A DNA stretch of 64,000 bases from Branchiostoma floridae. Lineage: Eukaryota; Chordata; Leptocardii; Amphioxiformes; Branchiostomatidae. The position numbers were made by a program, and so were the translations under genes. Positions 1 through 64,000 of the stretch are shown here, one piece after another. Location of the stretch: positions 2,102,647-2,166,646 of the forward strand of contig NC_049996.1 in assembly GCF_000003815.2 (NCBI RefSeq), written 5' to 3'. The notes beneath the pieces are model-generated. The model did no database searches, was not told the DNA's origin, and saw only the letters and a list, made by a program, of their open reading frames with translations. How positions within the stretch are numbered: the stretch's first letter is position 1; each line of letters begins with the position of its first letter.

Positions 1-930
1 TTTTTTAAGCTTGTTCAGACGGAACGAGATATCAAACCGGCAGTTCCTGTGCAGTCCGGTAACAAGCCGCTAGATGAGTCCAAACTTTATCATTTCGAGG
101 TTTATAATGGCCTACCCATATACCAAATATCAATACAATCTATACGTAAGGCATTCTCGAGGTATGCTTGCTATTTACACGCATACATACGTTAACGTGC
201 ATACAAATAATCTCCAAGCAGATCCTACGGCGGCATAAGATAATATCAAAAGCTGACAGAGGAGTGTAGCCGTAGACACCATAAACGTTGTAACAAGATT
301 TAAAGTGACAAAACATGGCATCACAACTAACAAGGCATTTATTCCTGTATTAAAGATTGAACTAGCGTAGTAAAAGTGATACTAGTGTGGTACACTGGTA
401 TCACTTGCCAAGCTGGCAACTTCGTTCATGGCGTTCATATTGGTGGCACTTTTACAACAATCCAACAAGTTTCACTATAGTCACGGCTACCTCCCAAGTG
501 TCACTTATACAAGTATGATTTTTAGGCTACAACACAACAAGTTTGCCTATTTTGGTCTATCTTACCATCCCCGGAGAGGAAAAAAAATTCTTTTCTTTTC
601 TGAAATCAAGCGAAAATTAATGTGTGCGCTGATGTCATCCATATAAAATTTACTCAATCACTCAATCACTCACTCTATCATTCATTCCTGTGTCCTGCGG
701 TGTTGCATGCCCAACAAAATGCAGTACATGGTGCGGGACAGTTTGGGCGTCAACAGTATCAGGTGTCCTTTGAGTACCCATGACCTGACCTGACCCCTCC
801 ATAGAGTTTTAAATGGACCGAAAAAAACGGTGCAAATCGACCGGTTAGGGAGGGAGTACTTGCAAATCCCATTAGTGTTCTAAGCTCCCTTAGTTAACTG
901 TCATGAACCTGTATTTTTTTCGTTCACAGA
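1..930. other. Gene-free left edge, 5' flank of the multicopper oxidase
   Basis: I see no supportable coding exon here. Around 655-690 there is a short imperfect CACTCAAT/CATTC-type repeat. The bases just before the first ATG at 931 read as a possible splice acceptor (TTCGTTCACAG then A-ATG), so the 5' untranslated region may continue in an upstream exon that I cannot identify. Confidence 0.4.
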
Positions 931-3900
931 ATGGTCGTTCGTCATTTAACGACGTTGCTACTGTGTGTGATTTTGGGATTACCAGAAGCGACCCCTGACG
1001 TTATTTGTGATAACTCCAACCCATGCCCCTTTACTGGTAAGTTGTTCTGACAGCTATCGTATACTTCTTTGTTCGTTCGTACTTTTCTCACTGTTTAACG
1101 CACAAGCTCTTTATTACGATAAATATAAGCTCTATATGGTACTGACCGGTAAATAAAAATGTATGACTACTCTTTACTTTAGCAATGAGTGTGATGTGTT
1201 CGTAACACTATGATACTGGTATTTCACTGGGGCGACGACTTCGATATGAGCGAAATTTTCACAGATCGCTCAACGTTTATCATAGAGCAAAAAAAAAAAT
1301 TACGCTTTGTGTGTTTTCTTTTCTTTTACATTTGGTATAATGATATTCCAACTATGAAATCAACGGTTACACGAATCCAATTTTGGTCGCAGCGAGAGCG
1401 CAGCGCGATCGCCGTCTAGTGCAATGCGGGCGTTAACGCGCTCAAGCTAGGTATGGGTTCCTGAACATATCTCCGCCTAAATGACCCATTCAAACCATTG
1501 AAACCACTATATGGGAGCGGTCATACAAGTGCGTATGTACAAAGCCCGCATGAGTTCCGCATTTCCATTTTTCAGTGGTTTAGATAAAGTTTGTGGCCGA
1601 AAAAGTCGGTTTTCCCTCGGTTTTTCGATGTCTACGATATCAAAGTAATGCAGCTCTTTTATTCCTTCACCGTTACATCCGACAAGAAGATGGTGTTTTC
1701 GGTGTTGTCTGTCTATCTGTTTGTTTGTTTGTTTGTTTGTGGACAGCATATAACTCGAGAAGCTATGGATGAATCCTCGTGAATTACCAAGGGGGTTGTA
1801 CCCATCTATCAAATATCACGACTCGTGATAGATGGGTACAACCCCCTTGGTAGGAAAGCGTTGGGCAACAAACTTTAAGTTTGATAAGCGCCTCTTAGCG
1901 ACTTTCAACGATACAGCAGCAGAACTATTGGTAGTGTTCTGGACATTATAGTGACTTTTGTGTGGTAGCTATAGATATCTCTTGTTGCGAGTGAATCTAT
2001 AAAATCTCTTCCTACATAGGTGGACAAGACCTTTAGCGTTCCACCCGAACACTCTGCGACTTTCAACGAAACAGCAGCAGAACTATTGAATGTTCTGTAA
2101 CGTTTGAGTAGTAGATAACTCTAACTTGTGAATAAATTCATGAAATATCTTCCTACATAGGTGGACAAGACCTTAGCGTTCCAACCGAGTACTCCTCCGG
2201 CGGTACCGGCCTGTAGAACGTGACCCTGACGGTGGACCTGACGCCTCACACCGTAGACTGGCTCACCATCCACCGCCGGACATACAACGGGGAGATCCCG
2301 GGCCCAACCCTACGTGTGCGGCCGGGCGACAAGCTGTATATCAAGCTGGTGAGTTTTTGGCGACGAGATGTATACCAACCTAATCACTGATAATCATTTT
2401 TTCGTAACTCTTCCCTTCGGCTTTTGCTTTTTGTTGCAAATTACTTTCCGCTGTATTTTTATGATATATTTGTTTGATCAAGTAGTCGATGCTATATATA
2501 ACGTAATTTGTTTCTGTATGATTATTTATTTTGATATTCGTATTTTGGTGTCTTCTACATGTTAACAGTACAGTCAAACCTGCCCGAGCGACCACCTCTT
2601 CTCAGCGACCACCTGGCCATTTCGACCGCTTTTTCTCGGTCCCGATTTATTTCCCCATTGACGTAAGCATTAAGCGACCTTTTCTCAACGACCACCTGGC
2701 CAACGCGACCGCGACCGGCCCAAATTGGGACCCATAACGACCGCATCATTTTCAAAATTGAGGTTTTCATCGATTTTTGATGATAACTAGCGCGATCTTG
2801 CGTCGGATTTGGGGGGTAAATTTACAGTTTACAGTGTGCGTGTTGTATTTGACATTAAAGACCTCGCTTCTTTGCGTGCGTGCAGTGTGCTTGCTATTTG
2901 CCATTAAACACAACGGAAACCATTTATACTTTGCATCGGTCATGTTGTGAGTCGATACTCTTCTCAGCGACCACCTGTCCAAATCGACCTCTTTTTTCCG
3001 GTCCCCGTGTGGTCGTCTTGGGCAGGTTTGACTGTATATGTTTCTAGCACTCGGTGGTTACTAGTATCAGACCATGCTTTATGACACCATACAAACCTTC
3101 GACAAACCCTGTATTGACTGATCAAAAGCATTTTTGTGACGTTTTGTACAGGTGAATAACCTGAGGCCTGACAACTTGGTTCGGGAGAGAGGCCATGGTC
3201 CGATCAGTCCCAACATCACCAATCTGCACCTGCACGGGATGCACGTGTCCCCTAAAGAGCCTCACGACAACGTCTTCATAGAGGTGAGTGAAATATTCAG
3301 TGTTTACCACTCTATCGCTATAACTTTAGTCATCGTCTGATATTACTAGGCTAGCAGTATTCCTACGTACTGCCTACGTGTATTGGCCAGGGACTAGCCC
3401 ATGCAGCTCCATGTATCTGCATCTCTATCTGTATCTGTATCTACTAATAAAATTAGTCCTGTAAGTGTCTTTCTCGCTCTGGTCTTTTCCTACGAAAGCC
3501 GTTGTGTGTGTGGTTATGTGTGTGAGTCTGTCAGTGTGTGTGCGTGTGTGTGTGGTGTTTGTGTGTCGACATGTTACAGTGGTATTCTGGTGGTGTGTGG
3601 GTGTATGCATGTGGCTTCGAGTATGTGAGTGGTGTGTAAACGCATGCATGTAGGCACTGATCTTAACATGACTACTCAAGAAAGTGTGTGTGTACATATG
3701 TGTGTCGTGTGTGTGCGTGTGTCTTCCACGGGGCCTGGGATTTAAAAGCTCTTAAGTATTCAGCTTGGGGGCAACTATAAAGTGATAAAATATGGCGCAA
3801 GGCATGGGGTTACATTACTTGATTGCTGACAGTCACTTTCAGTGGATTTTTGTACTTTTAAAGCTGTATAACCAATAGAATCGAACCATATCAATACAGC

Positions 3901-6900
3901 AAACGACCAGAGGAGACCTCCCTCACATTCGTGAGTCTATTTACATAACAAACAATACGTACGCAAATCTTGTACATGTAATTACCTTTCTTCAGGAAAC
4001 GACTAAGTCTATTTGTACTCGATTGTAAACTTGAGTTTGGAGTCTTACCAATGATTTGCAACAGCCAGACAGTAGGCAAACAGGACAAACGTAAAAAAAT
4101 GTCAATATGAATATCAAAGATAAGTGTACAGATAATGTGGCGTACGTGACGGTCGTCAGCTGCACAGGTATCAAGTTCAAGTACGTTTCTTGTTGTTAAC
4201 ACCAAGGACGTCCTTGTTAACACTTATTACAAATTTCTCTATTCACAAATTACTCATAACTCTAAACACTTAAAAGAGACAACGTTTAGGTCACCGTCCA
4301 CCGCCTTCTAAAGAAGTAGCTGACACTTTAAATTTCTTATTGGTGCTTGACATTATATGCTTATGGGAACATACTAGTACTTTACATTTGGGAGCGCGTT
4401 CTATACACAGTGCAGCAGCGACACCTAGCAACAGTATGAAGCACAGCAGGTCATAATTGCTTTGAGGAAAATGTCAGTCACCGAAACGTTTCACCATGTG
4501 AATATCTAGTCTCTAACAGACTCCAGCCTGGTCGAATAGTAATATTAGGATTTATGACAAGTTAGGAATAAAAGTCTTGTAGGAGTCAATTGGCCTAGGA
4601 GTGAACTGAACGCCCAGTGAGACTGCAAAAGACTGACTAAGATCCCATAGCAACTTATTTGTCCCTATATGGCCAAATTCTTATAGTTTGTCATCCAACT
4701 GACACATCTGCTTAGAGACTAGTAAATACCGTATGTTGTTGTGAGAAAAATGTTATTCAGTCATTTACCAACAAGTATACTCATCACTATATCTTTTAAT
4801 CGATCGATAATCATACACCTTTCTCACGCGGCGGCCATAATAGATCTAAAACGAGTTCAATGAGGCAAACAAAAGACTGTTCATCATAATTAACAGTTCA
4901 ACCAAAGATAGCCGAGCAATTAGGAAATAGACCAATAAGAGAATGGCTGTGTGTCCGTCAAATATTTGCATTATTATGTTTTTATTTTGCATCTCTTAAG
5001 GGACTATGGGATCAGTCTACGCTACTCTAAATTGTTATATCTTTCAGTTATAATATTTATCATTTGATCTTATATTGTGAAAAATTGTGTGGTTTGGGTG
5101 AAAACTAAATGGCAGCTGAAATAAGTTTTGTCTGTTTGCCTCATTGACCTCGTCTTCAATCTATCATGGCCGCCGCGTGAGAAAGGTGTATACTCTAGAT
5201 CAGAAGACAACTTCAGTACGTAAACGTGTCAGAAGCACATTCATGCTTCCAAGTACGCATGTGCAGCGACTGGAATTGTGGGTAATATGTCAAAGGTGAA
5301 GGTCCCTAGCTTTTAAACAGTTCTCGTCTCAACTGTCGTCTATTTTTGCATAACAATATCCTGGTATGATTTGTTTATGTGTCAAAGACCTTTGACATAT
5401 ATCAACCACAATTCTTGTCACTCGCATGCGCACTCGGAACCGTGAGCATGATTATAACGCCTCTGTTTTTCCACAGATTGGTCCAGGTAGTTCCTACCAG
5501 TACGAGTTTCACATACCCGATGATCACCCTGCCGGAACGTTCTACTACCACCATCATATCCACGGCAACAGCCACTTCTGTGTACGTAAAACTATCTCCG
5601 CATTTCAATAAAATAGAGCGAAAACACAAGGTGTTCCAAAGTCTTCTTACCTCTTACTTCTTACCAAGAGCTATATACGAATCAGACATCCTGATACAAT
5701 GTAGCAGCATGTGCAGAACTTCGTTTTCTTGACCCCATAAACCCATACCCACCTACAAAACATTATCAAGATGAATCCGAGATTTCTTGAAATATGCTGT
5801 TCAACGCCACTCGACCCGCCATTTCTGGAACATCTAGGTGTAAACTATAAAAAAGCTTTAATTTCTTTAGAGTCTCATACACATAATTGTTTCAGTATTC
5901 AAAGACGGATAATCTAACGTTATATTTTCGTTTAACTCTTTTAATCACCATCATTAGTGTTACTAATACTTTGTCGCTTGTTAATTTTTGATTGTGAATT
6001 GAAGGCTTTTTTGACTGGAATTATTCTGATTTCTGTGACCTTATAGGTTGGAGGAGGTCTAGTGGGATTTATCATAGTTGAAGATGACGTCACCACCATG
6101 CCTCCCGAGCTGTCCGCCATTTCCTGTCCTCTCAACTGTCACAAGGAGGTTCAGCTGGCGGTCGGTACCAACTTCCGCTACAGATTTCTCCCGACAGACC
6201 CCATTCTCAGCTACTCCAACTTACAGAAGGATTTGGGGGATCCTTCAAGGTAGATCTGAGAAAACTTTGCTACTCTCACTGCACAAAATCTATTTTTTTA
6301 TAAAAGCAATCCTTGAAGTATGCTTTACGCATGATTTACGCATACTTTAAAGGTGCTAGAAGATCATTATCAGATTTCGTTTAGTGTCAGGAACAACTTT
6401 GGCAAGATGAATGCTGTTGAGTACCAAGTATGGCGTTGTAAACTTCTAGATATCTGTGTGCTTTTCACAGATTTTCCTACAGAATCCCAAAACACTATTT
6501 TTGTATTCTTTTCATTTTGAGGGAATTTTATTGGTGTTTATATTTTGAATCATCCTTTTTGAAAAAAAAAAATTGTTAGGAATCTGGATCAACTTGCCAG
6601 TGGTACCGGCACCATGGAGGATTGGCTGATGGACCCTGCTAACAACGTGGACTACATCCTCACTAACGGTACGTCATCGCTACGTCATCAACATTCTTAT
6701 CACTTGTTCTATCAGGACGAGATTTTTAAATCTAAACAAGACTACAAAAAAACAAAAAAGACTACATAAGAGAATAGTTCTTGCATAGTTTGCAATAGTT
6801 ATTTTTTACATTTTCTTCTTTCCAATAGTACACCATACAGGGATTGGCTTCATTCACATAAAAATGGAGGTATCGTTTTGTGTGTATGTGTGTTTGCGCG

Positions 6901-9900
6901 CGCGCGTTTCCAGATATCTATGGTCAGCATAACTTTAGAACCATTGGATAGATTGTAATAATATTTGGTATGTGGATAGGACTTTAAAAGACGAAGGTCA
7001 GGGTCGATTTTGGACTCCCTGGTGTGTGGCGTTGGTACTGCAACAGAACCTAAAGTTTTTGTATCTTCTGCCCTGGACATGTTATGGTTTCGTTGTGGAT
7101 TTGATTACTATTTCAATAACCAGTGTAACTATAATTTCGTTCTTTTTTAATTTCATTCCATTTCGAACTTTAGGTACACCGCTTTCCATTTCGTTCCCTT
7201 TCGTTCCTTTTCGTTCTTTTTTGTTCCACTTCGCACTTTCGGTACACCGTCTAAAAGGTATCCTGCCCTTATCTTCAGGACAAATGTGGCCGACCGTGAC
7301 CTTAACCGTTGGTGAGGTCAAACGGTTCCGAATTTTGAATGCTGCAACGATAGAGGTACTAGAGATCACTATTAAAGGTACGGTATACAATGTTTAGATT
7401 TCTCTGTACGTATATTGGTGCACTTTGTATTAGTGGTGGCACTGGTGGGTATCGGTACACCGTACCGGTACAACAAAGTTTTTTTCTTCTTGGACCGGTC
7501 CGGAAAAAATGGATATGAAAAAACAAATCAGTGACCAGATCTTGGACCGATTAGACAATGAACAGTCGGCAGTCATGCACATCTTTCAGGTCCAAGAAAA
7601 TAACAGAAGCGAAGTAGAGTTTGTAATGATTTCTACCATGCTTCTACAGTCGAACTTAAAGCGTTGTTTACATGAAGATATAATTTCAAAACACCAGTGA
7701 GAGTCGGGTGCTATTGCTGGTGGTATATTCTCCTTTATTATTATTCTCCACTAACAAATAAATAAAATGTCATTTTGTTTACAGAACTGGGTTGTCAAAT
7801 GATGGTCCTGGCTTGGGATGGCATATACGTGGACGCCCCCTATCGAACCCGTATGGTGGTGCTGTCTGGCGGAGCAAGAGTAGACGTCGCAGTGAGGTGC
7901 TGGTTTTCTGGGGACTTCACGGTACGTTTTAAAACTCAGATCTTCACTCCAGGCACCCATTGCAATATCTGAGCGACTAAAGCATGAAACAAAGTCACAC
8001 ACTTATGGTACACATCCAGACCGGAAATGTGAGGTCAGCAATTGATCAAAGGTGCTTGGAAGTCGGTATCGGCCCCCGAATTGTCTTGCTATCATATCGT
8101 TTTCACAGATGACGACGGTTATGGCAGAGGAGAATGATCCTATTCTATCATCCGAGTATTGGCAGATGAGATTCGACCAGGATCTGCTTACACTTCACGT
8201 AGAAGGTAAGTAAACAAAACCCTTTTTGGCTACGCCTCAGGTATGGATCCGTTCGTACAGTGCTGCGATTGATCAGAAATTTTGCTAAAAAAAGTACGAA
8301 AGCACCTTGCGGGTTCGGCTTTTACATATAGCAGAGAGGAATTCAAATCGTATGGCATGGAAGGTTAGATTTTATACACACTATTTGAAGGAGGACAAAG
8401 GGAAATAAAAACTTATTCATTATATTTATTACAAATTAATATTTAGGATTAAAAAATCATTATCCTATCACTACGTGCTACAGGACTGTTACATCGTGAA
8501 ACGTTATTGCATAAAAAGGTTAAAGGTAAAGGTAGTCCCATAGTCTTTTTGAGGCGGCATTCTTTTATTGGTCGCTTTCCTAATTGCCAGGCTATCATTG
8601 GTTGAACTGCTAAATATGATTGACATTTTGTTTTGTTTTCATTGGCCTCGTTTTCAATCTATCATGGTCGCCACTTGAGAAAGATGTATTGAAGACATTA
8701 CATCAACATTTGGCAGCCCAAGTTTTATTTCTAGATCGGTCCTTACATTTTATCCAACTACTGCTGATTTCAGAAAAAGCTGCTGTGTTCGATTTGGAGC
8801 CCTTTCCTACGTCACTTCCGGCGCATCCCAGTTACTACCGTGACCTGCGCAGAATAGACGACAGTGAGATAGACGGGAGGTTCGTGATCGAGTTCGGGCC
8901 CGAACATGAGGTCAACAGGGAACATTTCAAAGACGCCATGTACCCTCGGTACAAGTACGAGGTTGGGACTATTCAGGTAAGATATGTAGTGGTACGTTTC
9001 TTATTTTTCAAAATACTTCTTACCATGTCCACTCAATGGGTGACCATGCATGACCATTACCGGAACAGCTTCAGCGTGCGACCCAAGGGTAAGGGCTATT
9101 GAATCTGATAGGCGCCGCCCTATACATTGTATTGTTACAAAAAAAGGAAGTTTAAGAAATGTTATCCTATATGATTTTCTAATTTTGAGGTTTATTTCAT
9201 CTTGATAAGAACCATATATTTTCGGTGTGATAATCATAATTCACCCGGGATGTTATATCAAAACGTACTCAAAAGTGCAAATTTAGCCATAAAATTTCTG
9301 TGCGAATACAAATGAGATGCAAATGAGATAAGTGACGTCATATTAAGGGCCCACAAATATGCAAGATACATGGTCTGAGATAGAGAATTGATTTTGATGT
9401 GATGAAAATTCAACGTTACTTATTTTTTCTTTCATTATATATGCAGGAGTGGTACGTCATCAATACGGAACAACTCAAACCGCACCCTCTCCACATACAC
9501 GTCAATCACTTCCAGGTAGGAATAATACAAACCTTGCTCTTCTAGAGTTAACGCTAGTTCATCTTTATCCGCAGAGTAACCTATATCCGCTGTATACAAA
9601 AACGTGGTATTCAGGTCTATCAAGTCAACGAAAGGTAATTTTTTTTATTTTTTATTGCAACATATATTTACAAGACATGGTGACGGCACACTCAAGTCGT
9701 GACTTATATTCATGCCGCCACCGCAAAAGAATACAAATACATGGATAGATAAATACAAGATTACAAAACAAGATAACAAAATAACAAGTAGGCAAAGCAC
9801 TGAAGCAAAAACAACAAATGAAGATTCAAAGATATAAACTGAGAATATGGTGATTAACTAAGTCCCTTAAGACTGGTAGGATGATGTTTAGTCATTATTG

Positions 9901-11809
9901 AAGCGATTGGTATCTATTAAGAAAGTCTGCACAAACATTAATATTTTGGAGTTGTCTGCAGAGGACAGAAAAGAAGATCCATTTAAAAGCAATTGTATCA
10001 AATTGTCGTCGGATAGATTGGTAATTTCAAACTGTAACAGATTGAAAATATCGAAGCCACCTTCTTTCGACTTGAAATCCCTAAATTACAAGTTTTGAAA
10101 AACAACGGATAAAGGTTACCTCGTGAAATAGTGAACTAGCGTTAGATCCTGCATTATGGTAAAACGGCATGTTAATCGGGTATCTTACAGGACTGCGCCA
10201 AATTACGCCAGCCATTCTTAAAGTGGGCGCAAACCGCCACAAAATACAGCGCAGTCCAAAGACACCTAATTTGAAAGGATCTAATGGCTATTATTCATCA
10301 CAAAATTCTTGTGTATGCAAATGTTTACCTTTGTTTACCTGTGATTTGGTTCAGGACCTAGTTACTCAAACTAGATGTATTGATACAGATTATTTCCTAC
10401 AACGAGTACACCCATCCCTGGGGCGCATTACACCCTGTGAACAAGACTAAATCCGCCTATTACGACTTGCAAGTAAGTCCTTCCTTCATCGTATGGTAAA
10501 ATCTTTTGTCTGGAAAACTTTCTCTTGCTTTACAAGCACTTAAGATAAATCTCATTGTTTTATTTGTACGAAGTAACAAATATTACCATTATTCCTTCGA
10601 TATCACAAACTCATGTTGCATTTTTAATATACGTTATACTTTATTAAGTGCCGATGACAGTTGATATTTTTTATATTTTAATATTTCTAGGGAAATTTGT
10701 GCGATCAGCAGTTCCTCCACTTCGCCCATAACTTGGACTGGCCCACCTCAAACCCACCAAACTTCAAGTATCATGGCCACCATAACAGGTCACGTGACAG
10801 TATCCCAGGATACATCCCGCTCGGGGAATGGCGGGATACCATCAACGTCCCTCCCCTGGGGAGCATGACCATTCGCTTTGTAGCAGATAGGTGACGATTA
10901 GTCTCTTATTATTGTTGATTGGTAATATCTATGTTATTGTAACAATGCTTTATACGTTTGGGACCGCATGTTTAACATTGAAGCAGCGACACCTAGCTGT
11001 AGTGCGAAGTACTACCAATCATTATTGCCTTGAGGAAGGTGACAGACAATCACTGAAACGTCGTCTGTTGTTGTGGATACAAAACCTTGTTATCCAAGAT
11101 CTGTAATATCCGCATGTGTTTTAAGCACGTACCGTAGTGTTTTTATAGTCCACACAAACAAGTTGCTATTAAATAACACATGTAGCCTAATACAGCGATT
11201 ATTACACAATATACATACTGTCTAGTATAAAAGCAACAACCAACCGTCGCCGATATTTTTTATAGATTTTCTTGTTATTGTTCTTTGAAGAGATTCATTA
11301 GTCACGTATGTGCACAGTTTAAAGGTGAACACACGAACCCCAAAATTTTTGGAACCTTCTCAAGTCCTACTTACCCCTACTCCGCAAGAAAGCGGGGTTA
11401 AGAGGCAGAAGATCCACGCAAGTCTCGACCTAGTCTTGCACTCTCGCGAGACTAGATCACTCCGTGAACAAGATGGACTGATAGCCATCGAAAATTTGGA
11501 GGTATGTGTGTTTATCTTTAAAAAGTAGTCACTGTTTACTGTTTGATGAAAATTCGATTTACTTGGTGTTATTGTCTTTTTAGATTCACGGGAACACAGA
11601 TGATCCACTGTCACAACCTGAACCATGTAGATAGAGGGATGGGCCTGGTGGTGGAGGTGGTGGAGCAGGGGGAGTCGACCCACGGGGCCCACACGGCGTC
11701 CGGCGGGGCCTACCCCGGGACGTGCCGGCGGACTGACCCGTATCCTGACGTGGTCACCGGCGTTAGTACTACGAACGTTAACGTGGGAAGCCACGAGCAT
11801 GGTCACTAA
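931..11809 (+). CDS. Laccase-like multicopper oxidase, secreted, 14 exons
   Basis: Exons: 931-1036, 2161-2348, 3152-3283, 5477-5581, 6047-6249, 6580-6668, 7279-7377, 7785-7921, 8109-8205, 8774-8976, 9447-9515, 10389-10472, 10691-10890, 11584-11809. Phases join throughout to 1938 nt (645 codons plus stop). The N-terminus is a hydrophobic signal peptide (MVVRHLTTLLLCVILGLPEA). Copper motifs are in family order: HLHGMH (H124, H126), YYHHHIHG (H167, H169), HPLHIHVNHF (about 466-471) and HCHNLNHVDRGM (H579-C580-H581, H585, axial M590). Three cupredoxin domains lie at roughly 45-195, 210-340 and 440-620. Laccase-type oxidases oxidise phenols or metal ions at the T1 copper and reduce O2 to water at the trinuclear site; the natural substrate is not evident. 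Oddity: exon 2 carries an in-frame TAG at 2214-2216 (codon 54), either an assembly error, a null allele or a recent nonsense mutation. Otherwise the gene looks fully constrained. Confidence 0.9.
1786..1851. repeat. Perfect inverted repeat (hairpin) in intron 1 of the oxidase
   Basis: A 26-bp arm at 1786-1811 is matched exactly by its reverse complement at 1826-1851, with a 14-nt loop. The arm begins ACCAAGGGGGTTGTACCC. The perfect match suggests a recent foldback or snapback duplication. Confidence 0.85.
1898..2190 (+). repeat. Tandem duplication containing the exon 2 splice acceptor
   Basis: Two diverged copies, 1898-2055 and 2056 to about 2190, each start GCGACTTTCAACGA.ACAGCAGCAG and run through CTTCCTACATAG|GTGGACAAGACC, the acceptor and first codons of oxidase exon 2. 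The acceptor of copy 1 is at 2019/2020 and that of copy 2 at 2160/2161. Copy 1 has an extra T that gives an immediate stop, so only the second acceptor keeps the reading frame. Confidence 0.8.
2571..3034. mobile_element. TA-flanked MITE with CAGTCAAACCTGCCC inverted termini, 464 bp
   Basis: The left end CAGTCAAACCTGCCC (2571) is matched by GGGCAGGTTTGACTG at the right end (3034), with TA on both sides, as for Tc1/mariner/pogo-type insertion. There is no transposase reading frame. The interior repeats the words 'cgaccacct' and 'tcagcgaccacct'. Two relatives lie at 23203-23603 and 45024-45108. The copy sits in intron 2 of the oxidase. Confidence 0.85.
3490..3722. repeat. Imperfect (TG)n microsatellite
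   Basis: TG-rich simple sequence in intron 3 of the oxidase. It produces long low-complexity reading frames on both strands that are not genes. Confidence 0.8.
4400..4500. repeat. Dispersed repeat fragment (retroelement 3'-end-like)
   Basis: The string 'gcagcgacacctag' followed by 'tgctttgaggaaaatgtcagtcaccgaaacg' recurs at 10955-11065. The 'gcgacaccta' part also recurs near 44390, and on both flanks of the mucin B tail region (about 54795 and 54930). The 'ttgaggaaggtg...gaaacgt' signature resembles 3' ends of LINE- or Penelope-type elements, but no coding sequence is left, so the family is uncertain. Confidence 0.45.
4814..5190. mobile_element. MITE with TACACCTTTCTCACGCGGCGGCC termini, 377 bp
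   Basis: About 30 bp of terminal inverted repeat: the left end reads TACACCTTTCTCACGCGGCG and the right end is its complement ending GCGTGAGAAAGGTGTA. There is no coding capacity. A near full-length sibling lies at 18930-19328 and a worn partial copy at 8533-8690. It is in intron 3 of the oxidase. Confidence 0.8.
7500..7705. repeat. Dispersed repeat shared with 25105-25230
   Basis: Words 'aacagaagcgaagtagag', 'ctacagtcgaactta' and 'gttgtttacatgaagat' occur in the same order and spacing in both places. The copy lies in intron 7 of the oxidase; the other is in the spacer downstream of alpha-dioxygenase A. No open frame is conserved between the copies. Confidence 0.5.
8533..8690. mobile_element. 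Degraded copy of the 377-bp MITE family
   Basis: It retains the right-hand end of the element at 4814-5190 (…CATTGGCCTCG.TTTCAATCTATCATGG.CGCC..TTGAGAAAG.TGTA) and 'agtcccatagtc', but has lost the left terminus. It lies directly upstream of oxidase exon 10. Confidence 0.6.
11395..11530. repeat. Dispersed repeat shared with 57028-57150
   Basis: Both copies contain 'ccacgcaagtct', 'ctctcgcgaga', 'ctccgtga.caagatggactg' and 'atagccatcgaaaatttgga' in order, followed by 'tttaaa/taa...agtcact'. The type is unknown, possibly a LINE 3' end. This copy is in the last intron of the oxidase and the other in an intron of mucin B. Confidence 0.5.
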
Positions 11810-12592
11810 GTGAAACTACGCATAGCCACTTGGTGTTAAGGTACGAAGGCAGGAGATGATATCATATTATATGATATGATATGATGCATGATATTACATG
11901 ATATGATATAAGAGTAACAATACTAGTGCTGTTAGGGTCACATCCCAAACGGGGCCCGGTCGGGCTGTTTGCGTGAACGAAAGATAAAAGTGTTAAAGAA
12001 GAAATATCCACATACCACGTACACAACAAACATTTCATTTTATTTAATTCAATTCTACTCTGGATAATTGACATGTCATTTGTGTCATTCCTGATGTAAG
12101 ATAGACGCCTATGATACAGATAAAGCATGTATAATTCCATTATCTTAGACCTTTCTTAGTTTTTCTCTTTTAGGTTGCCGACGATGGCCACCGTCAGCTT
12201 TATTATGTAGTACAACGTCATGTGAAAGATTTGACTCAGTGCAAGCGGACTCATATAGGCTCTAGCTAGCCTCACATGCTCACAGCTTACTTTGTGTTGT
12301 TTCTTTGCAACTGAACGGCCTTTATTTTTTTTACAATGATGAGGTTTTGCTAGCCCTTTTTAGCTATCAATGTTGTGAATTTGCAAATTGATACAGACAA
12401 AAAGACATCTAAAAAGAAGCGTTAACAATATACAAAATCATGTGACATCATGTTTACATTCATACCCAGTATCTGGGGGGAGTCGTAATACCCCCCCTCA
12501 CATTAGGCGAAAATCGATCGGACGACGAGTCTGCGAGCTCTAAATTACAAGGAGGCATGACCCTGATGCCGACGAAGAAATGCCAGAATTCC
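11810..12592. other. 3' flank of the oxidase, no further gene
   Basis: Holds the putative 3' untranslated region of the oxidase, an (ATGAT)n-type microsatellite at about 11858-11912 and AT-rich sequence up to the assembly gap. No supported exon. Confidence 0.5.
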
Positions 12593-12692
12593 NNNNNNNN
12601 NNNNNNNNNNNNNNNNNNNNNNNNNNNNNNNNNNNNNNNNNNNNNNNNNNNNNNNNNNNNNNNNNNNNNNNNNNNNNNNNNNNNNNNNNNNN
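12593..12692. other. Assembly gap (100 N)
   Basis: A run of exactly 100 N, the usual placeholder for a gap of unknown size, between the oxidase and CTHRC1-like A. Confidence 0.99.
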
Positions 12693-12844
12693 AGTTCTGT
12701 AGTTAAAATTATCAAATGATTTAAGTCTGGTTTTCAAGGTGATAGCAAACAGACAATTTTTTTTCATCATCTATTGTGACAAATAGTAGCAACGTAGTAG
12801 ATGAGTGAGATTTTCTTTCCGGGTCAAACGCATTCATATCTGGG

Positions 12845-15800
12845 TTAGATGTCCAGCTCTTCCACGATGATCCTGGAGTAGGAGTTATACCCCGTGGAGG
12901 CTGATCCTTCGGGAAGTCCGTCTGCTGCGCATGTGCCGATGTTGAGGGTCACGGTCATGTTGCCTGCTGGCAGGCCGTAGCACAAGCCGTCAACTAGGGT
13001 AAACGAAATCAGCACATTTTACAATAAGTTTTTAAAATTGTGAGTTTCGCAAATGATTTTGCCATTCTTTGCCCTTAAAGGTATGGCTTTAATTACAGCA
13101 AGGCCTGATTTTGCTTCTTTTCAATTGCACACCCCATTTGCCAGCGTATTTCGTGCAATTATCCGGATGGTGCAATAATGCGGAGTTATCCAGCTGGTTT
13201 GGGATTTTGGGGTTCCGTACGGTTATCCGTTGTGCAATTCAATGGCTTATACTGTTTTAGAATTAAGTGAAAAATTAAGAACAACAGAAAATCAGTTGTC
13301 AGATATTCTGTGGCGCCTCAATAGTTAAACTAAGGGATATACAATGTATTAGATGAGAAGCTTGCCCACTTACTTGTGGACACGCGGTGGTTGTTGGGGT
13401 GGTTGTTGGGGTCGAACATGAACATGATGCCGTCGATGGGAGCGGGGTCGCTGCACTCAGCTCCGTTAAGGGTGAAGAACCAACGCTTGCATACGGCGGT
13501 CCTGGTGACTTCGTTCCAGACTCTGAGGGCGCCATTCCACGTCACACGCAGGGCAGATGTTGAGGACAACTTATTGAACGGACACTCCTGTGGGATCGAA
13601 AACATAAACTTTATCCTGTCGTTTTGTACGCAATGTCATGCAGTCTCTTTGTCTAGGGGAAGCTCTTTGAGTTCCATTACTTCATGCCACTAACTAATGG
13701 TGTTAAAATTTTCGATCTATTGGTATCTATTGTTGCAATGATAAACAAAGGTGAATAATGTAACTTAGCCCGTAACAAGAGTTCGTAGACCTCATATCTC
13801 CATGAAATAGTCTGATTATGTAAATGACTTACACATTTGCATAATCTATGCTAAGTTATGTACACCTGTAAGTAACCCACGCTGGTTACTATGTTGATTG
13901 TCCAAGCATTTACCACATCGATGAATTATGGCACTTTTGCATTAATTATGCAAATTAAGGACTTATTTGCATATTAGGTATCTGATAATGTTCCACCTGC
14001 CCCAAACTACATATATTGCACGTATCTGAGTTCTGTAAAGGAAACACTGCAAATACAGATTTTCCTCATTAAATATGCAAATTAAGAGTCAATTTGCATA
14101 ATTTGCATTTCATGATGTACATCTCTGTCTAAGCTACCTACATACCAAATATCATGTAAGTTTGTCATTCCTTCTTCAGTTATCGTCCTTAGAAGATTTT
14201 GACAAAAATGCCCCTGCAGTTCCAGAGCAACCTGCTAGGGGAACCAAATATACACCAGATATCCCTTATGTCACAAGCTATCTGGTATCCAAAAATCAAG
14301 ACCATAGCACATCCAGTTCAAAAGATCAAAAAAATGAATTTCTGCTGCAGTACCAAGGTCACATACCAGGGGGCCCAAAATTGACCTTGACCTTTGTCTT
14401 TCCAACACCTACCAACAAACCAAATATCATTTTAATCCATCCAGAGGTTCTTGAGTTATGCTCACTACAAAATCCGGACACACAGACACACAAACACACA
14501 CACACACACAGACACACCCAAAACTATATCTCCATTTTTCATGGAGATAAGGAGATAATTATGTACTATATATCATTCAAGCTATCTACATACCAAAAGA
14601 TCATGACGATCCGTCAACACCTTATTGAGTTCTTGAATCCTTTTCTTTTACGATATTCTTAACATTCCTTAATTACCATCACATGGTATGGCTGTTCTGG
14701 TTCTGTATATTCTTATAATCAAAGTTATCAAACACATTCATACACAGCTCACCCCTACCCCCACCATACACCCCGCTCGTAGGTTGACATAATCACAAAT
14801 TATACCACAATCGCTCCGGATCCAGCCGCACTGAATAGGTTGTCCCAGGTACACTGCTTCACGTTCCTCGGGGCCGATACATGGATACCAGGAGGTCCCT
14901 GATCCCCTCGGTCTCCCTTCGCTCCGGCACCGCCAGGTGGTCCCAGATCGCCTCGGTCTCCCTTGGCACCATTCCCGCCGGGCGGTCCTAGTTCCCCTCG
15001 GTCTCCCTTCGCACCGTTCCCGCCGGGCGGTCCTAGATCCCCTCGATCTCCCTTCGCACCATTCCCGCCGGGCGGTCCTAGTTCCCCTCGGTCTCCCTTC
15101 GCACCATCATGACCAGGGAAGCCGTGGTTGCCAGGGACGCCGCTGTTGCCAGGGATACCGTTGTTGCCAGGGATGCCAGGTGGACCTTGAGGCCCGGTGA
15201 CGCAGTTGCCACAACACTGTATGAGACGATGAAGGTGATAATATATTCACAGAGCTTGTACACAGCTCATGATACATTTATAGTACAGGACGTAATCGTT
15301 TCCCTATTTGCAACTTGCATGTATTTGAGGATATACCGTTAATTGACATACAAGTAGAGCCTTCATCCAATTGAACACCAATCAGAATGTAGAATGTCTA
15401 CTAACAAACAACAAAAACCAAAAAGTTTCATAGAGCACCAAATGATACAACATTGCCCTCCTGAAATCTAAAGAAATCAAACAAGCCTTACGATCTTGAG
15501 CACAGTTGTACCATGTCAAAGTGCATTTAGTTATACTTCTTGAACACAAGACTAAAAGACTTGTTGGCCGTGAAACCATGATTTTTTGCTCCAGTTCTTG
15601 CTTGTTACAACGCACTTTTGCTGTTCTCACAAGAGCAAGTTAAAATCAAGGCTTCCAACAAATGCACCACATACACAAGTCAGACCTAGATGTAAGAAAT
15701 ACCCTAAACTGTCGGTTTGTACAAACGTCTTGGCTCAGGCTCTTCAGTGTCAAGACTGCTACGACAACAACAGCAACCGCCAACCGCAAGCAAAAGGCCA

Positions 15801-16194
15801 TAGCTACTTTATCTTCAAAAGTACAAACCCAAACGATTGAGATGTTCACACGGATGGTGGACTTGGTTCGTGCCTTATGTTGGTTACCGTTCTTGTTATG
15901 TAACAAAAGTTGCTAACGCATGACACGCTTTCTTTACTTTCTCACATCGGAGTCGCAGTTTTTGTTTGTTCGTTCTTTTTTCTTGCCGGCCCGGTCAGAC
16001 TGTTGCACTCCCTGCCTTCCAAACCTCATTAACTGCATGGCCAAGCAAGTTACAATGAAGGGCTTCAAACAAGTACACAAGCCAGATCTAGAGTAAAGAA
16101 ATACCTGTCCGGTAGTGATATTTTGGCTCTGACTCTTCAGTGTCAAGACCGCTACGACAACAACAGCAACCGCCAACCGCAAGCAAGACGCCAT
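12845..16194 (-). CDS. CTHRC1: CTHRC1-like secreted collagen-repeat protein A
   Basis: Exons on the minus strand: 16105-16194 (signal peptide; alternative 15703-15801), 14806-15216 (collagen), 13374-13587, 12845-12993. All joins keep frame: 864 nt, 287 aa. Layout: signal peptide [20 protein letters not shown]; cysteine motif CCGNC; about 33 Gly-X-Y triplets; linker with QCTWDNLF; then the conserved C-terminal domain with [65 protein letters not shown]. This domain order is that of vertebrate CTHRC1 (243 aa in human), a secreted matrix protein linked to Wnt/PCP signalling and collagen turnover; the function here is inferred. It is longer than CTHRC1-like B because of 45-bp repeats in the collagen exon. 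Intact in this assembly. Confidence 0.9.
13900..14600. repeat. AT-rich dispersed repeat block in an intron of CTHRC1-like A
   Basis: Contains repeated 'aattatgcaaattaa' and 'atttgcataatt' words, an (AC)n tract near 14485-14515 and 'tctccatttttcatggagataagga'. It is the same family as blocks at 24655-25000, 27855-29600 and 36100-36420. An apparent 166-codon frame on the plus strand here is repeat-derived. Confidence 0.55.
14885..15115 (-). repeat. Coding 45-bp tandem repeat in the collagen exon
   Basis: About five copies of a 45-bp unit, each encoding 15 residues as five Gly-X-Y triplets (pattern [15 protein letters not shown] with E/D alternating). Because the unit is a multiple of nine bases, copy-number change keeps the collagen register. 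CTHRC1-like B has only one such unit. Confidence 0.85.
15703..15801 (-). CDS. Second signal-peptide exon of CTHRC1-like A
   Basis: Duplicate of the signal exon at 16105-16194. It starts ATG at 15801 with [20 protein letters not shown] and ends CGACAGTTTAGG|GTATTTC, phase 0, so it can splice to the same collagen exon. It differs by a six-base insertion before the donor and some substitutions near the cleavage site. It could be an alternative first exon with its own promoter, or a leftover duplicate. No second collagen exon lies between the two. Confidence 0.65.
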
Positions 16195-16744
16195 AGCTGC
16201 TTTCTCTTCAATCAATTTGGTACGAATCCAAGCGATTTAGATGTTCACACGGGTGGTGGACTTGGTTCATGTGTTATGCTGGTTACCATTCTTGTTATGC
16301 AACGCATGACCTTTTTCTTTACTTACTGTCGTGCTGATCCAATAGACTCCTTATACTATAGTTATAGCACTATTTGGGTAGTAGAATAGGGACGGGTAGG
16401 TTCTGGTGTTTTCATCTTTTATTTCAAAGGCTGCAATATGTTATCAGGGTTAATATATCATGGTCGTTTTCTGCCTTGCGGGCGAGCTAAGAAATGTGTA
16501 GCTATTTTTAAATGTTCGAACTATTTGTCATCTCAAACGACCCTTGCAATGTCACATACTGACAAACAGAAACAGACCTTTGTCGGGTGTCAGGTCAGGT
16601 AGTTTCACAAGTATAAAATTCATATGAATTTTATCTAAATCATACGAATTGGTGTACGAAATAGAACGAATCTAATAAAAAACACAGCTACTGATAATTT
16701 GAGAAATAATGATATGATACTTAAAACCAAACCGTCTAACTGGG

Positions 16745-16794
16745 GTCACGTGACAGTGACGTCATGCCCTAGGCGGGAGATTCAAGATGGCGCC
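16745..16794 (+). promoter_or_regulatory. E-box / CRE / YY1-type motif cluster
   Basis: Within 50 bp are a full palindromic E-box GTCACGTGAC (16745-16754), a consensus CRE TGACGTCA (16757-16764) and a YY1-type CAAGATGGCGCC (16783-16794), in a locally GC-richer stretch. Such clusters typify housekeeping promoters in animals. The nearest gene start is CTHRC1-like A on the minus strand about 550 bp away. The YY1 motif faces plus, where no exon is recognised. Confidence 0.4.
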
Positions 16795-17596
16795 TACAGG
16801 AAGCTGAGTCAGGTTTGTCAGAGTTACTTCTTCATATCTACTATACTTTAGCCTAAGAAATTAAACTGGGCTATCTCCTACCGCTATAAACATAAATGTA
16901 AACCGATGCTTGTTTCTGTAGACTTTCTGGAGTGTATAATGAGGTATTTTTCCTCTTGGGAGTGAACACTGTGTACGGAGCACCGCCCTCCTCCCCCACA
17001 CAGTTACAAATTGCTTATAGCTAGTAATCTACATGGCTATGGGGATACATAACAGTTTGAACTTGGGTCAGTCTATTGTAATACATACATACACACATAA
17101 TCTGTTTATGCTGATACTGTGAGACTAAGAATCCACACAAAATGTGTTGTTAAGTCCAGAAGTAGTCATTGAGACTACAGATTGTAGGTTGAAATAATTC
17201 TTTAAGTCCACCAAGTTGCATCTTAGTTCAAATATGTTAGACCTCAAGGCAACGCGAATAAGATAAGAATTAGTACATACGTGGAAGGTATGGTAAAAAG
17301 CTCTAACTTTATACAGGGTGTTGCTTACTTTGTGTTGCGGAGAGACCCACAACTCTAGTAGAAAACCATACAACTTCACCTGTGTCTTCTAGTGTGATGA
17401 ACGTTCAGGGCACTTTATATTAATGCAGACTTCAAAAGTATATAGTCAGAGAACATTTTTCAGGCAAAACAACTATTTTTGATTTTTAAAACATCAATCA
17501 TATCGCAATTTCACATCAAAAAGTTTTCATCTCAAAGATTAATGATTTTGACAGCAATAGAAGCCAAGTTTGCTCTATCTAACAGACGTCAGACTG

Positions 17597-17716
17597 GAAT
17601 TCTAGGTGTCAAAGGGTTAGACCCCGAAATCATAAACAGTCCTTGTCTCGACCATTGTAAGATTTGCATATCAATGTTTTTCGGGGCCTTACCCTTTGAC
17701 ATATTACCTAGAATTC
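17597..17716. repeat. Foldback element, 120 bp
   Basis: The left arm GAATTCTAGGT.GTCAAAGGGT and the right arm ACCCTTTGACATATTACCTAGAATTC are inverted and nearly identical apart from a five-base insertion, with 'ccccgaa/ttcgggg' continuing the stem. Confidence 0.65.
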
Positions 17717-18929
17717 CTGTCGCCGCACATGCGTTCTGACCTCTGCGAAAGGGCTAATTAGATTACGATTAATACGTTTTATGTAAACACATACGAGCGA
17801 TCGCGATGGTGTCACGGTGGCGCAGTGGTAGGCAAAAAGCAGGTGTTTGTCAAAAGATTGATTTACATATTAACCAATAATTTGAGCCGCTAATTTGAAT
17901 ATCAATTTTTGATCCAATCTACTGACGTCCTGGTAGGCAACAACCGTCCAATACCCCGGATATAAACAACAACATCGATCGCTCGTATAGCAAAACACGA
18001 TCTAGGCTCTTGCAAAGCTATATGTTAGCATGGCATCGCCCTCCAATAACAATGGGTTATGCCTTGAGGGGTAGGGGGTTAAACAGCCAAATGTGCATAA
18101 CTGGTTTAACAGCCTGAGCCCACACCTGCATATGCCACGTCAAATATTCAAGTAGATCATTTGATTATGCAGCTGTTGTTCTTCAGAAGAAGTCAAGAAA
18201 TATAGGTGAGTACAGTTGTACTGTGGTCTGGTTTACACTCGAGTTTTTGGAGAGGACTTAGAGTGCAGTCCACCGAAGTCTGACGCAACGGCAAGTCCCA
18301 TTTTCCTGTCTGTAATTCCGAGTGAGTTAAGTTATGCAATGCTCAGGTCAGGGTCATATGAAAATCAGGGAAGACAGCTGGCACACATTTAAACATATTT
18401 TTCTTAGTCTTTATGCCATGGTTTTTCAGTATCTTTTGGGTCCTTTGTTGTGCAACTTTCCTATGATACAAAACTAGACAATACTATGGGTGTTTCAAGT
18501 CACTTCGTGTGTAAACAGATCGGCCTAGAGTCGGACGACAGTGCCATCGCCTGTGTAAACCCAGCCATACTCATTTTCGTGCAGACTAAACGTAGTTGTA
18601 AGTTTACAGCCAAAATGAAGAACCGTTTTGTTGATAACATGCTGCGATAATTCTGTATTACTTTGCCCACCTCTGCAATCTTGTCATATGTCAAGCTAAA
18701 TTGTAGCGATTGTTATACAGTAGCATGTCTGTTTTGCTGCACGTGAATCGTGTGTTTTCAATCTTTGTACATTCGGTATCAATAACCAAACTTTGGACTG
18801 ATGATTTTCAAGGGGGGATGGGCACTTTCCAAATAGCCCTTCCCCGTCTTCTGTGTTGTTACCATATACATGTGTAATTAGTTTTGGCAAGGGTTTTTGG
18901 TGTGTTTTTAACGTAGGGAGGGTAGACAA

Positions 18930-19328
18930 TACACCTTTCTCACCCGGCGGCCATGGTAGATCTAAAACGAGTTAAATGAGGCAAACAAAAGACCTGTCCA
19001 TCATAATTAGCAGTTCAACAAATGATAGCCTGCCAATTATGAAAGCGACCAATAAGTAAAAGGGCTGCATGTCCGTCAAAAATTGGCATTATTATTTTTT
19101 TCATTTTGCATCTCTTAAGGGGCTATGGGATCAGTCTACGGTACTCTAAATTGCTACATCTTTCGGTGCATAGCTCTAGTTATAATATTTATCATTTGGT
19201 CTTATATTGTGAAAATTTGTGTGGTTTGGCGGAAATTAAATGGGAGCTGATTTTAGAAATAAGTTTTGTCTGTTTGTCTCATTGACCTCTTCTTCGACCT
19301 GTCATCGCCGCCGCGTGAGAAAAATGTA
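18930..19328. mobile_element. MITE, sibling of the element at 4814-5190
   Basis: Same termini (TACACCTTTCTCAC.CGGCGGCCATGG at left; CGCCGCCGCGTGAGAAAAATGTA at right) and colinear interior with 'catctcttaaggggctatgggatcagtctacg'. It is absent from the matching place in the right arm, so it inserted after the inverted duplication or was lost there. Confidence 0.75.
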
Positions 19329-20020
19329 TGCCTTCAGGGCGTGTAAGCTGCTCATATCTTTGTTGATCGCTAGTCACATGTAAAAGACCGATCCCATGTG
19401 TAGCCCCACCCAATTACGTCAAAGATCAAAAATGCAAAATTGACACTTAGAAATTCAAACATTTGACGGACATGCAGCCACTCTCTCATTGGTCAAACCG
19501 ATGATAGCCGTTCTCTCATTGGTCGAACTGCTAATTGTTTAAGACAATCAGTATTGGTCTATTCTGTCTTGTGCCAACGGTAAATCTGTTTAGAGATTAC
19601 CAGTCAAGTATGTCATGTAACAAAAATTAACGTGCACGTATAGCCAAACAAAAATAATAGTACCGAAAGATGATTTACTTCTATCAAAATCCAAATCATT
19701 AGTGTACCTTTCGAATCTGTTAAAATAGCTTTTATTTAATTTTGGAGAGGAATAAATTGTGAGCTTATCTTTCAACAAAGGGTTATAATTGCCATTAATA
19801 TTCTTACGATTTGGCTCACTTATATGATTTAATGACTTCTTAATGATAAAAATGTTTCTTGCCCGTACGGAAATTCTACATGAATAACAGTAAATAATAC
19901 TGTACAAAAAGAAATTAAGTATAATGTTACATATAAAAAAATAATGTCATTTATAATTAGATCTACTTGTCATTGACTATTTCCAGACTTCAGCAAATAT
20001 TTGTAAAAAGAATCGGAAGA

Positions 20021-23000
20021 ATGGGGTTTCTTGCATGGTACCAGTTACCAGTGCTGGTGGCCATCGCGTGGCTCGCGTATCAGCGGCAAGTATTGGAGAA
20101 AAGTGCTCTTCACGACACCTACACGACAGACGACGACAAGCCTTCCGTGTCCTGCCCCGACTCGACCCTCCATGCTCGGACGGCAGACGGTAGCTGTAAC
20201 GACTTGGACGACCCGACCATGGGGATGCGCCTCTACCGCTTCGGCAGGAACGCACCCATCGAGAAAACCTTCGTCGACAACAAGAACCTCCTGAAACCGA
20301 ACCCACGACACATCTCCAACAAGTTGTTCAAGAGGGAAGAGTTCACTCCCGCTACCTCTATCAACCTCTTAGCGGCGGCCTGGTTACAGTTTCAAACACA
20401 CGACTGGTTCGATCACGGTCTTAATCAGAGGGACAATCACATCTCTGTTCCCTTGTTCGAAGGCGATGAGTTGCTGAGACGTGGAGTTCATTCGCTGAAA
20501 GTTTTCCGGACTGTTTCTGATCCGTCTCAAATGCAAAAGGACCGCCCGAAAACGTTCCGCAACGCCAACACCCATTGGTGGGACGCCTCGCAACTCTACG
20601 GAAGCGATGCGGAAACCCAACTGGCTCTCCGAGAGATGAAAGACGGCAAGTTGAAGGTCACGTCAAGTGGAATGATACCTCTAGACGAAAAGACGGGCGT
20701 CGAAAAGACCGGATTCTCCAACAACTGGTGGGTGGGGCTCAGCATGCTACACAACCTGTTCACGCGAGAACATAACGTGATCTGTGACGTCATGAAGGCA
20801 AAGTACCCGGATATGACCGACCAAGAACTCTTCGACAAAGCTCGGCTCGTCAATGCTGCTGTGATGTCCAAACTGCACACTGTGGAGTGGACCCCTGCTC
20901 TTCTGTACAACGACATCTTGGATGTGGGAATGAACAGCAACTGGTTCGGACTTTTGTCCCAACTGGGAGGCTTTGGAAACTTCCTTAAACGTATTTTTCC
21001 AGAACACTATATACTGACCGGAATCCCAGGATCCGCCAAGGAACTACACGGCGTGCCGTACTCTCTTACAGAGGAATTCACAGCAGTATATCGCATGCAT
21101 TCTATTCTACCTGACATCATCCACTTGCAAGACATAAAGTCGGCAAAACGTACTGGCGAGACTTACCGCTTGAAAGACACTCTCTTTAGCGATGCATTCA
21201 AAGTTGTGGAGAAACAGGGCATGGAAAACCTCTTCTACCATTCGGCGTGGAGAACCCGGGCGCTCTTGTTCTCCACAACTACCCCAACACCATCCGGGAC
21301 CTGCAGCTTCCCGAGACGCAGAACGCGGAGTATGTGGACATGGCAACGGTGGACGTGCTGAGGGATCGGGAACGTGGCGTGCCGCGCTACAACGAGCTTC
21401 GGCGCCACCTCAACATGGCCCCCGCCGAGACCTTCCGGGACATCACGGACGACCCGAAGGTTGCCGAGGAGCTGGAGGAAATGTACGAAGGAGACGTTGA
21501 AATGGTGCGTGTACACCTGCTTACTACTAAACGTTATAAAAGGGTTGCATAGAAGCACATATTGGGAAGGAAACTCGTCATTTTTTCTGATGCATGGAGT
21601 ACAAACAAAGCAGTCAGAAAAGGATACATTTTTCGGTTCCAAGATGAAAGCAAGTAGAGAGCTAACTGTGCACTATGAATGCCAATAACACACCAGTAAG
21701 TAACACTACTGATATAGAAAACATTATAGGTGTAACGTACCCTCTTCTCAAAGTTAAGGTGGAAGGTCATCATACCTTAAAATTGTTACCCTTTAAAAGT
21801 TGAAGACACATTAAAAGTGTTGCTCCATATTGGACGTTGTGATTAGTTAGCAATTTGTTAGTTACCTTGAAGTTCCTACTTAAGAAGTTTGTTATTTCAT
21901 TTCCGCCCCTCTCCCCCTCCCTCTTCAGGTTGATCTCCTAGTTGGCTGCATGGCGGAGAGTCCTCGCCCCACCGGGTTCGCCTTCAGTGACACAGCCTTC
22001 CGACTCTTTCTCCTGATGGCGACTCGGCGTCTCCAGGCAGATCGCTTCTACACGGACTACTACAATAGGTAAGGTCTATAAGCATGTTCATCGATCCAAA
22101 TTCGCATGCGCATAGACCATGCTTTAAACATGTGGTGATGTATATGGCTTCCGTCGGTTGGTTTGCATACCAATGTTCTGGCGTATTCTGTTTATGCATG
22201 TTAGGGGCATTCACCTTTGACCTGCGCATGCGTAATTGGGTCCGTGAAATGGTCATTTACATCGGTGTGTCCGTCACTATGTTCAAATAACGTTGCATTT
22301 GCATGTCTTAGATTCTTAGCTCAAATGTTTTGGGTGCATCATGAGATCCTACACCCCCCCCCCCCGTGTACACTAAAACACACCCAGTAACTTTCTAGCG
22401 AGGACAGGTCAACGACAATTACTACGGTGTGAATAGCCCGAACGAGTGGCGGGCCATTCCCACTCTGTCTATCATGTAAATATCATAAATACACACCAAG
22501 CAGGCACTGTGCGGGAGTTCACACAAACAGTTGATCTATATAACCTTCTTGTTCTATTCAGAACGGTTTAAAAAGTTTACGTGATGACAAAAAGGTGAAG
22601 AGACTCAGATTGCGACTTCAAATTTTTTAAATGATGGACCTGCAACAATTTTTGTCTCGTATTGTCACGCGCTCCGTCAGTTCAGTTGTATTAGCACAGC
22701 TTTACACATTGTAATGTATCGTGGCGTAGTGGATTAACGAATAGACTTTTTAACTTGTGGTGTCGGGTTCGAATCCAAGTTGGTGTACTTTTGTTTTCGA
22801 TAATATTTCACTATCTATCACTTATACGGTCGTTCATATTGAAATTCATTTCATAATAACCTTCTTGATACTATCTATTTGCGCTATTACAGTGTGCATT
22901 CATTGAAATATATTGAAGCATTGAAGGGATACTGGTAGTTTATTGGTGAAACATTACAGATCTGGCGGTGTAGTTTACAAACCTGTGAAAACGGCGGTGT

Positions 23001-24252
23001 AGTTTACAAATCTGTGAAAACGAAACAAATGGAAGGGAGACCTTGCAGACAATCCCAGTTAAATGGGCATGATATACAGTCTTCATACATACCTTGTAAC
23101 GTTAGTTGTATTTCGAAAATTACACGTAAAAGAATCATGGTACGCAGTACTAGTTCTAACTCAGTACAAGGTAAGAATGCGGCTTTACTGCATTATGAAA
23201 TACAGTCAAACCTGCCCGGGCGACCACCTCTTCTCAGCGACCACCTGGCCATTTCGACCGCTTTTTCTCGGTCCCGCTTTTTTTCCCATTGACGTAAGCA
23301 TTAAACGACCTTTTCTCAACGACCACCTGGCCAACGCGACCGCGACCGCCCAAAATTGGGACATATAACGACCGCGTCATTTTCAACCTTGCGATTTTTG
23401 ATGATAACTAGCACGATTTTGTGCCGAAATTGGCCGGTTTACGTCGGATTGTGACTGCCATTACGATGTTATATTTAGAATAATGCTTGGGGTTAAATTT
23501 ATAACGGGCATCTTTTGAGTCGATACTCTTCACGGCGACCACCTGTCCAAATCGACCGATTTTTTCCGGTCCCCCGGGTGGTCGACTTGGGCAGGTTTGA
23601 CTGTACAACGTTCGACTCCAAATAACTAGCAAACAATTAAAAGAAATCTCGACGAAAAATCGTTTAGGTGTGAACTATTCATCCCTGTCACTCGCGTGCC
23701 ACTAGATCAGTACGTGGTAATTGGGTACTTTGCATGTGAAGGAATTGACTTAAAGGCGTGTCCTCGCTAGAAATTAGAAATCTACTGGTTGTGTTTCAGT
23801 AAGGATCCCCCCCCCCCCCCCCCCTGGGCGTTATGTAAAATTCTTGACATTAAAGAACAGAAGATAAGAAATGCTAATGAAACAAACCGAAGCGATGTTC
23901 GTTTTAACTACTATTCTTTAAAATGTACATAAATCAAAGTGTTTGGCAATGGAGTTTTGTGGTTGGCCACAAGCGTTGAATAGATAAGTATTACTTTCTG
24001 GACAAAGTTTAAGATAAAGTCTGAGGGGCTTCACTTAGTCTTATATCAATTTTCTTTTGAAATATCATTTCACACAGTGATACGTACACTCAAAAAGGTT
24101 TAGACTGGATTGAGAACGCGACGATGTCGTCCATTCTTCTGCGACACTTCCCGAGCCTGGAAGGCGCGCTACGCGGGGTCACCAACGCCTTCCGCCCGTG
24201 GAAACTGCAGCAAGACCCCGCTGACTCGTCTGGACGTGAGGGCGAGCTTTGA
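20021..24252 (+). CDS. alpha-DOX: Alpha-dioxygenase-like haem peroxidase A (frameshifted)
   Basis: Exons: 20021-21504, 21929-22068, 24078-24252. Relative of plant pathogen-inducible alpha-dioxygenases (animal haem-peroxidase superfamily, cyclooxygenase-like fold), which use haem and a tyrosyl radical to add O2 at C2 of fatty acids. Visible: N-terminal membrane-anchor-like segment (about 4-20), distal haem His in FQTHDWFDHG (H127), WWDASQLYGSD, LFTREHN, HTVEWTPALL, and HGVPYSLTEEFTAVYRMH with catalytic-type Tyr357 and proximal His360. Exon 2 gives DLLVGCMAE and FRLFLLMATRRLQADRF; exon 3 gives QKGLDWIENAT and ends EGEL. One base is missing near 21238 relative to copy B (FYTFGVENPG), which breaks the frame about 80 codons before the end of exon 1; the sequence afterwards stays conserved, so this is a very recent lesion or an assembly error. 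Start chosen at 20021 because a conserved acceptor (TTTCCAG, 19985) precedes it in both copies. Confidence 0.87.
22715..22790 (+). repeat. tRNA-derived sequence (SINE head or tRNA fossil)
   Basis: It has an A-box-like TGGCGTAGTGG (about 22722) and a good B-box GGTTCGAATCC (about 22766), but the acceptor and T stems do not pair, so it is not a functional tRNA gene. It sits in intron 2 of alpha-dioxygenase A and is absent from the short intron 2 of copy B. Confidence 0.5.
23203..23603. mobile_element. TA-flanked MITE, 401 bp, CAGTCAAACCTGCCC family
   Basis: Termini CAGTCAAACCTGCCC and GGGCAGGTTTGACTG flanked by TA. The left half closely matches the 464-bp copy at 2571 and the interior is shorter. 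It is inserted in intron 2 of alpha-dioxygenase A and absent from copy B. Confidence 0.85.
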
Positions 24253-26416
24253 TACAAAGATAGTCTTTTGCACAGAATTTGGATTAAGAAGCACCAGCAT
24301 GCACACGATGCATAGAAAATATAACATCACCAGTCATGTTAAAGTCTTTAGAAAAACTCACTTTAAATTTTCCATGATAAAAGATCCTTTTTTTCTTAAG
24401 ATATGAGCTAGACGCCTATATAGGTTGCCCTCTTACAGCATGAATAACACAGTCACCAGTCATACAGTATTCTTAAGAGAATTCGGAATAAATCGCCATC
24501 ACCTTCTTATGGTAAATAGACGTAACTTTATCGGATCACATCTCACAATCTTTGAAATACTATGTTATATTCTGCACCTCTCCATATATGATTTGTATTG
24601 CGGTAGCACGTGCTTGAACAGTGAGGCGATATTCCCTTTAAGCATATTTAAGTTAATTACCTCCATGAAATTTCATGGAGGTTATATTTTCACTAGCATT
24701 TGAGCGTGTGTCTGTGTCTGGACAAGATAACTCAAGAACGGCTGGATGGATTGGTTTCATACTTAGTGTGTTGGTGCAGTGTGATACGATTTGGGCCCCC
24801 TAGCGGCTTCCCTTTGTACTGCATCGCAACTTCCGGTTTTGCTATCTCTTCTGAACAAGCTATGGTCACGATCTTTTTTAGTTAGATGGCTCTCGAGCTC
24901 GGGAAGAAGTGACATGAGTTTTTGCTTCCTAGTCGCTAGTTCTGGGATAGCAGAGGCAATTTTGCAAAAATCATTTGAAGAAGATAACTCTTACTAGTAG
25001 TTACGATTAGGGAATGAAGAGGATAACTCTGGTAGCTACGATTAGATAATGAACATATTATACCGGCAAGCGTTAATGTATTTCGGGGCTTACTGTTCCA
25101 CGGAATCAACAGGAGCGAAGTAGAGGAGAGTTGATAATCATGTTTGCCTGGTTTCCACAGTCAAACTTGGTATAAACTTAGTGTTGTTTACATGAAGATG
25201 AGATTTTAAAACGTCAATGGACGTCGGATACTCTACCAAATAGAATGCTTTGTAGTGATATGAACCGCTATTTTGAGTATCGCCCATTTACAAGTTTTCA
25301 CAGATAGTTACGTCCAGGTTCACGACAGGACCTGTACCTGATCCTAGGTCCTCTAGACCTGGAACGTACCTGTACCTGAATTTTTTGTACCGGTACACAC
25401 CTCTACCGTGCACTAGAAACACTAGATAACAACTCACCGCCCCTTCGGCGTCAAAAGGGCTGTACGGTATATGGTATTACCTTTACAGTCTTGTTTGACA
25501 CCATAATAATTAATATAAAAGACCAATCAACTAATCAATCAGACAAACAGCACAGTACATATAGTCTATACAAACATTCTATGATGATGTCCTAACTTAT
25601 TTACCATGTTGTTATGAAGTAGTTTCGCCCTCTGCTGACTGAAGAGCACGAGAATGACAGTCTTCCATTGCTGACCGGAATCTTGAAAAGTTGATCAAGG
25701 AGAAATCAAATATATGTTATACGTACACCAAATACTTTCCTGTTCACCTTAGTACTAGACAGGAATTTACCGATAGTAAACAAACGCAGCTCTTAAGATT
25801 TGATGAACATGATAATGTATTGATTTGCTCCTTTCTGTTTTATAGTTAGTTGTGTGGAATTGCAAAATATAGTCGAAAATAAAACCGCAAGTCAATTGTA
25901 CCGATAGTAGAACAACGCAGCTCTTACTTTGGTCCGTTTTATTTCTAGTTAAAAAGTGAAATTAGCATGGAGTTGAATATTTCAGTGGAAACTAAAGCCA
26001 CAATTATTGTTTTTAGCTTTGAATGTAACCTAGAATGCAGACTGCTCTATGTCTAGTAGAGGTCGCACAAAGGAAGCTCAATATCGATAATGAGCCTCCT
26101 AGCGACGAGTTGTGGGATTGCAAAATCTTTCACCGACTGACTCTATGCACTGTTTGTGTACAATGCATATCAAAGAAAATGCATTACATGTTTTAACAAT
26201 ATATGATCTCTGAACTAATTAAAATTGATAGATTTATCGCTTTGTCTATTTTTTCAATGTCAGTGTGATAGAAAAATCTCATGTGTTTCAATAATAAATC
26301 GTTTGTGTAGATGCTTTCATTGTTCGAGTTGATTTATTGTTTGAACCTTTATTTAAAATTCTCTTGATTATTTGACTATCATAACAACGTGAAACATGTA
26401 CATTAGCATTTCATTA
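24253..26416. other. Spacer after alpha-dioxygenase A, repeats only
   Basis: The first ~90 bp are homologous (inverted) to the 3' flank of alpha-dioxygenase B. Then follow a palindromic 'CCTCCATGAAATTTCATGGAGG' repeat block (24655-25000), a copy of the 7500-7705 repeat (25105-25230) and the distal part of the left duplication arm (25780-26350). No supported exon. Confidence 0.5.
24655..25000. repeat. Dispersed repeat beginning with a CCTCCATGAAATTTCATGGAGG palindrome
   Basis: The palindrome is followed by a GTGTGTCTGTGTCTGGACAAG stretch, 'ataactcaagaacggctgg' and 'gggccccctagcggc'. A longer, closely similar copy begins at 27853. There is no protein evidence. Confidence 0.6.
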
Positions 26417-29400
26417 CTAAATGTCCATCTCTTCCACGATGATCCTTGAGTAGGAGTTCCACCCCGTGTAGGCGTCTCCGCTCCCGCGGTTCTCCAAGCA
26501 TGGGCCCACGTTTAGGGCCACCGTCACAGGTCCGGCCGGGAGGTTGTAACACAGGCCGTCAACTAGAAAGAGATAGAAAGTAGGGCGTTACCATTAATAA
26601 TTTTTCAGGTTGACAAAAAGTGGCATTTGATGTTTTTTTCTTCTTTTCTGGTCTAAAATCCGGTCCACTGAATTTTTGTATTATGATTCATTCAGACAGG
26701 TCAAATATTGAAAAAAAAAAACGCTGGTTTTCAACCTGTCTATTGGGCCGATACTCACCCCTATCCTTCCTCGTCGACATTTGGTAATATGAAAAAGAAA
26801 ATTTAGGCTACAGCAAGTAAATTTTTTGGATGACATCAGCACGCTCATTGATTTTAGCCTGATGTTTGAAGAAAAAAGAATGATTTCCCCTCCGGAAATA
26901 GTGAACATGACGAGAAAGTAAAAAAGATAAGGAGAATATGATTATCTTCCTTGATTCTACTTGTATGTGGCACTTGCGAGGTACATACAGCTATGGCCGT
27001 AATTGTAAATTAAAGTGAAACGACTAGTAGTAAATTTGATCGTAAAAGTGGCACCAACGTGGTGGTCTTGACTGTAGTTGTTAACTTGGTAAAGTGTACC
27101 ACACTAGTGTCACGTACGCACTTGCACCTTTTGAGTACAGAAAAAAGAATTGTTGGCTGTCATACCAAGTTTTGTCGCTTCAAGTCTTGTTACAAACTTT
27201 AAGTTTATGGTGTCTTTTTTGAAAAACCGACCTTATTGTTTTTTATCCTTCGTTTTTCCCGCCCTCTCGCATTAAATTTGAAGTTAGCAGAGGATGTCAT
27301 TCATAAAATGTACGTGCTGTGGCCTTACTGGTAGTTACACGATGGATGAACATGTTGGCTACGCCGTCTGTGTGCATGATGCCTTCGATGGGAGCTGGAT
27401 CGGTACACTCGGCTCCGTTCATTGTGAAGAACCAACGTTTACACGTGTTCACTCCTAAGATTCTGATATCACCATTCCATGTCAGACGGATGGCAGATGT
27501 CGTGGACACTTGTTGAATGGGCAGTCCTGTTCCAAATGATGAAAAATCGTTTAGTATTAACACCACGAGACGTTTTACCCTATCTCATTAAAGTTGCAAT
27601 CTACAGTGGATACCATACATAACTCTAGTTCCACGAAAACATCCCTTCGACAAATAATCATGCCTTTATTCAAGACTTTTAGGTCTTATTCATGTATTAC
27701 TAAAGAGTACCTACCCCAATAGCAAACGAATGCATGAACATGTGTGCCCCACAAACGCTACCAAAACGCTACAAACTTCTTTTTCTCAGTTACATATGTG
27801 ACAAGTTTGAAAGTCCTATCATTGAATGCAGTGGATTTGTAAACTTTCCTCATTACCTCCATGAAATGTCATGGAGGTTATATTTTACCCTGCGTTTGTG
27901 TGTCTGTCTGTGTGTTTGTGTGTGTGTGTGTGTGTAAACAAGATAACTCAAGAACGGCTGGGTGGATTGCTTTCATACTTGGTGTGTTGGTAGTGTGTGA
28001 TGAAAGCTGGAAAAGATTAGATTTTGGGCCCCCTAGCGGCTCCCCTTGGTACTGCAGCGCAACTTCTGGTTTTGCTATCTCGGTGTTCTGAACATGCTAT
28101 GGTCACGATTTTTGAGTATTAGATAGCTGTTGTGCTCAGGAAGAAATGACATAAGTTTGGGCCCCCTAGCGTTTGGTTTTGGGATAGCAGGGGCATTTTT
28201 GTTAAAAACTTCTGAAGACGATAACTCAAGAAGGGAACAACGGATTTTCATGATTTTTGGTATGTAGGTACCTTAGACAATGTTGTACAAGATAAAATAC
28301 TAATTATGCAAAATAGGAGTACATTTGCATAATTAATGAGAATATTCTATCATAGCAGTTTTTTCAATGTATCTCTTGTTCCAGACATGCTATGGTCTTG
28401 ACATTTAGGTGGTAGATAGCTTTTAGTGCCATAACAAAGTGGGGCAAGTTTCAGCCCTCTAACATTTAATTGTGAAACTGCAGGATCGTTTTTGTCAAGA
28501 CACTCCAAAGAGGATAACTGCAGCAAGGAATGACGGATTGCCTGCATTTTAGGCATGCAGGTAGCTTAGGCAAAGATGTTCATAATGATATACATGTTAT
28601 GCAAATGAGAACTTAATTTGCATTATTAATGAGAAAATTATATAATTCCATTGTTTTTAATAACTGGACTTAAACAAATGTAGAACTTGTTAATTATGAT
28701 AGGTGGAATGTAAACAGATACCAAATATGGTAATGAGGAACTTATTTGCATAATTTATGTAAAAATTGCAAAACCGCTTTATGATTAATAATGGCAATTT
28801 TATCATTGTGACATGTGTACGTTATTCAATTATGAACACCATGCATAAATTATGTTAATGTGTTAGTCAATTGCATGAAATTTACGAAAGCTCTAAATTT
28901 TCATGGAGGTATGAGGTCGCCGAACTCTAGTTAATTATGTAAATTTGCTGTTAATTTGCATAATAAGCATCCCACTTTGTAAGACTTCACTTAGGCTATC
29001 TAAATACCAAATCCATCAACATGTTCATGTTTTCACATTAATTATGTAAATGAGCTCGTCATTTGCATAATTAATATGTATTGGGCATTCTCTTTCTCAG
29101 CTACATATGTGACAAGTTTGAATGGAATTCAGTGGATTTATGAACTTGCCTTATTAATTATGCAAATTAGCTGTCGATTTACATAATTAGTATTACTTTT
29201 TGTAAGTCATCACTTAGGCTATCTACCTCTCAACGACCACAGCATGTTCAGAACACGAGATTAAAATTAAAGTTTTGCTGCAGTATCTTAGGGAGCCGCT
29301 AGGGATCCCATTATCGAACTTGACCTTCGTTTTCCTGACCCCTAGCCACCTACTAAATATTATCAGGATCCATTCAAGGATTCTCGAGTTATGCTGTTCA

Positions 29401-31927
29401 CAAGAAAGCGGACGCACACATTCGGCCCGCTATCGTCCTGACGGAAAAAGGCTACGACAACCGTTTCGAACACGACCTTCCTTTCCGCAATCGCTACTCA
29501 AATACCAAATATCATTAAAATCCATACACAGCTTCTTGAGTTATAGGCTGTTGACCTACATATAGGGACACAAGATGAGGCCTTAACCGAAAATATAACC
29601 TTCTCGGTGAAGGTAAAAATTAGTTGCTGTGGCCTAACATATAAAGGGAAATAATTTTCTCAAATACATACCACAATCTTCCCGAAGTCCGCGTCATTGT
29701 TCAAGCTGCTCCAGGTACACTGTTGGACGTTCCTTCTGGCCGTGGTCACTGTGCCAGGTGCTCCCGGCTCTCCTTGGTCTCCCTTGGCTCCGTCACGACC
29801 ATGGTTGCCAGGGACGCCGTGGTTGCCAGGGATACCGTTGTTACCAGGGATGCCAGGGGGACCTTGGGGCCCGGTAACGCAGCTGCCACAACACTGGGTC
29901 GTGAAAAACGGGAAAACTGGCTGGGTTTACTCACTAGATCCTGGAGTGTTCTATTTACACACGGGGCCACGAAGTGACCACAGAAAAACGTGACTTGGCC
30001 CTCCTGCTGAGTGACTAGATTAATTTATAAGCAGTTTTATACGCAGTTCTTTTTTCTAGCTTTTCTTGGCGTCTAAACAAAACAAATTATATGTACAAAA
30101 AAAAATTCACCGGATAACTCAGGAGTGTCGTGAAAACTGTATGTGAATTGGGCCGGTGTGACAGCGATCTCGCCCCCCCGGGGGCGAAATCACTAGCGAT
30201 CTCGCCCTCCCCGGCTAGTGATCTCGCCCCCCTACCTCGCCCCCCTTTAGCGATTTCGCCCCCCCCCAAAAAAACGGGTTTACATGACATTTTAGAAGTT
30301 GATTGGTATAAATCACAAAATGCAGTTTCAGAATGATATAAGTACACGAGTTTGATACATAACTCCATTCATAGTATCAATATTAACGTAATACATGGTA
30401 ATAAGATAGTTGAACATGTTTCAGACAAGGAGGGTTGGGTCCCTTGTATTCCAATTATTGCATATACCTGAGTCTTGACATAAGATGTATTTCATTGTAT
30501 TCACCTGTCCTCAATCAACCTATATATCTCCAATATGAAGTCTCTATCATGAAGTGACCACAAAATAACCATGTAATGTCTTTATTAATTATGCAAATAT
30601 TAGGTATTAATTAGAATAATGCACATTTTGGTATATGCACCTGGCCAAGGGATATCTTCACCTCCAACATGACTGTTTTTTCTAGTATTTAGGAACTGAT
30701 GCATTTACCCGTGTTTCTTAAGACTGGTACTTTACCAGTGTTTGTGTAGCATTTAGCAACAGCTATATCAACTTGCGCGTAGATAGTGTTTATAATGAGA
30801 AACCATCATTCACGTGTGTTTTTGTTAGTGCTTTGGAAATGTTTCCAGCACAAGAAAGAAAACACTGTGACAAATTGAAAACATATAGCTGACGTATTCC
30901 GTACCATAGACGGTGTTGATTTATACGTTCGCAGTAGCACTGTTTTTATGCCACCTCAGCTGCAAAAATTGTCTTTTTCATTTCAATGTTATGTTTGCAC
31001 CGAACAATATAGTATCGACTTTCGAGGTATGACATCTTACGGTACGGTAATAAGGTGCCATATAGGTACCAGGTAACACACCATATACGTTACTCCCCAG
31101 GTGCAGTATAGTGCCAGGTAGCGCACCTGTAATATGTAATAACCAGCTGCTTTGGGGGGGGGGGGGGGCGAAAACCCTAAAGGGGGCGAAAACGCTAGTG
31201 ATCTCGCCCCCCGGGGGGGCGAGATCACAGGGGGGGGCGAGATCGCTGTCACACCGGCCCAAGTCAACACCGGGAAAGGGTAGTTGGTGTACATAGTCGA
31301 GTCAATTCAGCTAGTCCGAAAATGTGTGTGTAAACACAACCGTTGAGTTTATTCCACAATTAACTTTTCAACTTAGATTCATGGTCTATGTTGCAAATCT
31401 GCAACGTTTTGTAGAGAAAGGTATAGATTTTACCGTCTACTATTTGCCTAAGTTTTAACTATGCACGCGAAACGATTAATCAAGTACAACACTTTGAGGC
31501 AGTTATATGTAAGATCGGTAGTTAAATCAAGGGTCAACTAGTCAGGCAACATCTTTGGAAAACTGTAGAATGTTTTCCCTCTAGCCTTGTGTCAAGCGAC
31601 GACTCGCCTACAATACTATACGATTAGGCTCACCCAAAGTACTGTGTGCGAGTGAAAAAAGGACTATAAATTGGGTATCTGAGTTGCCTGACATGATAGC
31701 CAGCCCAGGTAGCCAGGCCCGGTGCACAGCACCGCATTTTCCGTACATCCTTTCTGCTAGGAGGAAGAAAGAAAAAGAGCACACTAGTTTTCCCAAAACC
31801 CACGTACACCCCCTCCCCTATTTGCATGTCCACTTACCTGATGATCTTGAACACTTTGGCTGTGACTTGTGTGTGTGAACGTAACAGCGACAAGGACCAA
31901 AACAACCAGCCACGAGCAAGAAGCCAT
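26417..31927 (-). CDS. CTHRC1: CTHRC1-like secreted collagen-repeat protein B (frameshifted)
   Basis: Minus-strand exons: 31838-31927 (signal peptide [17 protein letters not shown]), 29672-29893 (CCGSC then Gly-X-Y, ending QQCTWSSL...FGKIV), 27329-27526 (C-terminal domain with [32 protein letters not shown]), 26417-26562 ([28 protein letters not shown], stop). Exon phases equal those of CTHRC1-like A. Near 27505, after DCPFNK, one T present in gene A is missing, giving a frameshift and early stop; without it the protein would be 218 aa. The lesion is isolated in an otherwise conserved domain. The collagen stretch is shorter (one KGDQGEPG-type unit). The gene lies in the spacer of the inverted duplication, and its first intron holds the 1.1-kb element at 30148-31262. 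Confidence 0.85.
27853..29600. repeat. Nested AT-rich dispersed repeats in intron of CTHRC1-like B
   Basis: Starts with a 'CCTCCATGAAATGTCATGGAGG' palindrome and a (TG)n tract (27897-27935). It continues with 'ataactcaagaacggctgg', several 'gcaaat/atttgcataattaatgag' words and an inverted copy of related sequence near 29200-29420 ('gaacttgaccttcgttttcctgacccctagc'). It appears to be two facing copies of one element. No exon is seen. Confidence 0.55.
30148..31262. mobile_element. 1.1-kb non-autonomous element with GC-rich terminal inverted repeats
   Basis: Left end TTGGGCCGGTGTGACAGCGA (30148) and right end TCGCTGTCACACCGGCCCAA (31262) are perfect inverted repeats, extended inwards by 'TCTCGCCCCCC'. 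The subterminal zones carry several more GCGATCTCGCCCCC words in both orientations (30163-30265, 31155-31250). The roughly 870-bp middle is AT-rich with no transposase. It sits in the first intron of CTHRC1-like B. Confidence 0.8.
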
Positions 31928-32617
31928 ACCTCCCTTTTAGCGAGTGATCAAACGACTTCTTTACCGACAGACTATACAGTGCATGTGCAACACTACATGT
32001 ATCCTTGTTACCCTGTTGCCATGCAACACCTATATCTTAAGTATGACCCTTAAACCTTGTGTGCCATGATTCAAACAAAGGTTCATGCAAACAATAAATC
32101 AACTGGTACAATGAAAGCATCTACACAAACGATTTATTATTAAGACCTTTCTATAACACTGTCAACACTAAACGAAGTGATAAATCATTTTAGTTGAGAG
32201 TTTATATTGCGAAAACATGTAACGCATCCTCCTTAACATTGTACATAAACAGTGCATCGAGTCGGTCGGTGAAAGATTGTGCATTGCCAAATATAGGACA
32301 GTCTGCATTCAAGGAGCTACCAGCAATTGTGGCATTATTTTTAACTGACTTTTGCAATTTCACACAACTATTACAGACCGGACCAAACCAATACATTATC
32401 ATGCACCTCAAATGTTTAGAGCTGCTTTGCTCTACTATCGGTACTATCGTGGCTTTATTTGTCACAAAATTTTGCAATTCCACGTAACTAACTATGAAAA
32501 AGAACGGACCAAAGCAATACATTATCATGCACATAAATATTAAATAGCTGCTTTGTTCTACTATCGATACTAGGTACGTTATTTACCTCCCTAACCGAAC
32601 AAACGAAGTCAAGTACC

Positions 32618-32715
32618 CCTGGATGTAGTGCAAAATGCATTTCCCAAGGGCACATGATCGGTGACATGTCAGGGGGTTCGAACCCAAAACATCTGGGGTC
32701 TGAGCCAAGTGAACA
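32618..32715 (-). mobile_element. SINE head fragment (tRNA-derived), reverse orientation
   Basis: On the minus strand it shows the B-box GGTTCGAACCC followed by 'tgtcaccgatcatgtgcccttgggaaatgcattt', the same tRNA-to-body junction as the SINEs at 53530 and 57965. Truncated. Confidence 0.6.
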
Positions 32716-33342
32716 CATCCCCGAAAATTATTCCTTAACAATCAAATACATGTAAAATAAACAATTGATGAGAAATATTGATGTGAATGGGGATTATCAA
32801 TGAAAATTACCTTGCAGTTGTTCAACATATAGACAATTTAAAAATGGCTTATCCTTTAGTTTTCACTTGTAGCAACCAGACCATTGTCACACTTCAATCA
32901 ATAGAATACTGGAGACTACGTGCAAAGCAGTACAATGGCACACAACAGCAAAGTAATGCACTTAAGAAATGTGACTTAAACGGAATATCACACATCACAC
33001 TGGTCAAACTGGTGCTACCGCAATACAAATCATATATGAAAATGGTAATGATATAAGATAGTCTTTTAAACATTGTGAGATACGATCCGATACAGCCATG
33101 TCAATTTATGATAGGAGAGTGAAGGCGAATTAAGTAGGAGTTTTTATTAAAATAGTGTATGGCTGGTGACTGTGTCACCTCTGCTGTAAGAGTACATTCT
33201 GTAGAAGACTAAGACATATTTTACGAAAGGAAGATAGTTTATTATTAAGAACAATTTTAAGTTAGTTATCTTTGCCATGTATGGATCGTGTGAATCCTGG
33301 TGTTGCTTAAATCAAATTCTGTGAAAAAGGAATGTCTTTAGA

Positions 33343-36000
33343 TCAAAGCTCGCCCTCACGTCCAGCCGAGTCAGCGGGCTCTTGCTGCAGTTTCCACGGG
33401 CGGAAGGCGTTGGTGACCCCGCGTAGCGCGCCTTCCAGGCTCGGGAAGTATCGCAGAAGAACGGACGACATCGTCGCGTTCTCAACCCAGTCTAAACCTT
33501 CCTGAGTGTAGGTAGCACTGTATGAAAAAAAAAATGATTTAAAAAATGATATAAGCCTAAGTGAAGCACGTAAGACTTTATCGTAAACTTTGTTTCAAAG
33601 TGCATACTTATTAAATCACAGATATCTATTAAATCACAGATATTCAAATACAACATAATTTGAATATAGCGACGGACGCACCAATCACGTCACATAAATG
33701 AACATTTCACGGATCTAACTACGCATGCGAAGGTGAATGCCCCTAACACATAAACAGAACACGTCTGGACATTGTTATGCAAACCAACCGACGTAAGCCA
33801 CATACATCACTACATGTTTAAAGCATGGTCGAGATAGGTCATGAACCTTCACCTTTGACCTGCGCATGCGAAGATGGATCGGTGAGCATGCTTATAGACC
33901 CTACCTGTTGTAGTAGTCCGTGTAGAAGCGATCTGCCTGGAGACGCCGAGTCGCCATCAGGAGAAAGAGTCGGAAGGCTGTGTCACTGAAGGCGAACCCG
34001 GTGGGCCGAGGACTCTCCGCCATGCATCCAACTAGGAGATCAACCTAAAAAGGGAACGTGTGTTTGGGGAGGGGGACGAAAATGAGATATTGCACGTATC
34101 ATTAAATTGCAACAATGACTAACTAGGAACTTCAAGGGTAATAACGAATTGTGAACTGTTCACAACGTCCAGAATTAACTTACCCTTAAAAATGCTTTCT
34201 TTTCACACTTTTAAGTGTAACTCTTTTAAGGTATGATACAAGATCTTCAGTCATTACTTTGAAAAAGGGTATGTTACATCAAAAGTGTCTACTATTTCAG
34301 AGTGTTAGTAGACATTTATAGTGCACAGTTAGCTCTCTACTTGCTTCCATCTTGGAACCAAAAAAATGTATCATTTTCTTACTGCTTTGTTTCTTTTCTA
34401 AGAGTCTTGCAATAGGCAATTATAATCAGAAAGACCTTATGAGTTTCTTTCCCAATATGTGCTTCTATGCTACCCTTTTATAATGTTTGGTAGGAGAGTG
34501 TGCACGCACCATTTCAACGTCTCCTTCGTACATTTCCTCCAGCTCCTCGGCAACCTTCGGGTCGTCCGTAATGTCCCGGAAGGTCTCGGCGGGGGCCATG
34601 TTGAGGTGGCGTCGAAGCTCGTTGTAGCGCGGCACGCCACGTTCCCGATCTCTCAGCACGTCCACCGTTGCCATGTCCACATACTCCGCGTTTTGCGTCT
34701 CGGGAAGCTGCAAGTCCCGGATGGTGTTGGGGTAGTTGTGGAGAACAAGAGCGCCCGGGTTCTCCACGCCGAATGTGTAGAAAAGGTTTTCCATGCCCTG
34801 TTTCTCCACAACTTTGGAAGCTTTACTAAAGAGAATGTCTTTCAATGCATAAGTCTTCCCAGTACGTTTTGCCGACTTTATGTCTTGCAAGTGGATGATG
34901 TCAGGTAGAATAGAATGCATACGATACACTGCAGTGAACTCCTCTGTAAGAGAGTACGGCACGCCGTGTAGGTCCTTGGCGGATCCTGGGATTCCAGTCA
35001 GTACGTAGTTTTCTGGCAAAAATCGTTTAAGGAGGTTTCCAAAGTCTCCCAGTTGGGACAAAAGTCCGAACCAGTTGCTGTTCATTCCAACATCCAAGAT
35101 GTCGTTGTACAGAAGAGCAGGGGTCCACTCCACAGTGTGCAGCTTGGACATCACAGCAGCATTGACGAGCCGAGCTTTGTCGAAGAGTTCTTGGTCAGTC
35201 ATATCCGGGTACTTTGCCTTCATGACGTCACAGATCACGTTATGTTCTCGCGTGAACAAGTTGTGAAGCATGCTGAGCCCCACCCACCAGTTGTTGGAGA
35301 ATCCGGTCTTTTCGACTCCCGTCTTTTTGTCTAGAGGTATCAATCCGCTTGACGTGACCTTCAACTTGCCGTCTTTCATCTCTCGGAGAGCCAGTTGGGT
35401 TTCCGCATCGCTTCCGTAGAGTTGCGAGGCGTCCCACCAATGGGTGTTGGCGTTGCGGAACGTTTTCGGGCGGTCCTTCCGCGTTTGATATGGATCAGAA
35501 ACGGTCCGGAAAACTTTCAGCGAATGGATTCCACGCTTCTGCAACTCATCGCCTCCGAACAAGGGAACAGAGATGTGATTGTCCCTCTGATTGAGACCGT
35601 GATCGAACCAGTCGTGTGTTTGAAACTGTAGCCAGGCCGCCGCTAAGAGGTTGATAGAGGTAGCGGGGATGAACTCTTTCCTCTTGAACAGCTTGTTGGA
35701 GATGTGTCGTGGGTTCGGTTTCAGGAGGTTTATGTTGTCGACGAAGGTTTTCTCGATGGGTGCGTTCCTGCCGAAGCGGTAGAGGCGCATCCCCATGGTC
35801 GGGTCGTCCAGGTCGTTACAGCTACCGTCTGCCGTCCGAGCATGGAGGGTCGAGTCGGGGCAGGTCACGGAAGGCTTAAGCTTGTCGTCGTCTGTCGTGT
35901 AGGTGTCGTGAAGCGCACTTTTCTCCAATACTTGCCGCTGATATGCGAGCCACGCGATGGCAACCAGCACTGGTAACTGGTACCATGCAAGAAACACCAT
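33343..36000 (-). CDS. alpha-DOX: Alpha-dioxygenase-like haem peroxidase B (intact)
   Basis: Minus-strand exons: 34510-36000, 33905-34044, 33343-33517; 1806 nt, 601 aa, fully open. The length fits plant alpha-dioxygenases (about 640 aa). Same motifs as copy A, shifted by two residues: distal His129 (FQTHDWFDHG), LFTREHN, GVPYSLTEEFTAVYRMH with Tyr359 and proximal His362, then MATRRLQADRF and the C-terminal EGLDWVENAT. The hydrophobic N-terminus (MVFLAWYQLPVLVAIAWLAY) suggests a signal anchor. The 1491-nt first exon is uninterrupted, unlike the 65-230 nt exons typical of the neighbouring genes (mucin domains aside). Expected role: oxygenation of fatty acids to 2-hydroperoxides; animal substrate unknown. 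A shared TATTTCCAG acceptor at about 36053 suggests a 5' UTR intron. Confidence 0.92.
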
Positions 36001-36099
36001 TCTTTTAATTCGGGCTGTCAGCAATATTTTTACAGATATTTTTGCTGGAATCTGGAAATAGTCAAGTAGATATGAACTATTATAGAAATGGCAGAGATT

Positions 36100-36420
36100 T
36101 TGCAAATTAGGAGATCATTTGCATAATTAATGAGAATATTCTATCACAGCAGGTTTTTAATGTATCTCTGTCTTGGACATGATACGGTCTTGACATGTAG
36201 GTTGCAGGTAGCAGTCGACGTCAGGACAAGGTGAGACAAGTTTCAATCCCTAACATTGAGGTTTGGAACGGCAGGGGCATTTTGGGACTTAATTTGCATG
36301 GTTAATGAGGCAATCATATACTTTCATTGTTACATATGTAACACATGTAAGGCTTGACTGGAGGAACATAAACATATATCACCATGCAAATGAGGAACTG
36401 AATAAATGCAAAAGCAAACA
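36100..36420. repeat. AT-rich dispersed repeat in the promoter region of alpha-dioxygenase B
   Basis: 'tttgcataattaatgagaatattctatca' and 'gtatctctgtcttggacatg.tacggtcttgacat' match the block at 28320-28420. It is absent at the same place in the left arm, so it is a right-arm insertion next to the 5' end of the gene. Confidence 0.55.
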
Positions 36421-37260
36421 ATTTTTTTTCGCGAAGCGAATCATCTTTCGGTAATTTTCTTTTTGTTTGCCTTTTCTTACTTAATACATGACATACTTGA
36501 TTCATGAGATTAACCAATCTCTAAACAGATTTACCGTTGGCTTGAGACAGAATAGACCAATCCTGACCGTCTAAACCAATTAGTTAAGTTCGACCAATGA
36601 GAAAATGCCAATTATCGGTTGGACCAATGAGAGTGTGGATTCATGTCCGTCAGAAATTTGAATTTTTAAGTGCCTATTTTACATTTCTGTGTTTCAGCGT
36701 AGGTGGGTGGGGGCTATGTGATCGGTCTATTACGTGACGGTAGACTAATTAAGGGTTAATGACCCGCCCCGAGGTGTATATGGTGTCATAACGCCTGGTC
36801 CTTTGCTATAACCATCGAATAAAACCACCGAGTATTGCCCCCCACCCACCCCCCACCCCACACCCCCAATTCGTACTTTGCATTTGAACGAATCGACTTA
36901 AAGGCGTGTCCTCGTTAGCAATCTACTGCTTGTGCTTCAGTAACGAGTCAAACAAGGAGATTTGCCACTGAGTCGAACTTCGGTGGAGCGTACTCCAAGT
37001 CACTCCGAAAAATCGTGTTTAAACCCAGACACTGTACAACAGTTGAACTGTACTCACCTATATTTCTTGGCTAAACAACCGCTGCAGAACCAAATGACCC
37101 TTTTGAAAATTTGGCGTGGCGTCTACAGGAGTGAACTCAGGCTGCAAAACCGGTTAGGCCAATATGTCTGTCTAACCCGCTTCCCTAAGGGTATTCGACG
37201 ACGGGGCCTTGAAAACATTATGTAATGTCTCTACAGTTTTGCAAGAGCTTGCGATATGTA

Positions 37261-38100
37261 AATGCCTGAGTACGCGCATTTAAAAGGGATTAATCGTAAT
37301 TCAATAAGCTCGTTCACCGTTTCTAGTGCGCATGGGTTGCGACATGTATTGTGGGTAATGTGTAATTTTGGGATATGACGGCGTTCACCAGTTTGCCCTT
37401 GCGTACTCGCAATTACGAACGAGGTCATTGGAGGGGAGTTTTACAAGTTACAGTTTTCAAGCGCTTAGATGACCTTTTGCCATATGTAAGTGTGCGCGTT
37501 CATACGTGCGTAAGAACGTACATGTACATCATAATCTAACATGTATCGCGTTGCATTCAACACAGCACGAAAACAACTATTTAAGCAAAGTTTCAGAGAT
37601 ACGTATAATAACCTTAAAGGCGGAGAAATATTTCAGAAGATTTTAAGATCTATTAAAGGCATCGGAAACTTACATCTGGCCTTTACGTAAGATTTCAGCG
37701 TTTGTAAATGTAACTTAATCTGTCGTGTTTCTTTACGTGAATTTTACATGTATTTTAGTATGCCGAAAAGACAACTTAAATGTCTCAAAAAGTTATAAAA
37801 AATAATCCGTTTTACTGTTTTACCACTGTGGTAATATTTCAAATACCGTTTCTCTAGATCTGTTTACCAAACTTACCTCGGCTATGTCAAATATAATAAG
37901 CCTTTGTCTGGCGTTTGATAAAGCATTGCGTCATCTGTTTTAAAACAGTGGCAAGATTTACTGTCAAAACTGACAATTGCGTTTTCCGGGACAAAATGTT
38001 ATGTTAATACCTCAGAAAAGTCAAATACAATATTCTTCTATGTTGTTTGTTCCGAAAGCATATGACGTATTCGATCTTTCTGTGCGCAATTTTTGATTCG
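37261..38100. other. Gene-free sequence between duplication arm and satellite
   Basis: AT-rich, with no supported exon on either strand. The last part grades into the tandem repeat: words such as 'tacgttacatgaaatgctgcgttt' first appear near 38140. Confidence 0.4.
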
Positions 38101-40230
38101 AACAGGGAATACCTCTTACGCTTAGCTTATATGCGCTAGCTCCCTTACGTTACATGAAATGCTGCGTTTTTCTGTTGAATATACGGCATCTGTAATCTAT
38201 TTCAAACCGCCGTTTACGCAAAGAAGAGGGGCTTCCCCCGTTTAGCTTATATGTTGCCAAGAGGTATATGAAATGTTGCGTATTTCTGTTAAACATACGA
38301 CATGTTTAATCTTTGAATCAAGGCAGTTTAAGTGAACATGGGGAGACCTCCTCCGTTTAGCTTATGTTGCCAAAACGTATATGAAATGTTGCGTATTACT
38401 GTAAAACACACGACATGTTTAATCTTTGAATCCGCTCAGTTTAAGCAAACAAGGGGAGACCTCCCCCGTTTAGCTTATATGTTGCCAAAACGTACATGAA
38501 ATTTTGCGTATTTCTGTTAAACATACGACATGTTTAATCTTTGAATCCGCGCAGTTTAAGCGAACTAGGGGAGACCTCCCCCGTTTAGCTTATATGTTGC
38601 CAAAACGTATATGAAATGTTGCGTATTTCTGTTGAACATACGACATGTTTAATCTTTGAATCCGCGCAGTTTAAGCGAACTAGGGGAGACCTCCCCCGTT
38701 TAGCTTATATGTTGCCAAAACGTACATGAAATGTTGCGTATTTCTGTTGAACATACGACATGTTTAATCTTTGAATCCGCGCAGTTTAAACGAACTAGGG
38801 GAGACCTCCCCCGTTTAACTTATATGTTGTCAAGACGTACATGAAATGTTGGGTATTTCTTCTGAACGTACGACATGTTTAATCTTTGAATCCGTGCACT
38901 TTTAAGCGAACACGGGGAGACCTCCCCCGTTTAGCTTATATGTTGCCAAAACGTATATAAAATTTTGCGTATTTCTGTTCAACATACGACATGTTTAATC
39001 TTTGAATCCGCGCAGTTTAAGCGAACTAGGGGAGACCTCCCCCGTTTAGCTTATATGTTGTAAAACGTATATGAAATGTTGCGTATTTCTGTTGAACATA
39101 CGACATTTTTAATCTTTGAATCCGCGCAGTTTAAGCGAACTAGGGAAGACCTCCCCCGTTTAGCTTATATGTTGCCAAAACGTATATGAAATGTTGCGTA
39201 TTTCTGTTGAACATACGGCATGTTTAATCTTTGAATCCGCGCAGTTTAAGCGAACTAGGGGAGACCTCCCCCGTTTAACTTATATGTTGCCAAAACGTAC
39301 ATGAAATGTTGCGTATTTCTGTTGAACATACGACATGTTTAATCTTTGAATCCGCGCAGTTTAAACGAACACGGGGAGACCTCCCCTGTTTAGCTTATAT
39401 GTTGTCAAGACGTATATAAAATGTTGGGTATTTCTGTTGAACATACGACATTTTTAATTTTTGAATCCGTGCACTTTTAAGCGAACACGGGGAGACCTCC
39501 CCCGTTTAGCTTATATGTTGCCAAAATGTATATAAAATTTTGCGTATTTCTGTTGAAAATACGACATGTTTAATCTTTGAATCCGCGCAGTTTACGCGAA
39601 CTAGGGGAGATCCTCCCCCGTTTAGCTTATATGTTGTCAAAACGTATATGAAATGTTGCGTATTTCTGTTGAACATACGACATGTTTAATCTTTGAATCC
39701 GCGCAGTTTAAGCGAACTAGGGGAGACCTCCCCCGTTTAGCTTATATGTTGCCAAAACTGTACATGAAATGTTGCGTATTTCTGTTGAACATACGACATG
39801 TTTAATCTTTGAATCCGTGCAGTTTAAACGAACTAGGGGAGACCTCCCCCGTTTAACTTATATGTTGTCAAGACGTATATGAAATGTTGGGTATTTCTGT
39901 TGAACATACGACATGTTTAATCTTTGAATCCGCGTAGTTTAAGCGAACACGGGGAGACCTCCCCCGTTTAGCTTACATGTTACCAAAACGTACATGAAAT
40001 GTTGCGTATTTCTGTTGAACATACGACATGTTTAATCTTTGAATCTGCGCAGTTTAAGCGAACACGGGGAGACCTCCCCCGTTTAGCTTATATGCTGCCA
40101 AAACGTATATGAAATGTTGCGTTTTTCTGTTTAACATACAACATATTTAATCTTTGAATCCGCGCACTTTTAAGCGAACACGGTGAGACCTCCCCCGTTA
40201 AAAGCTCCTTGGTTTAGCTTATACTTTTGT
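38100..40230. repeat. Satellite array, unit about 115 bp, about 18 copies
   Basis: Each unit contains 'acatgtttaatctttgaatccgc', 'GGGGAGACCTCCCC' and 'gtttagcttatatgttgcc'. Successive 'catgttt' landmarks fall at 38301, 38414, 38529, 38644, 38759, 38874 and 38990. The first units are most diverged and inner ones nearly identical, as in an array homogenised from the middle. GGGGA-GACC-TCCCC can form a small stem in every unit. The array runs nearly into the gap at 40347. Confidence 0.9.
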
Positions 40231-40346
40231 GTAGTGAGTGGTGTTTAACCATGATATTTTTCTTACTATTAAACGGCGAGCATTTCTTACTACAAGTAAA
40301 TGTGCGAATGATTTCTTTATCTACAAGCAAGCGTCAAGAAAGAACA

Positions 40347-40804
40347 NNNNNNNNNNNNNNNNNNNNNNNNNNNNNNNNNNNNNNNNNNNNNNNNNNNNNN
40401 NNNNNNNNNNNNNNNNNNNNNNNNNNNNNNNNNNNNNNNNNNNNNNNNNNNNNNNNNNNNNNNNNNNNNNNNNNNNNNNNNNNNNNNNNNNNNNNNNNNN
40501 NNNNNNNNNNNNNNNNNNNNNNNNNNNNNNNNNNNNNNNNNNNNNNNNNNNNNNNNNNNNNNNNNNNNNNNNNNNNNNNNNNNNNNNNNNNNNNNNNNNN
40601 NNNNNNNNNNNNNNNNNNNNNNNNNNNNNNNNNNNNNNNNNNNNNNNNNNNNNNNNNNNNNNNNNNNNNNNNNNNNNNNNNNNNNNNNNNNNNNNNNNNN
40701 NNNNNNNNNNNNNNNNNNNNNNNNNNNNNNNNNNNNNNNNNNNNNNNNNNNNNNNNNNNNNNNNNNNNNNNNNNNNNNNNNNNNNNNNNNNNNNNNNNNN
40801 NNNN
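40347..40804. other. Assembly gap (458 N)
   Basis: 458 N; the size suggests an estimated gap, adjacent to the satellite array. Apparent long frames across it are artefacts. Confidence 0.99.
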
Positions 40805-41160
40805 AGCCGAGACTGCAAGCTGAACATGTTTGGCGTCCAAATAATCCAAGAGTCCAAGACCATCCAACAACACGAGTCATATCGGCCACTACTCTAGATC
40901 TTACCGGATTCTTATTCCTGTGGTGACCAGATGGAACTGTGTGCTCTTTTTAACTTACGCCGTGACTCTTCGCCCGACACTGGAAATGGGACTGTGGACT
41001 TGGATACTGCACGGAATTGCACAGCCGTTGTGATTGCTTCAACTGCCGACTACATCAGAATGATAGGCCACAAATACCTAGTAGGCTGTAGGTTTTTTTT
41101 TTTTACTTTTCCATGTAATGTTTTCTCGTAATTCAATAAAATTTCAAAGTTTCATCCATT
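40805..41160. other. Unassigned sequence between gap and tandem repeats
   Basis: A 66-codon open frame (40931-41131) has no recognisable domain. 'aattcaataaa' at about 41131 could be a polyadenylation signal, so a 3' terminal exon of an unassembled plus-strand gene hidden by the gap is conceivable. The evidence is weak. Confidence 0.2.
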
Positions 41161-41209
41161 GTATTTTCTTGCTTTAAAACGTGCTTATGATTATAACTTT
41201 ATCCCGCTA

Positions 41210-42240
41210 AAATGACACTTATCCACACCTTATAATCACCTTAATGCACACGTATATGAGACGTAGAAAGGGAACTTTAAACATGTCTTAAGGGTGTTTT
41301 AGTACGTATTTATGACAACTTTTAGCTGCTAAAAGGACAAATATAGGCACATTAAAATCCTCTTAATGCGCATGTATATGAGACGTAAAGAGGCTTCAGA
41401 GAAGATAAAAGGGAACTTTAAACATGTCTTAAGGGTGTTTTTATAAGTGTTTATGACAACTTTAAGCTGCTAAAAGGGCAACAATACACATCTTATAAAC
41501 ATCTTAATGCACACGTATATGAGACGTAAAAAGACTTAAGAGGAAATAAACGTGAACTTTAAACATGTATTGAGGGTGTTTTAATAAGTGTTTATGACAA
41601 CTTTAAGCTGCTAAAAGGGCACCAATACACAAAGTATAAACATCTTAATGCACACGTATATGACAAGTATAAAGGCTTCAGAAGAAATAAGCGTGAACTT
41701 TAAACATGTATTAAGGGCGTTTTAATAATCATTTACGAAATATTTAAGCTACTGAAAGACAACTAAAAAAAACGGAAAATACGGATCTATAAGCACCTAA
41801 TGATCATCTTTACGCACACGTAAATGAGCCGTAACGATGTTTAAAGTTTTATGAAACGTAATATTTAATTGCAATTTAAATGAGTTTTGATAAACATTTA
41901 CAACATCTTTAAGTTGCTGAAAGGCAACTTAAAAAACCGGAAAATACGGACCTATCCGCACCTATAAGCCACCTAATGATCATCTTTACGTACACGTAAA
42001 TAAGCCGTAACAATGCTTAAAGTTTTATAAACGTAACATTTAAATGCAATTTAAATGAGTTTTAGTAATTATTTACAACAACTTTAAGCTGCCGAAAGGC
42101 AACTTAAAAAACCGGAAAATACGGACCTATTAGTGCCTACGTAAAGACTACGTAACGCCAATCTTTACGTACTCGTATAAGAGATGTATAGATCCGTAAA
42201 GAAGGAAAATACGTCAACGTTAAGCATCATTTAAGCATGC
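41210..42240. repeat. Second tandem repeat array, about six diverged units
   Basis: Units carry 'cttaatgcacacgtatatgagacgta' and 'gacaactttaagctgctaaaagg'. The landmark 'gctgctaaaagg' or its variants falls at about 41331, 41465, 41608, 41751, 41912 and 42088, so the period grows from about 134 to 176 bp. Confidence 0.75.
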
Positions 42241-44280
42241 TTAAATTCCGTTTTTCGTGCCGTGCAATGTACTCCATGTAAACGTTAGATCTGTGATATC
42301 CCTTACACTTTCTAATCTAGGTGACACTATCCAGGTTCTCCTCATTCAGAATATGAAAAGCGTCAGTAACTAATTCTATAGTTGTTGTTGACACTTAAAC
42401 ACACATATTTTAGTGTGTCATAAAACATCTACAAAACTGATGTTGATGAAGGTTTTATAAAAGAATAGGTAAGTGTACAAATAGAAAGAACCTTAGTGTA
42501 CGCTAACCCAGCTACAAGTAGCAAAGTGGTACATTACGAACCTCTTAAACTTAGGCCACGTTGATTTGATAATCTATGGCTAAGTCTACTGCAGTTCGGG
42601 GTTTCACTGAATACAATAACATATGGCAAAATTGCAATGAAAACTTTGGTTTGTTGTATCGTTCTTTACTTGCCCGTGTAAAAAGCAAAACGTACAATGT
42701 ACAGAGAATGAATTTATTTTTCGTACAATGAAATTCTGATACGTGTAAAGATATTGAATACTACTGTACACATCATGCGACCGTTACAATTGAACGTTGG
42801 AAATTTAAATCCAGCTGGTTTACCAGACAAGTAGTTAAGATTGCACATGTCAAACACCAACATTTCCAAACAAGCACCCAGTATTTAAACCAATACTGAA
42901 ACAAGGATATTTATGTCGCATACTTTTCCATTGCCAGTCGACGAAGTAACTTGAGTATCTTTGAGATGAATATACAGAATATAAAATTCAATCTTTACAA
43001 TATAGAAAACGTTGATTAGTGGTGAGCGTTATATAGATATAAGTGCAGTCACTATATATTATATACACTATTGCCAGGTCGAGTCAGTAGCGTTGGTAAA
43101 ACCTTGGCTCGTAGAGTACTGTTGGTCTCGGCATCTTGAAATGCTGTGAATAGTAAAGGTACATTTTAGTAGCCACAACGATCGAACAGGTCGAAGACCT
43201 CAAACCTCCGTTAATACCTCAAAGTTCTCCTATGTGTGGGATAAAATGGTGTATCCGAACCGGCAGGATGTTAAGGGACAAAATAGGTTTCCCGCAAATT
43301 GTGGGTTATTAATTATGGTAATAAGTTTTATTGTTTGATATGATCACTTCCTGTCACTCTATAGTAAACATGGCTATCATATGAAAAGTGTTCCACCATT
43401 TTGTGCCAGCTTGAGGGACAACAATTTTGCAGATCTTTACATCCTTCCAGTTTCCGGATACATCATCTTCAGTAGTGGCAAGATATTAGACCTAGCAAAA
43501 CATGGGGCATTTGAGAACCTAACAGAAAACCTAACAGGCTAAAGGCATATCCCCGTACACGCACACAATAAAGGCAGTTGAGGGGAGATTCGACATGCTT
43601 TGATTTAAGCATTGACAGGAGATGAACGAAATCATTACGGTAACAATGGTGGAGTGATGCTACACTAAGAGAATTAATTTCGTTTTCCGTACTATTTTTC
43701 GTTAAAAAAATTATACTGAACGGAGTCGTTTATGTGTGTGTGCGTGTGTGTGTATGTGTGCGTGTGTGTGAGAGGGGTGGGGGTGGTACAATATCGAATT
43801 CCTAGACCATGTTATGTAAGCTTGTTAGAATACAGTGTGTGTAAGCACTTTTGATAACACGAGAATGTGTACCTTTCCAACATGCGAGTTGCCTATAGCC
43901 AAGGTAGGGTTCCATTTGTATCCAGGCTTCACAGCTCCAGGTGCGTACGGGAACATCGGCTTCTTGTACGAAGAGCTAAAGAAATTAAAAAGAATTGTCT
44001 TCTTTTACTTGACGGGACAATAGTGGCAATATCGGAGTGTATCAAAGTTGATGAGAGTCTTGCGCCTAGCTGCTTACCTCAATACGGCATAAAAAGAAAC
44101 AATACTTTGGCAATCAGATCAGAGTTTAGAGGAATTAGTTTATATCCCACCGCACCATTCTGTTTTCCTCGTACTATGTACAGCATGGCTTTGATTTGGC
44201 TCTCTCTGAGCAATTCTAATTGGTTTCTGTTACGCACTGCAGATAGGTGTCGCTGCTGACATATGCAGTATCAAACTTTA
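42241..44280. other. Gene-free AT-rich intergenic DNA
   Basis: No exon with support. A (TG)n tract lies at 43732-43770. An open frame of 130 codons at 43867-44259 has no domain, biased composition or repeats that would mark it as coding, and its end overlaps a 'gtcgctgct' dispersed-repeat fragment. Confidence 0.4.
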
Positions 44281-44403
44281 AGTACTTACATATGTACAAA
44301 GATATGTGGTTCATGCGATTTTTACAATGCAGTCTATGTATAACAGTATGTGTAAATACATGTACTTTACGTTTGGGACCGCACCTGTTAGTAGCGACAC
44401 CTA

Positions 44404-44876
44404 CCTGATAAAACTTATTTTTGCGTAAAATATAATACTGTATTCTTACTTAAACCAGAAAACATAATACTGTATTCTACCTTAAACCAGAAAAATATAA
44501 TACTGTATTGTTACTTAAACCAGAAAATATAATACTGTATTCTTACTCAAACCAGAAAATATAATACTGTATTCTTCTTAAACGAGAAAATACAAGACTG
44601 TATTCTTACTTAAACCAGAAAATATCATACTGTATTCTTACTTAAACCAGAAAATATCATACTGTATTCTTACTTAAGCCTGAAAATATAATACTGTATT
44701 CTTACTTAAACCAGAAAATATAATACTGTATTCTTACTCAAACCAGAAAATATAATACTGTATTCTTACTTAAACCAGAAAATACAGTACTGTATTCTTA
44801 CTTAAACCAGAAAATATAATGCTGTATTCTTATTCAAATCAGAAAATATAATACTGTATTCTTACTTAAACCAGAG
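44404..44876. repeat. 32-bp AT-rich minisatellite, about 14-15 copies
   Basis: The unit is essentially AATATAATACTGTATTCTTA followed by CTTAAACCAGAA, with point variants (e.g. 'atcatactg', 'tacagtactg'). It lies in the 3' flank of mucin A. Confidence 0.9.
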
Positions 44877-45023
44877 GCGAGAGGACCCAGGGTACCAGTT
44901 GTGTCGGAACAATGACTCGGGGTCAGACCAAGTGGACTCACTATCCATATCAGACCTGTATGAAATACATATAGTTTTAATAGCACGCAACTACATAGAC
45001 GATATGCAGGCATTTTGTAAATA

Positions 45024-45108
45024 CAGTCAAACCTGCCCGAGACGACCACCCGGGAGATTTGGACAGGTGGTCGATGAGAAGAGGTGGTCACTCGGGCAGG
45101 TTTGACTG
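45024..45108. mobile_element. 85-bp minimal copy of the CAGTCAAACCTGCCC MITE
   Basis: Almost only the two inverted termini remain (CAGTCAAACCTGCCCGAGACG ... CTCGGGCAGGTTTGACTG) with TA on both sides and a short centre of 'gacaggtggtcgatgagaagaggtggtc'. It could fold over its full length. Confidence 0.85.
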
Positions 45109-45445
45109 TACATGACATTTTTTGATTACACGGAAAATGCACCCATTATCAAAATCTATTACTAAAACACTAGTGGAAAAATTATCAAGTCAAAGTTTAC
45201 AGTTCAATAATTGTAAAAAGTACAACGTAAGACAAAGCGTTGTATAAGACTACTTGCTGGTTAATAACCTTAATCTAGCGTAGACAATCTAATACTTATG
45301 AATCCTATTGACGCAGCATGGATTCTCAGACTCAAATATTGGAAAAGCGCGAACATTTTTGCATTTACAGTATGTAGCTAGATGCTTTTTTTTTTAATCC
45401 CGTATAACTTGCTTAAAGACTGAATCGGAGGATAGATGTTTATAC

Positions 45446-48400
45446 TCACCCAAAAGACCAGTTGTCTTGGTCCATCTTCCGCTTTTTCTTCTCAGACTTT
45501 TTTTTCTTGACTGACTTCTCCTTGAGGGGTGGTTTCTCCACCGGCTTGGGTTTGGGACGGCAACATTGCATACACAGACAGAGGGACAGTACAAAGATGG
45601 TGAGGGCGATGATCCCAGCCGCCCCTCCTCCTGCCATCAGGACCCACAGGTGTGGGATATAGAGTTGGCACCGTTCTCCGTTGTACCAGCCAATAGGGTC
45701 TGCCTCGCACCTGGGGATAGAACATGTAATGCTAGTTCGCCTTTATCCGCGGGTTATATAACCTATATCCGTTGTTTTTAAAAACAGGGTGTTTTTAATT
45801 AGAAATATCAAGTCGACGGACTTGAAAATATTGCAATTTGATATAACAACGGATATAGGTCTCTCCAATTATTGAAAGTATTGTAGTTTGTGATAACAAC
45901 GGACATGGGTATCCCGCGAATAAAGGTGAACGAATGCTATTTTTTTCATTATCGTTAACCTTTAACCTCTGACCCACTACTTAGGTCACGTGTAAGGGGG
46001 GGGGGGGGAGTCAGTTTTGTGAAAGAAGTGCGAAGCGTCGACCGGAAGCTTGTGAGTATAACAGTATGTGATCTNNNNNNNNNNNNNNNNNNNNNNNNNN
46101 NNNNNNNNNNNNNNNNNNNNNNNNNNNNNNNNNNNNNNNNNNNNNNNNNNNNNNNNNNNNNNNNNNNNNNNNNNGCCTTCTACGTAACGTTAATCATAGT
46201 GACAGCCATCTTGTATTTGGGCACGGAGATAAAAGAGCAAGAAGGAGAAGAAATAAAGCAAAAACAATATGTTCCCCTCCCATAAAGGTAAACATAATTA
46301 CCTGCAGGATGGCAAGGAGCCATTCTGGTGAATACAAAGCGCGTTGTTCTCACAATACTTCTGGAGACACTCAGAAAGGCAGTAGAAGTCTTCCCCGTCC
46401 CTCTTGCAGCTGTAACCGGGACTGCAGTCGAAGTATTTGCACGGGTTTCTTTGCTTCAGAACTAGCTGTAATGCACTCTCACTGATCTCTGCAACAATAA
46501 CAACATTAATGGTTTATCTCCGAGTTGCCTTTAGTGAGCTCCTATTGGTGACTCTAGAAAAGTGACAGCATTTTCCTAGTTAGAGAAGAATGTCAATAGA
46601 GGGACCAACCAGCTCCCGATAGCGACATATTATGCATTTGCATTGAATACCACCAAAATTGTCCTTGTTGGTGTTGTCTAGCTATTCTGCCAGACCCAGT
46701 GCAATGATACCTTAATATTCAAGTAGATACCAACTAGTTCATTTGACCGATATAATTGAACTTGCAAACTCCTTTCTGAGTACGTTGTATATTTAACTTG
46801 TTCAGTACTGGACTTAAAACTGTATTTATTAGTGTGCGCAGTATCATATCCTAGTCTACACTATACTGACTGGCAGTAGCCATAGTGTACTCTCCAAGCA
46901 GAGGTTAGGCTCCGGCTGTTTTTAAACTTTTTTCATGCGTTTTTATCGGGCTTTCTATTTTGTACCTTTTTGGCCCCGAGACAAAATAGAAAGCCTGATA
47001 CAACGCCCCAAAACGTAAAAAACTAGTCGGAGCCTAACCTCTGCTTGGGGAGAAGCACTCAAGTGTTCCAATGACGTACCTGTGTGGCTTGGGTACGTCA
47101 CTTCCGTTCCTAAAATGCTCCTGGTGCCGTCCACGATGAGTTCGCCCGCCCGTACAGTGACAGGCAGACCGGTCATGTCCAGAACGTTACAGTACCCGCC
47201 TGCTGTCATGAGCTGGGTGTAGTTGTACATCACCCTGAAGTCAACCACCACGTGGGGTCTCACAGTGTTGCCTTCCCTAAAACATATTGATACTTTAGCA
47301 AGACCTTGTTCCAGTTATAGTAGGGGGTTAGCTTGGTTTGGTTTGATTCGGATCTTCATTATTGACTGATCATACAGATATGTCACTATGTTTCCTTTCA
47401 GAGTCCGGGAAAATGCTCTAAAGGCACCGTATGGCTGATACGAGACGGAGGTTCACCAGGCCTCCATCCGGGTGACTTGCAGTGAATCACCAACTCCAGA
47501 CAAAAGGATTTGCACCATAACGCACCGAGGTGTGAATTGAATGTATTAAGATTAATGTACTGTATAATTTGCATATGTAGTTCTAAATATCTGGAAATGT
47601 ATACACTTGGTTTTAAATCCCGTGTCAACGCTTGGTCTTAAATCCCATGTCAACGTTTGGTCTTAATACCATGTCAACGTTTGGTCTTGATACCATGTCA
47701 ACGTTTGGACTTTTGACACAAAACGTAATACTGTAAGGACCTGCCAAATACGACGATGGCCACTTAGCTTGCGGCAAAAGCTGTGAATTTTGTACCTTAA
47801 GGTGAGAACCTCCAGATTGTGAAATCCAGTATTCTTCGGCTTTTTGTAGTATGGCTCAACCTGTGGAACGGAACGGAAGAAAAGTGGCCCATTCATTTCA
47901 TATAAATCCATTCTCACGAAAATACAGAGAGTAAAAAACAAATGTTGGAAAAACTCATCAATGAAACCTTAATTTACCCACTGTTGCTTTGAAGGCGTCA
48001 GCAAACAGCAGGTGTTCATCTGAAGACTGGTTCCCCAGACGGGGGTCCCACTCACGTATGAACTGAATAGTGGAGTAGGCGTAAACCTTTAGGTCTCCCG
48101 GGAACCTATAATAGGCTGGGGTAGACAGACGTTCTTTTATTGTACACTGTAAGCAAATGATGAACACAGTGGTGCCTCACTCAAACCAACGAGGTGGTCT
48201 ACATGAATTGACGAAATTTGATATATAATTCAATACAATTAATAATCTAAAACTATGCACACGAAAACAGAATTGACGAAATATGATATATAATTCAATA
48301 CAATTAAGAATCTAAAACTATACACACGAAAACAGAATTGACGAAATATGATATATAATTCAATACAATTAAGAATCTAAAACTACGCACACGAAAACAG

Positions 48401-51311
48401 AAAATCGGAATTCCCATTGTAAAGAGACGATGTAGCGATGTAATATTTTTCTATGATTCAACAGGTATTAGTCTACGAAAAGAAAAATATGTTTTTATGC
48501 ACAATTTTAACGATGTCTTGCAAAACAGTACCACAGTTTTTGTTGTAATATCGGAATAAAACAGTAACACAGTTGAAGTACTGATTATAATCTAGCCATT
48601 GACGACTTATCTTTGACATACGTCATAACAAACTATGAAATATACATACCGACCGTGATTTCCGTCCGTTCCACGTCAACCAGGCTATCTATTTAATCAG
48701 AACAACAATGTTATTATGCAGATAATAAATCAGACATATACATGGCAGTATTTCAGGTACAAACAGCTAAACAATAGGATAAATCCTTCTCAATTTCAAT
48801 CAGTCTCCCATAGGGGAGTTGCGTGTTGGTGCGGTTTGCTTACAACAATTGGGGAGGTCAATATATGGGAATGGATCAATGGGGCCATTGCACCTTATAT
48901 CAAATCTGGTGACTGTGAAATAGAATATACACAAAGTGGAATCAGTTTACCATGTCGCACCAATTTTGACTTCTGTAATGTTATTTCTCTTCTGGCTACT
49001 TTACAATCAAGTCGAATTCACTTAGTGGAATACGATCCTTATGTGGGTTGACATTGAAAATATTCTATGTATTTGTCAACTATCATTTTGTTGCGATTTG
49101 TACTTAACAAAGTGGGTACATATGTGCAATGAAGGTCTTCACTCATTCATTCATTCAATTACGTTGGTACGTCAATAAAGGTTAGACATCCAGGTAACCA
49201 TTACATGATAGAAAATAATTCATCAGTAACGTATGCTTTATGGTAAATGCTATCTGAAATAACTAAACCTTAAAGATTATCAATCTAGTTACTTGGTTCG
49301 TTCTATACTATGTCGCTCTTTGAATACTTTGTTCACCACAATTGCCATGGGTGCAAACCTCAAAATCATCATTGATAAAACAACGCACCTATTTTCTTTG
49401 GTTGGGAAGGTTTCTTCTGTCCAGAGACTGTATCGATGACTGTAGTCACATTCCCCAGCTTTGGAAGTGTACCTTTGACCCTTGTGTGGGTCTGTACTGA
49501 AGCCGAAGAAACACCAATACTATCACTGGTTGGTACTGTCATACTGGATGTCGTTGGTGACACGTTTGTGGTCACTTTAGTGGAAGCAGAAGTTGAAGTA
49601 GTATGGATGGTGCTTTTGCTGGTACCTATTGCTGGTATTGACACAGTGGGTGTCGTCTTAGCCGTTATAGCTGAAGCAATTGTTTGCAATGGTGTTGTTT
49701 TTGCTGCTGTAGCAGAGGCAGTTACTTGCGTGATTGTACTTGCCTTAGTAGTGGTAACTTGCGTTATGCTATGTGTGGCAGAAGAAGCAGTTGCCGGTGG
49801 TATTTTAGCTGTAGGGGTATAAGCACTTTGAGCCATCTTGTTTGTTGTGGAAGCAGTTGATTTCACCATTATCTTAGATGCTGAAGATGCAGATGTCTTA
49901 GTCTTTCTAGGTGTTGCATTAGAAGCAGATGTTTGCTTCAAATTGGGTGATGTAGCAGAAGAAATTGTTTGCGTCATTTGAGCTGTTGTAGCAGAAGTGA
50001 CTTGCGTTTGTTTAGCAGTGGTAACAGGAGTTGCGACCCGTTGCATTTTAGACATTGTAACTGTGTCAGTTGCCTGTGGTATTTTAGGGGTTGAAACAGA
50101 ACCAGTTGCCTGTGGCGCTTCAGATGTTGTAGAAGAGTCAGTTGCCTGTAGTGTTTTAGGTGTTGCCAGAAATCCAGTTGTCCGTGGCATTTTATATGTT
50201 GTAGCGGAATCAGTTGCCGGTGGCATTTTAGGTGTTGTAGCAGAGGTAGTTGTTTGTGACATTTCAGATGTTATAGCAGTGGATCTTGCTTGTAGTGTTG
50301 CAACGGAGTCAGTGGTTTGTGTCAGCTTAGCTGTTGAAGAAGAAGCGCTTGTCGACTTTTCAGTTGCTGCAGGAGAAATATATGATTGTGTTGTAGCTGA
50401 TGTGGGGGAAGCAATTGTTTGTGTCTCTGTACTGTTTTGAAAATCAGTATTCGAAGAGCTAGTAGCAGTGTCAGTGGTGCCATCAATTGTGTGCTTGCTA
50501 GCATGTCCAAAAGTGGTTGAAACATTCGTACTTTGTTCTAAAATGTTACCTTTGGTTGTCACAATGTTCTCTCTAGTTGCAGTTCTAGTAGATGCTGCCA
50601 TTGACGACAAAACTTTGATAATAGTCGTAGGTTTCATTGTAGATGCCTCCGTTGATGTTGACATCTTCTTGGAATGTGTTACAGCGGCATTGCTGGTTGA
50701 TGTTGGCTTTGTTGTTGTTGATGTTGTTGTTGTTCCTCCTGTTGTAGTTCTCACAATAGGACCAGTTGCAGCTTGTGTTGATGTTTTCATTTGTAATCCC
50801 GTTCCTGATGATGTCACCAAAGGCATTGCCATCGTTCCTGTCTTTCGTGTCTCGATGTTTGTAGCAGCAAATGATGTTGTGGTCGTAGCGCTCGATGAAG
50901 GGTTGTTGATTGTTCTTGTAACCACAACAGTTGTCACAGCAGTCCTTGGTAAAGACTGGGCGGAAACTGTGGCCACCAAATCAAATATACAATAGATATA
51001 AAATAATATAAAATGTTTTCTGATGTGTAAAGTATTTTGCAGTCATTTTTACGAGAAGGTGTTCAAGTAAATATTTTGAGTATCATTTCTCACGAAAATC
51101 AGAGGGTTGGTTCGTCCTAAATCCTCAAGATCAAAATGTTGGCAAACCCTGTTTCTCTTTGTCATAATGAGAAACTTTTACCACATTGCTCAACATCAGC
51201 AACTTATGGTAAGATTTTGCTTATGGTTATCAGCAGTATATGAGAAAATCACTCACCTTTCGAAAGCAAGCTGACGCCCAAAAGAACAACGACTACAGAT
51301 TGACCCCTCAT
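45446..51311 (-). CDS. Transmembrane mucin A with SEA and EGF-like domains
   Basis: Minus-strand exons: 51257-51311 (signal peptide MRGQSVVVVLLGVSLLSK), 49389-50966 (about 525 Thr/Ser-rich residues), 48650-48688, 47982-48133, 47796-47860, 47080-47276, 46302-46488, 45446-45710; 2538 nt, 845 aa, all phases consistent. SEA domain spans the four exons between 48688 and 47080 (FADAFKATV, RPHVVVDFRVMYNY, AGELIVDG). The canonical GSVVV autocleavage motif is replaced by RPHVVV. EGF-like part has ten Cys (NPCKYFDC to GERC). TM about 780-805 (GAAGIIALTIFVLSLCLC), then a Lys-rich tail (KKKKSEKKKRK) ending DQDNWSFG. Family role: heavily O-glycosylated cell-surface barrier. The TGA stop overlaps a strong donor (GTGAGT at 45444-45449), so an extended tail isoform is possible. 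Confidence 0.88.
46075..46174. other. Assembly gap (100 N)
   Basis: 100-N placeholder in the last intron of mucin A, next to a poly-G run at about 45998-46009. It interrupts no known exon. Confidence 0.99.
46892..47052. mobile_element. Palindromic foldback element, 161 bp, in a mucin A intron
   Basis: Outer arms CTCCAAGCAGAGGTTAGGCT and AGCCTAACCTCTGCTTGGGG are inverted, and inner arms CGGGCTTTCTATTTTGT and ACAAAATAGAAAGCCTG continue the pairing, so nearly the whole element can form one hairpin. No coding capacity. Confidence 0.8.
47410..47530. mobile_element. SINE body fragment
   Basis: 'gctgatacgagacggaggttcaccaggcctcc.tccgggtgac' and 'caactccagacaaaaggatttg' match the body of the SINE at 57700-58110. 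Intron of mucin A. Confidence 0.6.
48205..48405. repeat. Three-copy tandem repeat, unit about 66 bp
   Basis: Three successive copies of 'gaattgacgaaatatgatatataattcaatacaattaagaatctaaaactacgcacacgaaaaca', with only a few substitutions between them. Intron of mucin A. Confidence 0.9.
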
Positions 51312-54300
51312 GACGATGACATTAAAACACACAAATGACTTGCTAGCACGAATCTTCTTCCTGGTCGATATGCCACGAAAGGGAAAAACGCAGAGGTTAT
51401 GCCTTTGTGTCTACCTTGATTATGATACTGTTTTACCCTAGCTCGTTAACGTCGTGATTCGGGTCGATTGGGTTGTAACTAAGACGGGCTGGCTGATCGC
51501 ATGCATTCCTATGACGTTTGCAGCTTTCCCTTGGGAGCTTCTTTTTTTATGTTTTAGGGATCGTTTCTTTAGTTATGTTCATCTTCACGAAAGGAAAACA
51601 TATCGTTTTGCTCCGTTTTTCCTCTTCTTCCTTCTCCACCTCTTCCTTAAACAAATAAGCTCAATGACCAGACGGCTGTTACCATGGTTATTGGTACATT
51701 CGCAGACACCCTGTGGTGTTCGATTACATTATGTAGCAAGTGGTAGGACATAGCCGGAGGGACTGGTCACCATATATGTTAATGTATGCTGAGTAATAAA
51801 CAGAGCAGTAGTTTGTAAGACTACACTATGTTAAGTAAGATATTACTTATTTGCGTGCAAATCACGCAAATGCTGCAGGTTGCCATAGTAGTGTTTTATG
51901 TTTATGTACATTATTGGGATGACGACAATAAAATGTTGGAGTGTCAAATTGGGGTATATTTCAACCTCTAAAGATATCGAATTGGGGCATGTTTTTAACC
52001 TACAAAGCGTATAGACTCAAGTGAACAGTTCATCAATGCTATTTCCAATTAGCATTGTACAGTAAATGTTGAATCATAGTTGACATCCATTGATCTGGCT
52101 TTCTGTTCTCACTATCAGCTCTCACGAAGCCGATTGTCTTCTGCTTTTTACTTCGTCCTTAGAGACTTTATCCGTTTTATCAAGGATGACCGTACGTGTG
52201 AATCCTGAAGTAAACCATTCGGAAGGTTCGAGAGAAATGTTGTTCTATTATTCATCACGTGATTGGGTTGCTAGGAAGCAATGACAATACTTTTCCGTCA
52301 TTTTCAGCCTTTTAGAATTGAGTGGAAGAGTACAAATATATATTTCTAAGTCGTCTAAAGTCATCATCATAGCAATTGTAATTGTCGACATTTCCTAGAC
52401 ATATCTAATGTTATCAAGTACAAACCTACAGATCTGCCAGTTAAGAGTCTTTGATAACACCAATGAAAAGCTGGATATTTGTATTTCACACAATGATAGC
52501 GTTGCACCTGTCCTTGGTGCTGATTGGTCAAATCTGACTGTGGTTTTAATTGATAAGCCTCTAAGTTTTCCCTGTCCTTGGTGCTGAATGGTTAACCTGG
52601 CCGTGCAAACATATTCAACCAACATTTTGCTATCTTTAGACGTGCAAAATGTGGACCATCCAAACTTAACCATAGTAAACTAGATATCTGTCTATATACA
52701 GATATCCTGCAGTCTCTATACCTTCCTATCCCATTCATAATTCCATTCCATTACTCTGCTGTCTTACTCACTCATACGATACAAGGAGTTATCTATTGAT
52801 GCATGTAGGTACATTCTTATGCTGCATACCACCTGTATCCTTTGATATATCGTCTCCCACATATACCTTGTACAGGCTTTTGTTATATCATAAGTATTGA
52901 CACAATGATACATGGCTAACTGATGTCGTGCCCCGATCATCATGTAACATGCGTGACTCAGGAATACCAGACAATACAGGGGTTGTCAACAACGTTTACA
53001 GCTTATTTTATCATCCTGGACTCTTGCATTAGCCACACTATGTGGGCGGATGAGTGGCCCTAGTACCAATGCTTTGCCGTCAGCCGAAGTCACAAATGTA
53101 TTCATGATCTATTCATAAATATATTTGATATTTAGTATGTGAGTCATATACAGCTTGTTTATTCAGCTTTATTTACATATAGACAGCTTTTCTTCGTCAG
53201 ATCTAACGAAGCATGCGTAGCATCAAATACAGTTCGGAAATACCTTCCAGTGACAATGCTACATGTGTTAGCGTGACAGTTCATCTGGGTTGTTAGCAGT
53301 ACAACTTCCTTCCATTACAAAGTGTAGCTCAATTTTGTACTGTACTACACGTGACCGGACCCACTGCTTTATTGCTACAACACATCAGATTTTCAATCAA
53401 ATCTATCACAAATTAGTTTGGGGCTCGCATATTATATCTATACTAAAAGGGGTCATTTTTAAGATACTGTAAACGTACCAATCTCGTACTCAAACGACCA
53501 TACAGAACGGTAATTCTATATGGTGCAGTGCCATCATGGCCAAGTGGCTAGGCTTACGAACTTAAACACGGGATCTAGAAATCACGGGTTCGATTCCAGT
53601 CGTTCCTGACATTGTGTCCTTGGGAAAGGCATTTTATACGACTTCCCCCTCGGTTTACAAATGGGTACCTGACTTTGGTTGGGCAGGTAAAAGGCAATGG
53701 AAAGAGAGGGATGGCCTCCACCTTCCAATACTGTATCATAGACACAAAGGGTAATAACTTATAGAGCCACTGCGGTCTCAAAAAGACTAAAGGACCTTTA
53801 CCTTTTATCATTATTGATGACGCATTCGTGTTGTTCACTTTATTAAAATTGACAGGAATGTCTTGGGCGTAGGAACAACGTCTGGCCTACTGTTACTATT
53901 AATTTACATTTCTATTCATATTTGCTTTCACATAAATCATTTATTGACAACACATTGTATCACAAAAGCCGGTTCATTTTCTTGGGTCACGCAAGTATAG
54001 CAAATGTGTCAACGTATATACAGCAATCTTTCTTGATATGTATACTACCAGAAACAGAGAACATGCGATGTTGTCTTTCCTTAGCAACAACTAATCCATC
54101 TTTATTAGTCTGAAAAATACCACGTCCATTATAATATGCTGAAGAACATAGTGATTTCTACAGATGTGTGTTATCATCCTCGTAAACGAAATTGAACTTG
54201 ACTATTAATTTGTATATAATTGACGTGCATGTCTTTACCAAGTTTTGTACATAAATATCGGTTTTCTATACATGTATGCTATATGATATGAGGTAATATA

Positions 54301-54948
54301 TATATTTTTCTTCATAACATTCATTTAGGATAAGTAATGCAACTCTTCAATTTTTTTTACCTGGTTATAGTTAATTAATTATTACCCTGGATATCTACTG
54401 CTTGTCTTTTAAAATATGGAAAGTTCTGTCCTTATGATATATGCAGAGCAGTTCCCACTACAACACATAGCGTTACATTTAGGAAATTCAGAGTCATTAC
54501 TACCTTTTATACGGTCTGTAACACATCATTGCTTAAGGTAGATACAATTTTGTGTCCCACATCAATACAATATGTAACGTTAAAATTGAAGACAATAGGT
54601 CTTTTGTAGAATCCAAATCCTCATATGCAGGTCATTTGACATAAACACTGTTTTGTACATTGTTAAACTGACGTCTAATGCATGAATAAAACGCATGTAG
54701 GATGCTGTGGGTGCTATTTTAACAGGCAGGAGGTAGGGACTGTCTATGTATATAATTTTTATGTAAATATGCGTTAACGATCGCATCTGTAAGCAGCGAC
54801 ACCTATGCTGCAGTTTAACGTTTCCCTAACGCATGGACAGATCGTGTGTAGGATTCCGTGGTGCTATTCAGAGAGGCAGGAGGTAGGGACTGTCCACGTA
54901 CTTTGCGTTTGGGATTGCATCTGTAAGCAGCGACACCTATGCTGCAGT
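51312..54948. other. Intergenic region between mucin B and mucin A
   Basis: About 3.6 kb that should hold the mucin A promoter (near 51320-51500) and the mucin B 3' UTR. Apart from the SINE at 53530-53806 and the duplicated tail segments at 54670-54948 I see nothing supportable. Confidence 0.5.
53530..53806 (+). mobile_element. Lancelet tRNA-derived SINE, near full length
   Basis: tRNA-like head with A-box ATGGCCAAGTGGCTAGGC and B-box GGGTTCGATTCC, then 'tgtccttgggaaaggcattttatacgac', 'aaatgggtacctgactttggttgggcaggtaaaaggcaatggaaagagag', 'tcataga.acaaagggtaataact' and 'ggtctcaaaaagactaaaggacctttacctttt'. This matches what I recall of the abundant Branchiostoma SINE family and is a strong taxonomic marker. 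Confidence 0.85.
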
Positions 54949-55032
54949 TTAACGCTTTCCTAACGCATGGACAGATCGGGTGTATGAATTTGCAGGTGCT
55001 ATTCTAACAGGCAGGAGGTAGGGACTGTCTTT
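54670..55032 (-). repeat. Triplicated segment from the cytoplasmic-tail exon of mucin B
   Basis: Copies at about 54670-54743, 54828-54896 and 54949-55032 all read (minus strand) GACAGTCCCTACCTCCTGCC, then ATAGCACC..., then CATGCGTTA. Period is about 125-150 bp with an interspersed 'gcagcgacacctatgctgcag' sequence. Only the copy at 54949-55032 is joined to the TM-encoding part. Confidence 0.75.
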
Positions 55033-58000
55033 CCTACGCTTGAAGACGACACAGGCCAGCAGGACAGCCTGTACACCCACTGCAGCGCAGACGGCAGCGA
55101 CGTGTGAGATGAAGTACTCACATCGCTCACCGGTGTACCAACCGCCTGAGGTAGAGTCGCATCTAAACACAAGAAAACACGTGTGTTGTACTATACCCCA
55201 ATATATCATTTCATTCAGATATACTATTTGAGGATCTAGCAAATAGCACAGTGTTTATGAAAAGACCCCTGCTTAAAATCATAAAAGAATAAAATCCAAT
55301 TCAACATTTTGAGTAAATGGATGGATCACAGAAAAGTAAACATAAACCCAGTAGTGGCTACGAACGAAGAGCAACCAAAGATTTGAAGAATTGCTTAACG
55401 GACTTCACACTAGTATATAAAGAACGATTTTTCTTACGCTTTGTGTTTTTTGTTTGCCTTTTGAATTATAGCTTTACATTTTGCATCAAATTGATTTATA
55501 AAAAATAATAGTCACAGAAATTCAATATTAATTTTGTCACTGTACGATTACCAAAATTGATATCACTAAACACCCTGATCTTTTAAAACAACGGACATAG
55601 GTTACCCCACGGATAAAGGTAAACTACCGTTAATACTTGTTCGTAACAAAACTCAATAGTAACTTACTTGCATGTTGGGTGACCTTCCAGCAAGTGGGTA
55701 CAGAATCCTTTGGTGAGACAGAAGTTGACCATACATCGTGAGATACAGGAGAACTTTGTGTTATCCACTTCATCCTGATGACAGCTGAAGCCTCTGTCAC
55801 ACTCGTAGTACTGACAGGGGTTGTCAAACTGCACTAGCTTTTTCAAAGCTTCTTTATCAACTTCTGCAATATAAGAGGAGGTAGCTTTGGTAAACAGCAC
55901 TAAGACTTAGGTCCCAATTGGAAAAAAGGGCCCTGTCGAGCAGTTTAAGGCATGTTTTGGTGGTCTTTCGGGCGTGATTCCTATTTGGCCCCATGGGGCA
56001 TCTTGTGGCTCACGGGGTATATTGGGGCTCGGTCGGGCATTGGGTTGAATGTAAGTCAGACTTAAAATGAACCCGGGGCCCATATAACAAAAATACGTCC
56101 TGCCCTACCCATTGGAAACGCCAAGGGGTACCCACCGGTATCCGTCAGTCCACTGGGACAAATCTGTGGCTTCGGAGTCCTGACGGGCAACGATGGCATT
56201 GAGACCTAAGCCTAACTGCCGAAAATAATTTCATGAGGCTTGTACAACATAGGATAGTGGAGTTTTCGTTTTCACAGCCAGTAATTTCTCTCATCTGCTA
56301 ACGTTTTGATGCCTATCAGACATCTACCTCAGAGCTTAAGCTTCTGACTGAAGCACTGCTTCTCGCCCCTCTATGTAGCCGATGAAAAGGAAGTCAGCCC
56401 CAGTGATGAACCGGGACGGGCGGGGATACAAACTTAGCCACGTTTATTTTACAAAACTTTGCAAAAGCGCCACCTACATCGAGAGGCAGCACTCCAGTCA
56501 GAAGCTTGCTCATTAGTACCTGCTTGACTTGTGAAGATGAGCTCCGTGCTTCCTACAGGGGTGAAACCGTCCACATTTAGACTTCTATCCTTGACAGCTG
56601 CAGGAATGCCAGTTCTCCGGAGCACCTATAACATATGATATTTCATATGATATTATATATATTTTTTATTTCCGCAAGGTATAAAAGTGTAGTTTTAACC
56701 CCTAAAACTTGTAAAGGCTATTTGAATTTCTTCATGATGAAGTAACTTTAAACCAATGACAATGTAATTTCCTTATTAATAATTCAAAATTTTAAGCTAT
56801 GTCTGAGTTATATATAGCTAATGGTCAATCTGTTTCAAGAAATATAACTGCCAAATTAATTTAAGGACTTCTACCACTTTACCGCTGAATGAAACTCATT
56901 TCCTTTCATTTCAAATATTTCGTAGATATTCTTTATATTTATGGTCTTAGCCTTGGGGGAAGAGACAAAAATCTTATAGGTTTCTCCTCTCCATGCTAGT
57001 TAATAGAATTTTTATCATCAGTGACCCACGCAAGTCTTGATCTAGTTCTCCCAACTCTCGCGAGAACTAGGTCTCTCCGTGATCAAGATGGACTGATAGC
57101 CATCGAAAATTTGGAGTTACGTATGCTTACCTTTAATAACAGTCACTGATTGATGGAATTGCTATTAACTGTGAACATACGTGACTGATGAATCTCTTCA
57201 ACGATCCTCTCTATGCATATTCATTTTCCCTGCTGCTACTGAATAATTTGTTTTTGTTTTCAAATAAACAATAAACAAACAAACAAACCCTGTCGACCCC
57301 TCCTGACGCCATGAGCCTTTTGTAGGCATACTGCACGATGTATGACACAGCCGTGTACTCCTCTACCTGTCTCTTCCTCCTGTTACTACTCTCCTCAACC
57401 TGTACCGTCATAGAGCTGTTGTCAGAAGAGTAGAGAATAATGGTTTAGAGGGACGTCAACAGGAACTAAGAGTGACAGTTGAGAAAGCAGGGTACATCCA
57501 GAGGGGCGGTTTCTCTGTTGGATGTCCCTGCGTTGGAGGATGGGTATACATAAACTATGGAAAATGATCTTGCCAAACTTACCTTAACTTATCGACAAGC
57601 AGTCTGTCAAACCCACTGTTCCTGACGGACTCGAAGTATGTAAGCATCTGTGAAACGAGAAGAAATAAAGTTATCTCCTTCAGTCAGTCAGTCAGTCATC
57701 ACGGGCTGGTATACCCTTTCTAGCTGAACACGAGACGGGGATGCGCCAAGTCTCCCGTCCGGGTGAATGATGTAAATCACCGTGTGGCTGATACGGTATG
57801 GAGGTTCGCCAGGTCTCCGTCCGGGTGATTTGAAGTGAATAACTAACTCCAGACAGAATGGTTTGCTCCATCACACACCGCACCATCGCACGTGAAGGGG
57901 TTCTTTAACGTGCATGGGGTGTGGTTCTCCCCATACACGGGGCCTCCATTTAACGTCCTATCCTCATTTTAACCTGAGTAAAGCGAGGAAAGTGTAAAGT

Positions 58001-61000
58001 GCCTTTCCCAAGGACACAAGATCGGTGACACGCAGCCGGATTTGTACTCGAGACCTCTCGGTCCCAAGGCAAACACGCTGCCGCTGCTCCACGCAGTCTC
58101 ACTTATCTCCTTAAACAGTTGGTAATTCAAAGGAACATAGTCTTCTTCGTTAAACAACCCTCTCTTATTCTTCTGCAGTTCCAATGACTCTCTGCTGTTT
58201 TCGTCAGTGTATAATGAATAGTTTCAACCGGTGCTACAGAATGTAGATAGAAACCTACATTTAGACATGCAGGTAGACAATATTCAAATACAATTCAATC
58301 TCTGTTTCTCAATAAAAACGGAAATTTACTTCTTCAGCGTCATATCTGGTTTTTATAGTTAGCTGTACTTGTTTCGAATTATTTCTGCCAGTTCATTGTA
58401 GTCAAGCTGAAGAAGAGTGATGGACGTCACTCGAAATGTCCAGAAATAATCACTCCATGTATTTGATTATGTTCACTTGCAATCAGCCCATGGGCACGAA
58501 TTTGCAATAAAAAAAAACATTTAAGAAAAACATTAAAACGTCCACAGAGAAATAAAAGAGGGTTGTGAACCAAAGACGGCTGTTAAGCGAAATGTGTCTG
58601 AATTCATTTATTGATTCATTTATTGATTCATTGATTGATTGATTGATCGACTGATTGATGGATTCATTCCTTCATTCAGTCATTCAACCATTCATTCATT
58701 CGTTCGTTCATCCATCCATTCATTGATTCATTCATTCATTCATTCACTCATTCACTCATTCACTCATTCAATCATTCACGCATTCACTCATCCACTCATT
58801 AACTCATTCATTCCTCTTACCGTTGCGCTGAAAGCTCCTGTGAACGTCTTGTACTCTCGTGACCAGGCTCGGGCGAGATCTCGGTGCCATGGTTTATCGA
58901 ACACGATTATTGTTGAGATCGATACGATTATCTCTGATGGTATTTGGTCTGGGACTAGATACAAAAGACGATAGAATAAACGTACTGTCTGTATTATCTG
59001 ATGATTATGATGACTAAAATGAAATACAAAATACCTAACATCAAGAACTATATACAATGTAATTGAAGTCCTGTGAGCATATGTCAAAGACACCCCCATT
59101 GTCATACCAAATTTCAGATCACTATGGGAAAAAATTTCTTAAGTATACATTTTTGGCATAAAGATGGTCAAAAATACCATAAAATTGATTGGTGACAGAA
59201 ACAGGAACTACATACAACTACATGTGTGTCAAATTCGGTGTTTTAGACAAATGTGCACAATTCTTTTCAACTAGGCCGCTGGACTAACATCAAAGAATCA
59301 ATTGATAACGATGACGACAAGAAAGACAAACGTGTTAGTGTTATTTTAGTATATACAGTGTTATTTTAGTATATACACGGTACTGGAATAGCCTCCGTTG
59401 TAGTCTTCGGAACGGGGCTGCAGCTGGGTTTTTTTGCGGGGTGGGGGGCGTTGGTTCGCTATGAAGGGGGCCGAGGAAGGGAGTTGCGGACGGGGCAAAA
59501 ACTCACTATCGCGGCAAAATCACTCTCTGTTTCATAAAGGTAATTGATAAGACTTAACTCTATCTAGACCGGGCTTTTTTTTTATTCCTGGGACGGGAAT
59601 TAGCATAAATTAGGAATATCTAATTAGAAATAAAACTTAAAATTGATGTTAATGATATAGATAAATATCTAAGTTTGGTTTAGCAATAAAACCATGAAAT
59701 CCCATAATTCAAACTGAAATTAGTAAATTTGGTAAAATATGCCTGTCAGAAACCCGTTGCCGAGGCAACAGAAAAAATCACGAACTAAAATTTTTCATAG
59801 AATTGTTGCCAACAATATTTTAGGAAAAGTCGCCAAGTTTTGTAGTCCTAGCATGCGTCGTTCGGCAGTTATACGACATCAAAGTTGGCGCGGACACTTT
59901 TAGCCCTTACCCCCTCCCCCCGGTCTAGATAGGGTTAATAACCTGCATGTAATAGTTAGTTTCAAAATTGGTTGCGAAGATTAGTCTTGTGTGTGAGTTT
60001 TGGGGTTACCTAGATTGGCAGTCCGGGGTGGGGCTTGCACCAGGTAGGCTGTGGATAATATAAAGAAAAACATGATTCTGAACATTGCGACGTTAAGTTA
60101 TTGATATTTGTGAATATCTATCACAATTTGAGAGAGATTGGAAGACTATCAGAGTTACAGCTAGAGTTCTTGCGTATCTTAATATCTATATATCTAGTAT
60201 TCTTCTATGTATAGACATCATATTTCATGATATAAGCATCTGATTTATCTATCTTTTCATCTATAAGAACTTTGCTCAGCTCTATTTATGATGAAAGTAT
60301 CTAAATTGTTAATCTATTTATAAGAACATCGTTTAGCAATTGATCATAGTAATTTTCAGCCCAAGCAAAAATATGGATATAATGAATCTCTATGCATTTT
60401 ACAATGGTTACGTGCAAGGGAAAAGCAAATAGAATTACGTAAACGGTAAAAAATGCCTAGTCTAGATGCATGACTGTTGTAAACTTACGTGGTGCAGGTG
60501 TAGTCGTCGTCGTAAGCACTGTGGTGTTAGATGTAACTCTGGGTCTCGCCGTTGTAGCCTTCACTGTCGCCGCCTTTACCGTTGTCACTTTTGCTGTAGT
60601 TGGCTTCACAGTTGTCACCTTAGCCGTTGTAGTCTTCATTCTTGTTGTAGTAGTTGTTGTTGTTGGTACTGTTGTTGTTGATTGCGTAGTTGGTGCTGCA
60701 GTTGTGATCTTCATTGTTGTGGCCATTGTAGAGGCTGCTAAAGTGGTATCTGGAGCCATAGTTTGATCAGGCTGTATGGGTGTGGAAGAGGGTAAGGTTG
60801 TGCTAGGGGGAAGGGTTAGTGATGGGGTTAGGGTAAATGGTGTTTGCTGTGAGGATGATATGTGGCTTGTTGTTAAAACAGGCAAAGTATAAGATGATGT
60901 AGACTGTTGATGTGTGGTTTCTCTTACGAGTGACGAAGACATAACCGTTGTGCTAGTGGATGGGGTAGATACGGATGGTGTCACCAGTGCTTCACCAGGA

Positions 61001-63281
61001 GTTGATGTGCTGTGTATCGTGTCCTTTAAGGAAACACTCAAGGTTGAAGACGTTGTTGTTACTCCCATGCGTTCTTCAGTAGACGACGTCCTAAGTAAAT
61101 TTTCTGTAGTTGTTTGAGTGCCTGAATGAGGGATAGAAGGCATCGTACTATCCGTGTGCTCTTCCTTTGACGATGTTCTCTGCAAATGTTCTGAACTGGT
61201 TCTGGAACGTGTGTTAGGGAGGGTAGATAGTGTGGATGAGTTGTAACTTGTTACAGCCCTTATCAAAGTGGTAAGACTAGAATGCCGTGAGGTACGTTCA
61301 ATGGGCTGCGTTTGTGATGCTGCCACCGAAGGTGCTGTGGTGGTTGGGGGGTTAGTAGTGTTAGGAACAGTTGCAGGAGCAGTGTGATTGGAAGGCTTGT
61401 CCCAATCACCAATGTAGAAAATGCTGGGAGAGGCAACTATGTTAAACATGGGAGTGGTGTGAGATTTGAATGGTTGTGTGGTATTTGAAGGTGTGAAGTT
61501 TTGGGAGGGATGGGCTTGGGTATGTGCTGGGGTAGGGGGATGAGTATCAACGCTGTAGCTCGTAATGGCAGCCGTTGAATCTTCATCTGCATCTCCTGTA
61601 GTATTTCCATGTACTGTACTCGACATTGCTTCCAGTGTTCTCATGGTTGTTGTGGTCTGATAAGTACCACCTGAATGTGCCACTGTGGTAATAGCGTTTT
61701 GACTCGTAACATTGTTTTCTAGGTTGCTTCGATTATGTGTAATTCCTAAGTCAGTATGATTGTAAATTGATACGGAGGATATATCAGAACGTACAGTGCT
61801 GATGCCATCCTCTGCCGCCGTTGGTTGACCCGCTCCAACATCCGGGTTCCCTGTAAACGGCAATGTAGTTACTATTCCGTCTGTTTGACTCCTGTATGTA
61901 ACAGAAGGCATCGTCGTCGCCGTTTCCTCTGTCGTATAGTTGTTATCATACAGGTCCACCGTATTTAGAACTGTTTCCGTGACAGTACTGTTAGATATCT
62001 GCAAGTACGTCGACGAGACTGTCATTTTGTCCGAAGCGCTTGTAGTATTTTCACTAGGAACACTAGTATATTTGGGATTTGCTGTGGTATCTAAACTTGG
62101 TTCTGTCGAGGTATTTTTAAATGAAAATGAAGGAGATTGAAAAGTCGTATTTGCTTTGTCCTGTGCCCCATTTGTTGCGTCTGCTGTATTGTTGATATCA
62201 TGCAAAGAACTCACACTATGATATTCGTCAACGATTGTTGTGACTGAGCTATTTGTAATGAACCCCTCTGTTGTTTGGTATACACTCACATTTTTACTTT
62301 GATTCTGGGGGTTTGCCGTGGAATTCAGAGTTGGCTCTGATGTTGTATTTATAAAAGGAAATGAAAGAGATTCAAGTGTCGTATTTTCATTTGGTAATGT
62401 CATAACGTCTACAAGTCCTGTATCCGGTGTCGTATTTGTGTCACTGTTATTTGTAACGTTACGTACTCCAGTAGTTGCTACTGTTGTAATGTGGATATCA
62501 TGCAACCTAATAACACTGTGAGAATCTTCACCAAGGCCTGTGACTGAACTGTTTCTTAGCAATTCATCAGTGGGGTTGCCTGTCATTTGGTACACACTCG
62601 TATTTTCACTGGTAAATTGGGGATTTGCTGTAGAATTCAGAGTTGGATCCGTTGATCTATTTAAAGAAAGAAAGTCGAGATATTCGAATGTTGAATCTAC
62701 ATTTTCATTCGGTGTTGTCATAACGACATTTTTACTGGAATTTTCTGGTTTTGCTGTGGAATTCAGAATTGGCTCTGTTAAGTTATTTCTAGAAAGAAAG
62801 TCAAAAGATTCAAATGTAGAACTTCCATTTTCATTCGATAACGTCATAACGTTAGGCCTTTTTGTCTGCAGTAACGTCGTATTAGTCTCGCGAGAGTTTG
62901 TCACGTGATCTGTGACGTATGCGCCAGTCGTGGCTACTGTCGTTAGATTGGCATCATGCACGTTACGTATACTTTGAGACACGCTTGTTCTTGTGACTGA
63001 ACTATCGCCGATAACTCCGTCTGTCAGTTGCTCAGAAGGACTTACATTTTCCACAGAGTCACTAGTGATTTTCGTATTTGCTGTTGAGCTCAGATCTGGC
63101 TGTAGTGTGATATTTGTGAGAGGAAAAAGAGTTCCCTCGAGTGTTGAACTCCCATTTTCTATTGGCAACGTCATAAAGTCTAGAAGTCTCGTTTGCTCTA
63201 GTGTCGTATTTGTCTCGCGAGAGTTTGTCACGTGACTTGTGGTGTTGTACACTCCTGTCGTAGTCTTGTCCGAACCAATAC
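54949..63281 (-). CDS. Transmembrane mucin B with SEA and EGF-like domains (5' end outside window)
   Basis: Minus-strand exons: 60489-63281 (931-residue Thr/Ser/Asn-rich domain), 58821-58954, 57583-57647, 57289-57415, 56520-56625, 55668-55863, 54949-55162; 3636 nt visible, at least 1211 aa. It enters in phase 1, so at least one upstream exon (signal peptide) lies beyond the window or is not recognised. The mucin part has about four diverged ~125-residue repeats (ETNTTL, VMTLPNEN, LNSTANP, LHDINN) dense in N-glycosylation sequons, then a Thr-rich stalk. SEA spans four exons (FTGAFSAT, SGFDRLLVDKL, EEYTAVSYIVQYAY, DRSLNVDGF). Where cleavage-type SEA has GSVVV, this has RRKRQ, a furin-like site. 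EGF-like part has ten Cys as in mucin A; TM is HVAAVCAAVGVQAVLLACVV; short tail ends HALGKR. Exon phases match mucin A except for one extra intron. Confidence 0.85.
57700..58110 (-). mobile_element. SINE copy, reverse orientation, in an intron of mucin B
   Basis: On the minus strand: tRNA-like head with 'gtggagcagcggcagcgtgtttgcc', 'tgtccttgggaaaggcactttacac', then 'ggggagaaccacaccccatgcacgttaaagaaccc' and 'cctccataccgtatcagccacacggtg'. The body after the head differs from that at 53530, so it may be another subfamily. Confidence 0.7.
58605..58810. repeat. (ATTC)n-type tetranucleotide microsatellite
   Basis: Long imperfect runs of ATTCATTC, ATTGATTG and CACTCATT in a mucin B intron, immediately 3' (minus-strand sense) of the exon 58821-58954. 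The 111-codon frame over it is low-complexity. Confidence 0.9.
59554..59938. mobile_element. MITE with TTAACTCTATCTAGACCGGG termini, about 385 bp
   Basis: The left end TTAACTCTATCTAGACCGGG (59554) and right end CCCGGTCTAGATAGGGTTAA (59938) are 20-bp near-perfect inverted repeats (one mismatch). TTAA at both tips is compatible with piggyBac-type target sites. No reading frame. Mucin B intron. Confidence 0.75.
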
Positions 63282-64000
63282 CTGAGGGTGAAATCGTTAA
63301 AATAACTCTAGTACATAAATGTCACAGGACCACTATCTCCTTCATTCTTCTTGAAGCATACTACAGACAAGAATATAGTGAAGAGTATGATATTCGAATA
63401 GCAGAGACCGTAAAGTGCACATAATCAACCGTAAAGACAGATATACGTATAAAGGCTAAGGTCACGTAGTATCACGTCGTGCGATCGAAGCATGCAAACT
63501 AAGGTCATACTTGAGATAGTCATGCACGTGGCCTATAACATTTGGTTGGTTCTTTTACCGGCTGCTTAAAAATCCTACAGTATCAATTTCGTACGACGAC
63601 CTATACCGTATGGTATAGATCAACGAATGATTTTAAGTCTAAAGAAAATCATTGCCTAATAAAAGTCTAGGGAAGAAAAAGCAAAACAGCGAAAAAAATG
63701 TATGCTCAAGATGCTTTGAAAGGCTGTCAAGATGCTTCAAAGAGACCGCAAGGTGCTTTGAAAGATCTCAAGATGTTTTAAAAAGACCGCAAGATGCTTT
63801 GAAAAGATCTCAGGATGCTTTGAAAAGATCTCAACGTGCTTTAAAATGGTCTCGATAGGCTTTGGAAAAATCTCAAGAGGCTTTAAAGATCTGAAGATGC
63901 TTTGAAAAGATCTCAAAATGCTTAGAAAGATCTCAAGTAGGTAAAGAAAGGTTCACTGTGACTTTCACCCAATCTGCTTTCCACTACATATGAAATACCT
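63282..64000. other. Right edge: intron of mucin B with a minisatellite
   Basis: No upstream mucin B exon is recognisable. From about 63705 to 63935 lies an imperfect 22-24 bp minisatellite ('agatgctttgaaaagatctca'), which gives a spurious repetitive reading frame on the plus strand. Confidence 0.6.

Follow-up and report, generated by a model that had tools for sequence, protein, structure and literature searches.

The amphioxus DNA analyzed here, a 64,000-nucleotide stretch of Branchiostoma floridae that we call the window, contains two related sequences, copies A and B. Our analysis gives us considerable confidence that copy B, an animal gene, is intact and encodes a fatty-acid alpha-dioxygenase, whose reaction can be proposed, and that copy A is a frameshifted, inverted duplicate of it. 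Copy B is a member of the alpha-dioxygenase family, of which animal sequences have been reported before. An InterPro survey of about 1400 sequences in 2021 described alpha-DOX clusters not only from plants but also from bacteria, fungi and metazoa; all retain the catalytic Tyr and the proximal His, and the distal His is conserved in part (PMC8720084). A protein annotated as alpha-dioxygenase-2 is among those enriched in coral planulae (PMC12960093). These two reports take away the novelty that the first-pass annotation saw in an animal enzyme of this class. Diatom alpha-DOX-like proteins are discussed in PMC7096440, and COX and fungal dioxygenases are covered by PMC13049297. The moss alpha-dioxygenase is covered by PMC4334559, in which the plant alpha-dioxygenase route feeds defense responses. 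In the open-access literature searched, we found no paper on a lancelet or amphioxus alpha-dioxygenase, and no amphioxus work naming both cyclooxygenase and heme peroxidase.

In the window DNA, copy B encodes 601 amino acids without an interrupting stop, in three exons on the minus strand separated by two GT..AG introns. Exon 1 (34510..36000) encodes residues 1-497, exon 2 (33905..34044) contributes R531, and exon 3 (33343..33517) includes the stop codon. Copy B was aligned with the enzymes of two plants and with 88 bacterial rows. Q125, H129, H288, T293, Y359, H362 and R531 of copy B correspond to Q159, H163, H318, T323, Y386, H389 and R566 of the Arabidopsis enzyme. Each of the seven is common to 87 or all 88 of the bacterial rows; for Q125 and H129 in the 80 scanned loci, this conservation follows in part from the scan patterns, which include both residues. 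H129, Y359 and H362 are the distal His, catalytic Tyr and proximal His. They are encoded by exon 1, as are H288 and T293. The first-pass annotation had stated that these three are kept, and this is borne out in copy B and, upstream of the frameshift, in the same motifs of copy A. Arabidopsis H318, T323 and R566, which we take to be substrate-site residues, have their equivalents in H288, T293 and R531. D130, T186, W188, D190 and S192 of copy B align with Arabidopsis D164, T216, W218, D220 and S222, presumably the calcium site. His-311 and Arg-559 of pathogen-inducible oxygenase, reportedly the rice enzyme, are named in a reference title. To number the Arabidopsis residues, we subtracted 12 from the chain positions, an offset set on H163 as the distal His. 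With this offset, Y386 and H389 match the numbering in PMC4334559, where, however, the distal ligand is printed as His-165. The roles of the heme histidines and the tyrosine are described in PMC8720084 and PMC4334559.

Pfam places copy B in a single family, PF03098 animal haem peroxidase (380.6 bits, E 1.5e-113), and an NCBIfam search returned 0 families. Among the 60 of 64 matches to solved structures that were listed, the top one is Arabidopsis alpha-dioxygenase (408 bits, E 4e-121). Rice alpha-dioxygenase scores 379 bits and a second rice chain 377, as compared with 96 for the cyanobacterial peroxidase 8s6c and 68 for the best cyclooxygenase. The two E values exclude a chance match. Identity to the two plant enzymes is 40 and 38% as aligned by the search tool, and 38.5 and 37.5% in a larger alignment. 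Homology to the alpha-dioxygenases extends over nearly the whole length and is better than that to cyclooxygenases and peroxidases. A predicted model of the exon 1 product (residues 1-497, with R531 outside) has plant alpha-dioxygenase as its closest solved fold. The loop at 350-359, which ends in Y359, has a pLDDT below 50 in this model.

Copy A has the same exon structure on the plus strand. Its exon 1 (20021..21504) has one base fewer than that of copy B just after 21238, and exons 2 and 3 lie at 21929..22068 and 24078..24252. Exon 1 is out of frame after the missing base, and the open frame from the ATG ends at 21361 after 446 amino acids. The first-pass annotation had listed alpha-dioxygenase landmarks in both copies. 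All of them are present in the DNA, but the C-terminal ones in copy A (MATRRLQADRF, GLDW.ENAT) are out of frame with the N-terminal part. Its description of a pair of genes does not fit a copy A that is frameshifted in the assembly. Copies A and B represent the two arms of a segmental duplication in inverted orientation, the non-coding blocks of which have diverged. The copy A arm spans 19377..24660 on the plus strand (aligned blocks 19377-19681, 19973-22314 and 24002-24660), and the copy B arm spans 32953..36736 on the minus strand (blocks 36736-36433, 36065-33632 and 33593-32953). These arms were built from three of nine alignment blocks. The other six are shorter or further out, and may be dispersed repeats. 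A tblastn search of the window with copy B (E up to 1e-3) found copies A and B and no third copy.

Over 598 codons, the two copies differ with a dS of 0.116, a dN of 0.026 and a dN/dS of 0.22, a pairwise ratio that cannot tell which copy was constrained. Past the frameshift, exons 1 and 2 contribute 134 codons, with 8 synonymous and 0 nonsynonymous changes. This indicates that the break in copy A is probably recent or an error. Exon 3, with 7 nonsynonymous against 2 synonymous changes, has changed more freely. In the assembly, copy A is a frameshifted, diverged duplicate in inverted orientation, and is either a young pseudogene or the product of a sequence error. A sequence or assembly error, with both copies working, has a substantial chance of being correct, somewhat short of even. 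The 8 to 0 count suits a very recent break or none. However, the base is missing in the assembly as given, gene conversion is another possible cause of the low divergence after the frameshift, and the exon 3 changes count against a working copy A.

The relatives of copy B were collected from bacteria, archaea, plasmids and the Protein Data Bank. A scan of bacterial and archaeal genomes yielded 80 loci, the best 80 of at least 531 confirmed candidates, which are 44-50% identical to copy B in the scan, and up to 50.5% in our own alignment, and, being chosen by similarity to it, lean towards it. They belong to Pseudomonadota (33), Cyanobacteriota (30), Acidobacteriota (5), Chloroflexota (4), Actinomycetota (3), Myxococcota (2) and other phyla. 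Three of the loci (L018, L052 and L053) are not fully covered by one frame and were kept in the pool and the quick tree. In 30 of the 33 Pseudomonadota relatives among these best 80, the protein measures 898-921 amino acids, with an extra region of about 300 residues C-terminal to the alpha-dioxygenase part. In the one locus searched, L023, this region (residues 600-907) has no Pfam match. As a balance, we added 8 plasmid rows from the 26 records matching a plant query. The plasmid search with copy B matched 22 records, the best being Calothrix sp. PCC 6303 (46.3% identity). The Calothrix protein is 35.8% identical to Arabidopsis alpha-DOX1 and has His at both positions 131 and 361. It is very likely CalDOX, judging by these residue numbers and by PCC 6303 being the same strain as the Calothrix parietina source of CalDOX, which is our assumption, the two names being unlinked in the taxonomy consulted. 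The published heme ligands of CalDOX are H131 and H361, and CalDOX and LepDOX are active on C10-C14 fatty acids (PMC8720084). The putative CalDOX gene (L081) is located on plasmid pCAL6303.01, which is typed mobilizable. A few genes away are a GMC oxidoreductase and a patatin-like phospholipase, and the latter could supply fatty acids.

We analyzed the placement of copy B in a quick tree, in a careful tree of 49 of the 91 rows (a 78% identity filter left 51, from which L087 and L088 were dropped) and in a smaller tree of 45 of those 49. The relatives of copy B in these trees are the two plant enzymes and bacterial rows. Copy B falls on the bacterial side with weak values (82 SH-aLRT in the quick tree, 89/82 with 49 rows and 82/82 with 45 rows). 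The nearest branch with good support shuts it out of a large clade that holds the cyanobacteria (44 rows, 99, in the quick tree; 29 rows, 99/99, in the 49-row tree), so that it is not a cyanobacterial gene in particular. Its own branch is long, at 0.93 and 0.84 changes per column in the quick and 49-row trees. Trees forced to join copy B with the plants are worse by 14.2 log units in one test (p-AU 0.096) and by 2.4 with 45 rows (p-AU 0.143), and are not rejected. We also compared diagnostic columns, meaning those with one residue in both plants and a different one in 80% or more of 86 bacterial rows. Of 33 such columns, copy B is bacteria-like in 28, plant-like in 3 and neither in 2. With the six plasmid rows from the plant query (L087 and L088 out), the counts are 25, 7 and 9 of 41. 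Since the changes are unpolarised, these counts show distance and not descent. Copy B is closer in sequence to the nearest bacterial enzymes among those searched than to the plant ones. As a lineage label, the 'plant-type' of the first-pass annotation is not supported, given identities of 44-50% to the closest bacterial proteins against 38-40% to plants, and the 28 bacteria-like columns, though the trees do not formally reject a plant grouping. In a broader scenario, which we regard as unlikely on the whole, a chordate lineage acquired its alpha-dioxygenase gene from bacteria, and the gene gained introns and was duplicated. It would serve a pathway of fatty-acid alpha-oxidation and oxylipin formation (2-hydroperoxides and chain-shortened aldehydes), which vertebrates are not known to have.

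The residues suggest how copy B may function. It would be a heme enzyme, in which the distal H129 and the proximal H362 would serve radical formation on Y359. H288, T293 and R531 would hold a free fatty acid, from which the Y359 radical would abstract the alpha-hydrogen. Addition of oxygen would then yield a 2-hydroperoxy fatty acid, and this would break down either to a 2-hydroxy acid or to a fatty aldehyde with one carbon fewer. The gene is presumably expressed. The substrates of copy B are likely free medium- to long-chain fatty acids; two related cyanobacterial enzymes use C10-C14 (PMC8720084). Relatives that keep the same motifs may catalyze other reactions. Copy B itself might keep the fold and have moved to another role, as a peroxidase only or with another substrate. 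Its long branch would fit such a change, and in the open-access literature searched we found no functional study of an animal member and no animal alpha-dioxygenase with measured activity. However, all substrate-site residues are kept in copy B, and the dN/dS between the copies is low. We consider a change of role rather improbable, and favor the alpha-dioxygenase reaction. Since copy B is intact and keeps all the catalytic residues tested, the question of whether animals use such a route of lipid oxidation is open to a direct test.

It is highly improbable that copy B is an ordinary animal enzyme of the COX, DUOX, peroxidasin or MPO-LPO type with look-alike motifs. COX-1/2 and copy B do share the PF03098 superfamily and a heme pocket of Q, H, Y and H (Q189, H193, Y371 and H374 in mouse COX-2). 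However, mouse COX-2 has V330, V335 and G519 where the alpha-dioxygenases carry His, Thr and Arg. The two proteins are 25% identical, and the EGF-like N-terminus of COX-2 is absent from copy B, which has 4 cysteines in its whole length against 8 in the first 80 residues of COX-2. A tree forced to join copy B with COX-2 is worse by only 2.9 log units, and the AU test does not reject it (p-AU 0.070); this does not favor the alpha-dioxygenase assignment, and we hold it uninformative because the COX-2 branch is saturated. In the quick tree, COX-2 and 8s6c, used as the outgroup, are on one side of a branch (96), and their own branches measure 10 and 9.4 changes per column. In a tree with L087 and L088 added, the COX-2 and L088 branches measure 10 and the two outgroup rows are on no common side. 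The trees therefore provide no usable root and no clean test against COX. With COX-2, L087 and L088 included, copy B is still found with 30 bacterial rows, and the plants are apart. The tree with cyclooxygenases and peroxidases that the first-pass annotation proposed was built in part, with plant and bacterial enzymes, COX-2 and 8s6c. Its COX-2 branch of about 10 changes per column is saturated, so that the distinction from COX is carried by scores, residues and fold. On these, the assignment of copy B to the alpha-dioxygenases, and not to COX, dual oxidase or myelo/lactoperoxidase, is upheld.

The window is animal, and copy B is a real animal gene with introns, located beside CTHRC1-like genes. 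These genes combine a collagen repeat with a CTHRC1 C-terminal domain. One of them lies between the copies (26420..29926, minus strand) and is context, not part of the enzyme. The second (12845..15246, minus strand, low end read by eye) is on the other side of copy A, which is therefore flanked on both sides. A bacterial, for example cyanobacterial, contaminant contig would fit the closest sequences among those searched being bacterial (44-50% identity), but it is refuted, short of a chimeric assembly, by two GT-AG introns in identical places in both copies, the segmental duplication with diverged non-coding DNA and the CTHRC1-like genes on either side of copy A, and we give it almost no credence.

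Several other features are found in the window. A multicopper oxidase C-terminal piece (11522-11806, plus strand; PF07731, 21.1 bits, cut-off 20.4) lies next to the CTHRC1-like gene at 12845..15246. Two long Thr/Ser-rich frames on the minus strand, 557 (49372-51042) and 954 amino acids (60460-63321), have a mucin-type look and no Pfam match. Two short minus-strand frames (45449-45742 and 54952-55254) carry the motif GWYxGERC ahead of a hydrophobic stretch; by eye they resemble EGF-transmembrane mucin tails, and they have no Pfam match. Pfam searches of three further ORFs in the window found nothing in two.

Compared with known systems, copy B is likened to the metazoan alpha-DOX of the survey (PMC8720084) and the coral alpha-dioxygenase-2 (PMC12960093) by description, as animal members of the same family. 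The plant enzymes, Arabidopsis alpha-DOX1 (4hhr) and the rice enzyme (4kvj), share near whole-length homology and all tested catalytic and substrate residues with copy B. They are its closest solved fold, yet the identity is only 37.5-40%. The cyanobacterial CalDOX, LepDOX and CsDOX are bacterial counterparts, with 46% identity between copy B and the putative CalDOX. Such close bacterial relatives are also relevant to the question of how plants, animals and fungi came to have this family. Unlike CalDOX and LepDOX, whose activity has been measured, copy B is known from sequence alone. It also differs from the cyanobacterial enzymes in its animal host, its introns and its position outside the well-supported bacterial clade that holds them.
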